64,000 nt of DNA. Source: Ramlibacter sp. WS9 (GTDB lineage Bacteria > Pseudomonadota > Gammaproteobacteria > Burkholderiales > Burkholderiaceae_C). The stretch covers positions 124,001-188,000 of the forward strand of contig NZ_RKMB01000007.1 of the NCBI RefSeq assembly GCF_003797765.1. The letters are read 5' to 3'. The notes below the pieces were generated by a model that worked only from the letters and a program-made list of their open reading frames with translations, had not been told where the DNA came from and did not search any database. The stretch's first letter is position 1. The number at the start of each line of letters is the position of its first letter. Shown piece after piece: positions 1 to 64,000 of the stretch. The position numbers and the translations under genes were made by a program.

Positions 1-1083
1 GGCCAGCATTTCCTTGCCGGCGCTGTTGGCGATCGGGCCCTTCCAGATCGAGAAGCTGCCGTCCTTCAGGCCGGCCTTGATCTCGTCGATCTTCTTCTTG
101 GTGTCGTCCGGCACGTCGGCGGCAACGGACACCATGTCGATCGAGCCTTCCTTGACGCCCCACCAGATCTTGGTCGGCGAGGTCTTCCACTTGCCGTCCA
201 GCGCTTCACGCACGGCCGACACGTAGTACGGCGCCCAGTTGATGATGGCCGAGCCCAGGTGGGCCTTGGGGCCGTAGGACGTCATGTCGCTGTCCCAGCC
301 GAAGGCGCGCTTGCCCATCTTCTCTGCCGTCTGCAGCACGGCCGACGAATCGGTGTTCTGCATCAGCACATCGGCGCCGCCGTTGATCAGCGAGGTGGCG
401 GCTTCGGTTTCCTTCGGCGGGTTGAACCACTCGTTCACCCACACCACCTTGGTCTTGACCTTGGGGTTGACCGACTGGGCGCCCAGCGTGAAGCTGTTGA
501 TGTTGCGCACGACTTCCGGGATCGGGATCGACGCGACCACGCCCAGCGTGTTGGTCTTGGTCATCTTGCCCGCGATCACGCCGGCCATGTACGCGCCTTC
601 ATAGGTGCGGCTGTCGTAGGCACGCAGGTTCTCGGCATTCTTGTAGCCGGTGGCGTGCTCGAACTTCACGTCCTTGCTGTCGGCGGCGACCTTCAGCATG
701 GGCTCCATGTAGCCGAAGGTGGTACCGAAGATCAGCTTGTTGCCCTGCCCCACCATGTCGCGGATGACGCGCTCGGCGTCGGCCGATTCCGGCACTTTTT
801 CGACGTAGCTGGTGACGACCTTGTCGCCGAATTCCTTTTCCACCGCCTTGCGGCCGTTGTCGTGGGCGAAGGTCCAGCCGCCGTCGCCGACCGGGCCGAC
901 GTAGGCAAAGGCGATCTTCAGCGGATCGGGCTTGGGTGCGGGAGCGGGGGCCGACGCCACCGGCGCCGCAGCGGGAGCCGCGGGCTTGGGAGCCTCCGTC
1001 TTGCTGCAACCCGCCAGGGCGGCGGCAGCCAGCGCGGACAGCGCCGCGAGCTTCAGCATCGAACGTTTCTTCATGTCTGTCAT
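1..1083 (-). CDS. BMP family ABC transporter substrate-binding lipoprotein (3' end outside window)
   Basis: This is the periplasmic binding component of a BMP/Med-type ABC importer, a family that binds nucleosides or purine bases. The reading frame stays open to base 1, so the C-terminus is missing. The protein begins MTDMKKRSM and has a lipoprotein signal with lipobox LAGC followed by an Ala/Pro-rich spacer. The mature part starts LKIAFAYVGPVGDGGWT, a typical BMP opening, and later carries GWDSDMTSYGP and INWAPYYV, both family-like. An ATG four codons downstream (1074) is an alternative start. Two permeases and a double ATPase lie directly upstream on the same strand, and the divergent xdhAB genes suggest a purine such as xanthine or hypoxanthine as ligand. 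That substrate is inferred from context. Confidence 0.93.
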   Translation of the reverse strand, partial: MTDMKKRSMLKLAALSALAAAALAGCSKTEAPKPAAPAAAPVASAPAPAPKPDPLKIAFAYVGPVGDGGWTFAHDNGRKAVEKEFGDKVVTSYVEKVPESADAERVIRDMVGQGNKLIFGTTFGYMEPMLKVAADSKDVKFEHATGYKNAENLRAYDSRTYEGAYMAGVIAGKMTKTNTLGVVASIPIPEVVRNINSFTLGAQSVNPKVKTKVVWVNEWFNPPKETEAATSLINGGADVLMQNTDSSAVLQTAEKMGKRAFGWDSDMTSYGPKAHLGSAIINWAPYYVSAVREALDGKWKTSPTKIWWGVKEGSIDMVSVAADVPDDTKKKIDEIKAGLKDGSFSIWKGPIANSAGKEMLA

Positions 1084-1121
1084 GGGAGTCCTTCTCCTGG
1101 GGTTGAAAGCGAAAAGCGTGA

Positions 1122-2042
1122 TTATGAGCCGGGATAAAACGGCTTGCCCAGGGAGGCCGGCATGTTGATCCGGATCCAGGCGGGGTTGCGGGAAATAAGG
1201 GCGAGCACCACGATGGTGGCGATATAGGGCAGCATGGTGAGGAACTGGCTGGGGATGTCCACACCGATGCCCTGGAAGTGGAACTGCAGCATCGTGACGC
1301 CCCCGAACAGGTAAGCACCAAGCAACACGCGTGCCGGGCGCCAGGTGGCGAAGGTCGTCAGCGCCAGCGCGATCCAGCCCTTGCCGGCGACCATGCCCTC
1401 GACCCACAGCGGCGTGTAGACCACGGCGATGTAGGCACCGGCCAGGCCGCACAGCGCGCCACCGGCGACGACCGCCGCCAGGCGGATACGCCGCACCGGG
1501 TAGCCCAACGCGTGAGCTGAATCCGGCGACTCGCCCACCGAGCGCAACACCAGCCCGGTGCGCGAACGGTAGAGGAACCAGATCAGCCAGGCCACCAGCG
1601 CGATGGCCAGGTAGACCATGGGGTGCTGGCGGAACAGCGCCGGGCCGATGAGCGGGATGTCGCCCAGCAGCGGAATGGCGAAGTGCGGCCGCTCGGGCAG
1701 CTTCTCCTGCACGTAGGCAATACCGGCGAAGGCCGAGAAGCCGGCGCCGAACAGGCTGAGGGCCAGGCCGGTGGCGTACTGGTTGGTGTTGAGCCAGATG
1801 ACGAGCACGCCGAAGATGGCGGCCAGCAGCGCGCCCGCGCCCATGCCGGCCGCGAAACCCAGCCAGTCGTTGCCGGTGTGGACCACGGTGGCGAAGCCGG
1901 CGATGGCCGCGCACAGCATCATCCCTTCGGCGCCGAGGTTGACGATGCCGGCTTTCTCATTGATGAGCAGGCCCAGGGCGGCGATGGCCAGCACGGTGCC
2001 GGCGTTGAGCGTGGCCGCGAAAAGCAGTGCGTAGGAATCCAT
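1122..2042 (-). CDS. ABC transporter permease, BMP/nucleoside type (second permease)
   Basis: A 306-residue inner-membrane permease of the BPD_transp_2 (RbsC/LivH-like) family, with about eight to ten hydrophobic segments. The N-terminal motif INEKAGIVNLGAEGMM is the signature of the second permease of BMP-type nucleoside importers (NupQ/YufQ-like). The start codon lies one base past the stop of the preceding permease, with a GGAG about ten bases upstream, so the two are probably translationally coupled. The gap to the binding-protein gene is 38 bp. It would form the heteromeric channel with the permease at 2044-3123. Confidence 0.93.
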   Translation of the reverse strand: MDSYALLFAATLNAGTVLAIAALGLLINEKAGIVNLGAEGMMLCAAIAGFATVVHTGNDWLGFAAGMGAGALLAAIFGVLVIWLNTNQYATGLALSLFGAGFSAFAGIAYVQEKLPERPHFAIPLLGDIPLIGPALFRQHPMVYLAIALVAWLIWFLYRSRTGLVLRSVGESPDSAHALGYPVRRIRLAAVVAGGALCGLAGAYIAVVYTPLWVEGMVAGKGWIALALTTFATWRPARVLLGAYLFGGVTMLQFHFQGIGVDIPSQFLTMLPYIATIVVLALISRNPAWIRINMPASLGKPFYPGS

Positions 2043-2043
2043 C

Positions 2044-3115
2044 TCAGTTTGCTCCCTTCAGAGCCAGGGGTGCAGTGAAGCGGATGCGATAAGCCATCAG
2101 CGTGTCGCAGGCCAGCAGCGTGAACAGCAGCAAGCCCTGGAAGACGCCGGTCAGCGATTTGGGCAGGCCCAGACGCGATTGCGCCAGCTCACCGCCGATG
2201 TAGAACATGCTCATCAGGATGGCGGAGAACACCATGCCGACCGGGTGCAGGCGGCCGACGAAGGCCACGATGATGGCCGCGAAGCCGTAGCCCGCGGGGA
2301 CGTACGGCGTGAGCTGGCCGAGCGGGCCTGCGACTTCCAGTGCACCGGCCAGGCCGGCGGCGCCGCCCGACGTCAGCAGTGCGATCCACAGCGCCTTGCG
2401 CGAAGAGAAGCCCGCGTAGCGCGCGGCCGCCGGTGCCAGGCCGCCCACCTGCTGGGCAAAGCCGGCGCGGGTGCGAAACAGGAACACCCACAGCCCCGCG
2501 GCACCCACCAACGCGATCACGATCCCGATGGTGAGGCGCGAGCCCTGCATCAGCTTGGGGATCTGCGTCACCGCGTCGAAGGTCTTGGTCTGCGGGAAGT
2601 TGTAGCCGCCCGGGTCTTTCCACGGGCCGTACACCAGGAAGCTGAGCACCATGTCGGCAACGTACACCAGCATCAGGCTCACCAGGATCTCGTTGGCGTT
2701 GAACTTGTCTCGCAGCAGCGCGGTGAGCCCCGCCCACGCCATGCCGCCCAGGATGCCGGCCAGCACGATGGCGATGACGATCCAACGGCCGGCGTCCTTG
2801 TCGGCCAGCAGCGCGACGCCGCCCGCCATCACGGCGCCGATGATGAACTGGCCCTCGGCGCCGATGTTCCAGACGTTGGATCGGAAGCACACGGCAAGGC
2901 CCAGCGCGATGATGAGCAGCGGCGTGGCCTTGACCATCAGCTCGCCCAGCGCATACGGCGATTTGATCGGCTCCCAGAAGAACACCTGCAAGCCCTTGAC
3001 CGGGTCCTTGCCGAGGGCGATGAACAGGATCACGCCGATGATGACGGTGACGGCCAGCGCCAGCAGCGGCGAGGCGAGGCTCCAGAATTTGGATGCCTGA
3101 GGACGGGGTTCGAGC

Positions 3116-3123
<8 letters not shown>
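2044..3123 (-). CDS. ABC transporter permease, BMP/nucleoside type (first permease)
   Basis: A permease of about 359 residues, family BPD_transp_2, with the motif NVWNIGAEGQFIIGA typical of the first permease (NupP/YufP-like) of BMP importers. I start it at MLKLEPRP (3123), which has an AAGGA Shine-Dalgarno about seven bases upstream. The frame is open further 5', but that extension translates a G-rich palindromic repeat (3139-3177) and has no family character. The start overlaps the last eight bases of the ATPase gene, which implies translational coupling. It works with the second permease and the double ATPase. Confidence 0.92.
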
Positions 3124-4684
<1,561 letters not shown>

Positions 4685-4722
4685 TGCTCTTGTCTCTCTC
4701 GTTATGTATTGCTTTTCAGGTG

Positions 4723-5730
4723 TCACCGCGGAACCGGCTTTGCCGGGCCGCTGGTGGCGCCCCCTTGAGGGGGCATCGCCGCAGGCGCATCGGGGGTGGG
4801 CTTTGACCGGAGGGCCGCCGCGACGCTCTTGATTTGTTCGCGCAGCCATTTGGCCGACGCGGAGGCGTGCGTGCGCTCATGCCATAACTGGTAGTACATG
4901 AGCTGGGGGAAATCGATCGGGCATTCGAGGATCTTCACGGGCAGGCTGTTCGCGAAGCGCTCGCAATACTGGCGGCCCGTCGTCATCACCAGCAAGCTCG
5001 ATGCCACCATGCCCGGAATCAGGCCGAAGTGCGGGCAACGCGCCGTGATGTTGCGCGCCAGGCCCAGGCCTTCCAGGTGATCGTCGATCACGCCGCGCGC
5101 GCCCGGGTGCGTGGGCGTGGGGGCGATGTGCTCGCACTCCAGCCAGGTTTCCTGCGTCCAGCCGCGCCGGGCCGCCGGATGTTCCTTGGACACCATGCAC
5201 ACCACCTCATCCGCGAACAGCTTGCCCAAGTGCAGGTCTTCCGGGGGCTTCAGCCAGTTGCCGACGACCACATCCACGTGGCCTTGCGACAAGTGCGCGT
5301 GGTAGTCCGAATCGGCAGACAGCGGGTGGATCTCGATGTGGGTCAGCGGTGCGTGCGACTTGATCTGCGAAACCAGTTGCGGCAGGAAATGCGGATCGAG
5401 GTAGTCGCTGGCGGCGACGCGGAAAGTATGGGTCGCGGTTTGCGGATCGAAGCCCCGCGCGCCGGTAAAAAGCACCTCGGCGGCGCGCAGGATGCTCGCG
5501 CTCGGCTCGATCATGCGCAGGCCGGCGTCGGTGGGCACCATGCCGGAGCCCGAGCGCACCAGAAGCGGGTCACCCGAGAGGTCACGCAGGCGCTTGAGCG
5601 CCGCTGAGACAGCGGGCTGGTACATGCCCAACCGGAGGGCGGCGCGGGAAACACTGCGTTCAGTCAACACGGTATGCAAGACCCTGATCAAGTGGAGGTC
5701 TATCTTGTCGAAAAGCGCTTGATCTCTCAT
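4723..5730 (-). CDS. LysR family transcriptional regulator (next to xdhAB)
   Basis: A 335-residue LysR-type regulator. The N-terminal winged helix-turn-helix is clear (LHTVLTERSVSRAALRLGMY, then QPAVSAALKRLRDLSGDPLL), followed by a periplasmic-binding-like effector domain from about residue 90 (FRVAASDYLDPHFLP). It is divergent from xdhA across about 110 bp and lies 38 bp upstream of the BMP ATPase on the same strand. It is therefore placed to control both purine oxidation and purine uptake, probably responding to a purine intermediate; this is inferred. The last about 26 residues (ending GPAKPVPR) come from repeat family A and are unlikely to be part of the ancestral fold. Confidence 0.93.
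   Translation of the reverse strand: MRDQALFDKIDLHLIRVLHTVLTERSVSRAALRLGMYQPAVSAALKRLRDLSGDPLLVRSGSGMVPTDAGLRMIEPSASILRAAEVLFTGARGFDPQTATHTFRVAASDYLDPHFLPQLVSQIKSHAPLTHIEIHPLSADSDYHAHLSQGHVDVVVGNWLKPPEDLHLGKLFADEVVCMVSKEHPAARRGWTQETWLECEHIAPTPTHPGARGVIDDHLEGLGLARNITARCPHFGLIPGMVASSLLVMTTGRQYCERFANSLPVKILECPIDFPQLMYYQLWHERTHASASAKWLREQIKSVAAALRSKPTPDAPAAMPPQGGATSGPAKPVPR
4724..4800. repeat. Dispersed ~78 bp repeat, family A, copy 1
   Basis: Begins CACCGCGGAACCGGCTTTGC and continues through a GGCCGC block, a C-run/TTGA/G-run hairpin and a GCGCC/GGCGC hairpin. Near-identical copies lie at 16619-16695 (same orientation) and 29271-29349 (inverted). This copy encodes the final part of the LysR protein, so the present C-terminus of that protein is repeat-derived. 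Confidence 0.8.
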
Positions 5731-5842
5731 ACCTGGGCCTGCATTCTTGTCATATGAACGGGCTTATGTTGCAGCGCAGCCAGCTCTTTACCCTCAGGCT
5801 GACTCTCGACGGACACACCACAAATCAACCATACTGGGTTTC

Positions 5843-7297
5843 ATGGAAGCGAAGACGATCCGATTCATCCGCCGCGGCGAGCTTGTCGCGCTGAACAATG
5901 TACCACCCGACCGCACGCTGCTGGAAGTATTGCGTGAGGACCTTTCGTGCACCGGCACCAAGGAAGGCTGCGGCGAAGGCGACTGCGGCGCGTGCACCGT
6001 GGTGCTGGGCGAAGCGCGCGGCGAAGCCATGCAATACCGCGCGATCAACAGCTGCATCCGCCTGGCTCATTCCATCGACGGCATGGCCCTGTGGACGGTG
6101 GAAGACCTGGCCGCGGACGACGGCAGCCTGCACCCTGCGCAAGAGGCGATGGTGCAGTGCCACGGATCGCAATGCGGCTTCTGCACCCCCGGTTTTGTCA
6201 TGAGCCTGTTCGGCATGTACCAGAACCATGTTTGCCATGGCAAAGGCATCACGCGCGAGCTGGCACAGGAAGAACTCTCAGGCAACCTGTGCCGCTGCAC
6301 GGGGTACCGGCCCATCCTGGATGCGGCGCAGCAGATGGCGGAACTGCCGGCGGTGAAGGTCGATGAACTCGCGCTGGTTTCGCAATTGAAGCGCCTGAAG
6401 GCACCGGCTTCGCAAGCATCGTCCTACCTCGCACCGAAGACGCTGCCAGCCTTGCTCGCTTCGCGCGCCGCGCACCCCGACGCGCAGATCGTCGCCGGCT
6501 GCACCGACGTGGGCCTGTGGGTCACGAAGATGCACATGCAGTTCGGCAAGATGCTGGACGTGACGGGCGTGCAAGAACTGCGCCGCGTCGAGCACTACGA
6601 CAACCACATTGCCATCGGCGCGGCAGTGACGCTCACCGATGCGTTCGACGCGCTGGTTGCGGAGCGTCCGCAGCTCAAGACCTTTGCCAACCGTTTCGCC
6701 GGCCTGCCGGTGCGCAACTCCGGCACGCTGGGCGGCAACGTTGCCAACGGCTCGCCGATCGGCGACTCGATGCCGCTTCTCATCGCGCTCAACGCGCACG
6801 TGGTGCTCATGAGCACGCGCGGGCACCGCGAGATGGCGCTGGAAGATTTCTACACCGGTTACCGCAAGAACCTGCTGGCGCCCGACGAAGTGCTGGCGTG
6901 GATCAAGGTGCCGCGGCCGCGGAAGGGCGAATTCCTTCGCGCCTACAAGATCAGCAAGCGCTATGACGACGACATTTCGGCGGTGTGCCTGGTGGTCAAC
7001 ATGACGCTGAACGGCAACACGGTCGCCCAGGTCTCTATCGGCGCCGGCGGTGTCGCGGCAACGCCGGTGCGTGCAACACAAGCCGAATCCGCGTTGATCG
7101 GCAAGCCCTGGACGACCGAAGCTGCACGCAAGGCCTCCGATGCGCTGCGCGCGCAGTTCCAGCCCATCTCCGACATGCGCGCTTCCGCTGCGTACCGCAG
7201 CGAGGTGCTGGGCAACCTGATGCAGCGCTTCTGGCTCGAAAGCCAGGGCATGCAGCAGATCAACCTCGAAAACTTCCAACTGGCGGAGGCCGTATGA
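5843..7297 (+). CDS. xdhA: Xanthine dehydrogenase small subunit (2Fe-2S and FAD)
   Basis: A 484-residue subunit that carries electrons from the molybdenum centre through two 2Fe-2S clusters to FAD during oxidation of hypoxanthine and xanthine to urate. The plant-type ferredoxin cysteines are in CTGTKEGCGEGDCGACTVV, and the second cluster cysteines in GSQCGFCTPGFVMS and NLCRCTGYRP. The FAD-binding part follows (IVAGCTDVGLWV; NVANGSPIGDSMPLL). I start at MEAKTIRFIRRGE (5843); an ATG at 5747 is in frame but the extra 32 residues look like non-coding sequence between divergent genes. xdhB follows after a 76 bp gap containing a repeat. Confidence 0.96.
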   Translation: MEAKTIRFIRRGELVALNNVPPDRTLLEVLREDLSCTGTKEGCGEGDCGACTVVLGEARGEAMQYRAINSCIRLAHSIDGMALWTVEDLAADDGSLHPAQEAMVQCHGSQCGFCTPGFVMSLFGMYQNHVCHGKGITRELAQEELSGNLCRCTGYRPILDAAQQMAELPAVKVDELALVSQLKRLKAPASQASSYLAPKTLPALLASRAAHPDAQIVAGCTDVGLWVTKMHMQFGKMLDVTGVQELRRVEHYDNHIAIGAAVTLTDAFDALVAERPQLKTFANRFAGLPVRNSGTLGGNVANGSPIGDSMPLLIALNAHVVLMSTRGHREMALEDFYTGYRKNLLAPDEVLAWIKVPRPRKGEFLRAYKISKRYDDDISAVCLVVNMTLNGNTVAQVSIGAGGVAATPVRATQAESALIGKPWTTEAARKASDALRAQFQPISDMRASAAYRSEVLGNLMQRFWLESQGMQQINLENFQLAEAV

Positions 7298-7299
7298 GC

Positions 7300-7372
7300 C
7301 CCCACGCTCACATTCGTTCGCTGCCCCCCGAGGGGGCGCTTGCCTCCTTTGAGGCGGCTCTGCAGGAGGCAA
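7300..7372. repeat. Palindromic repeat between xdhA and xdhB
   Basis: A 73 bp spacer with nested hairpin potential: a C-run paired with GAGGGGGCG, then GCCTCC/GAGGCGG. Its style (CCCCACGCTCAC, then CTGCCCCCCGAGGGGGC) matches other dispersed elements in the window but it is not a copy of family A or B. The last bases TGCAGGAGGC also supply the Shine-Dalgarno of xdhB, so the element could affect the ratio of the two subunits. Confidence 0.5.
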
Positions 7373-7373
7373 A

Positions 7374-9692
7374 ATGAACGCCCCCGAGAAATTCCTCAAC
7401 AAGACGCCGGCGGCGCAGCCGGCCGCCGGCACGCCGCACTTCCACGAAAGCGCGCGCGCGCAGGTCGCTGGCTCGGCGACATACGTCGACGACATCCCGG
7501 AGATCAAGGGCACGCTGTACGCCGCGCCTATCCTTTCGACCATCGCCCACGGCAACCTCAGGGGCGTCGATGCCAGCCTTGCGCTGGCCATGCCCGGCGT
7601 GCGCGGCGTGGTCCTGGCCAGCGACGTTCCGGGGGATCCGAAGTTCCCCACCTTCACGCACGACGAACCGATCTTCGCCACCAACAAGGTCGAACACATC
7701 GGCCAGGTGATCGGCGTGGTCGTCGCCGAGACGGTGATGCAGGCGCGACGCGCGGCGCGCAAGGTGAAGCTCGACATCGAGGCCCTGCCGGCCGTCCTCA
7801 CCGTGAAAGAAGCATTGAAGGCAGAGAACTACGTCCTGCCGCCCGTCTTCGTGCGCCGCGGCGATGCCGAACAGGGCATCGCGCGCGCGGCGCATCGCCT
7901 GTCCGGCGAACTGGAAGTCGGCGGCCAGGAGCACTTCTACCTGGAAGGCCAGGTCGCCTACGCGCTGCCGCTGGAGCAGAACCAGTGGTGGATCTATTCC
8001 AGCACCCAGCATCCGGGCGAAGTGCAGCACTGGGTCGGGCACGCGCTGGGCCTGGAGAACAATGCCGTGACGGTCGAATGCCGCCGCATGGGCGGCGCCT
8101 TCGGCGGAAAAGAAACGCAGGCCGGGCACCTGGCGGTGTGGGCGGCGCTGGCGGCGAACAAGACGCGCCGGCCGGTCAAGCTGCGCTTCGACCGCGACGA
8201 CGACTTCATGATCACCGGCAAGCGGCATCCGTTTGCCTACGAATACACGGTGGGCTTCGACGACACCGGCCTCATCACCGGCCTCAAGCTCATGCTCGCG
8301 GCCAACTGCGGTTTCAGCGCGGACTTGAGCGGCCCCGTGGCCGACCGCGCCGTTTTCCACGCCGACAACGCTTACTTCCTGAGCGATGTCGAGATCGCGT
8401 CTTACCGCTGCAAGACGAACACGCAAAGCCACACGGCCTTTCGCGGCTTCGGCGGGCCTCAGGGGATGATCGTGATCGAGGCCATCCTCGGCGACATCGC
8501 GCGCCAGCTCGGCCTGGACCCGATCGATGTGCGCAAGCGCAACCTGTACGGCGTCGACGACCGCAACGTCACGCACTACCAGATGCAGGTGGAAGACAAC
8601 ATCCTGCATCCGATGATCGACCGGTTGGAGCACAGCGCGGATTACCGCGCGCGCCGAGAAGCCATCGCGAAGTGGAACGCCAACAGCCCCGTCATCAAGC
8701 GCGGCATCGCGCTGACACCCGTCAAGTTCGGCATCTCGTTCACCGCCACCTTCTTCAACCAGGCCGGTGCGCTGGTGCATGTCTACACCGACGGCAGCGT
8801 GCAGGTGAACCATGGCGGCACGGAGATGGGCCAAGGCCTCAATACCAAGGTGGCGCAGATCGTCGCCGATGAACTGGGCGTGCCTTTCGAGCGCGTACGC
8901 GCCACTGCCAGCGACACCAGCAAGGTGCCCAACGCCAGCGCCACCGCCGCTTCCAGCGGCACCGACTTGAACGGCCGTGCCGCCCAGTTCGCCGCACGCC
9001 AGGTGCGCGAGCGCCTCGCCGAATTCATCGGCCAGCGCCAGGGCTGCGACCCGAAGAAGGTGGTCTTCGCGCATGGCCAGGTGAGCAGCCCTGATGCGGT
9101 GATCAGCTGGGAACAGCTGGTCGACGACGCGTACAAGGCACGCGTTCAGCTGTGGAGCGACGGCTTCTACAAAACGCCCAAGATCCACTACGACAAGCAC
9201 ACGCTGACGGGCCGACCCTTCTACTACTTCTCGTACGGCGCCGCCTGCAGCGAAGTGGCCATCGACACGCTCACCGGCGAGAGCCGTGTGCTCAAGGTCG
9301 ACATCCTCCACGACGTGGGCACGCCCATCAATCCTGCCATCGACATCGGCCAGATCGAGGGCGGCTTCATCCAGGGCATGGGCTGGCTGACGACGGAACA
9401 GCTGGTGTGGAACGACAAGGGTTACTTGTCGACCCACGCGCCCAGCACCTACAAGATCCCGGCCACCGGCGACGTCCCGGCGCATTTCAGGGTCGATTTG
9501 TGGCCCGAGCCCAACCGTGAAGACAACGTATTCGGCAGCAAGGCCGTGGGTGAGCCGCCCTTCATGCTGGCGATCAGCGTGTGGGAAGCTCTGCGTGATG
9601 CGGCAGCGGCAGCGGCGGCGCGTAGCGGCCGAGCCGTTCACATGGATGCGCCTGCCACTGCTGAGAACGTGCTGAAGGCACTCAGCAGTTAA
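7374..9692 (+). CDS. xdhB: Xanthine dehydrogenase molybdopterin-binding (large) subunit
   Basis: A 772-residue molybdenum subunit that hydroxylates hypoxanthine and xanthine. The N-terminal hammerhead domain (GSATYVDDIPEIKGTLYAAP) is followed by cofactor-binding motifs: ECRRMGGAFGGKETQ, TNTQSHTAFRGFGGPQGM (with the Arg typical of xanthine-oxidising members), GGTEMGQGLNTK and, near the C-terminus, GEPPFMLAISVWEAL. An AGGAGG Shine-Dalgarno lies six bases before ATG 7374. Length is as expected. It pairs with XdhA just upstream; the maturation factor XdhC is not adjacent but lies at 62869-63672. Confidence 0.97.
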   Translation: MNAPEKFLNKTPAAQPAAGTPHFHESARAQVAGSATYVDDIPEIKGTLYAAPILSTIAHGNLRGVDASLALAMPGVRGVVLASDVPGDPKFPTFTHDEPIFATNKVEHIGQVIGVVVAETVMQARRAARKVKLDIEALPAVLTVKEALKAENYVLPPVFVRRGDAEQGIARAAHRLSGELEVGGQEHFYLEGQVAYALPLEQNQWWIYSSTQHPGEVQHWVGHALGLENNAVTVECRRMGGAFGGKETQAGHLAVWAALAANKTRRPVKLRFDRDDDFMITGKRHPFAYEYTVGFDDTGLITGLKLMLAANCGFSADLSGPVADRAVFHADNAYFLSDVEIASYRCKTNTQSHTAFRGFGGPQGMIVIEAILGDIARQLGLDPIDVRKRNLYGVDDRNVTHYQMQVEDNILHPMIDRLEHSADYRARREAIAKWNANSPVIKRGIALTPVKFGISFTATFFNQAGALVHVYTDGSVQVNHGGTEMGQGLNTKVAQIVADELGVPFERVRATASDTSKVPNASATAASSGTDLNGRAAQFAARQVRERLAEFIGQRQGCDPKKVVFAHGQVSSPDAVISWEQLVDDAYKARVQLWSDGFYKTPKIHYDKHTLTGRPFYYFSYGAACSEVAIDTLTGESRVLKVDILHDVGTPINPAIDIGQIEGGFIQGMGWLTTEQLVWNDKGYLSTHAPSTYKIPATGDVPAHFRVDLWPEPNREDNVFGSKAVGEPPFMLAISVWEALRDAAAAAAARSGRAVHMDAPATAENVLKALSS

Positions 9693-9804
9693 CCTGGCTG
9701 TCGCGGCGGGGCTCATCTGTCCGACATGGCCTGTCGGAAAACGTCTTCAGTGGACGCGCCCGATGCCTACAGGCTGCCTCCGCCGTCCGGGCGTCAATAC
9801 ACCC

Positions 9805-9954
9805 ATGAAGATTCTGAACCTCATCCATGTCATGGTCGCCCAGGCGTTCTACAACTGGGCGGCCCGCGAAATCAATCCGCTCCACCCGGACCTGCCGCGC
9901 ATCATGACGCGCCAGATGGAGTTGTCGGACAAGGCCCATCGCGTTTTCAGCTAG
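9805..9954 (+). CDS. Small uncharacterised protein (49 aa)
   Basis: A short frame reading MKILNLIHVMVAQAFYNWAA and ending DKAHRVFS. It contains one amphipathic or weakly hydrophobic helix followed by a basic, Pro-containing region. It occupies the 313 bp gap between xdhB and the RidA-like gene. No strong Shine-Dalgarno is visible, and an in-frame ATG at 9763 would add 14 residues that look unlike protein. The residue composition (few Arg/Ala/Gly strings) is more protein-like than the shadow frames around it. Function unknown; it could be spurious. Confidence 0.45.
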   Translation: MKILNLIHVMVAQAFYNWAAREINPLHPDLPRIMTRQMELSDKAHRVFS

Positions 9955-10005
9955 GCACGCGCAGGCAGAATCGGGCACGGCACTGCAGCCGCCCCAGGAG
10001 GAAAA

Positions 10006-10395
10006 ATGACCCGACGACTCATCAGCTCCGGCTCCACTTTCGAGGAACAGATCGGCTACTCGCGCGCCGTGGTCGACGGCGATTGGGTGTTCGTCTCGGG
10101 CACCACCGGCTTCGACTATTCGAGGATGGAAATCCCCGAGGGTCTCCTTGCGCAGACCGAACAATGCCTGAAGAACATCGAGGCGGCGCTGGAGCAGGCC
10201 GGCGCAAGCCTGCGCGACGTCGTGCGCGTCACGTACGTCCTCCCCAATGCGGCCGAGTTTCCCGAATGCTGGCCGGTGCTGCGCCGGTACTTTGGCGAGA
10301 TCCGGCCCGCGGCCATGATGATTTCCGCAGGTTTGGCCGACCCGCGCATGCGGATTGAAATCGAGGTGACAGCAAGAAAACGCACTGCGCCCTAG
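10006..10395 (+). CDS. RidA/YjgF family protein
   Basis: A 129-residue member of the RidA (YjgF/YER057c/UK114) family, whose best-known members hydrolyse reactive enamine/imine intermediates. Visible features are VVDGDWVFVSGTTGFDY near the N-terminus, LKNIEAALEQAGASLRDVVR in the middle and the C-terminal IEIEVTARK strand. The conserved active-site Arg of true RidA (normally in an R-P-A-R-S context) is not obvious: the equivalent stretch reads GEIRPAAMMI, so this may be a subfamily member with a different substrate. A strong AGGAGG precedes the ATG. It stands alone between xdhB and the riboswitch. Confidence 0.9.
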   Translation: MTRRLISSGSTFEEQIGYSRAVVDGDWVFVSGTTGFDYSRMEIPEGLLAQTEQCLKNIEAALEQAGASLRDVVRVTYVLPNAAEFPECWPVLRRYFGEIRPAAMMISAGLADPRMRIEIEVTARKRTAP

Positions 10396-10432
10396 AATCG
10401 CCAACGCTGGCCCCATAAGGCCGGCAGCGTTC

Positions 10433-10582
10433 TCAGGGCGGGGCGTAATTCCCCACCGGCGGTATCCGCGGCTTTGGCTGCGGGAGCCCGCGAGCGCCCG
10501 ATGCCCGCCGCAAGGCGGATGCCGGGGTCAGCAGACCTGGTGAGATGCCAGGGCCGACGGTCACAGTCCGGATGAAAGAGAA
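10433..10582 (+). promoter_or_regulatory. FMN riboswitch (RFN element) upstream of ribH
   Basis: The conserved RFN pieces appear in order: GGGCGGGGCGTAATTCCCCA and CCGGCGGT, then AGCCCGCGAGCGCCC, then GGTCAGCAGACCTGGTGAGA, TGCCAGGGCCGACGGTCACA and finally GTCCGGATGAAAGAGAA. This six-stem aptamer binds FMN and in proteobacteria usually represses riboflavin genes when FMN is abundant. It ends about 92 bases before the ribH start, with a GC-rich hairpin in between. Confidence 0.96.
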
Positions 10583-10596
10583 ACGCGAAAAGCGGT

Positions 10597-10628
10597 GCTG
10601 CCGCGCGTTCACGCGCGTGGGCGGCAGC
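10597..10628 (+). promoter_or_regulatory. Hairpin in the FMN riboswitch expression platform
   Basis: GCTGCCGC pairs with GCGGCAGC around an inner GCGCG/CGCGC stem, downstream of the aptamer. No run of T follows closely, so it is not a classic intrinsic terminator. It may form one of the alternative structures that control access to the AAGGG Shine-Dalgarno at about 10663. The mechanism (translational rather than transcriptional) is inferred. Confidence 0.5.
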
Positions 10629-10674
10629 GTTGACGCGCGCCCTGATTCAGGTAAACCACTCTTCAAGGGTCTCC

Positions 10675-11190
10675 ATGAATCAGACTTCTGCCTCCACCAA
10701 TATCGGCGCCGTGTCGCGCCGCCGCCCACCTCCACGAGCGCGCCAGCGCGTGGCGGTGATCTCTTCCTGCTGGCACCGCGACATCGTCGACAAGGCGCGA
10801 GAAGCCTTGCTCGCCGAATTGGCGCGCAACGGCTTGCCCGCCAGCCAGGTCGACCAGTTCGATGTGCCGGGTGCGTTCGAAATCCCGCTCTACGCCAAGA
10901 AGCTCGCCCAGTCGGGCCGCTATGACGCCATCATCGCCTGCGGGCTGGTCGTCAACGGCGGCATCTACCGGCACGAGTTCGTCGCCGCCGCGGTGATCGA
11001 CGGGCTGATGCGCGTGCAACTCGATTGCGAGGTGCCTGTGCTCTCCGCCGTGCTGACGCCGCGCGACTTCCACGAGCACGAGGACCACCTGCGCTTCTTC
11101 TCGGAACACTTCGTCAAGAAGGGCGTGGAGGTGGCGCAGGCCTGCCTGCACATCATGGGCCACCACGAGGCCTTGCTGGAAACGGCTTAG
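10675..11190 (+). CDS. ribH: 6,7-dimethyl-8-ribityllumazine synthase, type II (RibH2-like)
   Basis: A 171-residue lumazine synthase condensing 5-amino-6-ribitylaminouracil with 3,4-dihydroxy-2-butanone 4-phosphate, the penultimate step to riboflavin. The sequence matches the type II group known from Brucella RibH2: FDVPGAFEIPLYAKKLA, then ACGLVVNGGIYRHEFVAAAV and VPVLSAVLTPRDFHEHE. NGGIYRHEF replaces the G-x-T-x-H-F/Y-E pattern of type I enzymes. Start ATG 10675 follows an AAGGG; the 15-codon in-frame extension upstream runs towards the riboswitch platform and is unlikely. Regulated by the FMN riboswitch. No other rib gene is nearby, so this is probably a second, FMN-tuned copy. Confidence 0.94.
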   Translation: MNQTSASTNIGAVSRRRPPPRARQRVAVISSCWHRDIVDKAREALLAELARNGLPASQVDQFDVPGAFEIPLYAKKLAQSGRYDAIIACGLVVNGGIYRHEFVAAAVIDGLMRVQLDCEVPVLSAVLTPRDFHEHEDHLRFFSEHFVKKGVEVAQACLHIMGHHEALLETA

Positions 11191-11208
11191 CCTTTCGCTG
11201 GGCTCAGC

Positions 11209-11245
11209 CCGGACCTGCGAGCGCCGCAAGGGCTCGCAGGTCCGG
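11209..11245 (+). terminator. Strong hairpin after ribH
   Basis: A perfect 14 bp stem (CCGGACCTGCGAGC and its complement) with a nine-base loop, starting 18 bases after the ribH stop. There is no T-tract, so it may be a transcript-stabilising or Rho-assisted end rather than a classic intrinsic terminator. Confidence 0.5.
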
Positions 11246-11271
11246 CGCGTCTGCGACCGGGAGGCGTGATG

Positions 11272-11300
11272 TTGGACGCCAAGTACCAAGTTCTTATACT
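11272..11300 (+). promoter_or_regulatory. Candidate sigma70 promoter for the DUF2339-DUF3999 pair
   Basis: TTGGAC at 11272-11277 and TATACT at 11295-11300 are separated by 17 bases, close to consensus, about 80 bases upstream of the DUF2339 start at 11380. It lies in the only AT-richer patch of this gap. Confidence 0.55.
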
Positions 11301-11379
11301 GCACCCATAACGGTCGGCCTTACACGAAGGGGCTGCCACAGTCGCGGCATGCGGCAATGGTTCGACGAGGAGGTTCACC

Positions 11380-14262
11380 ATGGTGATCTGGGGTGCAATA
11401 TGGGGCGGAGTGCTCGGGCTGTTGTGGCCGGGGCATGATTGGGAATTCCAACTCTTCGCGGGCGCCATCCTGGGTGCGCTTGCCGGGCTGATGCTGCGGC
11501 GTGCCGTGCGCAAGGAGGTGCTGGCGCAGCAGGCGAAAGCACCGGCGGGCGCGGCGGCAAAAGCATCTGCGCCAGCAGCGGCTGCCACGGCTGCTGCGGC
11601 TGCGGCCGCAACGCCGGTTGCGACCAGCCTGCCAGCGACGGCGATGCCGGCGGCAGCCGAGGCGGTTCCGCCGGCAACCGCAGCCGAACCTGGGCAGACG
11701 GCGCCGCCCCTCGCCACAACCACCACGCCCGCAACCCCGGCAACACCACCCGCGCCTGTACGCCCGAAGCCCGTGCCGGCACCCGCCTCACCGGACATGG
11801 TCACTGTCCTCTTCGAGAAGGCGCGTGCATGGCTTTTCGGCGGCAACACCGTCGTTCGCATGGGCGTGCTGGTGCTGTTCGTGGGCCTCGCGTTCCTGGC
11901 GAAGTACGCCATCGAGAATTCGCTGCTGCCGCCGGAACTGCGCCTGGCCGCCATCGGCGCAGCGGGTATCGCCCTCTTCGTCGTCGGCTTCCGGCTGCGC
12001 GGCAAGTCGCCTGACAAGCTCGCATACGCGCTGACGCTGCAGGGCGCCGGGGTCGGCGTGCTGTACCTCACCGTCTTCGCGGCGTTCCGCCTCTACCAAT
12101 TCCTGCCTGCGGGCGCCGCTTTCGCCGCGCTGGGACTGGTGTGCGCCTTCTCCACCGTGATCGCGCTCGCGCAGAACGCGCCGGCGATGGCCTTCATCGG
12201 CTTTGCCGGCGGCTTCGCGGCACCGATCCTCGTGTCCACCGGCCAGGGCAATCACGTGGGCCTGTTCAGCTACTACCTGCTGCTGAGCGTGGCGATCGCC
12301 ATCATTGCGTGGGCGAAGGCCTGGCGTGCGCTCAACCTGCTGGGATTCTTCGCCACGTTCGGCGTCGCCACGCTGTGGGGCGCGCTCAAGTACCAACCCG
12401 AACTCTTCTCGAGCACCGAGCCCTTCCTCATCGGCTTCTTCCTGGTGTACGTGGCCGCGAGCGTTCTCTATGCGACGCGGCATTCGCTGTCGGCCAAGAA
12501 AGCCGTCGACGGCACGCTCGTGTTCGGCGTGCCCATCGTCGCCTTCAGCCTGCAGGCCGGGCTGGTGCGCAGTATCGAATACGCAACGGCGTTTTCGTCG
12601 CTGGCGCTCGGCGCGTTCTACCTCGTACTCGGCTTGTGGATGGCGCGGCGCAAGCAGGGCCGCGACGAAGCCAGCCGATGGATGGCAGAGTGCTTCGCGG
12701 CGCTCGGCCTGGGGTTCGTCACGCTGGCCGTCCCGCTGGCTTTGGACGCCCGCTGGACGTCCGCGGTCTGGGCCATCGAAGGGGCCGGCGTCTACTGGCT
12801 GGGCCGCCGCCAGGGCCGCTGGCTGGCGCGCGCCGCCGGACTGGCGCTGCAAGGCTTCGCAGCAATCTCTTTCCTCTCGTCCACGGGGTCCATCCATGCC
12901 GCCGCCTGGCCGCTGGCCAACCCGGTGTTCATCGGCGCCGTGATGCTGGCGGTGGCCGCGCTCGGCATCGCCTGGTGGACGCGCATGCCGCTGGAGCCCA
13001 GCGACTCGGCCTTGGCGCGCGGCTTCGCCAAACTGGAAAACACGCTGGCACCCGTGCTGTTCTGGGTGGGCTTCCTCTGGTGGCAGTTCGCGCTGAACAG
13101 CGAAATTTTCCGCCACACCATGGATGCGAACGGGGTGTTCACGCCTGTCTTCAAAGAGGCAACCCAGATTCACTTGCGCCTGTTGGCCTGGACGGCCAGC
13201 GCATTCGCGTTCCACTTCCTGGCCTCGCCGAAGCTTGCCAGGCCCTGGGCCATCGCCGCCACGCCCGCGTGGGCCGTCCTGCCGCTGTTGCTGATGGGAG
13301 CCATCTACGGCGCCACGTCCATGAACCACGTGTTCGAAGCCGGCGGCTGGGTGGTCTGGCCCGTTCTGCTCGCGCTGCACTTCGTCATGCTGCGCCGCCT
13401 GGACAGCGGAACGCCCGCCGGCTGGTGGCCGTGGGTGCATGCGGGCGGCGTGTGGCTGCTGGTCTTCCTGGCAGGCAACCTGCTGGTCTTTGCCATCGGG
13501 CGCGGCAGCCTGTGGCAGACCGCATGGGCCACGGTGATCCTGCTGGTGGCGGGAACGGTGGTGCTGATGATCCTGTCGCGCCGTGCCTGGTTCGAGACGG
13601 GGCAAAAACGCTGGCCGCTCGACCGTTTTGCCCGCGCCTACCTTTGGCTGGCGTCCGCGCCTCTGGCTGTCGGCGTGGCGCTTGGCAGCCTGCTGGTCGC
13701 CGTGTATTCCGATGGCAATGCGCGTCCGCTGCCCTATGTGCCGCTCTTGAACCCAACCGACCTCGCGGTCGCGATGGGCCTGGCCGCGTGCACGCTTTGG
13801 CTGGTGCGACTGCGTGGCAGCGCGTTGGACGTGCCGAAGGGCGCGCGCGCCTCGCACTGGCTCCTGGTGCTCGCCGGCCTGGCGTTCGTGGCCATCAACA
13901 CCGTGTGGCTGCGCGTGGCGCACCACTTCTTCGCTGTGCCCTGGGACGCGGGCCGGCTCTTCGATTCGTTCCTGGTGCAGGCCGGGTATTCGATCTTGTG
14001 GACGCTGCTGGCGCTGGGCTTGATGGTGGGCGCGCACAGGCGTGGCCTGCGCAACGCCTGGATGCTGGGTGCCGTGCTGCTCGGCGCCACGGTGCTCAAG
14101 CTCTTCGTCATCGACCTGTCCAACCGCGGCGGCTCCGAGCGCATCTTCGTGTTCATCGCGGTCGGTATCCTGATGCTGGTGGTCGGCTATTTCGCACCGC
14201 TGCCGCCACCGCGTGCCGCCGTGCCGGCAGCAGACGACGCACTGGAAGGAGCACGGCCATGA
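11380..14262 (+). CDS. DUF2339 family polytopic membrane protein
   Basis: A 960-residue inner-membrane protein. Residues 1-40 hold a glycine-rich hydrophobic hairpin (VIWGAIWGGVLGLLWPG). An Ala/Pro-rich low-complexity stretch follows to about residue 140, then some twenty or more hydrophobic segments to the C-terminus. The opening of the core (WLFGGNTVVRMGVLVLFVGL, then AFLAKYAIENSLLPPE) is typical of DUF2339. Function is unknown. A GAGGAGG lies about eight bases before ATG 11380. Its stop overlaps the start of the next gene by four bases (ATGA), so the two products are probably made together and may act as a complex. Confidence 0.9.
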   Translation: MVIWGAIWGGVLGLLWPGHDWEFQLFAGAILGALAGLMLRRAVRKEVLAQQAKAPAGAAAKASAPAAAATAAAAAAATPVATSLPATAMPAAAEAVPPATAAEPGQTAPPLATTTTPATPATPPAPVRPKPVPAPASPDMVTVLFEKARAWLFGGNTVVRMGVLVLFVGLAFLAKYAIENSLLPPELRLAAIGAAGIALFVVGFRLRGKSPDKLAYALTLQGAGVGVLYLTVFAAFRLYQFLPAGAAFAALGLVCAFSTVIALAQNAPAMAFIGFAGGFAAPILVSTGQGNHVGLFSYYLLLSVAIAIIAWAKAWRALNLLGFFATFGVATLWGALKYQPELFSSTEPFLIGFFLVYVAASVLYATRHSLSAKKAVDGTLVFGVPIVAFSLQAGLVRSIEYATAFSSLALGAFYLVLGLWMARRKQGRDEASRWMAECFAALGLGFVTLAVPLALDARWTSAVWAIEGAGVYWLGRRQGRWLARAAGLALQGFAAISFLSSTGSIHAAAWPLANPVFIGAVMLAVAALGIAWWTRMPLEPSDSALARGFAKLENTLAPVLFWVGFLWWQFALNSEIFRHTMDANGVFTPVFKEATQIHLRLLAWTASAFAFHFLASPKLARPWAIAATPAWAVLPLLLMGAIYGATSMNHVFEAGGWVVWPVLLALHFVMLRRLDSGTPAGWWPWVHAGGVWLLVFLAGNLLVFAIGRGSLWQTAWATVILLVAGTVVLMILSRRAWFETGQKRWPLDRFARAYLWLASAPLAVGVALGSLLVAVYSDGNARPLPYVPLLNPTDLAVAMGLAACTLWLVRLRGSALDVPKGARASHWLLVLAGLAFVAINTVWLRVAHHFFAVPWDAGRLFDSFLVQAGYSILWTLLALGLMVGAHRRGLRNAWMLGAVLLGATVLKLFVIDLSNRGGSERIFVFIAVGILMLVVGYFAPLPPPRAAVPAADDALEGARP

Positions 14263-15668
14263 GGCGAGGTTGGTTTCGCATCGCCGGTGCCGCCTTGGGT
14301 GCGATGGCCATGCTGCATGCCACGGCGTCGCTTGCAGAAGCACCGGTCCCCACCGAATTTTCCTGGCGCGCGGGCCTGGAGTTGCCCGCGGGCGCGGGCT
14401 TGGCACGCGTGAGTCTGCCGGCGCCGGCATTGCTTCGCCTGCAAAGTGTGGACGCACGCGACGTGCGCGTCTTCAACGCCGGCGGCGATGCTGTCGCCTT
14501 CTCTTTCATGGGGGCGGCGTCGCAGGCCGCGCCGCCGCCGGCCTACACGCGGTCCTACGGTGCGCTGCCCCTCTATAGCGCCAGCACCAGCACGGCACCC
14601 CGCGCGAGCAAGGGTTCGATGCGCGTGCGCATCCAGGACCAGCAGCGGGCCGTGTGGGTGCAGATCGATGGCCAGCCGCCGCCCGCGGCCACGGCGACCA
14701 AGCTCAACTCCGTGATCTTCGCGACGCAAGGCGAGAAGCAGCGCCTGGGCGCGCTCAAAGTGCAAGCGACCCTGCCACCCAACGCCCCGATCTGGGTGAC
14801 GGTGGAGACGAGCACGGATCTCGCCAACTGGACGCCCGCGGGAGTGCGCGGCCGCCTGTACCGTTTCGAGGGCGATGGTGCGCCCGCCAACGACACGCTC
14901 GAATTCGAGCAACCCGTCAACCTGGAGGGCCGCTACCTGCGGCTCGACTGGGCGGGGCAAGACGGCGTGTCGGTCAGCGGCGTCACGGGCATCGTGGCCC
15001 CGGCCGTGCAACCGCCGGTGCGCGTGCGCGCCGAGCTGCCGCGTGCGCAGCCCGCCGCGAAAGACACGGCGGACCTGGCGCTGCCCTTTGCGACGCCGAT
15101 CGCGTCGCTGGTGTTGACCTCAGCGCAGCCCAACACGCTGCTGCCGATCCGCATCATGGGGCGCAATGACGTGGCGCAGCCGTGGCGCACCCTGGGCCAG
15201 GCCGTGGTCTACCGTATCGGCGACTCGGTCAACCCGCCCATCGCGTTGCATGGCGCCAGTGCGCGCTGGCTGCGCCTGGTCGCCACCAACGGGGCGGACA
15301 TCGCGGCGGCGCAGCTGCAAGCCAGCGCCGAGTTCGAACCGGTGCAATTGGTGTTCGTGGCCACCGGCAATGGCCCTTTCCAGCTGGCCGCCGGGCGCCC
15401 GGACACGCCGTCCGGAGCCTTGCCGCTGGGCACGCTGGCCGCTGCGCTGGGCAACCGCAAGCTGCAAGATCTGCCCGAAGCGAAATTCGGCGCTGTGACG
15501 ATGGAAAGCGCGCCCGAACCGGGCCCGTTCGAACGCTTCCGGCCCGCGGGCCTTTCGGACAAGGCAGCGCTCTTGTGGGCGGTCCTGATCGGTGGCGTGA
15601 TCCTGCTCGGCGGCGTCGCCTGGTCGTTGTTGCGGCAGTTGAAGACGCCGCCGCCGGCTGCGGAGTAG
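14259..15668 (+). CDS. DUF3999 family protein, signal peptide and C-terminal membrane anchor
   Basis: A 469-residue exported protein. It has an N-terminal signal peptide (MRRGWFRIAGAALGAMAML, cleavage probably after ASLA), a large beta-rich extracytoplasmic region and a single C-terminal transmembrane helix (LLWAVLIGGVILLGGVAWSL) with a short cytoplasmic tail. It matches the DUF3999 pattern. The same frame stays open for another 2.1 kb upstream, but that is the shadow of the DUF2339 gene; the ATGA overlap gives the true start. Gene order DUF2339-DUF3999 suggests a cell-envelope role, otherwise unknown. Confidence 0.88.
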   Translation: MRRGWFRIAGAALGAMAMLHATASLAEAPVPTEFSWRAGLELPAGAGLARVSLPAPALLRLQSVDARDVRVFNAGGDAVAFSFMGAASQAAPPPAYTRSYGALPLYSASTSTAPRASKGSMRVRIQDQQRAVWVQIDGQPPPAATATKLNSVIFATQGEKQRLGALKVQATLPPNAPIWVTVETSTDLANWTPAGVRGRLYRFEGDGAPANDTLEFEQPVNLEGRYLRLDWAGQDGVSVSGVTGIVAPAVQPPVRVRAELPRAQPAAKDTADLALPFATPIASLVLTSAQPNTLLPIRIMGRNDVAQPWRTLGQAVVYRIGDSVNPPIALHGASARWLRLVATNGADIAAAQLQASAEFEPVQLVFVATGNGPFQLAAGRPDTPSGALPLGTLAAALGNRKLQDLPEAKFGAVTMESAPEPGPFERFRPAGLSDKAALLWAVLIGGVILLGGVAWSLLRQLKTPPPAAE

Positions 15669-15687
15669 TGCGCGGCCTCGACAGCCG

Positions 15688-16581
15688 CTAGTCCTTGAAC
15701 AGCCGCTCGATCACTGCGCGCAGCCAGCGGTTGCCAGGGTCGGCCTCGAAACGCTTGCTCCAGTGCAGCGACACCGTGAAGTCGCGCAGCGGAAATTCCG
15801 GCTCCACGATGGCGTAGCCGCCTTCGAATCCGCGTGCGATGTTGCGCGGCATCACGACCGCCAGATCGGTCGCCTTGACGATGGACGGCAGCACCATGAA
15901 GTGCTCGGTGGTCAGGCGCAGCCGGTCTTCGAGCTTCAGCACTTGCAGGATGCGCAGCGTGTCCGCATGCGAGCGCACGGCCACGAACTCGAGCTGCTGC
16001 AGGTCCGCCAGCAGTTGTTTGGGCGTGCGGCGCTTGCGCGTGAACGGGTGGCCGCGGCGAAGCAGCACGACGTACCGGTCTTTCAGCAACTGCGCGCGCT
16101 GCGTGTCCTTGACCATCGGCAAGAAGCCGAAGGCCAAATCGATGCGCCCGGCATGCAGTGCGTCGGATATCTGCTCGCGCGGGACCGGCAACGTTTCGAC
16201 ACGCACGCCCGGCGCCTGGTCGCGCAGCGCCATCATCAGCTCGGGCAGGAAGCGGCCCTCGCCGATGTCGCTCATGTGGATGCGGAAAGTGCGCCGCGAC
16301 TGCGCGGGATCGAACCCGCTCGATTCGCCCAACGCTTCTTCAATCGTGGCCAGGGCCTGGCGGATCGGCTCGGCCAGCCGCTGCGCCTTCGGTGTCGGCC
16401 GCACGCCGCCGGGCGCGCGCACGAACAGCGGGTCGTGCACCAGCGCCCGCAGCCGCGTCAGGCCCTGGCTGGCCGCCGGCTGCGTCAAGTCCAGCAGTTC
16501 AGCCGCCCGGCTGACGCTGCCCGCGCGGTAGACCGCATCGAACACGCGAAGCAGGTTGAGGTCGATGTCCTTGAGGTGCAC
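15688..16581 (-). CDS. LysR family transcriptional regulator (next to peptide transporter)
   Basis: A 297-residue LysR regulator with GTG start. The winged helix-turn-helix is at residues 8-65 (LLRVFDAVYRAGSVSRAAEL, then TQPAASQGLTRLRALVHDPL), and an effector-binding domain starts near residue 92 (FRIHMSDIGEGRFLPELM). It converges with the DUF3999 gene (20 bp gap). The peptide ABC transporter lies upstream on the same strand beyond a repeat, so it may regulate that operon, although LysR proteins more often control divergent genes and none is present here. Confidence 0.92.
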   Translation of the reverse strand: MHLKDIDLNLLRVFDAVYRAGSVSRAAELLDLTQPAASQGLTRLRALVHDPLFVRAPGGVRPTPKAQRLAEPIRQALATIEEALGESSGFDPAQSRRTFRIHMSDIGEGRFLPELMMALRDQAPGVRVETLPVPREQISDALHAGRIDLAFGFLPMVKDTQRAQLLKDRYVVLLRRGHPFTRKRRTPKQLLADLQQLEFVAVRSHADTLRILQVLKLEDRLRLTTEHFMVLPSIVKATDLAVVMPRNIARGFEGGYAIVEPEFPLRDFTVSLHWSKRFEADPGNRWLRAVIERLFKD

Positions 16582-16618
16582 TGCAGTTCTACGGCGCGCT
16601 GCGGGCTGAGGCCAGGGA

Positions 16619-16695
16619 CACCGCGGAACCGGCTTTGCCGGGCCGCTGGTGTCGCCCCCCTTGAGGGGGGAGGCGCCGCAGGCGCTTCGGGGGGT
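16619..16695. repeat. Dispersed ~78 bp repeat, family A, copy 2
   Basis: Begins CACCGCGGAACCGGCTTTGC, same orientation as the copy at 4724-4800, with the C-run/TTGA/G-run hairpin and the GGCGCC/GGCGC hairpin intact. It lies in the gap between the LysR gene and the 3' end of the peptide-transporter ATPase, where its hairpins may act as a transcription end. Confidence 0.82.
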
Positions 16696-16703
16696 GTTTC
16701 AAT

Positions 16704-17734
16704 TCAACCGCGGAAGTGGCAGGCCACGAAATGGCCGGGGGAGGATTCTTCCAGCGCTGGCCGCTCCGTGCTGCAAAGAGGGAACTGCGCGATCGGGCAG
16801 CGCGTGTGGAAACGGCAACCTGTGGGCGGACGCACGGGGCTGGGCACATCGCCTTCGAGCTTGATGCGGGTGCGCTTGACCTGCGGATCGGGGATGGGCA
16901 CGGCCGACAGCAGCGCCTCGGTGTAGGGGTGCAGCGGGTTGGCGTACAGGCTCTTGGCCGGCGCGATTTCGGCCACGGCGCCGAGGTACATCACGGCCAC
17001 GCGGTCGCTGAAATGCTCCACCACCGACAGGTCGTGCGCGATGAACATGTAGGTGAGCTGCAGTTTGTCTTGCAGGTCTTCCAGCAGGTTCACCACCTGG
17101 GCTTGCACGGACACATCGAGCGCGGACACCGGCTCGTCGCACACCACCAGCCGCGGGTTCACCGCTAAAGCACGCGCGATACCGATGCGCTGGCGCTGAC
17201 CGCCCGAGAACTCGTGCGGGTAGCGGCGCATGTAGTCGGGGTTCAAGCCCACCAGCGTCAGCAACTCCGCGATGCGGTCGCGGTACTCGCCGGGGCCTTG
17301 GTGCAGCTTGTGGATCGTCAAAGCCTCGCCGATGATCGACCCGACCGTCATGCGCGGATTGAGCGACGCATACGGGTCCTGGAAGATGATCTGCATATCC
17401 CGCGCCAGCGCGCGCAGCTCGTCCTTGCCCATCGCCGTGACGTTGCGGCCGTCGAACCACACTTCGCCCGACGTCGGCTCGATCAGGCGCAGGATGCAGC
17501 GGCCTGTGGTGCTCTTGCCGCAGCCCGATTCGCCCACCACGCCCAGCGTTTCGCCGGCAGCGATGTCGAAGCTGACACCATCCACCGCATGCACTCTCTC
17601 GACCTGGCGCGAGAACACGCCGCCCTTGATGGGGAAGTGCTTGACCAGGTTCTTGACCCGCAGCAATGGCTCAGGACGAGGAACCTCCGTGCTGCGCATC
17701 GCGGCACCAGCTCCTTCGGGCGGCTGGTCGGCGC

Positions 17735-17738
<4 letters not shown>
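16704..17738 (-). CDS. Dipeptide/oligopeptide ABC transporter ATP-binding protein (DppF/OppF-like)
   Basis: A 344-residue ATPase with Walker [13 protein letters not shown], signature [20 protein letters not shown], Walker [20 protein letters not shown] and the C-terminal oligopeptide-type zinc-like motif ([17 protein letters not shown]). Start MSADQPPEG at 17738 overlaps the stop of the other ATPase by four bases (ATGA). It is the last gene of a five-gene operon (binding protein, two permeases, two ATPases) running from 22404 down to 16704. Confidence 0.94.
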
Positions 17739-18717
<979 letters not shown>

Positions 18718-18718
<1 letters not shown>

Positions 18719-19659
18719 TAGAGAACGTCCCTCGGATCGAGCGCATCCCGCAGCCCATCGCCGATGAAGTTGATGCACAGCACGGCAAGGAAGATCGCCG
18801 CGCCCGGGAACATCGCCCAGTACGTCGCGATGTCCAGGTATTCCTTGCTGTCGAACAGGATGCGGCCCCAGGTCGGGATGTCTGGCGGAAAGCCCAGACC
18901 TAGGAACGACAGCGTCGACTCCGCGATGATGGCCGCCGCCACGTCGATGGTGCCGGCGACGATTACCGGGCCCAGCGCGTTTGGCAGGATGTGCCGCACC
19001 ACTTGCCGAGACGTGCTGGCACCCAGCGCGCGCGCTGCCTCCACGAATTCCTTTTCGCGCAGCGAGAAGAACTGCGCGCGCACCAGCCGTGCCACCGGCA
19101 TCCAGCGGAAGCCGCCGATCACGCAGACGATCAGCATGAACACGCCGACCTCGGGGCCAAACGCCGCCTTCAGCCCATCGCGAAACAGGTAGATGAGCAG
19201 CAGCAACAGCGGTAATTGCGGCAGCGACAGGAACAAGTCCGTCAGCCACATCAGCGCCGCGTCGACACGGCCTCGAGACATGCCGGCGATGGAGCCTATG
19301 GTCACACCCACCATGATTGCCACGCTCATCGCCGCCAGCCCGACGGCCAGCGAGATGCGGCCACCATAGAGCATGCGCGCGAAGATGTCCTGGCCCAGGT
19401 CGTCGGTGCCGAACGGATGCTTCCAGCTGGGTCCCTTCAGGCGAGCGGAGAAATCGATCTCGTTGATCGCGACCTTCCACACCAGCGGACCCAGCACCAC
19501 CAGTGCGACCATCAGCCCCAGGATGACCAGGCTGGCCAGCGCGAGCTTGTGCCGGCGAAAGCGCCGCCATGCATCCGCCACCAGCGAGACACTGCGCTGC
19601 GGCTTGCCCTGCGAGGGCAACGCGCTAGCGGTAACTGATGCGGGGGTCGAGCCAGCCAT
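18718..19659 (-). CDS. Dipeptide/oligopeptide ABC transporter permease (DppC-like)
   Basis: A permease of about 313 residues. It has the OppC/DppC N-terminal region (AWRRFRRHKLALASLVILGL) and the EAA-type loop EFVEAARALGASTSRQVVRH before the last membrane segments. The start is uncertain: ATG 19659 (MAGSTPASV) lies inside the 3' end of the upstream permease gene, and a TTG at 19674 is also in frame. Overlap between the two permease genes is therefore 35-50 bp, consistent with coupled translation. Confidence 0.9.
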
Positions 19660-20584
19660 AGAGCAAGTCGGCAATCAAATTGAAGATGATCACGAGGCAG
19701 GAGAAGACGAAAGTCACGCCCATGATCACGGGCGTGTCGTTGCGCAGGATGGCGTCGATCAGGAGCGAGCCGATGCCGGGGATGCGGAAGATCTGCTCGG
19801 TGACGATGGCGCCGCCGAAGATCGCGGGCATCTGCAGCGCCACCAGTGTGACGACGGGAATCAGCGCGTTGCGCACCACGTGCTTCATCACGATGTCCCA
19901 GTCCGAAAGGCCCTTGCTGCGGGCCGTCGTCACGTGGTCCAGCCGGATCACGTCCAGCATCGCCGAGCGCACGTAGCGCGTCCAGCTCGCGCCCTGGAAC
20001 AGGCCCAGCACCATGATGGGCATGATCGCTTGCTTGAGGTGCTCCCACCACCATTGCCAGCCGGTGGCGGCGATGTCCGCGCGGAAGACGAACGGCAGCC
20101 AATCGAGCTTGATCGAGAACAGCAGAATCAGCAGCAGCCCGGTGAAGAACGTGGGCAACGAGAAGCCGACGAAGGCCAGCGCGCTGGCGATGCGGTCGAA
20201 CCAGGAATAGGGGCGCATCGCCGAGTAGATGCCCACCGGCAGCGCCACGGCCAGCGCCAGCACCTGCGACGCGCCGATCACGGCCAGCGTCACCGGCACG
20301 CGTTGCAGGATCAGCTTGTCGACGTCGACGCGGCTGATGAAGGAAAAGCCCCAGTCGCCCTGGAACATGGCCAGCAGCCAGCGGAAGTAGCGCTGCCAGA
20401 TCGGGTCGTCCAGGCCGAACTGCTTGCGCAGATTGGCCTGCACTTCAGGCGGCACGTTCGGGTTCAGCGCCATTTCGGCGAAGGGGTCGCCGGGCGCGAG
20501 CGCGAGCACGGTGAACAGCACCACGCTGATGCCCAGCAGGCTGGGCAGGGCGATCAAGAGCCGCCGCAGGAGATAGGAACCCAC
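19625..20584 (-). CDS. Dipeptide/oligopeptide ABC transporter permease (DppB-like)
   Basis: A 319-residue permease beginning MGSYLLRRLLIALPSLLGIS, typical of DppB/OppB, with six predicted membrane helices. The coupling loop region reads YVRSAMLDVIRLDHVTTARS. It forms the translocation pore with the DppC-like permease. The gene begins 23 bases after the binding-protein stop. Confidence 0.93.
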   Translation of the reverse strand: MGSYLLRRLLIALPSLLGISVVLFTVLALAPGDPFAEMALNPNVPPEVQANLRKQFGLDDPIWQRYFRWLLAMFQGDWGFSFISRVDVDKLILQRVPVTLAVIGASQVLALAVALPVGIYSAMRPYSWFDRIASALAFVGFSLPTFFTGLLLILLFSIKLDWLPFVFRADIAATGWQWWWEHLKQAIMPIMVLGLFQGASWTRYVRSAMLDVIRLDHVTTARSKGLSDWDIVMKHVVRNALIPVVTLVALQMPAIFGGAIVTEQIFRIPGIGSLLIDAILRNDTPVIMGVTFVFSCLVIIFNLIADLLYGWLDPRISYR

Positions 20585-20607
20585 GGCGGGTCAGTTCCGC
20601 GGCGGGA

Positions 20608-22404
20608 TCAAGTTTCTCTATACCAGTTCTGCAACTGGGCGAAGTCCAGGTCCCAGCCCGAGAGCCAGGTCACCAGCTTGTTGCCCTGGCCGCGCACGCG
20701 AGGCCGCAGGATAAGCGGGATCACGGCATGGTCGCCGCACACCAGGTCGTTGCACTTGATGAACAGCGCCGCCCGCTTGACCGGGTCGATCTCGCCCTCG
20801 GCCGCGTTGTACGTCTTGTCGTACTCGTCGCTGTGCCAGCGGCAGATGTTGCGCCCTTGCCATTTGTTCGCCTTGGACGAAATCTCGTCCTTGACGTACT
20901 GGTTCATGAAGCGTTCCGGGTCCGGCTGCGTCTGCGTCGTCGTGTACATCTGGATGTCGGCCCAGAACTTCCCGTACGTGTCCGGGTTGGCGACGTCGGA
21001 CGAGAAGAACACCGACGCGGTGACCGACTTGAGTTCCAGGTCGACACCCGCCTTCTGCGCGGCCTGCTTGACCACCGCCTGCTCCTTCTGCCGGATACCG
21101 TTGACGGACGTCTGGTAGACGAACTTCATCTTCTTGCCGCCCTTTTCGCGGATGCCGTCGCTGCCCTTCTTCCAGCCAGCGGTCTCCAGCAGCGCGTTCG
21201 CCTTGTCGATGTTGAACTCCATCTTCATGTTCGGCGACTTGTACTTCGAAGGCGCGTTGAGGAAGTTGGGCGTGGCGATGCCGGTGCGGCCGTAGATGAA
21301 TTGCTGGATCGACTGGCGGTCCATCAGCAGGGCCATGGCCTGGCGCACGGCCGGATCGCTGAAGGCGAAGTGCTTCGACTTGATGCTGGCACGCTCGCCG
21401 TCCACTTCGGTCCACGGATCGGTCATGTTGAGCTGAAGGAACTCGATGTCGCCGCAGGGGATGATCTTGGCGACACCCTTGCCGCCGTCTTCCATGCGCT
21501 TGAGCACTTCGTCTTCCACCTGCAGGTTCCAGGCGTAGTCGTATTCGCCGGTCTGCAGCACGGCCCGCGCCGCCGAGGTCGCGTCACCGCCGCCCTTCAT
21601 TTCGATGGTGTCGAAGTAAGGCTTGTTCGGCATGTGATAGCCGGTGTAGAGCTTGCCGCGGACCATGTCGCCCGGCTTGAAGTCCACGAACTCGTACGGC
21701 CCTGTGCCCACGGGCTTCAGGTTGGCCGGGGCTTCGCGCGACTTGGCGCCCGTGAAAGCACTGAACACGTGCTTGGGCAGGATCATGCCTTCGGCCGCCA
21801 CGAAGCTCGTGGCCCAGAACGGTGTCGCCTTGGCGAAAGTGACCTTGATCGTGTGCGAGTCGACCTTGGTGACGACCACGTCCTTGTAGACCGCGCTTGT
21901 CACCGCGGCCGTGGCCGGGTCCTTCGCGTATTCCCAGGTGAAGACGCAATCGTCTGCCGTAAAGGGCTTGCCGTCATGCCAGGTGACGTTGCGCTTGAGC
22001 TTCCACGTAACGGACTTGCCGTCCGCAGCCACGCCGCCGTTCTCGCGCGTGGGGATTTCCGCCGCGAGGATGGGCACGAGGTTGCCCTCGTTATCCCAGA
22101 CCGCCAGCGACTCATAGAAGATGCGCGAGCCTTCCTGGTCCTTGGTGCCGTTGGCGAAGTGCGGTTGCAGAAGCGTCGCACCTTGCCACCACAGCACTTT
22201 CAGCGCGCCGCCGCCGCCGCGCTTGGTCGGTTTGTAGGCCTGGCTGGCAGGCGCCTGGGCCTGCGCGACCCCGGCATGCATGAGCAGCATCGACGCCATG
22301 GGCGCCGTGAGGCCCACGGACACCATCTGCTGGATGAAGTCGCGGCGCGGCAAACGGCCGCTGCGGACTTCGTCGATGGATTGGCGAATCTCTTTTTCCT
22401 GCAT
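20608..22404 (-). CDS. Peptide-type ABC transporter substrate-binding protein (SBP family 5)
   Basis: A 598-residue family 5 extracytoplasmic solute-binding protein. The N-terminus has a twin-arginine-like signal (LPRRDFIQQMVSVGLTAPMA), so export may be through Tat. Family features include YESLAVWDNEGNLVPILA, VTWKLKRNVTWHDGKPFTAD and FNIDKANALLETAGWKKGSD. I start at MQEKEIRQS (22404), which has GAGGAG seven to eight bases upstream; the frame is open to 22620 but that part overlaps the divergent promoter region. It is the first gene of the operon and sets transporter specificity, which cannot be read from sequence. Confidence 0.94.
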   Translation of the reverse strand: MQEKEIRQSIDEVRSGRLPRRDFIQQMVSVGLTAPMASMLLMHAGVAQAQAPASQAYKPTKRGGGGALKVLWWQGATLLQPHFANGTKDQEGSRIFYESLAVWDNEGNLVPILAAEIPTRENGGVAADGKSVTWKLKRNVTWHDGKPFTADDCVFTWEYAKDPATAAVTSAVYKDVVVTKVDSHTIKVTFAKATPFWATSFVAAEGMILPKHVFSAFTGAKSREAPANLKPVGTGPYEFVDFKPGDMVRGKLYTGYHMPNKPYFDTIEMKGGGDATSAARAVLQTGEYDYAWNLQVEDEVLKRMEDGGKGVAKIIPCGDIEFLQLNMTDPWTEVDGERASIKSKHFAFSDPAVRQAMALLMDRQSIQQFIYGRTGIATPNFLNAPSKYKSPNMKMEFNIDKANALLETAGWKKGSDGIREKGGKKMKFVYQTSVNGIRQKEQAVVKQAAQKAGVDLELKSVTASVFFSSDVANPDTYGKFWADIQMYTTTQTQPDPERFMNQYVKDEISSKANKWQGRNICRWHSDEYDKTYNAAEGEIDPVKRAALFIKCNDLVCGDHAVIPLILRPRVRGQGNKLVTWLSGWDLDFAQLQNWYRET

Positions 22405-22571
22405 GGTAATGCTCCTCGGTGGGAACGAAAGGATGTACGCAACCCGCCGGCAAGGCCACCGTGCAAACACTGATACGCGGCGGGTGGATTTGGACGATCC
22501 CTCGGCTATAAGCAAGTATCCTGCCCGCCGCGCGCTCGCCATGACGCGCCGGCTCGACTCCAAGGAAGCCC

Positions 22572-24284
22572 ATGCGACTGCCCAACCTGCTTGCCACCCG
22601 CCGCGGACGCCTGTTCGCATTCTTCAGCCTCTACATCACCGAGGGAATTCCCTTGGGTTTCGCCGCCACGGCGGTGGCGACACAGCTGAGGCGGCAGGGC
22701 GTGGGCCCGGCGGAGATCGGCGCCTTCGTCGCGTCGTTCTACCTGCCATGGGCCTTCAAGTGGGCTTTCGGTCCCTTCGTCGATGTATTCCGTTCGCAGC
22801 GCTTCGGTCACCGGCGTGGCTGGATATTGCTCACCCAGGTCATGATGGCCGCCACCCTGCTGGCGCTGGTGGCGGTGCCGCTGCCCACCGGCCTGGGAAT
22901 CTTCACCGCCATCCTGCTGGTGCACAACACCTTCGGCGCGATCCAGGACGTAGCCATCGACTCCCTCGCCGTCAACAGCTTGAGCGAGGACGAACGCGGG
23001 CTGGCCAACGGGCTGATGTTCGCGGGCGCCTCGGTGGGCACGGCGATCGGCGGTGCCGGCGTGCTGTTCATGATGAGCTACACCGGCTTCCAGGCCAGCT
23101 TCGTCATGGTAGCGGTGGCCATCCTGGCCGTGACGGCCTTCATTGTCCTGCCCATGAAAGAGGCGGTGGCCGAAAACCTGGGCGCCGCCGCCGCCAGCGC
23201 GGGAACCGCCTGGCGTGCAGCAGGCGCAGAGATGAAAGCCTTCGCGGTTCAGTCGTTCCGCTCCTTCATCGGCACACGCGGCGCTTTTTCCGGCGTGTTC
23301 TTCGCCCTGCTACCGGCCGGCGCGATGTCGCTGGGCCTGGCATTGCAATCCAACCTGGCGGTCGAACTGGGCATGGACGACGACCAGGTAGGCGCGCTCA
23401 GCCTGTGGACGCAAATCATCTCGGCCGCCTGCATGGTGCTGGGCGGCTGGCTGTCGGACAAGTGGGGCCGCCGCCGCACCCTGGCCGTGTACCTGAGCGG
23501 CATGAGCCTGCCGGTGCTGTACCTGATGTGGGTGCTGCAGCAGCACGGCTACGTGATGCCCCACGCGCCCGGCGGTCCGGTCATGCCCGCGCTGATCACG
23601 GCGCTGTGGATCTCGTCGATCTGGTATTCGGTCTTCCAGGGACTCATGTACGGCACGCGTTCAGCCATCATGATGGACATCACCAACCCCGCCGTCGCCG
23701 CCACTCAGTTCACCGCCTACATGGCGATGATGAACCTGGCCATCGCCATCGCTGCCGGGTGGCAGGGCGCGGCTGTCGAGGCATGGGGCTACCCGGTCAC
23801 GCTGCTCGTCGACGCGATCACCGGCGTGATCTGCGTGCTGCTGCTCCCATGGATGAAGCGACAAGCCGGCGAGTTCAGCGATGCGCTGGCCGAAGGACGC
23901 GCGCGCAAATCAGCGCTGGTGTTGGGCCTGTGCTGCCTGGGCTGGTTGCTCTACTGGGCCAACCACGAGCTGTTGGGCAAGGGCCAGCCGATGATGGGCA
24001 CCTTCTTCACGCTGGTGTTCATCGCCTCCGCGCTGTTCCTGCTGGCCGGTCGCGAGGTGCTGGGCGAAGCGGCCGGGATCTGGCGCAAGGCGTCGCTGTG
24101 GGTCGCCCCGTTGCTGCTGTTGATGTACGGCCGCTACTGGGCCGACAAGCTGGCCGGCGTTCCGGCCCTGCGATCGGCCGCCGAAGTGTTCATCTACGCC
24201 GTGCCCCTGGCAGCGGGGATCGTGCTGCTGGCGATGGCCGCTCGCAGCTGGCAGGCCCTGGCGCCGCGCGTGCAGCCGGCGTGA
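22572..24284 (+). CDS. MFS transporter, AmpG/SLC33-like
   Basis: A 570-residue polytopic membrane protein with 12 or more hydrophobic segments. The N-terminal pattern ITEGIPLGFAATAVATQLRR and the motif AIQDVAIDSLAVNSLSEDER resemble the AmpG (muropeptide permease) and SLC33-type branch of the major facilitator superfamily. AmpG proteins import anhydro-muropeptides for wall recycling, but the assignment to that substrate is only suggested by these motifs. Divergent from the peptide transporter operon across 167 bp. No wall-recycling gene is adjacent. Confidence 0.8.
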   Translation: MRLPNLLATRRGRLFAFFSLYITEGIPLGFAATAVATQLRRQGVGPAEIGAFVASFYLPWAFKWAFGPFVDVFRSQRFGHRRGWILLTQVMMAATLLALVAVPLPTGLGIFTAILLVHNTFGAIQDVAIDSLAVNSLSEDERGLANGLMFAGASVGTAIGGAGVLFMMSYTGFQASFVMVAVAILAVTAFIVLPMKEAVAENLGAAAASAGTAWRAAGAEMKAFAVQSFRSFIGTRGAFSGVFFALLPAGAMSLGLALQSNLAVELGMDDDQVGALSLWTQIISAACMVLGGWLSDKWGRRRTLAVYLSGMSLPVLYLMWVLQQHGYVMPHAPGGPVMPALITALWISSIWYSVFQGLMYGTRSAIMMDITNPAVAATQFTAYMAMMNLAIAIAAGWQGAAVEAWGYPVTLLVDAITGVICVLLLPWMKRQAGEFSDALAEGRARKSALVLGLCCLGWLLYWANHELLGKGQPMMGTFFTLVFIASALFLLAGREVLGEAAGIWRKASLWVAPLLLLMYGRYWADKLAGVPALRSAAEVFIYAVPLAAGIVLLAMAARSWQALAPRVQPA

Positions 24285-24365
24285 ATTTCGCCATGCTTGA
24301 GATTGATATTCGATAGTCGGCCTATCGTATTGATTGATAGGCGGTGACCGGCCAAACTCCCAGGC

Positions 24366-24396
24366 TGTCATGCCGGACTCGATTCGGCATCCATGA
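24366..24396. repeat. Palindromic repeat, family C, intergenic copy
   Basis: TGTCATGCCGGACTCGATTC followed by GGCATCCATGA: a short stem (ATGCCG/CGGCAT) around a CTCGA-containing loop. Related copies lie inside the gene at 26674-28254 (27298-27370) and, with compensating stem changes, at 42250-42280. Its final ATG (24393) creates a false start for the following gene. Confidence 0.75.
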
Positions 24397-24440
24397 CGTC
24401 GGCATTCGTCGCATGGGTTGCGACAATCTTGGAGACCCGC

Positions 24441-26669
24441 TTGGAAGTTTCATTCGCTAAGGAAATCGAATCCCTTCGCCTCGGCCATGGCCAGACCTTC
24501 CACGGTGAAGGCATCCTGGCCATCACCAAGGCGCTGCTGCAGTCGGGCGTGGCGTATGTGGGCGGCTACCAGGGCGCGCCCGTGTCGCACCTGCTCGACG
24601 TCATGGTGCAGGCCAAGCCTTACATGGACGAGCTGGGCGTGCACGTCGAGGCCTGCTCCAACGAAGCATCCGCCGCCGCCATGCTGGGCGCGTCGATCCA
24701 CTACCCGCTGCGCGGCGCCGTCACGTGGAAGTCCATCGTCGGCACCAACGTCGCGTCGGACGCGCTGTCCAACCTGTCGTCACCCGGCGTCAAGGGCGGG
24801 GCGCTGATCGTCGTGGGCGAGGACTACGGCGAAGGTGCATCGGTTATCCAGGAACGCACCCATGCCTATGCGCTGAAGTCGAGCATGTGCCTGCTCGATC
24901 CGCGCCCCGACCTGGGCGTGATGGTGAAGATGGTCGAGCATGGGTTCCGCCTCTCGGAAGCGTCCAACATGCCGTGCATCCTGGAACTGCGCATCCGCGC
25001 TTGCCACGTACGCGGCAGCTTCGACGCCAAGGACAACGTGGCACCGGCGGTATCGACGCGCGCGCTGATGGAGAACCCCGCGGGTTTCGACTACATGAAG
25101 CTGGCGCATCCGCCCGTCACCTTCCGCCAGGAAAAGCTCAAGGGCGAAGAGCGCATTCCCGCAGCGCGCAAGTACATCGCGGAGAACCAGCTGAACGAAC
25201 TGCTGCCGGGCAAGCACGCCGACCTGGGGATCATCGTGCAGGGCGGCCTCTACAACTCGACCATCCGTAGCCTCCAGCAGCTCGGCCTGGCGGATGCTTT
25301 CGGCGACAGCGACATACCGGTGCTCGTGCTCAACGTCACGTACCCGCTGGTGCCGGAACAGGTCGCCGATTTCTGCGTCGGCAAACGTGCCGTGCTCGTC
25401 GTCGAGGAAGGCCAGCCCGAATACATCGAGCAGGAGATCGCCACGCTGCTGCGGCGGCGCGACATCCAGACGAAGCTGCACGGCAAGGACTTGCTGCCGA
25501 TGGCAGGGGAGTACGGCGTGGAGGTGCTGGCGCAGGGCGTGCTGGCTTTCACGGACTTGCATTTGCGTTTGCTCCCTCTCCCTCTGGGAGAGGGCGGGGG
25601 TGAGGGCAGCACGCCCCTCACCCCAACCCTCTCCCCAAAGGGGAGAGGGAGCTTGAAAACCGCACGCGATTGGCTTGCCGCCAACCGCGACCGCCGCGCC
25701 GCCGTCGCCGCGCAGCTGGCGAAGCCCCTGCCCGCCCGGCCACCCAGCTTTTGCATCGGCTGCCCCGAACGCCCGGTGTTCTCGGCGCTGAAAATGACGC
25801 AGCAGGACATCGGCGCCGTGCACATCTCGGGCGACATCGGCTGCCATGCCTTCGCCACCTTCGAGCCCTTTTCCATGGGCCATTCCATCCTCGGCTACGG
25901 CATGAGCCTGGCGAGCCGTGCGGGTGTTTCGCCGATGATGCAGCGGCGCACCTTGTCCATCATGGGCGACGGCGGCTTCTGGCACAACGGCCTCTTGACC
26001 GGCGTGCAGAGCGCGCTCTTCAACCACGACGACGCGGTGCTGCTGATCTTCAAGAACGGCTACTCGTCGGCCACCGGCACGCAGGACCTGATCTCCACGC
26101 CGGGCAGCGCGTCGAAAGAGATGGCCGATGGCGGGATGCAGAGCCAGACCCATACCAACACGACGATCGAGTCGACGCTGCAAGGACTGGGCGTGCAGTG
26201 GCTGCGCACCGTTCACACCTATCACGTGGACAAGATGAAGGCGACACTGAAAGACGCCTTCACCAGCGACTTCAACGGCCTGAAGGTCATCGTGGCCGAG
26301 GGTGAATGCCAGCTGGAGCGCCAACGCCGCATCAAGCCCTGGATCGCCGGCCTGCTGAAGAAGGGCCAGCGCGTGATGCGCGTGAAGTACGGCGTCGACG
26401 AGGACGTGTGCAATGGCGATCATGCGTGCATCCGTCTTTCGGGCTGCCCCACGCTCACCATCAAGGACAACCCGGATCCGCTCAAGGTCGACCCGGTCGC
26501 GGTGGTGATCGACGGCTGCGTGGGCTGTGGCCTGTGCGGCGAGAACGCGCATGCCGCCACACTCTGCCCCAGCTTCTACCGCGCGGAAGTGATCCAGAAC
26601 CCCAAGTGGCATGAACGGCTCGCCGGCGCGGTGCGCGGCGCTTTCGTTCGTGCGTTGCAAACGGCGTGA
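24441..26669 (+). CDS. Indolepyruvate ferredoxin oxidoreductase-like subunit, TPP and 4Fe-4S (IorA-like)
   Basis: About 742 residues. It belongs to the 2-oxoacid:ferredoxin oxidoreductases, which decarboxylate aryl-pyruvates to acyl-CoA with TPP and iron-sulfur clusters. The N-terminal pyrimidine-binding domain (GQTFHGEGILAITKALLQSG) is followed by the TPP domain (CIGCPERPVF; HISGDIGCHAFATFEPFSMG; SIMGDGGFWHNGLL). A C-terminal ferredoxin-like segment carries CVGCGLCGENAHAATLCP. I prefer TTG 24441 as start: GGAGA sits at 24431-24435 and homology begins there, whereas ATG 24393 belongs to a repeat. An 82 bp palindromic repeat is inserted in frame at 25571-25652. The partner subunit follows after four bases. 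Confidence 0.9.
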   Translation: MEVSFAKEIESLRLGHGQTFHGEGILAITKALLQSGVAYVGGYQGAPVSHLLDVMVQAKPYMDELGVHVEACSNEASAAAMLGASIHYPLRGAVTWKSIVGTNVASDALSNLSSPGVKGGALIVVGEDYGEGASVIQERTHAYALKSSMCLLDPRPDLGVMVKMVEHGFRLSEASNMPCILELRIRACHVRGSFDAKDNVAPAVSTRALMENPAGFDYMKLAHPPVTFRQEKLKGEERIPAARKYIAENQLNELLPGKHADLGIIVQGGLYNSTIRSLQQLGLADAFGDSDIPVLVLNVTYPLVPEQVADFCVGKRAVLVVEEGQPEYIEQEIATLLRRRDIQTKLHGKDLLPMAGEYGVEVLAQGVLAFTDLHLRLLPLPLGEGGGEGSTPLTPTLSPKGRGSLKTARDWLAANRDRRAAVAAQLAKPLPARPPSFCIGCPERPVFSALKMTQQDIGAVHISGDIGCHAFATFEPFSMGHSILGYGMSLASRAGVSPMMQRRTLSIMGDGGFWHNGLLTGVQSALFNHDDAVLLIFKNGYSSATGTQDLISTPGSASKEMADGGMQSQTHTNTTIESTLQGLGVQWLRTVHTYHVDKMKATLKDAFTSDFNGLKVIVAEGECQLERQRRIKPWIAGLLKKGQRVMRVKYGVDEDVCNGDHACIRLSGCPTLTIKDNPDPLKVDPVAVVIDGCVGCGLCGENAHAATLCPSFYRAEVIQNPKWHERLAGAVRGAFVRALQTA
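25571..25652. repeat. 82 bp double palindrome, family B, inside the IorA-like gene
   Basis: Two inverted copies of the family B element form one large palindrome, from GCTCCCTCTCCC at the left end to GGGAGAGGGAGC at the right. It is translated as a low-complexity Leu/Gly/Pro segment (LLPLPLGEGGGEGSTPLTPT and onward) between the transketolase-like domain and the TPP domain, and keeps the frame open. Confidence 0.85.
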
Positions 26670-26673
26670 TGCG

Positions 26674-28254
26674 ATGAAGACTGCAAGACCCATCTCCTTG
26701 TTGATCTGCGCGCTCGGCGGCGAGGGCGGCGGCGTATTGACCGAGTGGATCGTCGACGCGGCACGCCGCGCGGGCTATCCGGTCCAGGCGACGTCGATTC
26801 CGGGTGTGGCGCAGCGCACCGGCGCCACCACCTACTACGTCGAAGTTTTCCCGGTGCCGCAAGCCGAACTCGGCGGGCGGCGCCCGGTGTTCAGCCTGAG
26901 CCCCGTGCCCGGCGCACTGGACGCGATGGTCTCGTCGGAGCTGCTCGAGACCGTGCGCCAGATCGGCAACGGCATGAGCTCTCCGGACCGGACGCTGGTG
27001 ATCACCTCATCGGGCCGCACCTTGACGACGCAGGAGCGGATGCAGTTGGCCGACGGGCGTGCAGACAGTGGCGACTTGCTGAGCGTGGTGGACGCGTACA
27101 GCCGCGCGCACCATGTGTTCGACATGGGCGCGGTCGCGAAGGAAGCTGGAACGGTCGTCAGTGCGGTGATGCTGGGTGCCTTGGCGGGGAGCGGCGTGTT
27201 TCCGATGGCGCGCGAGGACTATGAGGCGGTGGTGAAGGAGTCCGGTGCGTCGGCGGCGGCGAGCTTGCGAGGTTTCGCCGCGGCGCACGACTTTGTTTGT
27301 CATGCCGAACTCGATCCGGCTCCCACGGCTAACCCCCACCCTGTCATGCCGGACTCGATCCGGCATCCATCGTCGCACGCCGATTCCTTTCCCGTGCAAG
27401 TCCAGGACATGCTCGCACTCGGCCACGCGCGCATGCTCGAGTACCAGGGCCCCGCCTACGCGGCGCTGTACCTGCAGCGCCTGCAGCGCGTCCTCGACGC
27501 CGAGCGCGCCGCCGATCCTTCTGCTGCGCACAACTTCGCGACAACCCGCGAAATGGCGCGCTGGCTCGCTTTGTGGATGGCCTTCGACGACATCGTGCGC
27601 GTGGCCGACCTGAAGAGCCGCGCCAGCCGGTGGCAACGCGTGAAGGCCGAAGTGAAAGCCGGAGACGACGACCTGCTTCGCGTGTACGACCACTTCAAGC
27701 CGGGTGCGCCCGAATTCGCCGCGCTGTTGCCGGCATCGTTGGCAGCACGCGTGCTGCGCTGGGACCGCGCCCGCGTGATCAAAGGCAAGCCCGCTTGGGC
27801 GCTGCCGCTCAAGATTGGCACGCACTCCGTGTTTGGCATGCTGGCGCTGCGAACACTGGCTTCGCTCAAGTGGCTTCGCGTGCGCGGCAGCCGCTACGCC
27901 AACGAGCAAGCCATGATCGACAAATGGCTGATCGGCGTGGTCGACGGCACACAGCGCGATTGGCAGTTGGGCCACGAGATCGCCTTGTGCGGCCGCCTGA
28001 TCAAGGGCTACGGCGCGACCAACGAGCGCGGCAAGGAGAACCTGCTGCACGTTCTGGACCATCTCGCACATGGCGAGTCCGCCGCGCAGAGCGCCGAGGC
28101 GATCGCAGCCGCGCGCGAAGCCGCGCTGGCCGACGACGCGGGCAAGGCATTCGATTCCGCGTTGGTGCAACACGGTGCCCCGCCGCGCCCCGTCAAGGAA
28201 CAGCCGATCCGGTTCGTGCGCAAACCAAAAACCAGCGCTGCCGCGCCGAGCTGA
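26674..28254 (+). CDS. Indolepyruvate oxidoreductase beta-type subunit with C-terminal extension (IorB-like)
   Basis: About 526 residues. The N-terminal part is the gamma/beta domain of 2-oxoacid oxidoreductases (LLICALGGEGGGVLTEWIVD, then QATSIPGVAQRTGATTYYVE). The C-terminal about 280 residues form the extension found in the proteobacterial fused form (DUF6537-like). Start ATG 26674 lies four bases after the alpha stop, so the two are translated together. A family C repeat pair (27298-27370) interrupts the middle and is read in frame as PVMPDSIRHPS. If functional, the pair would oxidise an aryl-pyruvate and pass electrons to an unknown acceptor. Confidence 0.88.
   Translation: MKTARPISLLICALGGEGGGVLTEWIVDAARRAGYPVQATSIPGVAQRTGATTYYVEVFPVPQAELGGRRPVFSLSPVPGALDAMVSSELLETVRQIGNGMSSPDRTLVITSSGRTLTTQERMQLADGRADSGDLLSVVDAYSRAHHVFDMGAVAKEAGTVVSAVMLGALAGSGVFPMAREDYEAVVKESGASAAASLRGFAAAHDFVCHAELDPAPTANPHPVMPDSIRHPSSHADSFPVQVQDMLALGHARMLEYQGPAYAALYLQRLQRVLDAERAADPSAAHNFATTREMARWLALWMAFDDIVRVADLKSRASRWQRVKAEVKAGDDDLLRVYDHFKPGAPEFAALLPASLAARVLRWDRARVIKGKPAWALPLKIGTHSVFGMLALRTLASLKWLRVRGSRYANEQAMIDKWLIGVVDGTQRDWQLGHEIALCGRLIKGYGATNERGKENLLHVLDHLAHGESAAQSAEAIAAAREAALADDAGKAFDSALVQHGAPPRPVKEQPIRFVRKPKTSAAAPS
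27298..27370. repeat. Two tandem family C palindromes inside the IorB-like gene
   Basis: TGTCATGCCGAACTCGATCC at 27298 and TGTCATGCCGGACTCGATCC at 27342, about 44 bp apart. The second is complete with GGCATCCAT at its end. Both are in the same orientation and within the coding frame, at the boundary between the N-terminal domain and the C-terminal extension. Confidence 0.8.
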
Positions 28255-28279
28255 CAATGAATCTTGCAAGGAGACAACA

Positions 28280-29263
28280 ATGAAATCGTTCTTCCTCACC
28301 CGGCGCGCCCTGCTCGCCGCTGCCGTGCTGGCGCTTGGCGCCACAGCGCCCACGGCCTATGCGCAAACCTGGCCCGCCAAACCGATCCGCGTCGTCGTCA
28401 ACTTCCCGCCCGGCGGCGCCGCCGACCAGTTGGCGCGTGCCATCGGCCTGCCACTGCAGGAAGCGCTGGGCCAGCCCGTGGTGGTGGAGAACCGCGCCGG
28501 CGCCAACGGCAACATCGGCGGCGAGGTCGTGGCCAAGTCGCCGGCCGATGGCTACACGCTGCTCATGAGCTCGGGCGGCATGGTCTCGGTCAACCCGCAC
28601 ATCTACCCGAAGATGGCGTTCGATCCGGCCAAGGACCTGGTGCCGGTGGCATCGGCCGCGCGCGTGCTGGTGTACCTGGTGGCCAAGCCCTCGCTGCCCG
28701 CCGACAACATCCAGGACTTCATCAAGTACGTCAAGGCCAACCCCGGTCGCCTCTCTTATGGCTCGCCGGGCAGCGGCAGCTCGCCGCACCTGGCCGGCGA
28801 AATGCTCAAGAGCCAGGCCGGCCTGTTCGCCGTGCACGTGCCCTACCGCGGCGCGGCACCCGCTTTGCAGGACTTGCTGGCCGGCCAACTCGACTTCTAC
28901 TTCGATCCCGGCATCGGCCTGCAGCAGGTCAAGGCCGGCAAGCTCAAGCTGCTGGCGGTCGGCAGCCCGAAGCGCTCGCCGATGTTCCCCAACGTGCCGA
29001 CGCTGGCCGAGGCGGGGCTGAAAGGCTTCGATGCCGACACGGTGTTCGGCTTCTACGCGCCCGCCGGCACACCGCCCGACGTGGTGACCCGCCTGAACCG
29101 CGAGATCAACAAGGTGCTGGGCACGCAGGCCGTAAAGGACCGCGTCCTGGCGATGGGTGGCGAGGCCCTGCCGCTGACGCCGGCCGAGTTCGGCACAAAG
29201 GCGATGGAGGATTCGAAGCGATTCGGTGCGGTCATCAAGGACCGGAAGATCACGGCCGATTGA
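28280..29263 (+). CDS. Bug-family tripartite tricarboxylate transporter substrate-binding protein
   Basis: A 327-residue periplasmic binding protein of the Bug/TctC family, abundant in Burkholderiales. It has a signal peptide (cleavage after AYAQ), the opening WPAKPIRVVVNFPPGGAADQ, the family motif VVVENRAGANGNIGGEVVAK and SPADGYTLLM. AAGGAGA lies about five bases before ATG 28280. It follows the oxidoreductase pair closely and may deliver a carboxylic acid linked to that pathway. No TctA/TctB membrane partners are present here, which is usual for Bug proteins. Confidence 0.94.
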   Translation: MKSFFLTRRALLAAAVLALGATAPTAYAQTWPAKPIRVVVNFPPGGAADQLARAIGLPLQEALGQPVVVENRAGANGNIGGEVVAKSPADGYTLLMSSGGMVSVNPHIYPKMAFDPAKDLVPVASAARVLVYLVAKPSLPADNIQDFIKYVKANPGRLSYGSPGSGSSPHLAGEMLKSQAGLFAVHVPYRGAAPALQDLLAGQLDFYFDPGIGLQQVKAGKLKLLAVGSPKRSPMFPNVPTLAEAGLKGFDADTVFGFYAPAGTPPDVVTRLNREINKVLGTQAVKDRVLAMGGEALPLTPAEFGTKAMEDSKRFGAVIKDRKITAD

Positions 29264-29270
29264 ATAGATG

Positions 29271-29349
29271 ACCCACCCCCGAAGCGCCTACGGCGCTTCC
29301 CCCTCAAGGGGGCGCCACCAGCGGCCCGGCAAAGCCGGTTCCGCGGTGG
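29271..29349. repeat. Dispersed ~78 bp repeat, family A, copy 3 (inverted)
   Basis: Read on the minus strand it begins CCACCGCGGAACCGGCTTTG and follows the same order of hairpins as the copies at 4724 and 16619. It fills most of the gap between the Bug gene and the thioesterase gene. Confidence 0.82.
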
Positions 29350-29385
29350 CCACCCGAATGATGCAGCGACACAGCGACTAAGCAG

Positions 29386-29799
29386 ATGACAAGAATCGTG
29401 ATTTATCAGCAACGCGTCGAATTCGGCGACTGCGACCCGGCGCGCATCGTCTGGTTCCCCAACTTCTTCCGCTGGATCGATGCGGCTTCGCGGCACTTCT
29501 TCATCCAATGCGGCGTGCCGCCCTGGCACGAGACGGAGAAGTCGATGGGTGTGATCGGCACGCCACTGGTCGACACGCATGCCAAGTTCATCCGCACGGC
29601 GAGCTACGGCGACGTGCTGCAGATCCACACGAGCGTGGCCGAATGGCGGAGCAAGAGCTTCGTGCAGCGCTACCGGGTAACCCGCAACGACGAGCCCATC
29701 ATGGAGTGCGACGAGGTGCGCATCTTCGGCGGTCGGCGCGAGGACGGCAGCATGCGCGCGCTGCCCGTTCCGGATGAGATACGCCGGCTCTGCGAGTAA
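29386..29799 (+). CDS. Acyl-CoA thioesterase, 4-hydroxybenzoyl-CoA thioesterase type
   Basis: A 137-residue hotdog-fold thioesterase. The motif VEFGDCDPARIVWFPNFFRW matches the active-site helix of Pseudomonas-type 4-hydroxybenzoyl-CoA thioesterases; the Asp in CDPARIV is the catalytic nucleophile in that family. It probably releases an aromatic or aryl-acetic acid from its CoA ester. With the oxidoreductase pair upstream this suggests aryl-CoA turnover, but the repeat in between may separate the transcripts. Confidence 0.92.
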   Translation: MTRIVIYQQRVEFGDCDPARIVWFPNFFRWIDAASRHFFIQCGVPPWHETEKSMGVIGTPLVDTHAKFIRTASYGDVLQIHTSVAEWRSKSFVQRYRVTRNDEPIMECDEVRIFGGRREDGSMRALPVPDEIRRLCE

Positions 29800-29873
29800 A
29801 GCTCCGGCTGAACTCTTGCGCCCTGCCGGGATCGGAATCACCATCAGGTCCGGTCACCGAAAAGGAGCCCCCC

Positions 29874-30362
29874 ATGCGCACAGCCCTCTCCGCCCTGTGC
29901 CTCGCCCTTGCCGCCACGGCGGCCGGCGCAGGAACGGCCCATGTCTCGTTCGTCAACGCACCCTCCTTCGAGGACGCCGGCGCCACGTCCTGGGAAGAGC
30001 AGGCGAACCTCCAGGCGCTGGCAACGCATCTGCAGGGCCTTGCGCAGCGCATGTTGCCCGCCGGACAGCACCTGAAGGTCGAGGTGCTGGATGTGGATTT
30101 GGCTGGAACGGTGCGTCCTTCCGTGCGTGGCTCATCGGTGCGCGTGCTGCGCGGCGGCGCCGACTGGCCCCGCATCCACTTGCGCTACACGCTGGAAGCC
30201 GCTGGCAAGGCAGTGGCCAGTGGCGATGAACGCATCGCAGACATGAACTACGCGCGCGGGCTTTCGGGTTCCCGCGATTCGCAGTCGCTGTACTACGAGA
30301 AGCGGATACTCGACGCGTGGTTCAAGACACGCTTCGGCGAAGGCACTGTCGCCGCGCGGTAG
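29874..30362 (+). CDS. DUF3016 family exported protein
   Basis: A 162-residue protein with a signal peptide (MRTALSALCLALAATAAGAG) and DUF3016 features: AHVSFVNAPSFEDAG near the N-terminus, LKVEVLDVDLAGTVRP and PRIHLRYTLEAAGK. Members are small periplasmic proteins of unknown role. A GGAG Shine-Dalgarno precedes the ATG. It converges with the glycerate kinase gene, with only five bases between stops. Confidence 0.88.
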   Translation: MRTALSALCLALAATAAGAGTAHVSFVNAPSFEDAGATSWEEQANLQALATHLQGLAQRMLPAGQHLKVEVLDVDLAGTVRPSVRGSSVRVLRGGADWPRIHLRYTLEAAGKAVASGDERIADMNYARGLSGSRDSQSLYYEKRILDAWFKTRFGEGTVAAR

Positions 30363-30367
30363 GCTGG

Positions 30368-31681
30368 CTACAGAACCAGCATCGCCCGGAAGTCATTCAC
30401 ATTGGTGTGGGTGGGGCCGGTGATCACCAGGTCGTCGAGCTGGCGAAAGTAGCCGTAGGCGTCATTGCGGTCCAGGTACTTGTCGATCTTCATGCCCAGC
30501 GACAACGCGCGCGACAAGGTCTCCGGTGCGACGAACGCACCCGCGTTGTCCTCCACCCCGTCGATGCCGTCGGTGTCCGCCGCCAGCGCCCACACGCCGC
30601 CCTGCCCTTGCAGCGCCTGCGCCAGGCCCAGACAGAACTCGCCGGCCCGGCCGCCCCGGCCGCGCGGTGTGCCTTCGGGCTGCTTGCGGATGGTGACCGT
30701 TGTCTCGCCGCCCGACAGAATCACGCAGGGCTTGGCGAAAGGCTGGCCGCGATGGGCCGCCGCGCGAGCCAAGGCCGCATGCACCTTGCCGACCTCGCGA
30801 GACTCGCCTTCCATCTCGTCGCTGAGGATGTAGGCCTCGATGCCCGCCGCCCTTGCCTCTTGCGCGGCTGCTTCGAGCGACTGTTGCGGCGTGGCGATCA
30901 TGTGGACCTCATGGCCGGTGAAGATTTCGTCGCCGGGTTTGGGCGTCTCCAGCGCGCCCTGCTCCAGCAGGCTCATGATGGCGCCCGGCACGGCGATGCC
31001 GTAGCGCTGCAGGATGGCGATGGCTTCGGCGCAGCTGGTGGCGTCGGGCACCGTCGGGCCGCTGGCGATGATGGACGGGTCGTCGCCCGGCACGTCGCTG
31101 ATCGTCAGCGTCACCACCTTGGCCGGCGCGCAGGCTGCCGCCAACCGCCCGCCCTTGATCCGCGAGAGATGCTTGCGCACGCAATTCATCTCTGAAATGT
31201 TGGCGCCCGAGTTCAGCAGCTGCTTGTTGATCTGCTGCTTGTCTTCGAGGGTCAGCCCTTCGGCCGGCAGCGTCAGCAGGGCCGAGCCGCCGCCAGAGAT
31301 CAGGCACAGCACCAGGTCGTCCTTCGTCAAGCCGTGCGCCATCGCCAGGATGCGCTGCGCCGCCGCGAGGCCGGCCGCATCGGGCACCGGATGGGCGGCC
31401 TCGACGATCTCGATGCGGGATTTGAGGCGTTCTGGGCGCGGGGGGATGTGGTGGTAACGCGTAACAACCAGGCCTTCCAGCGGCGCGTCCGCTGGCCACA
31501 GCGCTTCGACGGCTTGTGCCATGGACCCGCCGGCTTTGCCCGCGCCCAGCACGATGGTGCGGCCCTTGGGCGGTGGCGGCAGGAAGGCGGCCGTGTTGTG
31601 CAGCGGCAAGGCACGGCGCACGGCCGCGTTGTAGAGGTGTTCGAGGAAGCGGCGGGGCTCGGTGGCGGGGTTGGGGGTCAT
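30368..31681 (-). CDS. Glycerate 2-kinase, MOFRL family (GckA/TtuD-like)
   Basis: A 437-residue kinase converting D-glycerate to 2-phosphoglycerate. Visible motifs are the N-terminal IVLGAGKAGGSMAQAVEALW, the central CLISGGGSALLTLPAEGLTL, the VPGDDPSIIASGPTVPD loop and the C-terminal MOFRL region (GGRAGEFCLGLAQALQG; WALAADTDGIDGVEDNAGAF). Related enzymes (TtuD) act in tartrate and glyoxylate use; a tartrate-dehydrogenase-like gene lies 14 kb away at 44788-45861. A GGAGA lies about ten bases upstream of ATG 31681. Confidence 0.94.
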   Translation of the reverse strand: MTPNPATEPRRFLEHLYNAAVRRALPLHNTAAFLPPPPKGRTIVLGAGKAGGSMAQAVEALWPADAPLEGLVVTRYHHIPPRPERLKSRIEIVEAAHPVPDAAGLAAAQRILAMAHGLTKDDLVLCLISGGGSALLTLPAEGLTLEDKQQINKQLLNSGANISEMNCVRKHLSRIKGGRLAAACAPAKVVTLTISDVPGDDPSIIASGPTVPDATSCAEAIAILQRYGIAVPGAIMSLLEQGALETPKPGDEIFTGHEVHMIATPQQSLEAAAQEARAAGIEAYILSDEMEGESREVGKVHAALARAAAHRGQPFAKPCVILSGGETTVTIRKQPEGTPRGRGGRAGEFCLGLAQALQGQGGVWALAADTDGIDGVEDNAGAFVAPETLSRALSLGMKIDKYLDRNDAYGYFRQLDDLVITGPTHTNVNDFRAMLVL

Positions 31682-31797
31682 GCGGGGTGTCTCCGCCTGC
31701 CATTGTGACTCCGTAACCGGGTGGTAACTATGGCTGCGACGTGAGGACTCCTATAACCAAAACGTGTAGTCTGCGAACGATCAGACGAAGCAGATTG

Positions 31798-31817
31798 GCT
31801 ATACTGTACATATTAGC
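31798..31817 (+). promoter_or_regulatory. Palindromic operator overlapping the toxin-antitoxin promoter
   Basis: GCTATACTGTACATATTAGC is an imperfect palindrome centred on TGTACA, and it contains a TATACT -10-like hexamer (31800-31805). It lies 20 bp before the antitoxin start. Phd/YefM antitoxins usually repress their own promoter through such palindromes. The -35 element is not convincing. Confidence 0.45.
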
Positions 31818-31838
31818 TATTTTTTTGGGAGCCGGCAC

Positions 31839-32114
31839 ATGATCACCGTCACCTCCGTGGAAGCCCAGAACAAGTTCGGCCAGTTGCTGGACAAGGCCCA
31901 ACGCGAGCCGGTCACCATCACCCGGCATGGGCGGCCGGCCGCGTTCATCGTGTCGCCACAGGATATGGACGAACTGCTGGACGCGCGCCGCAAGCGCAGC
32001 AAGACAGTGACCGAGTTCGAGGCCTGGAGCCGGCGCGCGGCCGAAGCGGCTTCGCCGGACGCGGCCAAGCTCACCGAACAAGACATCGTCCGGTTGGTCA
32101 AGGAAAGCCGGTAA
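31839..32114 (+). CDS. Phd/YefM family antitoxin
   Basis: A 91-residue antitoxin. The N-terminal Phd/YefM DNA-binding fold is seen in ITVTSVEAQNKFGQLLDKAQ and VTITRHGRPAAFIVSPQDM. The C-terminal tail is charged and probably disordered, as expected for the toxin-neutralising part. GGGAG lies nine bases before ATG 31839. The toxin gene begins four bases after its stop, so the pair is co-translated. Confidence 0.92.
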   Translation: MITVTSVEAQNKFGQLLDKAQREPVTITRHGRPAAFIVSPQDMDELLDARRKRSKTVTEFEAWSRRAAEAASPDAAKLTEQDIVRLVKESR

Positions 32115-32118
32115 GCGC

Positions 32119-32538
32119 GTGCGGCTGATATTCGACACCAGCACCCTGGTGGGTGCTGCCCTGCAGATCGGCTCGATACCGCACCGCGCCCTGGCGACGG
32201 CACTGGCCACCGGCCAGCTATGCGCATCCGCCCAAACGCTGACCGAGCTGCAGGAAGTGTTGCGCCGCCCCAAGTTCGACCGTTACCAGCCGATCGGCAC
32301 GCGCAAGGAGTTCTTCGACATTGTGGCCACGGCAGCGGTCGTGTACGAGGTGTCGGCCAGCGATGAAGCCGCGATCACGCCCCGTTGCCGCGATCCGAAG
32401 GACGACATGTTCCTGGCGCTCGCGTCGGTCTGCCAGGCCGATGTCATCGTCAGCAGCGACGCCGACCTGCTCGCGCTCGATCCGTGGCACGAGACGCGCA
32501 TTCTCAAGGCTGCGGTGTACCTGGAACGGCACGGCTGA
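32119..32538 (+). CDS. PIN domain toxin (ribonuclease)
   Basis: A 139-residue PIN-domain protein of the putative toxin group (COG1569-like). It starts with GTG 32119. Acidic residues expected for metal binding are D6 (LIFDTSTLV), E43 (QTLTELQEVL), D92 and D96 (RDPKDDMFL), and D114/D116 (VIVSSDADLLAL). PIN toxins cleave tRNA, rRNA or mRNA when released from the antitoxin. The gene converges with the helicase gene, 18 bp apart, and marks one edge of the defence island. Confidence 0.92.
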   Translation: MRLIFDTSTLVGAALQIGSIPHRALATALATGQLCASAQTLTELQEVLRRPKFDRYQPIGTRKEFFDIVATAAVVYEVSASDEAAITPRCRDPKDDMFLALASVCQADVIVSSDADLLALDPWHETRILKAAVYLERHG

Positions 32539-32556
32539 AAAACGCTTGGGCCAGGA

Positions 32557-34677
32557 CTACTCAGACTTCAAGTCATCCAGAAATTCAGAGGCGGGCTCAG
32601 TGGCGGTGATGAGCAGATGATCTCTTGCACGCGTACATGCGACGTAGAGCAAATGCCGCTCGGTATCGTAGACCTCTTTCAGGTCCCCACTATCGGCAAT
32701 GCCTTGGATGCGGCTTTGCAGCGGAACCACTTCGTCGTCGCAGGCCATAACGACCACAGCGCGGAACTCCAGCCCCTTGGCCAGGTGCATGGTGCAGATC
32801 GAAACACGCGCTTCCTCGGGCCGAACCTTGTCGTCCAAGACGCAGAAGTCCAGACCAGCGGCTTTCACAGCTTGGTGGGCGCGGTCGAGTTGCACCTCTG
32901 ACCGTACGAAAACTGCGATCTCGGCAGGCCGAACACCGTTGCCACAACACGCTTTCAACCATGCGCCCACGCCAGCGGTCTCTTCTGTCTCGCCAGCGAA
33001 GGTGCGAACCAATGGCGGCAGGCCGTTGAAGACAGAAATTGTTCCCTTACGCGTTTCCACGTTGCCGTCCACATCCGCCACCTCAGGGCCGAGCAACCGA
33101 TCCGCCTGGGCGCGAATCTGGTGTGAGGTGCGGTAGTTGATCGTCAGCGTGCGGGATCGGCCACGCACGTCCACGCCCAACGACTTCCAGGAGAACGGCA
33201 GTTGGAAAATGCGCTGCCCCAAGTCGCCCGCGAAGAACAGACCGTTCGGCCTTGGGGCGCCGGCCTGTGCGCCCAGGGCGGCAAGAAATTTCAGCTGCGC
33301 CACCGACACATCCTGCGCTTCGTCGACCACGATGAAGTCGAAGGGTGGCTGCTCAACACCTTCGAAATGCTTTGCCAGTTGCATGAACATCTGCGCATGA
33401 GTAATCAAGCCCTGGTCTCGGAGCTGCGCCCGCGCGTGCTCCACCACCGCCCACACGGCCGCGCGCCGCACTTCGGGCAACTTGGTCTTGCGGCCCAGGC
33501 GAACCAGATCGCGGTAGGCCTCCCAGCTTTCCACCTGCCAGGCATCAATCAGGTCGTCCCATTCGGACTGCACAAAAGACAAAGTCAATGCGGGTGTGGC
33601 GGACGATCCTGCCTGTGCAATGGCCTCGTCCAGCGCCTTCTCCACGATTTGCCGTGGGGCAAGTTTCAGACGCCCCATCTTTGCGGCATAGAGCCGCTCG
33701 CCAACGCCGATGAGCGACAGCACCTCCAGCCGCTCGGCAAGCCTTGGCGTCGCACCGATCAACAGCCGCAGCTTCTGGTGCAGCGCACTGGCCAATGGCT
33801 CGGAAAACGTCGCCAGCAGCACGCGGCTTTCAGGATGGTTGCGCGCGAGGAACACGGCCCGGTGCAGCGCCACAATGGTCTTGCCGGTGCCCGCCGAACC
33901 GGATACGCGTGCAGGGCCGCTGTAGTCACGCTCCACCCATTCGCGCTGCGCAGGGTGCAGGAACGTCGTCCACTTTTCCCAGGGGGAAGAAAGGGCCCGC
34001 TCCAATTCCTCCACGTCGTTCATCACTCTGAAGCGGCGCTGCGCGTCGGGGTGGGCGAACGGGTCGGTGCCCACCGGAGCCACTTGTGCCACCGATGGCG
34101 TGCCGCCTGTCGCAATTTCCAGCAGTGCTTCGGCAGCTTCCTTCGGCAGATGGTCCGTCAGCGCCATCAAGGCGTCTTCGTCCGCCACTCGCACATCGGC
34201 CAGCCACTCGGTCGGGACGCCATAACTCAGCAACTCGCTATCAGATCGATCAGCGAACAGCTGAACTTTTTGGGGCGCCTCAATGGTCCAGGACCGAGCT
34301 GCGGGCTCGGCCGCAACCAGCGGCCGGGTAACTGCTACCTCCTCCACCCGTTCGCGAATCTCGACCCACTGCGCGGCACCCGTCGTAGGGTGCGTTTCCA
34401 GCTTACGACGCTCCGCCCAGCGGTAGGCTTTGTCATGGTGATCCACATAACAAAGCAGCAGGCTGGCTGGCGTCTTGTGGACGATCAGCCGGATGTCGCT
34501 GCCGACCCGCACCGACCAGAAGTGCTTGTCTTTGGCTTTGTCGAGCTTGTGCAGACTCATGCCCGGATTGACAGGGTTCAACTGCAGATCGAAAGCCGTG
34601 GTCTTGACGAGCTTTTGCTCTTCGCCAGTTAGGCGGGCGAGGCTATCGGTAAAGGTGTCGGCGATGCGGAAGTCCAT
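32557..34677 (-). CDS. UvrD-family helicase with N-terminal RelE/ParE-like domain
   Basis: A 706-residue protein. Residues 1-95 resemble the RelE/ParE toxin fold (FTDSLARLTGEEQKLVKTTA; HFWSVRVGSDIRLIVHK; LLLCYVDHHDKAYRWAERR). A linker reaches to about residue 235. The rest is a superfamily 1A helicase core: Walker A GSAGTGKTIVALHR (260-267), Walker B FIVVDEAQDVSVAQLKFL, motif IV-like LTINYRTSHQIR, motif V TMHLAKGLEFRAVVVMA and motif VI LLYVACTRARDHLLI. Last gene of the restriction-type operon, 24 bp after the GIY-YIG-like gene. A helicase acting on nucleic acid with a toxin-like module suggests defence, but no described system with exactly this layout is known to me. Confidence 0.88.
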   Translation of the reverse strand: MDFRIADTFTDSLARLTGEEQKLVKTTAFDLQLNPVNPGMSLHKLDKAKDKHFWSVRVGSDIRLIVHKTPASLLLCYVDHHDKAYRWAERRKLETHPTTGAAQWVEIRERVEEVAVTRPLVAAEPAARSWTIEAPQKVQLFADRSDSELLSYGVPTEWLADVRVADEDALMALTDHLPKEAAEALLEIATGGTPSVAQVAPVGTDPFAHPDAQRRFRVMNDVEELERALSSPWEKWTTFLHPAQREWVERDYSGPARVSGSAGTGKTIVALHRAVFLARNHPESRVLLATFSEPLASALHQKLRLLIGATPRLAERLEVLSLIGVGERLYAAKMGRLKLAPRQIVEKALDEAIAQAGSSATPALTLSFVQSEWDDLIDAWQVESWEAYRDLVRLGRKTKLPEVRRAAVWAVVEHARAQLRDQGLITHAQMFMQLAKHFEGVEQPPFDFIVVDEAQDVSVAQLKFLAALGAQAGAPRPNGLFFAGDLGQRIFQLPFSWKSLGVDVRGRSRTLTINYRTSHQIRAQADRLLGPEVADVDGNVETRKGTISVFNGLPPLVRTFAGETEETAGVGAWLKACCGNGVRPAEIAVFVRSEVQLDRAHQAVKAAGLDFCVLDDKVRPEEARVSICTMHLAKGLEFRAVVVMACDDEVVPLQSRIQGIADSGDLKEVYDTERHLLYVACTRARDHLLITATEPASEFLDDLKSE

Positions 34678-34701
34678 GCTGCGCCAATCGTTTGGCAGTC
34701 G

Positions 34702-35334
34702 CTAAGCGTCAAGCGGGGCGAAATCGGAAAAGTCGGTCGGCATAAGCTCCCAAAGCGGGCGCCTCCCGATCGCTTTCAACGGCTTTTTCCACCAATCCGT
34801 CCCCTCGGCATAGTGCCGATTGTTGCCGGCGCTCTTATTGAGTATCGGGAACCTCCGCTTCTCGTCCATGCCGCCGTACTGCGCGGAGAAGTAGTCGAGC
34901 ATGAGATGTTCAACGTGGACGAAATAGTTCTTTGTTCCGGGACGGGCGGGTTTTGCGAAATAGAAGTCGAAGTTCGCACCTGAGAGACCCAACATGAAAT
35001 CAAACAGCTTTCGGTCAAAGTGCGTCTTGATTCGCCCCATGATGTTGCCTCGTCCTATGTAGATAACCTGGGATCTCTTGTGGCGATATTGAATCGAAAG
35101 AGGATTTGAGAGGGCGATCACATAGACGCCCGTCTTCACAGACTCGACGTTGAAGCCCTGCTCCCAGCAAGCAGATTTAATCGCAAATAGGGCCTCCTTG
35201 ACTGCTCGATTTCGAAGTTCTGCCTGGACTTTTTTGTCGTAGTCTTCGTACAAGGCGAGATCAAAGCCCGCATAGCGGGCATAGACGGCAAGGCTCTGTC
35301 CGCGAACTCCGTACCAAACGTTTTTCTTCATCAT
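34702..35334 (-). CDS. Putative GIY-YIG nuclease in the restriction operon
   Basis: A 210-residue protein. The residues fit a GIY-YIG endonuclease core: GVYVIAL (69-75) as the GIY strand, VIYIGRG (90-96) as the YIG strand, R101 and H105 in IMGRIKTHF, a candidate metal-binding E142 in VEHLMLDYF and N166 in ILNKS. The N-terminal about 60 residues (WYGVRGQSLAVYARYAGFDL) are unassigned. The base composition is visibly lower in GC than the flanking housekeeping genes. It sits 17 bp after mod and 24 bp before the helicase, so it is probably co-expressed with the type III restriction genes. Alternatively it is a passenger of unrelated function. Confidence 0.72.
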   Translation of the reverse strand: MMKKNVWYGVRGQSLAVYARYAGFDLALYEDYDKKVQAELRNRAVKEALFAIKSACWEQGFNVESVKTGVYVIALSNPLSIQYRHKRSQVIYIGRGNIMGRIKTHFDRKLFDFMLGLSGANFDFYFAKPARPGTKNYFVHVEHLMLDYFSAQYGGMDEKRRFPILNKSAGNNRHYAEGTDWWKKPLKAIGRRPLWELMPTDFSDFAPLDA

Positions 35335-35351
35335 TCGCCTAAGTCTTTTTC

Positions 35352-38225
35352 CTACTCGACCCGGAACACTTTCATCACTTCGTCCCCGAGGTGATTGATA
35401 ACCTTCACTGCAATCCGCCCTGACTTCGGCCTATCGAACGGCCGTGACGTATCGCTGTTCAGTGTGGCCCAGGCGTCTTCGTTGATCTCCGCCTTGAGCG
35501 TGGTCTTCAGCGCCTTGTAGGGGTCGTTTGCTCCGAGGAAATAGGCATGGCGGACGAAGAAGCTTTCTTCGTTGTAGTCGGTGTCGATGAACCAGCAGGC
35601 GATGCCGTCGGCGCCATCGCTTCGAACTTCACCGGTATTGGGGTGGAACACGTCCACGCCGTTGACCTTGACGCGCACCTGGCCGTCCTCGGCATTGAGG
35701 ATGTCGATGTCGGGCTCGCCGAAGATGACAAAGAGATTGCCCTTGCCGGTGTTCTTCAGGTCTTCCGCCATGTGGAGATCGGCGTTCATCCGGGCCTTGA
35801 GCACCGGGATGCGACCCAGCTTGTCGAACTCCGATGAGTGCGCGTCGTAGTTGAAGGCGCAGGCGATCAAGACATCGAAGCCGGAATCGCCGGCTTCGCG
35901 AGCGGCGGCCACCAGGTCAGGGCGGGAGACGGTGCCGAATTCTGGACCGATGAAGACGGCGGCACGCTTCTCTCCGGAGCCCTCTATGTACCGAGCATCG
36001 GCACAAATGAGTTCGCCCGGCCAAGGCGTCAGCGACGTGAAGGCGATCTTGTCCTCTTTGTGCGCCTGTTGCACACCCGCAGTCTTGAGGTTCTCCAGGA
36101 TGATCTGGACGAAGTTGCGTTCGGCGCTGTATTCGGCATCGCGTTCGGCTGTCTTGAGATTGTTGGGGTCGATCAGTTCGTCGTTTTCGTCGACGCCCAG
36201 TACGCGGTGCGGCGAAAGACTCTCCACCGTGAATGGGCCAGCCACGCGCACCTTTTTCTTGTCGTCGTAGGGCTTGTCGTAAAGATACTCGAACTCGGCT
36301 TTGGCGGCGATGGAGGCATCGATCTCGCGCTGGCGAGAAATCCGTTGCGTCCACCATTCGGCGTGCAATTCCTTCGCCTTTTCTAGGCGTACGTCGCGGT
36401 CTGTCTTGCCAGTGGGGTTGAGCAGATGCTTGTCGGTCAGTTCGCGGGGAATTTCCCACTCCTGCCATTTCTGCCCCAACGCAATGTTCAGTTGCTCGCG
36501 CAGCGGCTCCAACATCTTCTGGTACTTGTCCCAGATGACATTAATCTCAGCGTTGTTGGCGATCGACTTCAACGTGATGTGCGGCACGCGCTCGTTGACG
36601 AATCCTTGCCGAACGTTGCCACGGGTCGGGGCGCTGGACGGCACTGTACGAGCGACCTCAGCTTCTTTGATCTGTCCGTCACGGCTGTCGGCGAGCAGAT
36701 AGTAAGGGTAGCGTGCGCCCATGATGCGTGCACGGGCCAGTGTTAGGGCAACGCGAGAGGTGTCAATGGTGATCCAGCGGCGACCCCACTGCTCTGCCAC
36801 ATATGCAGTCGTGCCCGAGCCACATGTCGGATCGAGAACAAGATCACCCGGATCCGTACACATCAGAAGACAGCGTTGGACGGTACGCGCCGACGTTTGG
36901 ACGATATAGGTCTTTTCCTCTGCGCGACTCGAAAACTTAACGTCGCCCCAGATGTTGTTGACCGCAACGGCGGGAAAGTCATTGATGAACCGAACGTAGC
37001 TCAGACTCGTGCCTCTCGCCTCAAGCCGCTTTGCGTACGCAAGCCGCATCATGCCCGACTCGTTTGTTTTCCATCGACTCGTGATACTCGGTCGAAACTC
37101 ACGACCATCAACTGCAACTGGAAACCAAGATGCTGCACCTTCTCCTTTTTCTCTTCCGAGACTCTGGCTCGTGATGTTGTCTTGCCGATAGACCCGCAGG
37201 TCATCGCCTATAGCCCCTGCATCGATCTTCTCCTCGCGAGTCATTGGGCGCCGCTCAAGTGTTGGGAGTTGCACTCGCGAATACTCGGCGAATCCTGCCT
37301 GCTCACGCGACTTGGAAATCCACGCATCGCGGAACTTCATGCCCCCCTTGTTCTTTGCGTACCAAAGCACGTAGTCGGTCACTGGCGATAAGTAATCCTG
37401 GGTCTGGCTACTGGTCTTCTCGATCGTGACGAGGGCAGCACAGTTATCGTCACCAAATACCTCATCCATAAGCGCCCGAACGCGATGTACGTTCTCATCC
37501 CCGATTTGCACAAAGATCGACCCCGAATCGGTCAACAAGTCCCGTGCCACCGTTAGCCGATCACGCAAATAGGTCAGGTATGAGTGAATCCCGTGCCGCC
37601 ACGTATCCCGAAACGCCTTCACCTGCTCCGGCTCGCGCGTGATGTGATCGGCGTTGCCATCCTTCACATCACGGCTGGTCGTGCTCCACTGAAAATTGCT
37701 GTTGAATTTGATGCCGTACGGCGGGTCGAAGTAGATGCACTGCACTTTGCCGCGCAGGCCTTCTCGCTCCGCCAGTGACGCCATCACCGACAGGCTGTCG
37801 CCCAGGATCATGCGATTGGCCCAATGCGCGTCGTGCTGGTAGAACTCAGTCTTGGCATCGGTGTCGGGCAGGCCGTTGAAGTCGGCGAACAGGTCCACTT
37901 GTTCGGCTGTCGGTTCCTTGGCCTCGCGCCGCCGCTCGGACTCGCGCTTCAGGTCATCGATCAGCACCTTGGGGTGCACCTTCTCCTGGATGTAGAGCGG
38001 CGGCGCCTGCACGATCAGGTTTGACCAGTCCTGCTCGTCCTTGCCGCGCCAGACCAGCTGTGGGTCCAGGTCGCGGTTGCGGCGCTCGTATTCCACGCGC
38101 ACGGGCTTCTGTTCGTCCTTGGCCATCACCGACTGGTATTCGGCGGTGGGGATGTTCTTGCGCTTGGCGTCGTCGTGCTTGAGCGTTTCGACAACGAGGG
38201 GGGCTTTGGGTTGCTTGGTGGCCAT
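35352..38225 (-). CDS. Type III restriction-modification system methyltransferase (Mod)
   Basis: A 957-residue DNA methyltransferase that recognises and methylates the target and also confers specificity on Res. The catalytic motif DPPYGIKFN (167-170) precedes the target-recognition region (about 265-445) and then the AdoMet-binding motif LDPTCGSGTTAYVAEQWGRR (from 464). That is the beta-class order used by type III Mod. The C-terminal half is a long region typical of the larger Mod/adenine-specific methylases. The start lies one base after the dinD stop. The target-recognition stretch (about 36890-37450) is richer in A/T than the rest of the gene. Confidence 0.92.
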   Translation of the reverse strand: MATKQPKAPLVVETLKHDDAKRKNIPTAEYQSVMAKDEQKPVRVEYERRNRDLDPQLVWRGKDEQDWSNLIVQAPPLYIQEKVHPKVLIDDLKRESERRREAKEPTAEQVDLFADFNGLPDTDAKTEFYQHDAHWANRMILGDSLSVMASLAEREGLRGKVQCIYFDPPYGIKFNSNFQWSTTSRDVKDGNADHITREPEQVKAFRDTWRHGIHSYLTYLRDRLTVARDLLTDSGSIFVQIGDENVHRVRALMDEVFGDDNCAALVTIEKTSSQTQDYLSPVTDYVLWYAKNKGGMKFRDAWISKSREQAGFAEYSRVQLPTLERRPMTREEKIDAGAIGDDLRVYRQDNITSQSLGREKGEGAASWFPVAVDGREFRPSITSRWKTNESGMMRLAYAKRLEARGTSLSYVRFINDFPAVAVNNIWGDVKFSSRAEEKTYIVQTSARTVQRCLLMCTDPGDLVLDPTCGSGTTAYVAEQWGRRWITIDTSRVALTLARARIMGARYPYYLLADSRDGQIKEAEVARTVPSSAPTRGNVRQGFVNERVPHITLKSIANNAEINVIWDKYQKMLEPLREQLNIALGQKWQEWEIPRELTDKHLLNPTGKTDRDVRLEKAKELHAEWWTQRISRQREIDASIAAKAEFEYLYDKPYDDKKKVRVAGPFTVESLSPHRVLGVDENDELIDPNNLKTAERDAEYSAERNFVQIILENLKTAGVQQAHKEDKIAFTSLTPWPGELICADARYIEGSGEKRAAVFIGPEFGTVSRPDLVAAAREAGDSGFDVLIACAFNYDAHSSEFDKLGRIPVLKARMNADLHMAEDLKNTGKGNLFVIFGEPDIDILNAEDGQVRVKVNGVDVFHPNTGEVRSDGADGIACWFIDTDYNEESFFVRHAYFLGANDPYKALKTTLKAEINEDAWATLNSDTSRPFDRPKSGRIAVKVINHLGDEVMKVFRVE

Positions 38226-38226
38226 G

Positions 38227-39069
38227 TCAGGAGTCGAGCGCGTCGGGGTTCTTCAGGGATTTCTTGTCTTCCGAAAGCAGGCGGCGCTCGACCTTCTTCA
38301 CGTCTTCTGCGGGCGGCAGGCTTTCGGGGCGGATGCCCCGTTCCAACAGCGTTTTCCGCACCGCTTCGTTGTTGGTGATGTGCTCCTTCGAGATGGCCCG
38401 CTCACTACCCAGCTGATGCTGACGCGCATTGAAGATGGTGATTTCGGTGGCGAAGTCCTTGGCCTTCAGGATGATGGTCGGTGCAAAGTCGGCCAACGGC
38501 CGGCTGTCGGGCACCTTCCACTGTGCCTTCATGGCCTGGGTGGATTTGCCGAACAGCGCATGATCGCCCTTGCTACGGATGAGCGCAAAGTCTTGGTTGT
38601 TACCGGCCTGCTCAAAAATCACGTCGGAAAGCTCCTTCTCCGTCGCGGTGAGCTTTTTTCGGGCAGAGATGCGCTCTGCATCCAGCAGGCGCTGCTCGAT
38701 CAGCTCCGCGCGGCGCGTCTGAACGGCGAAATAGGTTTGCGCAAAGGCGATTTCCTGCTTCTTGGGGTCGCCGTTCTGGGCGATCAGGTAGCAGGCGTAG
38801 CGGGTGAGCATCAAGTCATCCACTTCGCGCTGGCTGCCTGAGCCGAGGTCGACCATTTTGTTGACGTCAACAAAATGGTCTGCGACTGCATGGCCGGACA
38901 CTTCGCAAGCCACTTTCGCCTTGGAAATGACAGTCAAGAAATTGCGCCACTCCGCATAGCCCAACAGGAACTGCAAGTCTCGGGCAAGCCAATACTCGGT
39001 TCCGCCCTCCGTCTGCTGCGCATGGCCCTCAAAGCTTGTGGTCAACGAATGGACAAGTTCTTTCTTCAT
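38227..39069 (-). CDS. dinD: DinD-family DNA-damage-inducible protein
   Basis: A 280-residue DinD homologue. Family features are TEYWLARDLQFLLGYAEWRN, MLTRYACYLIAQNGDPKKQE, IAFAQTYFAVQTRRAELIEQ and a C-terminal ITNNEAVRKTLLERGIRPE. In E. coli DinD is SOS-induced and antagonises RecA filaments. Here it lies between res and mod with gaps of 14 bp and 1 bp. It therefore cannot have its own LexA-controlled promoter and is expressed with the restriction genes. A 30 bp perfect DNA palindrome occurs in its coding sequence at 38851-38880. Confidence 0.92.
   Translation of the reverse strand: MKKELVHSLTTSFEGHAQQTEGGTEYWLARDLQFLLGYAEWRNFLTVISKAKVACEVSGHAVADHFVDVNKMVDLGSGSQREVDDLMLTRYACYLIAQNGDPKKQEIAFAQTYFAVQTRRAELIEQRLLDAERISARKKLTATEKELSDVIFEQAGNNQDFALIRSKGDHALFGKSTQAMKAQWKVPDSRPLADFAPTIILKAKDFATEITIFNARQHQLGSERAISKEHITNNEAVRKTLLERGIRPESLPPAEDVKKVERRLLSEDKKSLKNPDALDS
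38851..38880. repeat. Perfect 30 bp palindrome within dinD
   Basis: The left arm is GACCATTTTGTTGAC and the right arm is its exact reverse complement with no loop, centred on GACGTC. It encodes the DHFVDVNKMV stretch of DinD. The AT-rich codons used here (TTT, GTT, AAA) stand out against the GC-rich surroundings. Confidence 0.9.
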
Positions 39070-39083
39070 TTTTCGCTCCTCGC

Positions 39084-40976
39084 CTACTGAGATTTCAACA
39101 GCGCCATCACCATTCGATCGAACGCAGCCTCGACCTTTTCGGCGAAATCTGCTTGCATCTGGTAGACCTCGGTGAACTCCGCGAAGCCCCAGCGCCCATG
39201 CGTGCCGAGGTTATTGACGCCGGGAATCCAGTAGACATCCATCGTCTCCTTCTTCACCTTCGCATCTTCGCCGCGAAAGCCCTTGATCTCGACGACCAGA
39301 TTGAGAAGATCGCTCTCGCCGTGGCCATCGTCGACACGGACGATGAAGTCGGGCCGGTAGTGGTGCATCTCGGAGCCATACCGATAAGGCACTTCCAGCC
39401 CCAGATTGTGGTTCTTCACGTAGGCCCGCACGCGTGGGTGTGCCTCGGCCACACGGCAAAATTCGGCCTCCCAATCGCTGTCCAGAATGACCCAGTTCAG
39501 TTGGCAGGCTTTCGCGCTGGTCTCCCAGCGCTCCGTCTTCGAGGTATTGAAGTTGACGTGTGCGGTGCTGCCCGTGGGGTTGTACGGGTCGAGTACGGCT
39601 TTGATGGGCCGGGTGCCGATCAGCGCGCGGTTGATGCCGGCGGTGATCTTGTCGCAGGCCATGTCCGCCAGCATCTTGTATTTGAGTTGGGCCGGATACG
39701 TGCCACCCATGCACTTCAGATAGCCGCCATCGAGCCACTGGCGCGCGATGCGCTTGAGTTGACCGAACAGGTGCAATTGCGGCTCGCCGTCGGCGTCGCG
39801 CCACTTGCTCAGGACCAGGTGAGACGTGAGTTCGTACACCACCTGAGACGGCCGGACGTCGCCGGTGTGCACCAGGTTCAGGTCTACGGTTTCGCCGATG
39901 ATGCCGGACTGGCGCGTCTCGGTGGCACCGACCAGCTCTGGGGTCAGCGTCAATACCGATTCGTCATTGAACTCGGCGGTGAGGCGCTCTTCGGGCAGCT
40001 CCGCACGATAGCCTTGGACGCGTGGAAATCGAATTTCCAACGCATCACGGTCGGGGCGGACGGCCTTGACCTGAATCGTCTCGCGCGGCTTCTGCGGCGG
40101 CGCGACCACCGGTTTGGCATTGAAGTCAAACGGGATGCCGAGCACGTCGGCGTACTCGACGTTGAAGAGCCCTTCTTCATTCAGTTCGTACGACTGCCTG
40201 CGTAGCGCACGACCAATGACCTGCTCGCACAGCAATTGGGTACCAAAGGCGCGGACGCCCAGCACGTGCGTGACGGTGTTTGTGTCCCAGCCTTCAGTGA
40301 GCATGGATACGGAGACAACGCAGCGGATGGAGTCGCCCAGGCGCCCGGCCTTGCCGACCGTGTTCATTACCTCGCGCAGTAGGTCCTGGTCCGTAATGTT
40401 CTGGCCTGCTTGCGAATCGCCGGTGCGCTCCACGATTTCGCGGCGAAAGCGCTCGATCTCGTCGGCCGCCATGCCGCGGAAGTTGTCGTCCAGCGCTTCG
40501 CCGGATTCGAGTTGCTCGCTGTCGATCAGCAAGGTGCGCGGCCGGCCGAGCGCGTTGCCGTGTTCGTCGTGATTGCGAAAAAGGGGCAGCCGGCCTTCAA
40601 TCAGCTTGCTGGTCCCATCCTTGTGAGGCTGCTGAAATCCGGAGATGTAGTCGTAGACCAGCTTCGATGCCGAAGTGTTGTTGCAGACGACGATGAAGCA
40701 AGGCGGCACGGAAATCTTTTCCTGCACCCAGAGCGCGAAGGTCTTTTCGTAGTGGCCGTACAGCGCTTCGAGAGCGGTTTGCAGCTGGGTTGGCAGGTCA
40801 AGCGGATTCAGCCCTTCTGCCTTGCCCCGGCCCTTCTTGGGCATCTTGGCGCGGATGTGTTCCCAGAGGTTGCGAAACATCGGCATCTCGGCGCCAGGAA
40901 TGTTGTCGGCCACCGGCACACGGGGCAGCTTGACGATGCCGCACTCGATAGCGTCCATGAGCGAGAAGTCGCTCAT
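39084..40976 (-). CDS. Type III restriction enzyme Res, C-terminal part (after in-frame stop)
   Basis: A 630-residue frame continuing the Res protein beyond an amber codon. It starts MSDFSLMDAIECGIVKLPRV, which aligns with the middle of intact Res proteins. It contains the second helicase domain (VSMLTEGWDTNTVTHVLGVR; LLCEQVIGRALRRQSYE) and a C-terminal PD-(D/E)XK nuclease (HYRPDFIVRVDDG, then NLVVEIKGFRGED). The ATG at 40976 lies one codon past the stop, so reinitiation is possible, but only a weak Shine-Dalgarno is present. Without the N-terminal ATPase half it should not restrict DNA unless the halves associate or the stop is read through. Confidence 0.85.
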   Translation of the reverse strand: MSDFSLMDAIECGIVKLPRVPVADNIPGAEMPMFRNLWEHIRAKMPKKGRGKAEGLNPLDLPTQLQTALEALYGHYEKTFALWVQEKISVPPCFIVVCNNTSASKLVYDYISGFQQPHKDGTSKLIEGRLPLFRNHDEHGNALGRPRTLLIDSEQLESGEALDDNFRGMAADEIERFRREIVERTGDSQAGQNITDQDLLREVMNTVGKAGRLGDSIRCVVSVSMLTEGWDTNTVTHVLGVRAFGTQLLCEQVIGRALRRQSYELNEEGLFNVEYADVLGIPFDFNAKPVVAPPQKPRETIQVKAVRPDRDALEIRFPRVQGYRAELPEERLTAEFNDESVLTLTPELVGATETRQSGIIGETVDLNLVHTGDVRPSQVVYELTSHLVLSKWRDADGEPQLHLFGQLKRIARQWLDGGYLKCMGGTYPAQLKYKMLADMACDKITAGINRALIGTRPIKAVLDPYNPTGSTAHVNFNTSKTERWETSAKACQLNWVILDSDWEAEFCRVAEAHPRVRAYVKNHNLGLEVPYRYGSEMHHYRPDFIVRVDDGHGESDLLNLVVEIKGFRGEDAKVKKETMDVYWIPGVNNLGTHGRWGFAEFTEVYQMQADFAEKVEAAFDRMVMALLKSQ

Positions 40977-40979
40977 GGT

Positions 40980-40982
40980 CTA
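40980..40982 (-). other. In-frame amber codon splitting res
   Basis: TAG at the position of a Trp expected in the type III Res family. The codons on both sides read CCC TAG ACC ATG AGC in one continuous frame. It is either a real nonsense mutation, a sequencing error, or a suppressed or programmed stop. Confidence 0.85.
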
Positions 40983-42134
40983 GGGGAACAGGGTGCCTTC
41001 GGCGTAGCCCGAGCCGCGCAAGAAGAACGGCGTGGCCGACAGGTCGAAGACGCGGGCAACGCCGAGTTTGCGATTGACGGCTTCGAGCCCGGAAATCCAC
41101 AAACGAGCTGCTTCGTTGTTTTCTTCGGCTTCCTTCTTCTCTTCGCCCTTCAACTCTTCGTCTGCTACCTTGGCGCCGGGCTTCTCTCGATAGCAGTGGT
41201 GGGCTTCGTCGTTGACGACCAGGATGTTGCTCATGCCCATCAGGTCGGGCATGACGCGCTGGAGCATCTGGCCTTCGGTCTCCAGCGTATTCAGTTCGTC
41301 GCCGCCCCGGCCCTGCAACAGCAAGCGCCCGCCCTTGGACAACTCCATGCGCTCGCGCAGCTTGAACGCGTGGTAATTGGTGATGACGATCTTGGCGCGC
41401 TCCAGATCACCCAGCATGTCACTCGGCACCAGTTCGCGGCTGGCGTAGTAGCTGTCGGGGTCGTTGGGCTGCAGGACGCGCAGCCGGTCCTTGATGGTGA
41501 GCCCGGGCGCGACCAGGAGAAAACCACGGGTGAATTTCTTGCTGTTCGGCCGGCGCACCGCGTTCACCGTTTGCCAGGCAATGAGCATCGCCATCACCGT
41601 TGTCTTGCCCGCGCCGGTCGCCAGCTTGAGGGCAAGGCGCATCAGTTCGGGGTTGGCGTCGTTGTTGGCATTGGCAAGGTGATCCATGAAAACCTGACCC
41701 ACTTTGCCCAATTGGGGCGCCACCTCGGTCAACCATATGGCGGTTTCCGCAGCCTCGACTTGACAGAAGAATGGGCGAACACCGCCAAATTCGTGATGCC
41801 GCCAGTGCTGCAGCAGGCGTGCCGTTTCCGGCGTCACGCGCCAATCGCTCGGGTTCTTCAGCGCGCGCCACTTGTCCACCTCGGTGCGGACGGAGTTGAT
41901 GATTGCGGAGTGATATTGCTGCGCCTGGCTGGAAAGCGCTTCGTCGAAAAGGAGGGCCTCTTGCTGGGCTCCCTTTTGCTTCTTCGGTTTGGGAATCGGC
42001 GTGATGAACTCCGCCGGCCTGCGCTTGTCGATGATCTGCTGGGTCGGCTGGCCTGTTTTGTCAAGTTCCCAATAGCGTCCAGGATACCCGTAAGGGGAAT
42101 TCAGTATTGGTTTCTCGAAAAACAGATTCGTCAT
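40980..42134 (-). CDS. Type III restriction enzyme Res, N-terminal part (truncated by amber codon)
   Basis: A 384-residue frame holding the first helicase domain of Res: Walker A LATGAGKTTVMAMLIAW, DEAH-type motif VNDEAHHCYRE and motif III FDLSATPFF. It ends ...YAEGTLFP at TAG 40982-40980, exactly where family members continue with Trp (F-P-W-T-x-S-D-F). One base change, TGG to TAG, explains the break, and the frame continues without shift into the 39084-40976 part. It is the first gene of the operon. The upstream gap (42135-42210) shows no clear promoter. Confidence 0.85.
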   Translation of the reverse strand: MTNLFFEKPILNSPYGYPGRYWELDKTGQPTQQIIDKRRPAEFITPIPKPKKQKGAQQEALLFDEALSSQAQQYHSAIINSVRTEVDKWRALKNPSDWRVTPETARLLQHWRHHEFGGVRPFFCQVEAAETAIWLTEVAPQLGKVGQVFMDHLANANNDANPELMRLALKLATGAGKTTVMAMLIAWQTVNAVRRPNSKKFTRGFLLVAPGLTIKDRLRVLQPNDPDSYYASRELVPSDMLGDLERAKIVITNYHAFKLRERMELSKGGRLLLQGRGGDELNTLETEGQMLQRVMPDLMGMSNILVVNDEAHHCYREKPGAKVADEELKGEEKKEAEENNEAARLWISGLEAVNRKLGVARVFDLSATPFFLRGSGYAEGTLFP

Positions 42135-42210
42135 GGTCCCTGCAGCCTAAGGCCGTCGTCCTCTCGGAGGATTCTAGAGACAGACGAGCTACCGGGCCAC
42201 TCGAAATGAC

Positions 42211-42239
42211 AAAAGCCCGGCGATATTCGGGCCGGGCTT
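42211..42239 (-). terminator. Intrinsic terminator after the Bug-protein operon
   Basis: AAGCCCGGC and its complement form a 9 bp stem with a nine-base loop. On the minus strand it is followed by TTTT. It lies about 50 bp beyond the stop of the Bug gene (42289), and would end the tartrate-dehydrogenase-like operon before the res gene. Confidence 0.75.
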
Positions 42240-42249
42240 GATTTGGAGA

Positions 42250-42280
42250 CATGGATTGCGGGTCGGAGCCCGCAATGACA
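42250..42280. repeat. Palindromic repeat, family C variant
   Basis: CATGGATTGCGGGTCGGAGC followed by CCGCAATGACA. It has the same outline as the reverse complement of the 24366 copy (CATGGATGCC...GGCATGACA), but the stem has changed on both sides (TGCGGG/CCCGCA), which points to conservation of structure rather than sequence. It sits between the Bug gene stop and the terminator. Confidence 0.7.
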
Positions 42281-42288
42281 GCCCTTAG

Positions 42289-43254
42289 CTACTTTTTGCC
42301 GAGGCCGAGCCGCTGGGCACCTTCGGTGTACAGCTTGGTCTTGTCCTTCATGAACGCGTCCATCTGGTCCACGCCCACGTTGACCAGCTCGAAGCCGCTC
42401 TTGGCCGCCAGCTCCTTCATCTCAGGCTCGTTGTTCAACGCGGCCCACAGGTCCGACAGGCGCTTGCGCTCGGCCGACGGTGTCGACTTGGGCACGCCGA
42501 TGCCGCGGTAGGCGCCGTCGACCCAGTCCACGCCCAGCTCACGGAAGGTCGGCACGTCCGGCAGCAGGGGATGCCGCTTTTCCATCGCGACGGCGAGCGC
42601 GCGCACCTTGCCCTTGTTGTTGATAGCGAACGCCGTGTACGTCACGGCGCCGTCGATCTGGTTGCCCACCACGGCCAACGACATGTCGCCCGTGCCCTTG
42701 TAGGGAACGTAGGTGCTCTTGATGTTGAATGCCGCGTTCAGGCGCTCATGTGACGCATGGTTCGCCGAGTTGAGGCCCGAGCCGCCCAGGCTCATCTTGC
42801 CCGGATCCTTCTTCGCGGCCGCGATGAAGTCCTGGAAAGTCTTGTGCGGGCTCGCGTCGGGCACCACCAGTGCATCGGGCGTGAAGTGGAACCAGAACAC
42901 CGGCGTCACATCGGCGGTCTTGTACTGCACCTGGCCTTCGATCGGCTGGAACACGATGTGCGGCAGGTTGACGCCCACGATGTTCAGTCCGTCGCCCGGA
43001 AGCTGGTTCATCTGCGACCACATCAGGCCGCCGCCGGCGCCGGCCCTGTACTGGATGATGGTGTCGACCGCAGGGCATTTCTTCTTGAGCACGACTTGCT
43101 GGTGGCGCGCCGACAGGTCCGACTCGCCGCCCGGCGGGAAGGCTTGCCAGTAGTTGACGTTCTTGTCGGGACAGCCTTGGGCCATTGCCGAAGTGGCCGA
43201 CAGCGCCAGCGCTACAAAAGATGCTGCGGCATAGGTTGCGATACGGAAGTTCAT
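42289..43254 (-). CDS. Bug-family substrate-binding protein (second copy)
   Basis: A 321-residue periplasmic binding protein with signal peptide (cleavage after SAMA). It differs from the copy at 28280 in the opening (VNYWQAFPPGGESDLSARHQ) and resembles a more distant Bug branch; YVPYKGTGDMSLAVVGNQID is the usual family loop. Last gene of an operon with the amidohydrolase (23 bp upstream) and the dehydrogenase; the ligand may be a dicarboxylate such as tartrate, by context only. Confidence 0.92.
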   Translation of the reverse strand: MNFRIATYAAASFVALALSATSAMAQGCPDKNVNYWQAFPPGGESDLSARHQQVVLKKKCPAVDTIIQYRAGAGGGLMWSQMNQLPGDGLNIVGVNLPHIVFQPIEGQVQYKTADVTPVFWFHFTPDALVVPDASPHKTFQDFIAAAKKDPGKMSLGGSGLNSANHASHERLNAAFNIKSTYVPYKGTGDMSLAVVGNQIDGAVTYTAFAINNKGKVRALAVAMEKRHPLLPDVPTFRELGVDWVDGAYRGIGVPKSTPSAERKRLSDLWAALNNEPEMKELAAKSGFELVNVGVDQMDAFMKDKTKLYTEGAQRLGLGKK

Positions 43255-43277
43255 GTACTGCGTCTCCTTGGGTTATT

Positions 43278-44744
43278 TCAAGCTTGCACTGCGAATTGCT
43301 CGGCACGCTTGAGCGCGAAGAACTCTCGCCGGTTGCGCGGGCCGTATGTATCGAACGTCGGGTCGGCTTGCGGCAGGTATTCCGCCTTCGCCTTGCCCAC
43401 CGGGTCCTTCCGAAGCTTCGGGCGCATCGCGGGGGCATCGACGCCGTACACGCGCGCGCCGTTCAGGCCGAATACCTGGCGCTTCAGTGCGGGCGTGAGC
43501 GCCGGATACCCGTGCCGCTGCTGGAAGCTTTCGGAGATCTGGAAAGCACGGAAGGCCTGGATCTGGTCCTGCGGGCTCCCGTACCAGATGGAATCGGTGC
43601 CCCAAAGCACGTTGTTGGCGCCGACATGCTTGAGCAGCTTGCCCATCAGGTGCGCGGCCCAGTCGGTGTTGCGCATCACGATGCGCCAGGTGGTGCCGAG
43701 TTCGGCGTACACGTTGGCGTTCGGTGCGATGCCGTTGGCGCGCAGCGAATTCACCAGGTCGTCGACGCCCGAGCCGTTGTGCTCCTGGTAGGCGCCTTCT
43801 CCGCGGTAAGGATTGAAGCCCGCGTGGTAGACGATGAAGTTCATGTCGGGATACCGCTTGGCCACCACGCCGATGTCGCGGCACCCGGCGAACTGCACGC
43901 CGCGGGGCGAAAGCGGAATGCCCTTGTGCACGCAGATGTTGCGCACACCCAGCTTGCGCGCCTGCTCGATGAGCGGCAGGCCCAGCTTTTCGTCATCGAG
44001 CCAGAAGCCGCCGGGGCCTTGGGGATCGGGATCGAACTGCGTATAGGTCTTGAAACCGGCCACCTTGACCGACGCCGCGTGCGCCTGCATGCGGTCGAGC
44101 GCGCCGGGCTCCGCCGGGTTGACCGGCGCGTGCACCAGCAGCCGCTCGGTACCGTCGAGCGCGTCGAGCACCCGCTTCGACGCCAGCGCCTCCTCGTGCG
44201 TGAGCGGTGCGTTGGCCATCGTCGACGGCACATGCGACAACACCGCCATGCTGGTGTCGCTGTCGAAGAACACGTCCTTCACGAGCGCTTCGCGCGAGAG
44301 GCAAGTGAGCGGATCGGTCTCCTTACAGCTGTTGGCCGCCTGGAAAGCGCGCAGCGCCGTCTCCCATGCGTTGCCGGGCCGCCGCCAGGCGCCTGCTGGA
44401 TTCACGTGATGCAGCTGCACGTCGAAGATGAATTCATCGCCGCCGATCGCAGCCTGCGCCACCTGCGGGTCGAATTGCGCTTCGGGGTCGATCACGAAGC
44501 GGCCGCCTGAACGCCCGTTCGCCGCGAAGACGCTGTCGAAGGCAAACAGCGTGGCGGCCGCACCGCACACCGACGCCAAATACTTGCGCCTCGGCATGCC
44601 GGTGCGCTGCGCCGCGGTCTGCGTGGCCGACCACGCGCCTGCGTTGGCCTGCCGCTCCAGCGGTGTGAGGGCAATGGGTGCGTACTCGCCGTTGCTGGTG
44701 CTGTCCAGCTTGATGGGCAGGCGCAGGTCGTCGCTTCGGTTCAT
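43278..44744 (-). CDS. Amidohydrolase family protein with Tat-like signal
   Basis: A 488-residue protein of the amidohydrolase_2 (TIM-barrel metal-dependent hydrolase) type. An N-terminal extension of about 50 residues precedes a twin-arginine-like segment MPRRKYLASVCGAAATLFAF, so it is probably exported. Metal-binding candidates are D/H in FIFDVQLHHVNPAG, the His of NICVHKG, the His of FIVYHAGFNPY and the Asp of NVLWGTDSIWYG near the C-terminus. Members hydrolyse or decarboxylate varied substrates; the true one is unknown. GGAGG precedes the ATG. The dehydrogenase gene lies 43 bp upstream. Confidence 0.87.
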   Translation of the reverse strand: MNRSDDLRLPIKLDSTSNGEYAPIALTPLERQANAGAWSATQTAAQRTGMPRRKYLASVCGAAATLFAFDSVFAANGRSGGRFVIDPEAQFDPQVAQAAIGGDEFIFDVQLHHVNPAGAWRRPGNAWETALRAFQAANSCKETDPLTCLSREALVKDVFFDSDTSMAVLSHVPSTMANAPLTHEEALASKRVLDALDGTERLLVHAPVNPAEPGALDRMQAHAASVKVAGFKTYTQFDPDPQGPGGFWLDDEKLGLPLIEQARKLGVRNICVHKGIPLSPRGVQFAGCRDIGVVAKRYPDMNFIVYHAGFNPYRGEGAYQEHNGSGVDDLVNSLRANGIAPNANVYAELGTTWRIVMRNTDWAAHLMGKLLKHVGANNVLWGTDSIWYGSPQDQIQAFRAFQISESFQQRHGYPALTPALKRQVFGLNGARVYGVDAPAMRPKLRKDPVGKAKAEYLPQADPTFDTYGPRNRREFFALKRAEQFAVQA

Positions 44745-44787
44745 GGAGAGCCTCCTGCACGGACCTTAGCACCGGCTCCGCGCGTTC

Positions 44788-45861
44788 TCAATGCGGGCGA
44801 ACGAGGTATTCGCAGACGGCCGCGGTTACCTGGGCGGTGGTGGCGGTGCCGCCAAGGTCGCCGGTGTGCAGTCGCGTGTCGGCCGTGATCGCCTCGATGG
44901 CCTTCATCAGCCGCTGCGCCGCCGCGACCTCTCCGAGATGTTCGAGCAACATCACGCAGCTCCAGAACGTGCCCACGGGGTTTGCCAGCCCTTTGCCCAT
45001 GATGTCGAACGCGGAGCCGTGGATGGGCTCGAACATGGACGGGTAGCGTCGCTCCGGATCGATGTTGCCGGTGGGCGCGATGCCCAGGCTGCCGGCCAAC
45101 GCGGCGGCGAGATCGGAAAGGATGTCGGCGTGCAGGTTGGTCGCGACCAGCGTGTCCAGCGAAGCGGGCCGGTTGACCATGCGCGCAGTGCAAGCATCGA
45201 CCAACTCCTTGTCCCACTTGACATGGGGGAACTCCCGGCTGATCTGCAGCGCGATCTCGTCCCACATCACCATGGCGTGGCGCTGGGCGTTGGACTTGGT
45301 GACGACGGTGAGCAGCTTGCGCGGCCGGGCCTCTGCCAGCCTGAATGCAAACCGCATGATGCGTTCCACGCCCGCGCGCGTCATCATGCTCACGTCCGTG
45401 GCCACTTCGATCGGATGTCCCTGATGCGCCCGGCCGCCCACGCCCGCGTATTCGCCCTCGGAGTTCTCGCGCACGATCACCCAGTCAAGATCCTTCGGCG
45501 CGCAGCGTTTGAGCGGCCCGTCGATGCCGGGCAGGATGCGCGTCGGCCGCACGTTGGCGTACTGGTCGAACCCCTGGCAGATCTTGAGGCGCAGGCCCCA
45601 CAGCGTGATGTGATCGGGGATGTGCGGATCGCCGGCGGAACCGAACAGGATGGCGTCCATGCCGCGCAGCGCGTCGAGGCCATCGGCGGGCATCATCTCG
45701 CCTTGCGCGCGATACCAGTCGCCGCCCCAGCCGAAGCTGGTGAATTCGAAAGCGAAATCCCCGCGCGAGCGGGCCAGGGCTTCCAGCACGGTCCGCCCGG
45801 CCGGAACCACTTCCTTGCCGATGCCGTCGCCGGGAATGCAAGCGATCTTGTAAGTCTTCAT
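44788..45861 (-). CDS. ttuC: Tartrate dehydrogenase/decarboxylase-like enzyme (TtuC family)
   Basis: A 357-residue NAD-dependent beta-decarboxylating dehydrogenase. IACIPGDGIGKEVVPAG at the N-terminus, LRLKICQGFDQYANVRPTRI, VIVRENSEGEYAGVGGRAHQ and the metal/cofactor region TNLHADILSDLAAALAGSLG, ending in FEPIHGSAFDIMGKGLANP, match tartrate dehydrogenases (TtuC/YeaU). It likely oxidises tartrate or D-malate. First gene of the operon with the amidohydrolase and Bug protein. A perfect palindrome lies 71-100 bp upstream and may be the regulator site. Confidence 0.93.
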   Translation of the reverse strand: MKTYKIACIPGDGIGKEVVPAGRTVLEALARSRGDFAFEFTSFGWGGDWYRAQGEMMPADGLDALRGMDAILFGSAGDPHIPDHITLWGLRLKICQGFDQYANVRPTRILPGIDGPLKRCAPKDLDWVIVRENSEGEYAGVGGRAHQGHPIEVATDVSMMTRAGVERIMRFAFRLAEARPRKLLTVVTKSNAQRHAMVMWDEIALQISREFPHVKWDKELVDACTARMVNRPASLDTLVATNLHADILSDLAAALAGSLGIAPTGNIDPERRYPSMFEPIHGSAFDIMGKGLANPVGTFWSCVMLLEHLGEVAAAQRLMKAIEAITADTRLHTGDLGGTATTAQVTAAVCEYLVRPH

Positions 45862-45931
45862 CGATTCGTCCTGTGTGGGTACAGGAGCGAATCTACGGCT
45901 TGTGGCGCGGAAAGGAGCGCGCTGGATTCAA

Positions 45932-45961
45932 GGCATTGTTCACCTGGAGGTGAACAATGCC
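45932..45961. promoter_or_regulatory. Perfect inverted repeat upstream of the ttuC-like operon
   Basis: GGCATTGTTCACCT and its exact complement are separated by two bases (GG). It lies between the TIR-like gene's stop (45969) and the ttuC-like start (45861), both minus-strand. It could be an operator (TTGTTCACC-N4-type dyad suits a LysR or GntR protein) or a terminator for the TIR-like gene; no T-run follows, which favours an operator. Confidence 0.6.
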
Positions 45962-45968
45962 CGGCGCA

Positions 45969-47102
45969 TCAAAGCGCCTTGTTCATGTCGACGTTGAGCC
46001 CGGCCTGGCGCATCTCGCGAGCCAGCAGCAACCGCCACAGGCCGCCCGCATCCATCGTGTGCCGGGGCATGCCTTCCAGTTCAGGGACCGGCGCGGACTG
46101 GTCGGCCAGCAGGCAGCACAGGCGGCCCTGCGGCAACACGCCGAGCAGGAAACCGATGGACAGGAAGGCCGAACGGCTCCCTTCACCCAAGTCGTCGGCC
46201 GAGAGCGCCACGATGGCGAAATCGAGCTCGCGCAGCCCGTCGAGCTGCGAGACGACCGAGCCCGAGCCGGACGTCTCGACGGGCACGGCCTGCAGGCCGA
46301 GCTGCTCGACGAAGGCGCGGGCGGCGTCGCCGGACTGGTCATCTCGCGCGACGATGGCGACACAGGAAATTCCGGCCGATGCGGGTTTGGTTGTGGACAT
46401 GGTTTGTGTTTTCGCGAAGGGTGTAGATGTGGGAGCGGGTGTGGGGGCGGCTGTAGGTGCCGGCGTTGGCGCACGGGTCGGGGCCGGCGTGGGCGAAGGC
46501 GTTGGCTTGGGCGTCGGTGCCACAGTAGGCGCCGCGGTAGGTGCCGGAGTCGGTGCAGGCGTTGGCGCCGGGGTCGGCGCGGCGGTGGGTGCCGCTGTCG
46601 GGGCGGGCGTCGGCGCTTCGGTCGGCGCGGGTGTAGGTGCCGGCGTCGGTACCGGGGTAGGCGCAATGGTAGGCGCCGGCGTCGGAGCAGGCGTCGGCGC
46701 CGCGGTGGGAGCGGGTGTCGCCGACGCCCTGCCTTCCAGCCGGTCCGCCAGCAACCTCTTCGCGCCGTTCAGGTTGCCGATCTGCTGCTCGAGGTTTTGC
46801 CTGATCGTCTGGCGCAGCTCGTTCGACGAATAACGGTCGCCGAAGACCGACTCCATCTCCTCGTCCAGCGCACCCATCGCGTACAACTTGTACTCCGCCG
46901 AGCGGGTACCGCCGAAAATGTCGGCCAGGGTGTTGTTGACATGCTTTTGCAGGGCCTCGACGCGCGGGTCCCAGCGTTCCTGGATGCCCGAAACGTCGAA
47001 GTTCTTCAGCTCCTTGATCCGCCGGCCGATCTTGTCGATGGCGGCCTCGAGCGCGGCCTTTTCTTGGGCGCTGGGTTTCGACGCGGATTTCCCAGTGGAC
47101 AT
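45969..47102 (-). CDS. TIR-like domain protein with Pro/Thr/Ala linker
   Basis: A 377-residue protein in three parts. Residues 1-125 form a charged helical domain ([40 protein letters not shown]). Residues 128-228 are an almost pure Ala-Pro-Thr-Pro linker. Residues 243-377 resemble the predicted nucleotide-binding TIR-like domain (Pfam TIR-like 10137, as in CBASS Cap12-type effectors): [32 protein letters not shown] and the near-diagnostic ending [25 protein letters not shown]. Where active members have Glu before L-G-F, this protein has S315 (FLSIGFLLG), so NAD hydrolysis may be lost. Start ATG 47102 has AGGA upstream. Possibly an immunity protein; function unproven. Confidence 0.8.
46419..46721. 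repeat. Degenerate 6/12 bp tandem repeat encoding the Pro/Thr/Ala linker
   Basis: About 300 bp of imperfect repeats of the type GGTGCCGGCGTCGG on the plus strand, translated on the minus strand as (A/x)-P-T-P units. Substitutions (I, V, E, K, S, R) are scattered among Ala/Pro positions, suggesting an old repeat that is not freshly expanded. Likely prone to length change. Confidence 0.85.
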
Positions 47103-47177
47103 TCACATTCCTGGACGTGGACGGGCCTCGACTTTAACTCTTCCGCCAGAATCCACCCATAGCCCCCAGGAGCCCCC

Positions 47178-48110
47178 ATGGCTGCCGTTCCCGCCGCCTC
47201 GTCCGAGATGCAGTTCTTCAGCGCTTTGGTGCGTTGCGGCAGCCTGTCGGCGGCCGCCCGGGAACTGGAGGTGACCACCCCCGCGGTGAGCAAACGACTG
47301 GCCCAGCTGGAAGCGCGCCTGGGCGTGCGGCTGCTGGCGCGCACCACACGCCGTATCAGCCTCACCGCCGAGGGCGAGGTCTATCTGGAAAACGCCCGGC
47401 GCATCCTGGCCGACATCGACGACATGGAAAGCGCGGTCGCCCGTGCGCTTTCCGCGCCCAAGGGCCTGCTGCGCGTCAACACCACCCTCGGGTTCGGCCG
47501 CAGCCACATCGCGCCGCTGATCTCGCAGTTCGCCAAGGCGCATCCGGAGATCCAGGTGCAGCTGCAGCTCACCGTCGATCCGCCGCCCCTCAGCGACGAT
47601 GCGTTCGACGTGTGCATCCGGTTCGGCGAAGCGCCCGATGCGCGCGTCATGGCGCGGCTCCTCGCGCCGAACCGGCGTCTGCTCTGTGCGTCTCCCGCGT
47701 ACCTGGCGCGCCACGGGGCACCCAAGTCGCCCGCCGAACTGGCGCAGCACAGCTGCATCGGCATCCGCCAGGGCGACCAGGCTTACGGCACCTGGCGCCT
47801 GGCCACCGGCCGGCGCAGCGAGACCGTGAAGGTGCGCGGGCCGCTCAGCACCAACGACGGCGAGATCGCGGTGAACTGGGCGCTCGCGGGGCACGGCATC
47901 GTGATGCGCGCGGAATGGGACATCGCCCGTTACCTGCGCAGCGGCCGGTTGAAACAGGTGCTGGAGAACTGGCAGACGCCGCCTGCCGACATCTATGCCG
48001 TCTATCCGCAGCGCCACCAGGTTTCGGCGCGCGTGCGGGCGTTCGTGGATTTCGCTGCCGAGCACTTCGGCAAGCCGGCCACGCGGGCGGCCGGACTGGT
48101 CGGCTGGTGA
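47178..48110 (+). CDS. LysR family transcriptional regulator
   Basis: A 310-residue regulator with winged helix-turn-helix (FFSALVRCGSLSAAARELEV, then TTPAVSKRLAQLEARLGVRL) and the CrgA-like effector domain (LLRVNTTLGFGRSHIAPLIS). AGGAG precedes ATG 47178. It is divergent from the TIR-like gene. LysR genes of this sort often stand divergent to the dehydrogenase operon they control; here that would be the ttuC-like operon on the far side of the TIR-like gene. The alpha/beta hydrolase start overlaps its stop. Confidence 0.92.
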   Translation: MAAVPAASSEMQFFSALVRCGSLSAAARELEVTTPAVSKRLAQLEARLGVRLLARTTRRISLTAEGEVYLENARRILADIDDMESAVARALSAPKGLLRVNTTLGFGRSHIAPLISQFAKAHPEIQVQLQLTVDPPPLSDDAFDVCIRFGEAPDARVMARLLAPNRRLLCASPAYLARHGAPKSPAELAQHSCIGIRQGDQAYGTWRLATGRRSETVKVRGPLSTNDGEIAVNWALAGHGIVMRAEWDIARYLRSGRLKQVLENWQTPPADIYAVYPQRHQVSARVRAFVDFAAEHFGKPATRAAGLVGW

Positions 48111-48898
48111 ACACGGAAAGCGTCACTTTGCGCGTGCTCGTCATCGCCCTCTCCGTCCTGGTCATCGGCTATATCGCCGCATGCGCCGCGTTGTATTGGT
48201 TCCAGCGCTCGATGATCTACTACCCGCAACCCGGCCGCCAGGGCCCGCCGGCGAGCCTGATGCGGCTGCAAGCAGGCGGCGCGGACCTCGCGATCACCGT
48301 TCGCCCGCATGAGGGCACTAAAGCCCTGGTCTACTTCGGTGGCAACGCCGAGGACGTTTCGGGCAGCCTGCCGCAACTGGCACAGGCCTTTCCCGATCGC
48401 GCGATCTACCTGATGCACTACCGCGGCTACGGCGGCAGCACCGGCACACCAGCCGAGGCGGCGCTGCACCATGACGCGCTGGCACTGTTCGACAAGGTTC
48501 ATGCCGCACATGCGGACGTCGTCGTGATGGGGCGCAGCCTGGGAAGCGGCGTGGCCGTTCGCCTGGCAAGCCAGCGGCCCGCAAGCCGGCTGGTGCTGGT
48601 GACGCCCTACGACAGCATCGAAGGAGTCGCGGCGGGCCAGTTCCCGCTGTTCCCGGTGCGCTGGCTGCTGCGCGACAAGTTCGACTCCGGGCAGCACGCG
48701 CCGCGCCTGGCCGTGCCCACCTTCATCCTGCTGGCCGAACACGACGAGGTCATTCCGCGCGCCAGCTCCGAGCTGCTGCACGGCCGTTTCGCGAAAGGGG
48801 CGGCGCGGCTGAAAGTCGTTCCCGGCACCGGGCACAACACGATTTCCGAAAGCCCGGTTTACTTCGACGCACTGCGGCGCGTCGAAGCCGGCTGGTAA
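48107..48898 (+). CDS. Membrane-anchored alpha/beta hydrolase
   Basis: A 263-residue protein with one N-terminal membrane helix (LRVLVIALSVLVIGYIAACA) and an alpha/beta-hydrolase domain of the BEM46/ABHD13-like type: HYRGYGGSTGTPAEA, nucleophile elbow VVMGRSLGSGVAV, acid residue in LAEHDEVIPRASS and His in VPGTGHNTISES. GTG 48107 overlaps the LysR stop by GTGA. The substrate is unknown. Confidence 0.9.
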   Translation: MNTESVTLRVLVIALSVLVIGYIAACAALYWFQRSMIYYPQPGRQGPPASLMRLQAGGADLAITVRPHEGTKALVYFGGNAEDVSGSLPQLAQAFPDRAIYLMHYRGYGGSTGTPAEAALHHDALALFDKVHAAHADVVVMGRSLGSGVAVRLASQRPASRLVLVTPYDSIEGVAAGQFPLFPVRWLLRDKFDSGQHAPRLAVPTFILLAEHDEVIPRASSELLHGRFAKGAARLKVVPGTGHNTISESPVYFDALRRVEAGW

Positions 48899-48904
48899 CC
48901 CGCC

Positions 48905-50713
48905 CTAGCGCTGTACCGCCAGCCAGCCGTCGATCTTCGCCTCGAGCATGCGCAGCGGCATCGAGCCCTCGCCCAGCACCTGGGTGTGGAAGGCGCGGAT
49001 GTCGAAACGCGCGCCGAGGCGCTGGCGTGAACGTTCGCGCAGCTGCAGGATCTTCAGCTCGCCCACCTTGTAGGCCAGAGCCTGCCCGGGCCAGGCCATG
49101 TAACGCTCGATCGCGCGGCGCGCATCGTCTTCGGTGGAGCCTTCCTTCTCGCGCAGGTACGCGATGGCCTGCTCGCGCGACCAGCCCTTGTCGTGCAGAC
49201 CGGTGTCCACCACGAGGCGCAGCGCGCGATGCAGCTCCATCAACAGGCGGCCGAGGTAGGCCGTCGGATCGTTCTCGTACAGGCCCAGCTCCCGGCCCAG
49301 GCTCTCGGCGTACAGCGCCCAGCCTTCGCCATACGCGTCGTACCAGGCGCTCTTGCGGAACTTGGGCACGTCCAGTTCCTGCTGCGAAGCCATGTGGTAG
49401 TGGTGACCCGGCTGGCCCTCGTGCAGGAACAGCGCCGTCATCTTGACGGTGCGGTACTTGGCCGGGTCCATCACCACGGTGTAGAACGCACCCGGCCGCG
49501 AACCGTCGGTGGCCGGCGGCACGTAGTGGTCGGACGCCGTCGCGCGGCGGATCGGCTCCACCACGCGCACGTCCAGCGCCGCCTTGGGCGCCCGCTCGAA
49601 CAGGCGCGGCAGGCCCACCTTGACCTTCTCGTTGAGCGCGCGGAACGCCGCCAGCACTTCTGCCTCGGTGCGAAACGGCGTGAGCTCGGGCCGCTGGTCC
49701 AGCGACTTGAAGAACGAGTCCAGGTCGCCGTCGAAGCCGAACTTCGCCTTGACCTGCTCCATCTCGCCGCGGATGCGCGCGACTTCCTTCAGGCCGAGCT
49801 CATGGATTTCCTGCGGCGTGAACGAAGTGGTGGTGCTGGAACGCGCCAGCATGCGGTACCAGTCGGCGCCGCCGCGCAGCGCGCCGATGCCAGCCGTGGT
49901 GCGCGCCTGCGGCAGGTAGCGCTCGGCCATGAACGTGCGCAGGCGCTGCACGGCAGGGATCACCGACTGCACCACGGCGGCGCGGTAGGCGGCGGTGATC
50001 CGTTTGCGGTCGTCCGCGCGAACCTGCGCGGGGAACTCGCGCGTCGCCGCCAGATAGGGGCTGGCCAGCGGATCGGCCGTGAGCAGCGCGTCGAGCTGCG
50101 GCATCGTCCGCTCGACCAGCGGCCGCGGCAGCACGATGCCGCGCGCGATGCCTTGCTCCATGTTGGCGATGGCCTGCGCGATCCAAGCCGGCAACTTCTT
50201 CAGGCGCGCGAGGAAATGGTCGAAATTGGCCGCTGTTTTCATCGGCTGCGCGCCGGTGCCGCCGGCCCACTGCGCGAGGCGCACCGGCATGCAGTCCATA
50301 TGGCCAACGGGCGTGAGGTACCAGGGATACGCCAGCCGGTCGAGCCTGTCCTGCGCGTCGTACGCGAGCAACTCGTGCGTCATGCGTGCATCCGCCGGCA
50401 ACTGCGCGGCGTCGACCGTCTTCAACGCGGCCTGCGTGCGTTCGTACAGGCGGCGCTGGCGCAACAGGTGCTCGGGTGCGATGTCGATCTCGAAGGCGGC
50501 TTCGTACTTCGGGTCGCCGAGGTTCTCGGTCGCCTCGATCGGGAACAGCGCCAGCGAGGCGTTGTAGTAGTCGTCCGCGATGCGGTTGAGGCGGGCAATG
50601 GCCGGACTGGCCGCGGGCGCGGCCGACGCGTTGCGCCAGGCCGCGGAACCCAGCAGCAGGCTTGTGGCCAGGCTGGCACCGAGGCGGCGGCGCGTGAGGT
50701 GAAGGGTATTCAT
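48905..50713 (-). CDS. DUF885 family protein (metallopeptidase-like, exported)
   Basis: A 602-residue protein with a signal sequence (RRRLGASLATSLLLGSAAWR). The DUF885 core includes a metal-binding-like HEGQPGHHYH near residue 456, ADWYRMLARSSTTTSFTPQE and AWYDAYGEGWALYAESLGRE. The H-E-G-x-P-G-H-H pattern replaces HExxH in this family. Start MNTLHLTRRR (50713) is preferred over an in-frame upstream ATG at 50896 that would add 61 residues before the signal peptide. Converges with the hydrolase gene. Function probably peptidase. Confidence 0.9.
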   Translation of the reverse strand: MNTLHLTRRRLGASLATSLLLGSAAWRNASAAPAASPAIARLNRIADDYYNASLALFPIEATENLGDPKYEAAFEIDIAPEHLLRQRRLYERTQAALKTVDAAQLPADARMTHELLAYDAQDRLDRLAYPWYLTPVGHMDCMPVRLAQWAGGTGAQPMKTAANFDHFLARLKKLPAWIAQAIANMEQGIARGIVLPRPLVERTMPQLDALLTADPLASPYLAATREFPAQVRADDRKRITAAYRAAVVQSVIPAVQRLRTFMAERYLPQARTTAGIGALRGGADWYRMLARSSTTTSFTPQEIHELGLKEVARIRGEMEQVKAKFGFDGDLDSFFKSLDQRPELTPFRTEAEVLAAFRALNEKVKVGLPRLFERAPKAALDVRVVEPIRRATASDHYVPPATDGSRPGAFYTVVMDPAKYRTVKMTALFLHEGQPGHHYHMASQQELDVPKFRKSAWYDAYGEGWALYAESLGRELGLYENDPTAYLGRLLMELHRALRLVVDTGLHDKGWSREQAIAYLREKEGSTEDDARRAIERYMAWPGQALAYKVGELKILQLRERSRQRLGARFDIRAFHTQVLGEGSMPLRMLEAKIDGWLAVQR

Positions 50714-50854
50714 GGCGGGCGATGCTACCGAAATCCGGCACCTGGCGTTGTCACAGGGTTGAAAGTTCCGTAGGGGCCGGCGATGCCTCCTGACAGAATC
50801 GTGGAGCGGAACGCGCGGCGCGTGCCACCATCCGCATCCACACGAGGAGTAGCC

Positions 50855-51253
50855 ATGTCCGACACATGTGAAGCGCTGGTGCGGCGCCACTGGCACGAAG
50901 CCAACCGGTCCGCGTGGGACAGCTTTGCCGCCCTGCTGTCGCCCGGCCTGGTCTACGAAGTACCGCAGACGCGCGAACGCATCCGCGGCAGCGCGGGCTA
51001 CGTGGACCTGTTCCGCACCTGGCCCGGCCCCTGGCGGGCCGAGGTGGTCAACGTCATCGCGCAGGCGGGCAAGGCGGTGACGGTCATCGACTTCGTCACC
51101 GCCACCGAGCGGATGACGGGCATCACGTTCTTCGAAATTGAAGCAGGCAAAATAGCCCGCGTCACGGACTTCTGGCCCGAGCCCTACGAGCCGCCTGCCC
51201 GGTTTTCGAAATACATTGAGCGCTACGCGCCCTTGCCCACCGACGCTTCATGA
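50855..51253 (+). CDS. NTF2-like (SnoaL-type) small protein
   Basis: A 132-residue protein with the cone-shaped NTF2-like pattern: long N-terminal helix (CEALVRRHWHEANRSAWDSF), LLSPGLVYEVPQTRERIRG, and the beta strands AVTVIDFVTATERMTGITFF and IARVTDFWPEPYEPP. Such proteins serve as isomerases, dehydratases or ligand carriers. GAGGAG lies nine bases before ATG 50855. It starts a run of four unrelated small enzymes on the plus strand. Confidence 0.87.
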   Translation: MSDTCEALVRRHWHEANRSAWDSFAALLSPGLVYEVPQTRERIRGSAGYVDLFRTWPGPWRAEVVNVIAQAGKAVTVIDFVTATERMTGITFFEIEAGKIARVTDFWPEPYEPPARFSKYIERYAPLPTDAS

Positions 51254-51280
51254 CCCCTCCACGGCTTCTCCTCTCCGTCC

Positions 51281-51649
51281 ATGCTCCACCACATCTCCCT
51301 CGGCGTCACCGACCTGAATCGCTCGGCGGCGTTCTACGACGCCGCCCTTGCGGCGCTGGGCTACGTGCGCGTGTGGTCGGACGACACCGCCATCGGCTAC
51401 GGCCCTCCCGGCGGGGGCGACAAACTGGCGATCAAGCTGCGTGAGGGTGCCGCGGCGCCCGGGCCGGGCTTCCACCTGGCGTTGGCCGCGCCGGATCGCG
51501 CTGCCGTCGACCGCTTCCACGAGGCCGCGCTGCGCCATGGCGGCCACGACAACGGCGCCCCCGGCCTGCGCCCGCACTACGGGCCCGATTACTATGCCGC
51601 GTTCGTGATCGACCCGGATGGGCATCACATCGAGGCAGTGATCAATTGA
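51281..51649 (+). CDS. VOC family (glyoxalase/bleomycin resistance fold) protein
   Basis: A 122-residue protein with two beta-alpha-beta-beta-beta units: MLHHISLGVTDLNRSAAFYD with the first metal-ligand His, then FHLALAAPDRAAVDRFHEAA, and the closing AAFVIDPDGHHIEAVIN with the last Glu ligand. Members are dioxygenases, lyases or resistance proteins. The gap to the preceding gene is 27 bp; the specific reaction is unknown. Confidence 0.92.
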   Translation: MLHHISLGVTDLNRSAAFYDAALAALGYVRVWSDDTAIGYGPPGGGDKLAIKLREGAAAPGPGFHLALAAPDRAAVDRFHEAALRHGGHDNGAPGLRPHYGPDYYAAFVIDPDGHHIEAVIN

Positions 51650-51659
51650 GCGCAACGAA

Positions 51660-52187
51660 ATGACAGCCACCATCAACTCCCTGCCCGCCCGGATCCGCCG
51701 CAGCGCCCGCATCTCCGGCCGCTTCGTCCTGCGCTCGGGCATGGTCAGCGACACGTATTTCGACAAGTACCAGTTCGAGTCGGACCCGCTGCTGCTGCTC
51801 GCCATCGCCACCGAAATGGCGCGGCTGATCCCCGCCGGCACCGAAGTGCTGGCCGGCCTCGAGATGGGCGGCATCCCCATCGCCACCATGCTCAGCCAGG
51901 TCACGGGCCTGCCCGCCGCCTTCATCCGCAAGGAACCCAAGGAATACGGAACTTGCCGCTATGCCGAAGGTGCGTCGTTGGCCGGCAAGCGCTTCGTGCT
52001 GATCGAGGACGTGGTGTCGAGTGGCGGCGCCCTCAGCGACTCGTTGGCCAAGCTGAGGGCCGACGGCCTGGAGCCTGCGGGCGCGATCTGCGTGATCGAC
52101 CGACAGACCGGGGGGCGCGAAGCTCTGGCCACGCACGGGCTGTCCCTCAATGCGCTGTACACCTTCGATGACATCGAGCGTGCCTGA
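51660..52187 (+). CDS. Orotate phosphoribosyltransferase-like protein
   Basis: A 175-residue type I phosphoribosyltransferase. The N-terminal FVLRSGMVSDTYFDKYQFES matches the orotate-binding region of OPRTs; VLAGLEMGGIPIATMLSQVT and IRKEPKEYGTCRYAEG are OPRT-like, and the PRPP loop reads FVLIEDVVSSGGALSDSL. It is shorter than the usual proteobacterial PyrE (about 215), closer to archaeal-length enzymes. It may therefore be a second OPRT or a paralogue acting on another base. No pyrimidine genes are adjacent. Confidence 0.88.
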   Translation: MTATINSLPARIRRSARISGRFVLRSGMVSDTYFDKYQFESDPLLLLAIATEMARLIPAGTEVLAGLEMGGIPIATMLSQVTGLPAAFIRKEPKEYGTCRYAEGASLAGKRFVLIEDVVSSGGALSDSLAKLRADGLEPAGAICVIDRQTGGREALATHGLSLNALYTFDDIERA

Positions 52188-52269
52188 ACGCCGCTGACAC
52201 ATTTTTTCCGCGGCGAAGGCACAATGCCGCGATGCCGGAAAGCACGCTGGACTACTGGGAGGGCGAACC

Positions 52270-52842
52270 GTGATCGAGTTCCCCGCCGAACCCACAATAG
52301 AAACCTCGCGCCTCACGATCCGCCTCGTGACGCAGGCTGACTTGCCCGCACTGCTGGAATACAACTCGGACGAAGCCGTCACCCGGTACCTGCCGTACGG
52401 CAACTGGAACGGCATTGACGACGCGCAGGAATGGCTCGGCCGTGCGACGACACGGCTGGCGGCCGGCGAGGCACTCCAATTCGTGGCCGTGCTGCGCGAA
52501 ACCGGCCACGTCGTCGGCAGCTGCCTGCTGTTCCACTTCGATGAGTCGAGCCGCCGGGCGGAAGTCGGTTACCTGCTGGGCCGCAAGCACTGGGGCGCCG
52601 GCTACATGTTCGAGGCGATGAAGGCGCTGGTCGACTTTGCCTTCGCGCAAATGAACCTGCGCCGCCTCGAAGCCGAGATCGACCCGCGCAATACTTCATC
52701 GGCCGAGCTGCTCGAGCGGCTCGGGTTCGTGCAGGAAGGCCTGTTGCGCCAGCGCTGGGACCTGAAGGGCGAGGTCTCCGATTCGGGGCTCTACGGCTTG
52801 CTGCGCGCGGACTGGAACCGACGAACCCAACCCCAACCATGA
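52270..52842 (+). CDS. GNAT family N-acetyltransferase (RimJ/RimL-like)
   Basis: A 190-residue acetyltransferase with the RimJ/RimL pattern: IETSRLTIRLVTQADLPALL, SRRAEVGYLLGRKHWGAGYM with the acetyl-CoA-binding turn, and IDPRNTSSAELLERLGFVQE. GTG 52270 has GGGAGG nine bases upstream. A 13-codon frame (52232-52273, MPESTLDYWEGEP) ends at the same GTGA and might act as a leader. The next gene overlaps or follows within 12 bases. Confidence 0.9.
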   Translation: MIEFPAEPTIETSRLTIRLVTQADLPALLEYNSDEAVTRYLPYGNWNGIDDAQEWLGRATTRLAAGEALQFVAVLRETGHVVGSCLLFHFDESSRRAEVGYLLGRKHWGAGYMFEAMKALVDFAFAQMNLRRLEAEIDPRNTSSAELLERLGFVQEGLLRQRWDLKGEVSDSGLYGLLRADWNRRTQPQP

Positions 52843-52853
52843 GAGGAAATCCC

Positions 52854-53819
52854 GTGATCCGCTTTCTCCGCCACGCCGCCGCAGCAACGCTGCTCGCCCT
52901 GCCGTTCGCAACCGCGCCCGCATGGGCCGAAGCGCCGATGGTCAAGACCCAGGCACCGGGCTACTACCGCCACATGCTCGGCGACTTCGAGGTGACGGTG
53001 CTGCTGGACGGCACCATAAAACTCCCGATACTGAAGTTGCTGACGAACGCCAAGCCCGAGCAGCTGAAGGCCGCCCTCCAGCGCGGCTTCCTGCGCGAGC
53101 AGGTGGAAACGTCCGTCAACGCCTACCTGGTCAACACCGGAGCGAAGCTGGTGTTGATCGACACCGGTACCGGCGCACTGTTCGGCCCCGGCGCGCAGTT
53201 GTTGAACAACCTGCGCGCGGCGGGGTACACGCCCGAGCAGGTCGACGAGATCTACATCACACACATGCACGGCGACCACGTCGGCGGGTTGATGGCGGGG
53301 GCCAGCCGCGCTTTCCCGAACGCAACGCTGCGCATCGACAAGGCCGACACCGATTTCTGGCTGAGCGAAGCCGTGATGAATCGCGCGCCTGAAAGCGTGC
53401 GCGATTTCTTCAAGGGCGCGATGGCTTCGGTCAATCCGTATGTGGCGGCCGGCAAGCTCAAGACCTTCGAAGGCGCGACCGAACTCGTGCCGGGCGTGCA
53501 CGCCATGCCGACCTATGGGCACACGCCGGGCCACACGATTTATCGCGTCGAGAGCAAGGGCCAGACGCTCGTACTATGGGGCGATCTGATGCACGTGGCC
53601 GCGGTGCAGTTCGACAACCCCAACGTCACCATCACCTTCGACATCGACAGCAAGAAGGCCGCCGAGCAGCGGCGCAAGGCGTTTGCCGAGGCGGCCAAGA
53701 AGGGCTGGCTGGTGGGCGTGGCACACGTCTCGTTCCCGGGCCTTGGCCACCTGCGGGCGCAACCCGGCGGCAAGGGCTACACCTGGGTGCCGTTGAACTA
53801 TTCGACGCTAAAGGACTAA
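52854..53819 (+). CDS. MBL-fold metallo-hydrolase, exported
   Basis: About 321 residues with signal peptide (cleavage after PAWA) and a metallo-beta-lactamase fold. Metal ligands are THMHGDHVGG, His in PTYGHTPGHT and Asp in LVLWGDLMHV; VLIDTGTGALFG is the upstream strand-turn. GTG 52854 has a good AGAGGA eight bases upstream and starts directly at the signal peptide; an ATG at 52839, overlapping the GNAT stop, would add five residues. Resembles quorum-quenching or general MBL hydrolases; substrate unknown. Confidence 0.92.
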   Translation: MIRFLRHAAAATLLALPFATAPAWAEAPMVKTQAPGYYRHMLGDFEVTVLLDGTIKLPILKLLTNAKPEQLKAALQRGFLREQVETSVNAYLVNTGAKLVLIDTGTGALFGPGAQLLNNLRAAGYTPEQVDEIYITHMHGDHVGGLMAGASRAFPNATLRIDKADTDFWLSEAVMNRAPESVRDFFKGAMASVNPYVAAGKLKTFEGATELVPGVHAMPTYGHTPGHTIYRVESKGQTLVLWGDLMHVAAVQFDNPNVTITFDIDSKKAAEQRRKAFAEAAKKGWLVGVAHVSFPGLGHLRAQPGGKGYTWVPLNYSTLKD

Positions 53820-53878
53820 CGGCGCGCGCGGGTTTTCGCGGAAGCATGCCAACGAAGGGCGAGGCTAGAATATTTTCC

Positions 53879-54121
53879 ATGAAACTGGTCCTGCCCGCGC
53901 TTGCGGCTCTCTTGCTTGTGGGCGCGTGCGCGTCCGAACCGCAAACCACCGAGGCTGCCGCCCGGCCCAATTGCCGCAACGTGGATCCGCCGACAGGCAG
54001 CCGCCTGGTGCGCAAGATCGATTGCGCCGAAGCGCAGGAATTCGAGCGCCAGCGGGCGCAAGGTGACGCCAGGCAGCTGCAGGAAATGCAGCAGCTGACG
54101 ACCCCGTCCGTCCTGCGATAG
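53879..54121 (+). CDS. Small putative lipoprotein (80 aa)
   Basis: MKLVLPALAALLLVGAC is a lipoprotein signal with lipobox LVGAC. The 63-residue mature part has two further Cys (NCRNV and IDCAEA) and a Gln/Glu-rich helix (EFERQRAQGDARQLQEMQQL). Unknown function, outer membrane location likely. Ends 30 bp before the convergent stop of the giant STAND gene. Confidence 0.78.
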   Translation: MKLVLPALAALLLVGACASEPQTTEAAARPNCRNVDPPTGSRLVRKIDCAEAQEFERQRAQGDARQLQEMQQLTTPSVLR

Positions 54122-54151
54122 CGCGTCAGGGCGCCGGTGCGCCCGATTCCG

Positions 54152-57100
54152 TCATTCCGCTTCGGGAGCTTTCAACTCGGGCACGTCCACGGCTCGCCAG
54201 TCGCGTGGTAGCCAGGGCCAGGGCTGTGGTGGTTCTCCCATGTCGCGGTATAGCAGTGTTTCGAGCACTGGCCCCTGGCCTCGCCACAGGCCGCGTGGGT
54301 CTTGCCGAAAGTCGAGTGAGTACCAGTTCGGGACCAGATCGGTTTCTGCCGTACCAATGAGGGCACGGAGCACTTCGCCGGCCTCCATGCGCAACTGCTC
54401 TTTGCAGCCCGACCATAGCCGCACTGTGTTGTCATCGCTGGCGCTGGCCAATGTCTTGCCGTCCGGACTCCAGGCCACGCTGCGGACCCAGTCTTGATGC
54501 CCTTCGAGCGCACGCAGGAGCCTGCCGCTGGCCGGACCCCACAGCCGCACCGCGCTGTCATCGCCGGCGCTGGCCAGGCTCTTGCCGTCCGGGCTCCACG
54601 CCACGCTGCGGACCCAGTCTTGATGCCCTTCGAGCACGCGCAGCAGCTTGCCGCTGGCCGCATCCCACAGCCGCACCGTGCTGTCACCGCCGGCGCTGGC
54701 CAGGCTCTTGCCGTCCGGGCTCCAGGCGGCGCTCCAGACCCCGCCTTGATGCCCTTCGAGCGCGCGCAGCAGCTTGCCGCTGGCCGCATCCCACAGCCGC
54801 ACCGTGCTGTCATCGCCGGCGCTGGCCAGGCTCTTGCCGTCCGGGCTCCACGCCACGCTGCGGACCCCGCCTTGATGCCCTTCGAGCGCGCGCGGCAGCT
54901 TGCCGCTGGCCGCATCCCACAGCCGCACCGTGCTGTCATCGCCGGCGCTGGCCAGGCTCTTGCCGTCCGGGCTCCAAGCCACGCTGCGGACCCTGCCTCG
55001 ATGCCATTCGAGCGCGCGCAGCAGCTTGCCGCTGGCCGCATCCCACAGCCGCACCGTGCTGTCACCGCCGGTGCTGGCCAGGCTCTTGCCGTCCGGGCTC
55101 CAGGCTACGCTCCCGACCCAGTCTTGATGCCCTTCGAGCGCGCGCAGCAGCTTGCCGCTGGCCGCATCCCACAGCCGCACCGTGCTGTCATCGCCGGCGC
55201 TGGCCAGGCTCTTGCCGTCCGGGCTCCACGCCACGCTGCGGACCCAGTCTTGATGCCCTTCGAGCGCGCGCAGCAGCTTGCCGCTGGCCGCATCCCACAG
55301 CCGCACCGTGCTGTCACCGCCGGCGCTGGCCAGGCTCTTGCCGTCCGGGCTCCACGCCACACTCCAGACCCCGCCTTGATGCCCTTCGAGCGCGCGCAGC
55401 AGCTTGCCGCTGGCCGCATCCCACAGCCGCACCGTGCTGTCATCGCCAGCACTGGCCAGGCTCTTGCCGTCCGGGCTCCACGCCACACTCCAGACCCCGC
55501 CTTGATGCCCTTCGAGCGCGCGCAGCAGCTTGCCGCTGGCCGCATCCCACAGCCGCACCGTGCTGTCATCGCCGGTGCTGGCCAGGCTCTTGCCGTCCGG
55601 GCTCCACGCCACGCTGCGGACCCAGTCTTGATGCCCTTCGAGCGCGCGCAGTAGTTTGCCGCTGGCCGCATTCCACAGCCGCACCGTGCTGTCAACGCCG
55701 CCGCTGGCCAGGCTCTTGCCGTCCGGGCTCCAAGCCACGCTGCGGACCCTGCCTCGATGCCCTTCGATCGCGCGCAGTAGTTTGCCGCTGGCCGCATCCC
55801 ACAGCCGCACCGTGCTGTCACCGCCGGCGCTGGCCAGGCTCTTGCCGTCCGGGCTCCAGGCTACGCTCCCGACCCCGCCTTGATGCCCTTCGAGCGCGCG
55901 CAGCAGCTTGCCGCTGGCCGCATCCCACAGCCGCACCGTGCTGTCACCGCCGGTGCTGGCCAGGCTCTTGCCGTCCGGGCTCCAGGCCACGCTCCCGACC
56001 CCGCCTTGATGCCCTTCGAGCGCGCGCAGCAGCTTGCCGCTGGCCGCATCCCACAGCCGCACCGTGCTGTCATCGCCGGCGCTGGCCAGGCTCTTGCCGT
56101 CCGGGCTCCAGGCCACGGCCATGGCGGCGCCAAAATGCTTTGCGGGAGGCGCCAGTGCCAAGCGCTGCACTGCCGGCTCAACCAGAGCGGGAAAGTGCTG
56201 TCGCAGACCTGTCGCGCGAAAGGCAGTGGCAGCGAATATCAGCGCATCGGAGAAGTCGGGGCGACCCACCGCTTCCGTGAGATCCGCACACCGCAGATCG
56301 GCTCTGGAAAATTGCGCGCCGTCGATCTGGCTGCGCTGCAAGCGCGCGTTGAGCCAAACCGATTGCTGGGCTTGCGCCTGAGTAAGCCCAATACCATCCG
56401 CCAAGCAATTGCTGAAGTCCGCCTCCTGCAGTTGCCCCCCCGACAGGTCGGCACCGGGCAGTTGAGTGCCCACAAGCGAGGCTTTTCGCAAATCAGCGCG
56501 CGGTGCAAACGCATCAGACAAATCGGCTCCGTCGAGCTGAGCACCCCGCAGATCAGCGTCGGGCGCGCAAACGCCACGCAGATTCAATTCGCGCAAGTCT
56601 GCCCCAGCAAGCGCAGCATTCGCGGGGACGTAGGTCGCCATGGCCAGCTTTAAGCCTTCCGTCGGCCCCATCCAATCCTGACCGCGCTCATTGGAGGCGT
56701 GCTCCAGCCATGCCAACCGGTGGCCGAGAATCAGGGCATTGACTCGCGCGTCCATCGGAGACGGCGCTTCGGGTGTTCCGGCCTCGGTTGCCAACACGCC
56801 TCGCAGCGAGGCACGCAGCGCGGCCCGCCGTGCCTCATCTTGCACTGGCACCAGGTCATGCACAAAACCGCAAACCTCGCGCGACAGGCGCGGAAGGTCC
56901 AGCACCTGCGTCAACCGAGCCGCATCGGCATGGCCTGCATCGGCGGTAGCGCGTTCGATACGCCGCGCCAGAAAATATTCGAGAAAGCTGCGATGCGAGA
57001 AACCGTACAACCCATCCGGCGTGCGCGAGAGGAAAGCCGCCGTCCGCAACTCCACATCAAGCTGGTTCGGGTCGAGCTTGCCGCGCAGGTCGGACCGATC

Positions 57101-59440
57101 CTTGAGCATGGCAAACAGGTCGCCGTAGTGCAGCCGGTTGCCGACACGCTGCCAAAGCACGCGAGCCAACTCCTCCAGCACAGTGCGCAGCGTTTCGCTG
57201 CTGCTTTGCCGCTCGGTGGGCTTGAAGTCGTCCAACCATTTGTTCGTGTACGTCTGGTACAGCGCGCCGACGTTGACGATGGCATTGCCGCTGGCCTGCC
57301 GCTGCTTGAGGTCGGGCAAGCTGGCGATGATGATGTCCAGTAGCTGCGGCCGATCGCCCAACTCCAGCAGCTTGTGCTGCTTCAGGAACTGCAGCGCCTC
57401 GTGCCCCTGCGCGTTGCCCAGACGGCGCGTCAGGAATTGCTCGATCTGCTTGGCGTCGAACGAGGCCACAGTGTCAATCGCACCATCGAAGCGCTGCGCG
57501 ATGTCTTGCAGCGGCGAGGTAGCGATGCGGTCTTCCTGGCCGGCCGCCGCCTTGATGGCGTCACCATGGTCCTTGAAGAACTGCTCGCGGCAAGTTACCA
57601 GCACACGGTTGCCCTGGGCCGTGTCGCCGGCACCGCCGGTGATACGCACCAGCATGCGGAACTGGTCGACGACACTGCGCCCGGCGGCGGCAATGCCCAT
57701 TTCATCGAACGCATCGAACAGCAGCACAATGCGGCCGCGTTGGATCAGGTGCAGCAAAACGCGCGGGTCTTTGCGCTGACCGGTGGCCTGCAGCCAGCGC
57801 TCGGCCAACAATTCTTCCAGCGACACCTTGTTGGGAAATTCACGCAGGCTGATGCGCAGAGGAACCGGTGCATTACTGTCACTGCGCGCAAGCTTGGCCA
57901 ACTCATAAGCCAGTTTCTCGGTGAATGCCGTCTTGCCGGTGCCGTAGTCGCCCAGCAGCACCCACAGCCGGCTGCCGCGGCCTTTGGCCCAATCGATGCC
58001 ATGCGCAACCAGATCCTGGATGCCGGGGTCTTTCTTGTCTGACTTTGCGTTGGCTTGGTTGGGCTGGCTGCGCTGGGTGACGTAGGCCGCGGCCAGGGGG
58101 TACTGCTCGAAGTTGGCAACCAAGCTACCTAAATATCGATCGAAGTCGAGCAGACGCCGTTCCAGATCTTGCGGAGTGACGGCGCTGATGTGCAGGTCTT
58201 TGGCGCTGGACAGGGCTGCGGGCGAAAATCGATTGGCCACCACCATGCCCCGCGCATTGAGGCGCCGCGCTTCGGGCTTGCTGAGCCAGACGCCGAGCTT
58301 ATCGACCACGTCCGCACCCTTAGCGGCGTTGTGATCCTTGCACTCGACGAAGTAGGTGACGGTGTCTAGGCCCGACTCAATGCGGGCGATCAAGTCCACC
58401 CGGTTGCTATCCACCAATTGTTCGGGCTCCACCGCGTAACCCAACAGGCGCAGTAAATCGGCGACGCGCTCCTCGAAGCGCTTGCCTTGTGCTGAGCGCG
58501 AGCCGCGCGGGTCTCGCGGTTCGCGCTCGAAGATATCGGGGCGTGCGTCGCGTTGCTGCTGGTCGGCGGTGTCGTCGATGAGCAGGGTTTCAACAAAGGC
58601 CCCAAGGTCGGTAGCGAGTTTCTCGTAGTCTTTTGCGATCTCCCGCTCGGGGTTGTTGATGAACAAGGCCTCCGAGAACGGCAGTTCAGGATCGAAGCGA
58701 ATTTCGTGACGTGCAGCCAATTCAACCTTGAACGCCTTTGCCCACAATTCACGGCCAGCCGCTAAGAGGCCGGCGTTGTCTTGCGGAATGGGTGAGGCCA
58801 CGGGGAACAGGTGCAATGCACCCTTGTCGCCACGCAGACTGCGCTGCTCTTCTGTGTCACGCAACAGCGCCTGGCGAACATGCCCCAAGCCGTACAGATT
58901 CTGTTCACCGTACCCGCCCACCAGCACGGTGGCATCGGGAATGGCACCGGCGATTAGCCCACCCAGATCCGTCAGGCCGGTGCGCGAGTCCAACAGCACA
59001 TGGCGATAGCCCAGCTCACCCAGATGTTCGATGAGTTCGTTGAGCAAATCGCGGCCAACCGTGGGGTCGTCGGCCAGCAAGTGGTTCCATTGAATGGCGA
59101 AGTACAACGCCGCCGCGTCTGCGTCGTCGCCATGCGCAGGCAAGATGGACAGATTGGTCAGAGGGGTGGCATAGAGCAGGTCGTCGAACCGCTTGAGGTC
59201 ACTGCTGCCCGGTGGGCGCAGCTTGTTTTTCTGCCATCCGATCAGCCAGTCAAAGAACCCAGCTTTGCAAGTACCTGTGCCGCGCAAAGCCTTGATGCGA
59301 TGCAGACCGGGCGCTTCGACGTCGAGGTCCCATAGAAGGGTCTTGCCTTTGCGCGCCAGCGCGACGGCCATGTTGGCTGCCAGCAAGGTGCGACCAACGC
59401 CGCCCTTGTAGCTGTAGAAAGTGATGACGGCCGGGCGCAT
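54152..59440 (-). CDS. ParA-like/Mrr-like/NACHT-STAND/pentapeptide/WD40 giant protein
   Basis: 1762 residues in six parts. (1) 1-290, ParA/MinD-type ATPase: deviant Walker A YKGGVGRT (11-18), WDLDVEAPGL. (2) 315-430, Mrr-like PD-(D/E)XK nuclease: GKRFEERVADLLRLLGYAVE, D349, then E366 and K368 in YFVECKDH. (3) 490-830, NACHT/STAND NTPase: Walker A GDYGTGKTA (497-505), Walker B IVLLFDAFDE, sensor VLVTCREQFF, and FSHRSFLEYFLARRI. (4) 943-1057, pentapeptide repeats (ADLRGAQLDGADLSDA). (5) 1107-1694, fourteen 42-residue WD40 repeats. (6) a 68-residue tail. Start ATG 59440 is 12 bp after the winged-helix gene and lacks a clear Shine-Dalgarno, so coupling is likely. Known STAND proteins of this type sense phage or self/non-self signals; here the nuclease would be the effector, by inference. 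Confidence 0.9.
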   Translation of the reverse strand: MRPAVITFYSYKGGVGRTLLAANMAVALARKGKTLLWDLDVEAPGLHRIKALRGTGTCKAGFFDWLIGWQKNKLRPPGSSDLKRFDDLLYATPLTNLSILPAHGDDADAAALYFAIQWNHLLADDPTVGRDLLNELIEHLGELGYRHVLLDSRTGLTDLGGLIAGAIPDATVLVGGYGEQNLYGLGHVRQALLRDTEEQRSLRGDKGALHLFPVASPIPQDNAGLLAAGRELWAKAFKVELAARHEIRFDPELPFSEALFINNPEREIAKDYEKLATDLGAFVETLLIDDTADQQQRDARPDIFEREPRDPRGSRSAQGKRFEERVADLLRLLGYAVEPEQLVDSNRVDLIARIESGLDTVTYFVECKDHNAAKGADVVDKLGVWLSKPEARRLNARGMVVANRFSPAALSSAKDLHISAVTPQDLERRLLDFDRYLGSLVANFEQYPLAAAYVTQRSQPNQANAKSDKKDPGIQDLVAHGIDWAKGRGSRLWVLLGDYGTGKTAFTEKLAYELAKLARSDSNAPVPLRISLREFPNKVSLEELLAERWLQATGQRKDPRVLLHLIQRGRIVLLFDAFDEMGIAAAGRSVVDQFRMLVRITGGAGDTAQGNRVLVTCREQFFKDHGDAIKAAAGQEDRIATSPLQDIAQRFDGAIDTVASFDAKQIEQFLTRRLGNAQGHEALQFLKQHKLLELGDRPQLLDIIIASLPDLKQRQASGNAIVNVGALYQTYTNKWLDDFKPTERQSSSETLRTVLEELARVLWQRVGNRLHYGDLFAMLKDRSDLRGKLDPNQLDVELRTAAFLSRTPDGLYGFSHRSFLEYFLARRIERATADAGHADAARLTQVLDLPRLSREVCGFVHDLVPVQDEARRAALRASLRGVLATEAGTPEAPSPMDARVNALILGHRLAWLEHASNERGQDWMGPTEGLKLAMATYVPANAALAGADLRELNLRGVCAPDADLRGAQLDGADLSDAFAPRADLRKASLVGTQLPGADLSGGQLQEADFSNCLADGIGLTQAQAQQSVWLNARLQRSQIDGAQFSRADLRCADLTEAVGRPDFSDALIFAATAFRATGLRQHFPALVEPAVQRLALAPPAKHFGAAMAVAWSPDGKSLASAGDDSTVRLWDAASGKLLRALEGHQGGVGSVAWSPDGKSLASTGGDSTVRLWDAASGKLLRALEGHQGGVGSVAWSPDGKSLASAGGDSTVRLWDAASGKLLRAIEGHRGRVRSVAWSPDGKSLASGGVDSTVRLWNAASGKLLRALEGHQDWVRSVAWSPDGKSLASTGDDSTVRLWDAASGKLLRALEGHQGGVWSVAWSPDGKSLASAGDDSTVRLWDAASGKLLRALEGHQGGVWSVAWSPDGKSLASAGGDSTVRLWDAASGKLLRALEGHQDWVRSVAWSPDGKSLASAGDDSTVRLWDAASGKLLRALEGHQDWVGSVAWSPDGKSLASTGGDSTVRLWDAASGKLLRALEWHRGRVRSVAWSPDGKSLASAGDDSTVRLWDAASGKLPRALEGHQGGVRSVAWSPDGKSLASAGDDSTVRLWDAASGKLLRALEGHQGGVWSAAWSPDGKSLASAGGDSTVRLWDAASGKLLRVLEGHQDWVRSVAWSPDGKSLASAGDDSAVRLWGPASGRLLRALEGHQDWVRSVAWSPDGKTLASASDDNTVRLWSGCKEQLRMEAGEVLRALIGTAETDLVPNWYSLDFRQDPRGLWRGQGPVLETLLYRDMGEPPQPWPWLPRDWRAVDVPELKAPEAE
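54361..56122. repeat. Fourteen tandem 126 bp repeats encoding WD40 blades
   Basis: Each unit encodes WSPDGKSLAS...STVRLWDAASGKLLRALEGH. The copies are almost identical in DNA; differences concentrate at blade positions 14, 16, 38-40 and 42 (numbered from the S-V-A-W start), alternating GGV/DWV/GRV after GH and D/G before DST. The last two copies are more divergent. Fourteen blades equals two seven-blade propellers. Confidence 0.93.
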
Positions 59441-59452
59441 GGGGGCAGCAGG

Positions 59453-60055
59453 TTATGCGGCTCTTCTCAGGCCGAAGAATGTGTTGGCGACACTGCCTGG
59501 ACCGGTCGAAGCGGCCTCAGCGGCACGAGCACCCCTGGCCTCCGCTGCCGGCAGCGACACCCAACTGTCCTTGCCCTTGCGCTGTCGCACGATCTTGCCT
59601 TGCGCCTCCAGCGTGCCCAGTAGTTGACTGACACGACCCGCGCTCAGTTTCAATGCAGCTACCAGTTCGGACTGCTTGCACGGTCCTTCGCTTGCGCGCT
59701 CCAGGATGGCATCCTCATGCAGCAGTTTGACGGGCACCTCGACGGCTTCGACCTGCAATGCATGGCGCTTGCCTTCGAGCAGGTCGCCAAAGGCTTTCCA
59801 GCGAGTGCGAAAAGCCTGGGCTTCAGTGGTATTTGGCGTCAGGTCTTGTGCGAGTTCGCAAAGCTCTTGCACCTCCAAGACACCTTCGCGATCCTTGGGC
59901 CGCAGCAATACAACCATGACCCACTGGTTCAAATAGACGTCCAGCGCGACCAATTGTGGCGCGGTCAATTCGTCCAGGCCGCGTAGCGCTTCGAGCGCTT
60001 CGGCAGGCTCGGACTGCTCGGCCAAGTCTTCAGGGTGACGATCAAACCAGCCCAT
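59453..60055 (-). CDS. Winged helix-turn-helix protein of the STAND locus
   Basis: A 200-residue protein. Residues 1-110 are helical and acidic without a recognised fold (LTAPQLVALDVYLNQWVMVV). Residues 113-168 look like a MarR/ArsR-type winged helix: AILERASEGPCKQSELVAAL, KLSAGRVSQLLGTLEAQGKI, then the wing VRQRKGKDSWVSL. It is a likely DNA-binding regulator of the locus or an adaptor. It is 12 bp upstream of the giant gene and 85 bp after the nitrilase-like gene, with a candidate promoter in that gap. Its exact role is unknown. Confidence 0.75.
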   Translation of the reverse strand: MGWFDRHPEDLAEQSEPAEALEALRGLDELTAPQLVALDVYLNQWVMVVLLRPKDREGVLEVQELCELAQDLTPNTTEAQAFRTRWKAFGDLLEGKRHALQVEAVEVPVKLLHEDAILERASEGPCKQSELVAALKLSAGRVSQLLGTLEAQGKIVRQRKGKDSWVSLPAAEARGARAAEAASTGPGSVANTFFGLRRAA

Positions 60056-60087
60056 GATTAAACCAATCTAAACTAACATCGAGACAG

Positions 60088-60117
60088 TTTATATCGTTTT
60101 ATAGCTGCATTTTTCAA
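60088..60117 (-). promoter_or_regulatory. Candidate sigma70 promoter before the winged-helix and STAND genes
   Basis: On the minus strand TTGAAA (60117-60112) and TATAAA (60093-60088) are 18 bp apart, in an AT-rich pocket about 35 bp before ATG 60055. AT-richness of this gap contrasts with its neighbours. If real, it gives the winged-helix and STAND genes expression independent of the nitrilase-like gene. Confidence 0.5.
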
Positions 60118-60140
60118 GAGGAATGCCCTTACAAGTGCAA

Positions 60141-61466
60141 CTATTTGACTCGTTTCAGGCTTGGCCGAGGGGCTTCTGACAACACTACGGGCGTCTGCGG
60201 AGCCAAACCAAACGTCACTGCCCCGCCTTGCTCGCCCACTTGGGGTTGTGGATCCCTTTGACCGCCTGCGTGCCCAAAACCACGCACGCACTCCTGTGGC
60301 GGCCCGTTTCGCGGCTCAGCCGTGTTGAGCGTTTGCGCAATCACCGAATGCGCGCCCGTCTTGACCTGGGCCAAGGCCTTGGCACTGGCCTTGTGGGCGC
60401 GAATGGTGCTCTCACCCCCAAAGCTTGGCACCAGCACCCACTCCACCGGAATTTCGGTCAAGAGGCTTTCGACGGACGGGTGAGAATCCATGAAGTCCTT
60501 GCAAATCAACACAGTCATGCAGCCGACGGGCGTGGCCAATACATGGATGGAGTCGCCGACGGAGACGTCTTCAGCACCGATCTCCAGATCGCCAAACAAT
60601 CGAAGTTTCCGATGCGTCAGTACAGTGCGTCCCCTTGCGTTGTAGACCGGCGCCGTGTTGAACGCCTGGTCGCCCGCGGGCTCGTGAAAGCTGCCGGCAA
60701 CCAACAAGATCAACGCAGACGACGGCTTTGTACGCAGGCGCTTGACCAGCATGCGACGATGCTCAAGATCAAGCGTGAACTCGGGCAAGACGACAACATG
60801 CGCGCCGGCAGCGTCGGCATCGGACAGGGTCGCAAGAATCGATTCCATCCGCTTGTCTTGGGGTTCGACTTGCGTAGTGCGCCACTTGATCCCGTTGTGC
60901 GCCCATTTCACATCCGCTCCGTCCTCGAAGTGACCAATCCACACCTTGAGTTCCGGATGCGCTTTCCCCCACAAGTCGGCCAAGGCTTCGTTGACACGTG
61001 ACTGGCTGAAGCTCAGTTCGACGCGCAAACCATTCGCGGTCTTGACAGGTAGCACGACGTGCCGACGGACCCAGGCCCCCAGATTGCCGACCTGCCTGTT
61101 CAACATGGCAAGCCGCCGCGCCTGTAGGGTCACTGGCATCAGCCAATAGTCGTTGCCATTCTCTTGGCGGGCCAAGGCTTCGCGACCACCCCGCGAGGCC
61201 CTGTTGTAGCGCGCATCGGTCGCCGCAACATAGTCGTCCAACGCTCGAACCAGGGCCAGTGGGCTCGCATGGATTCGATCAAGCGCCGGATCGATTTCCC
61301 GCTCCAGATCGCTCAGAAACTGCGATGTCGCAGTTGCCAATGCCGCGTCGTTCCCGCGCGCTTGTTCCCAATCATTCAGGCGCGGACCAACTGAACCCAA
61401 CACCCAAAGACGAACCAGGGCCTGCCTGTAGTCATGCGCCTGCAGCAACTGCGCTACTCGTTCCAC
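60141..61466 (-). CDS. Nitrilase-superfamily (C-N hydrolase) protein of the STAND locus
   Basis: A 441-residue protein with GTG start and a GGGAGG seven to eight bases upstream. The N-terminal about 200 residues have no recognised fold (LVRLWVLGSVGPRLNDWEQA). Residues 205-380 show the complete nitrilase triad: E229 in VVVLPEFTLDLEH, K287 in LTHRKLRLFG and C322 in MTVLICKDFMD. Such enzymes cleave or form C-N bonds of amides, nitriles and carbamoyl groups. The C-terminal tail is Pro/Gly-rich. Placed directly upstream of the winged-helix and STAND genes, it may be an effector or a modifier acting on a small-molecule signal; that is inference. Confidence 0.82.
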   Translation of the reverse strand: MERVAQLLQAHDYRQALVRLWVLGSVGPRLNDWEQARGNDAALATATSQFLSDLEREIDPALDRIHASPLALVRALDDYVAATDARYNRASRGGREALARQENGNDYWLMPVTLQARRLAMLNRQVGNLGAWVRRHVVLPVKTANGLRVELSFSQSRVNEALADLWGKAHPELKVWIGHFEDGADVKWAHNGIKWRTTQVEPQDKRMESILATLSDADAAGAHVVVLPEFTLDLEHRRMLVKRLRTKPSSALILLVAGSFHEPAGDQAFNTAPVYNARGRTVLTHRKLRLFGDLEIGAEDVSVGDSIHVLATPVGCMTVLICKDFMDSHPSVESLLTEIPVEWVLVPSFGGESTIRAHKASAKALAQVKTGAHSVIAQTLNTAEPRNGPPQECVRGFGHAGGQRDPQPQVGEQGGAVTFGLAPQTPVVLSEAPRPSLKRVK

Positions 61467-61473
61467 CCCACCT

Positions 61474-61492
61474 CCCGAGAATTTATCTCGGG
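61474..61492. promoter_or_regulatory. Perfect hairpin next to the nitrilase-like gene's ribosome site
   Basis: CCCGAGA and its complement flank ATTTA. On the minus strand the right end runs into the GGGAGG Shine-Dalgarno of the gene starting at 61466, so the stem could hide it. It also lies 28 bp past the puuD stop but has no T-run, which makes a terminator less likely. Confidence 0.45.
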
Positions 61493-61519
61493 CAGTTTAT
61501 GCGAGTTGCACAGCCACGC

Positions 61520-62725
61520 CTACTGTGTTTTGGCCCCACCGTGAAACCACTGCCCGATCAGCGCGCGTTCGGCGTCGGTGATCCCGGTGCTGTTGTTCAT
61601 CGGCATGAGCTTGGTCACCACCGCCTGCTGATAAACCGATTGCGCATGTTGCTTGAGCGCCCCGGGCGAATCCAGGCGCACGTTCTTCATCTGCACCTGT
61701 GCGCCATGGCACATGTAGCAGCGCTGCTCGAGCACCTTGTGCACGTCGGCGTAGCTCACGGCTTTTGCCGGCGGCGCTGCCGCTGTGGCGGACGCCGGGG
61801 CCGGCTTGAGCCACACCATCACCGCCGCAATCGCGGCGACGCCCACCAGGGCATACGGCAGCGGGTGCCGGTTGCGCCCCAGTTTCCATCCATGGCGCAT
61901 GACGAAGAACTGCCGGATGGCCGCGCCGGCGAACATCATGAGGATCAGCACCAGCCAGTTCTGCGGATGGTTCCAGGTGAAGCTGTAGTGGTTGCTCAGC
62001 ATGCTGAAGATCACCGGCAGCGTGAAGTAGGTGTTGTGGACGCTGCGCTGCTTGCCGCGCTTGCCGTGGATCGGGTCGACCGGCTCGCCTGCCTTGATGG
62101 AGGCGATCACCTTCTTCTGCCCGGGGATGATCCAGAAGAACACGTTGGCGCTCATCGCCGTGGCAATCATGGCGCCCACCAGGAGGAAGGCCGCGCGGCC
62201 CGCGAACCAGTGGCAGGCCAGCCACGAGGCCACGCAGACCAGCACGAGCACCAGCGCGCCGACGATCGCGTCACCGTTCTTGCTTTGGCCGAAGAACCGG
62301 CATATCGCGTCGTACAGCAGCCAGAACACCGCGAGGAACGACAGCGCCACGGCGATGGCCGCGGCAGGCTGCCAGTCCATCAGCGACTTGTCGATCAGGT
62401 AGGTACTGGCGCTCCAGAGGTACGAAACGGTGAAGAGGGCGAAGCCCGTCATCCAGGTGGTGTAGCTCTCCCAGTAGAACCAGTGCAGGTGTTCGGGCAA
62501 CTTGGGCGGCGAGACGTTGAACTTGACCGGGTGGTAGAAGCCGCCGCCGTGGACGGCCCACAACTCGCCGCTGACGCCCTGCTTCTTCAGGTCTTCATCG
62601 ACAGGCGGCGTGAGACTGGAATCGAGAAAGACGAAGTAGAACGAGGAGCCGACCCACGCGATGGCGGTGATGACGTGGACCCAGCGCAGGAGCAGATTGG
62701 CCCAGTCGAAGAGATAGCTTTCCAT
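61520..62725 (-). CDS. puuD: Urate hydroxylase PuuD (membrane, C-terminal cytochrome c)
   Basis: A 401-residue integral membrane protein that oxidises urate to 5-hydroxyisourate. About eight membrane helices (LLLRWVHVITAIAWVGSSFY first) form the urate-oxidising part, with SVHNTYFTLPVIFSMLSNHY and a conserved HPVKFNVSPPKLP loop. A C-terminal cytochrome c domain carries CYMCH (336-340) and the distal Met candidate in VVTKLMPMNNS. It acts on the product of XdhAB encoded at the other end of the window. xdhC lies 143 bp upstream. Confidence 0.95.
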   Translation of the reverse strand: MESYLFDWANLLLRWVHVITAIAWVGSSFYFVFLDSSLTPPVDEDLKKQGVSGELWAVHGGGFYHPVKFNVSPPKLPEHLHWFYWESYTTWMTGFALFTVSYLWSASTYLIDKSLMDWQPAAAIAVALSFLAVFWLLYDAICRFFGQSKNGDAIVGALVLVLVCVASWLACHWFAGRAAFLLVGAMIATAMSANVFFWIIPGQKKVIASIKAGEPVDPIHGKRGKQRSVHNTYFTLPVIFSMLSNHYSFTWNHPQNWLVLILMMFAGAAIRQFFVMRHGWKLGRNRHPLPYALVGVAAIAAVMVWLKPAPASATAAAPPAKAVSYADVHKVLEQRCYMCHGAQVQMKNVRLDSPGALKQHAQSVYQQAVVTKLMPMNNSTGITDAERALIGQWFHGGAKTQ

Positions 62726-62831
62726 GTTGGATGAACTGTGGAAGCCTGCTCACCACTGCGGGCGCTCTGAGCAGTTGGGGCCGCGAACAACGGGAAGGGT
62801 CCCGGGCTCCGCTGCGGCCTGTGCACCGAAG

Positions 62832-62839
62832 TGTATACA
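62832..62839. promoter_or_regulatory. Short palindrome TGTATACA upstream of puuD
   Basis: An 8 bp perfect palindrome 107 bp before the puuD start, in the 143 bp between puuD and xdhC. It could be part of a regulator site or a -10 region. No matching site was seen upstream of xdhA, so a shared purine regulator is not supported by it. Confidence 0.3.
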
Positions 62840-62868
62840 GTTTTGTCGGGGAGGGCCAGCGCAACCCA

Positions 62869-63672
62869 TCAGGGTTTGTCCGGGGGAGCGAATTGCAGGA
62901 TCTGCGCCGCGACACTCACGGCGATGACCTCGGGCTCTTTGCCGGTGATGCCCGGCAAGCCAATGGGGCAGGTGATCCGCGCCAGCTCGGCGTCACTGAA
63001 TCCTCGGTCTTGCAACCGGTGCCGGAAGGTCGCCCACTTGGTCTTGCTGCCGATCAGGCCGATGTAGGGAAGATCGTCCGACTCCCTCAGCCTGCGAAGG
63101 CAGGCCGCCACGACGTCCAAGTCCTCTGCGTGGCTGAAACTCATGATGAGGATGCGCGAACCCGGCGCCAAGCCGGCCACCGCGCCGTGCACTGGATCGG
63201 AATGCTCGCACACGACGTTCGCAGGCACCTGCTCGGGAAAGATCTCGTCGCGGCTGTCGATCCAGGACACCGCGAACGGCAGTGCCGACAACACGTTGGC
63301 CAACGCCTTGCCCACATGGCCGCCGCCGAACAGGGCCAGGGGTGACAGGTGCGGCGCGAGCCGCTCTTCCAACGCGGGTATGTCGTCAGCGCCGATACGC
63401 TCGAAGCGCAAGTCCACGACGCCCCCGCAACATTGGCCGAGGCTGGGCCCCAATGGATATGTGCGCACAAGATCGTCCGACGCGCCGGCCAAGTGCCGCC
63501 GCGCTTCATCGATCGCCTGGAACTCCAGGTGGCCGCCGCCGATGGTCCCGACCACGCCATCGGCGAAGACGGCCATCCATGCACCCGCCTCACGCGGCGC
63601 CGAGCCCTTTGTGGTGTCGACGGACACCAACACGGCGTCTTCGTCAACGAGCCTGGATGTGACAACATTCAT
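62869..63672 (-). CDS. xdhC: Xanthine dehydrogenase accessory protein XdhC
   Basis: A 267-residue protein that binds molybdenum cofactor, protects it, and hands the sulfurated form to XdhB. The N-terminal domain shows KGSAPREAGAWMAVFADGVV, GTIGGGHLEFQAIDEARRHL and LGPSLGQCCGGVVDLRFE. The Rossmann-like C-terminal domain has LALFGGGHVGKALANVLS, and YIGLIGSKTKWATFRHRL with a final CPIGLPGITGKEPEVIAVSV. Its partner genes xdhAB are about 53 kb away in this window rather than adjacent. Confidence 0.95.
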   Translation of the reverse strand: MNVVTSRLVDEDAVLVSVDTTKGSAPREAGAWMAVFADGVVGTIGGGHLEFQAIDEARRHLAGASDDLVRTYPLGPSLGQCCGGVVDLRFERIGADDIPALEERLAPHLSPLALFGGGHVGKALANVLSALPFAVSWIDSRDEIFPEQVPANVVCEHSDPVHGAVAGLAPGSRILIMSFSHAEDLDVVAACLRRLRESDDLPYIGLIGSKTKWATFRHRLQDRGFSDAELARITCPIGLPGITGKEPEVIAVSVAAQILQFAPPDKP

Positions 63673-63812
63673 GGAAATCGCGGTGAACAGGGCGTCTAAT
63701 CGAAAAGAGCGAAACTAATGAGTAACGGCAGTCGTCCAAAAGAACAGTATCGCGTTCAATTGAGCTCAGCTGTAACCGCGCCCGAGAAAAGCGCACCATC
63801 CCGGAGACGTTC

Positions 63813-64000
63813 ATGAAGCATATTCCCCGCCTGCGCTATTCGTTGCCGGGCGCCCTGGCCGCCATTGGTGCGGCCATTCTTGCAAGCTGCTCCTCGTCCG
63901 TGCCGCTCAAGGAGCCGGCCGCGCAGGCTCCGGTCGATTCCAAAGCGCCCGCTGAAGCCCAGGCGCCCAGCACCAGCCCTTCGTACGCCAGCTCGCGCGC
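63813..64000 (+). CDS. Lipoprotein, 5' part only (Pal/OmpA-like N-terminus)
   Basis: MKHIPRLRYSLPGALAAIGA is followed by a lipobox LASC and an Ala/Pro-rich linker (VPLKEPAAQAPVDSKAPAEA). GGAGA lies about seven bases before ATG 63813. The frame is open at the window end. The S-S-x-V-x-L-x-x-P pattern after the Cys resembles peptidoglycan-associated lipoproteins of the OmpA family, but the diagnostic domain is outside the window, so this is only a suggestion. Divergent from xdhC. Confidence 0.75.
   Translation, partial: MKHIPRLRYSLPGALAAIGAAILASCSSSVPLKEPAAQAPVDSKAPAEAQAPSTSPSYASSR

Follow-up and report, generated by a model that had tools for sequence, protein, structure and literature searches.

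Can the res gene of a type III restriction-modification system still yield a working enzyme when a single amber codon splits it beside an intact mod gene? The question is raised by the window, that is, the whole 64,000-nt stretch of Ramlibacter sp. WS9 DNA analysed here. Type III systems methylate one strand of an asymmetric site and cut about 25 bp away. Our analysis indicates that the locus likely records a recent and real nonsense loss of the cutting component of this phage-defence system, with Mod kept.

Layout of the interrupted res gene

The res frame runs on the minus strand from 42134 to 39084 (1017 codons, the reverse complement of 39084-42134). The original prediction had located the gene correctly but left its strand unstated, and had described a single in-frame amber codon at 40980-40982. 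The TAG was found there as codon 385, with both sides open in one frame, and neither a frameshift nor a further internal stop was detected in the Res frame. The normal end at codon 1017 is likewise TAG. The C-terminal open frame begins at an ATG (40974-40976) two codons past the stop. The halves jointly match the profile of the BPTD_3080 family (NF046055, length 970) over the ranges given in Table 1, and only two profile positions fall between them. Read through the stop, the frame scored 1369.8 bits where the family cut-off is 800, compared with 808.4 bits for the C half and 540.1 bits for the N half.

Both halves keep all motifs, as had been predicted. The first helicase half precedes the stop, with Walker A (ATGAGKT, residue 172), DEAH (309) and SAT (366), while the other helicase half (QVIGRALR, 638) and the PD-(D/E)xK nuclease motif (PD...EIK, 928-951) follow it; the break separates helicase motif III from the second helicase half. 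The Pfam RE_endonuc match in the C half reached 23.3 bits, marginally below the cut-off of 23.4. The SF2 helicase motifs and PD-(D/E)xK nuclease of a type III Res are therefore present, though in two pieces, and an amino-methyltransferase Mod is encoded near res. The one uninterrupted chain expected of the BPTD_3080 family is broken by the TAG at codon 385, and from its sequence the window res is filed as a presumably broken gene of this restriction family (NF046055).

Table 1. Features of the res-mod locus, in window coordinates
Feature	Coordinates	Strand	Evidence or remark
Res N-terminal part, 384 aa	40980..42134	-	NF046055 profile 1-369, E 1e-161; Pfam ResIII
In-frame amber codon 385	40980..40982	-	Trp column in relatives
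Res C-terminal part, 630 aa from in-frame ATG	39084..40976	-	NF046055 profile 372-969; ends TAG
DinD-like protein, 280 aa, between res and mod, accessory	38227..39069	-	NF008573 383.9 bits; PADLOC PDC-S13
Mod, type III DNA methyltransferase, 957 aa, intact	35352..38225	-	PADLOC MTase_III 1542 bits; Pfam N6_N4_Mtase
Accessory protein, 210 aa, GIY-YIG-like by eye only	34702..35334	-	matched in 1/80 related loci
UvrD-type helicase, 706 aa, downstream of mod	32557..34677	-	Pfam UvrD-helicase, UvrD_C
Island holding the system, ~10.5 kb	31730..42287		GC 0.56-0.64 per kb vs 0.64-0.70 around

Comparison with close relatives by tblastn gave one ungapped-frame alignment spanning almost the entire Res query (residues 1-1016 for L036, 3-1009 for both L090 and L038, and 1-1009 for L040). 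The nearest relatives are 92-93% identical along the full length, which rules out chance as an explanation. Solved structures were searched by sequence at E <= 1; no match was returned for the C half, and the sole match for the N half was a ribosomal protein (E 0.93). An AlphaFold model of the intact relative L036, built with 63 other rows, had a mean pLDDT of 51.5 and only 23-24 near the Trp that aligns with the stop, so that the model is uninformative on the role of this residue. Literature searches returned no paper naming BPTD_3080 and none on an amber-pseudogene res of a type III restriction system.

The interrupted codon among relatives

A total of 144 Res loci were pooled from genome searches and one contig scan (80 of 367 kept). 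The column of codon 385 was spanned by 126 of them, or 123 distinct loci after removal of three duplicates. Trp occupies the column in 122 of the 123, the remaining one being the window with its stop; counted among the 122 are the distant second copy carried by the window genome itself (L002) as well as L036 and L060, contigs that come from a single Rhodoferax genome. The Trp codon is TGG in all relative rows of two alignments (96/96 and 29/29), and the residue is retained in relatives as distant as 30% identity. The proposal of a family Trp within F-P-W-T-x-S-D-F thus holds for the Trp itself (122/122), whereas the full motif is present only in most close relatives, distant ones retaining only the W and SDF. 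TGG to TAG as the cause, also proposed originally, agrees with a single nonsense codon where relatives carry Trp TGG.

Internal stops are rare in the family. Among 104 distinct full-length members, 102 have none, unlike the window and L124 (genome G394, from another family of the order), which have one each at different places. In L124 it is a single in-frame TAG aligned to window residue 800, a Trp, and both Trp columns (codon 385 and residue 800) are invariant in 64 relatives. The window genome also carries a second, distant and uninterrupted Res-family member on contig C103, with 36% identity. A quick protein tree places the window Res with two Rhodoferax UBA6134 contigs and two other Burkholderiales copies, in a five-row clade with an SH-aLRT of 99. 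A locus from the genus of the window genome (L003, genome G097) is identical across the gene to that of Ramlibacter ginsenosidimutans (L040). The three other genomes with the best-scoring copy of the flanking gene (G218, G246 and G241) have no Res-family match at E <= 1e-100. Plasmids were searched at the same threshold, and relatives of the Res C half occur in 23 of 72,556 records, the best at 70.6% identity.

Age of the stop and alternative explanations

Selection on Res was estimated with a codon model (seven rows, 940 columns). The dN/dS on the window branch was 0.018 versus 0.035 elsewhere (likelihood ratio 6.62, window lower), and a value of 1 on this branch was rejected (67.46). Four control tips gave 0.023, 0.009, 0.062 and 0.057. 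By half, the window branch had 0.008 for the N half and 0.025 for the C half, the latter no different from its own background of 0.032 (likelihood ratio 0.47). The low value of 0.018 leaves at most about 0.6% of the window branch, at its end, unconstrained, or at most about 1.8% for the C half alone, both bounds being interpolated on a grid at a drop of 3.84. No relaxed selection after the lesion was seen on the window branch with these seven rows, which fits a very young stop, a base error, or two halves that both still work alike. The claim of a recently inactivated nuclease stands in that a nonsense loss, if the base is real, would be recent, there being no sign of free decay in res.

An error of base calling or assembly, with the actual res intact, would accommodate this pattern, as the lesion is a single substitution and both Res halves are under full purifying selection; the window genome is also a draft (180 contigs, 2.79% contamination). 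However, isolated substitution errors are uncommon in a consensus, and we regard an error as unlikely. Looking through the window for other coding-like frames interrupted by a single stop gave two further pairs; this also speaks against an error, but the screen overlooked the Res pair itself and is thus a weak control. Purifying selection on both halves along the window branch would likewise agree with ribosomes that stop at the TAG and restart at the ATG three bases downstream, the two Res chains assembling and still restricting DNA. The site reads TAG-ACC-ATG, with the ATG in frame immediately past the stop, and only two residues are missing between the halves. Nevertheless, the missing Trp is present in 122/122 relatives, none of which is split at that column, and Met already occupies the restart position in 78 of the 122, indicating that the ATG need not have arisen for restart. 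No Shine-Dalgarno-like match of at least 3 bases was found in the 20 bases before the ATG at 40974-40976, a weak point against restart since the own start of res has only 3-base matches. Because Walker A and DEAH are confined to the N half, the C half could presumably act only together with it. Restart with retained cutting is, on this evidence, very unlikely.

The original prediction had also offered a suppressed or a phase-switched state, and neither was borne out. If the TAG were read as an amino acid, full-length Res would be made from a frame that is open on either side, and L124 likewise carries TAG in place of a Trp codon, which is why its genome was searched for a suppressor as well. 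However, no CUA anticodon was found in the tRNA-like places of either draft genome, 51 in the window genome and 57 in G394. The 51 places were found with Rfam in an assembly that is 99.38% complete; ARAGORN typed 50 of them, none as CTA, and in the 51st, on contig C105, the anticodon loop is five bases long and lacks CTA. The single ARAGORN-untyped place in G394 has a loop read as GAA, and the selenocysteine tRNA model gave nothing over its cut-off in the window genome. TAG is moreover a common normal stop here: of 27 coding-like frames of at least 200 codons in the window, it terminates 8, Res itself among them. Suppression or recoding of the amber is therefore highly improbable. Phase variation of type III systems is known from pathogens (PMC2667262), and a reversible switch of Res could be imagined by analogy, but the lesion is a substitution and not a repeat change. 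A phasevarion is marked by a simple repeat tract in its mod or res gene, and none was found here: across 32501-42300 mononucleotide runs reach at most 6, units of four to six nucleotides never occur in three or more copies, and TRF returned three weak two-copy arrays, none at the stop. We give switching hardly any credence.

Deamination at Dcm-type methylated sites is a mutation hotspot, and this origin of the stop was considered but is not supported. Two C5 methyltransferases, together with a Vsr match on contig C99, were found in the window genome, one of the methyltransferases adjoining an NgoMIV-type nuclease gene; against NF007772/PRK10458 the two scored 52.2 and 35.2 bits, far below the cut-off of 710. 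Several side observations were made during these searches. The two further split-frame pairs lie on opposite strands of the same stretch, at 48905-51958 (minus) and 50774-51649 (plus), with a single TGA each. Contig C105 of the window genome (L183, G000; 62 kb) carries tRNA-Arg(acg), tRNA-Val(aac) and the degenerate tRNA with the five-base loop, and is possibly a mobile element. A 2-kb stretch of contig C139 in G394 (L256, 6300-8700) holds 15 ARAGORN tRNA genes and one more by Rfam, and looks phage-like.

Mod, known type III systems and the surrounding island

In the preferred reading, a recent nonsense loss of cutting, translation of res would halt after codon 384. With neither the nuclease nor the second half of the helicase on the N-terminal piece, restriction would be off. 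Mod, whose frame is intact as originally predicted (one frame, 957 aa), remains encoded and is probably still methylating. We infer that cutting was lost while methylation continues. According to PMC8259958, type III Mods generally methylate without a partner, but for two m4C type III systems methylation in E. coli required co-expression of Res. Since those two systems needed Res, Mod as a working solitary methylase is plausible rather than established.

The window system resembles type III systems, including the m4C subgroup, in the features given in PMC8259958: helicase motifs and PD-(D/E)xK in Res, a Mod with DPPY, and adjacent genes. The extra ATPase gene described there has SF2 helicase motifs and lies 5' of mod, whereas the window has a UvrD-type helicase 3' of mod. 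Mutations that inactivate res while mod is kept have been reported in Haemophilus and Neisseria (PMC2667262). The Haemophilus influenzae and Neisseria cases are alike in that the restriction subunit is mutated and Mod kept, and unlike in that mod is phase variable there, the window system having no repeat tract (PMC2667262). The lesion is an ordinary event, of a kind already on record. It provides a clean case, with an upper age bound, of a restriction subunit lost beside a kept methylase gene, and its weight would grow only if the split Res remained functional as a pair of chains, or if Mod had acquired a separate role.

The neighbours of res and mod were compared among related loci. The DinD-like gene was matched in 10 of 80, partially in some. 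NCBIfam, PADLOC and Pfam searches at E 0.001 assigned the 210-aa protein to no family. Of the related loci, 48 extend at least 9 kb downstream; Mod was present in 47 of these and the UvrD-type helicase in 33. In all 33 the helicase gene comes after res and then mod on the same strand, with other sequence between in some. By eye only, the N-terminal 90 residues of the window helicase are RelE-like. The sole locus of the 48 without a Mod match is L036 (Rhodoferax sp. UBA6134), the nearest Res relative. In this 21.9-kb locus the window Mod was unmatched in 8.8 kb upstream and in 10 kb downstream, indicating either that this Res has no Mod of its own or that its Mod lies farther off.

The system lies in an island of lower GC content (Table 1). 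The island is absent from genome G225, where its flanks adjoin (positions 2860 and 2868 of L209), and the flanks are at most 0.2 kb apart in G209 (L208). Genome G204 has sequence matching window positions 30370-32490 (L206/L224) beside the same flank gene, and a Res-family match was absent in the genome search of G204. Inside the island, two short plus-strand frames at 31770-32500 appear by eye to be Phd-type antitoxin-like and PIN-type-like. Elsewhere in the window, a 1762-aa protein is encoded on the minus strand at 54152-59440, in which 14 WD40 stretches pass the Pfam search.
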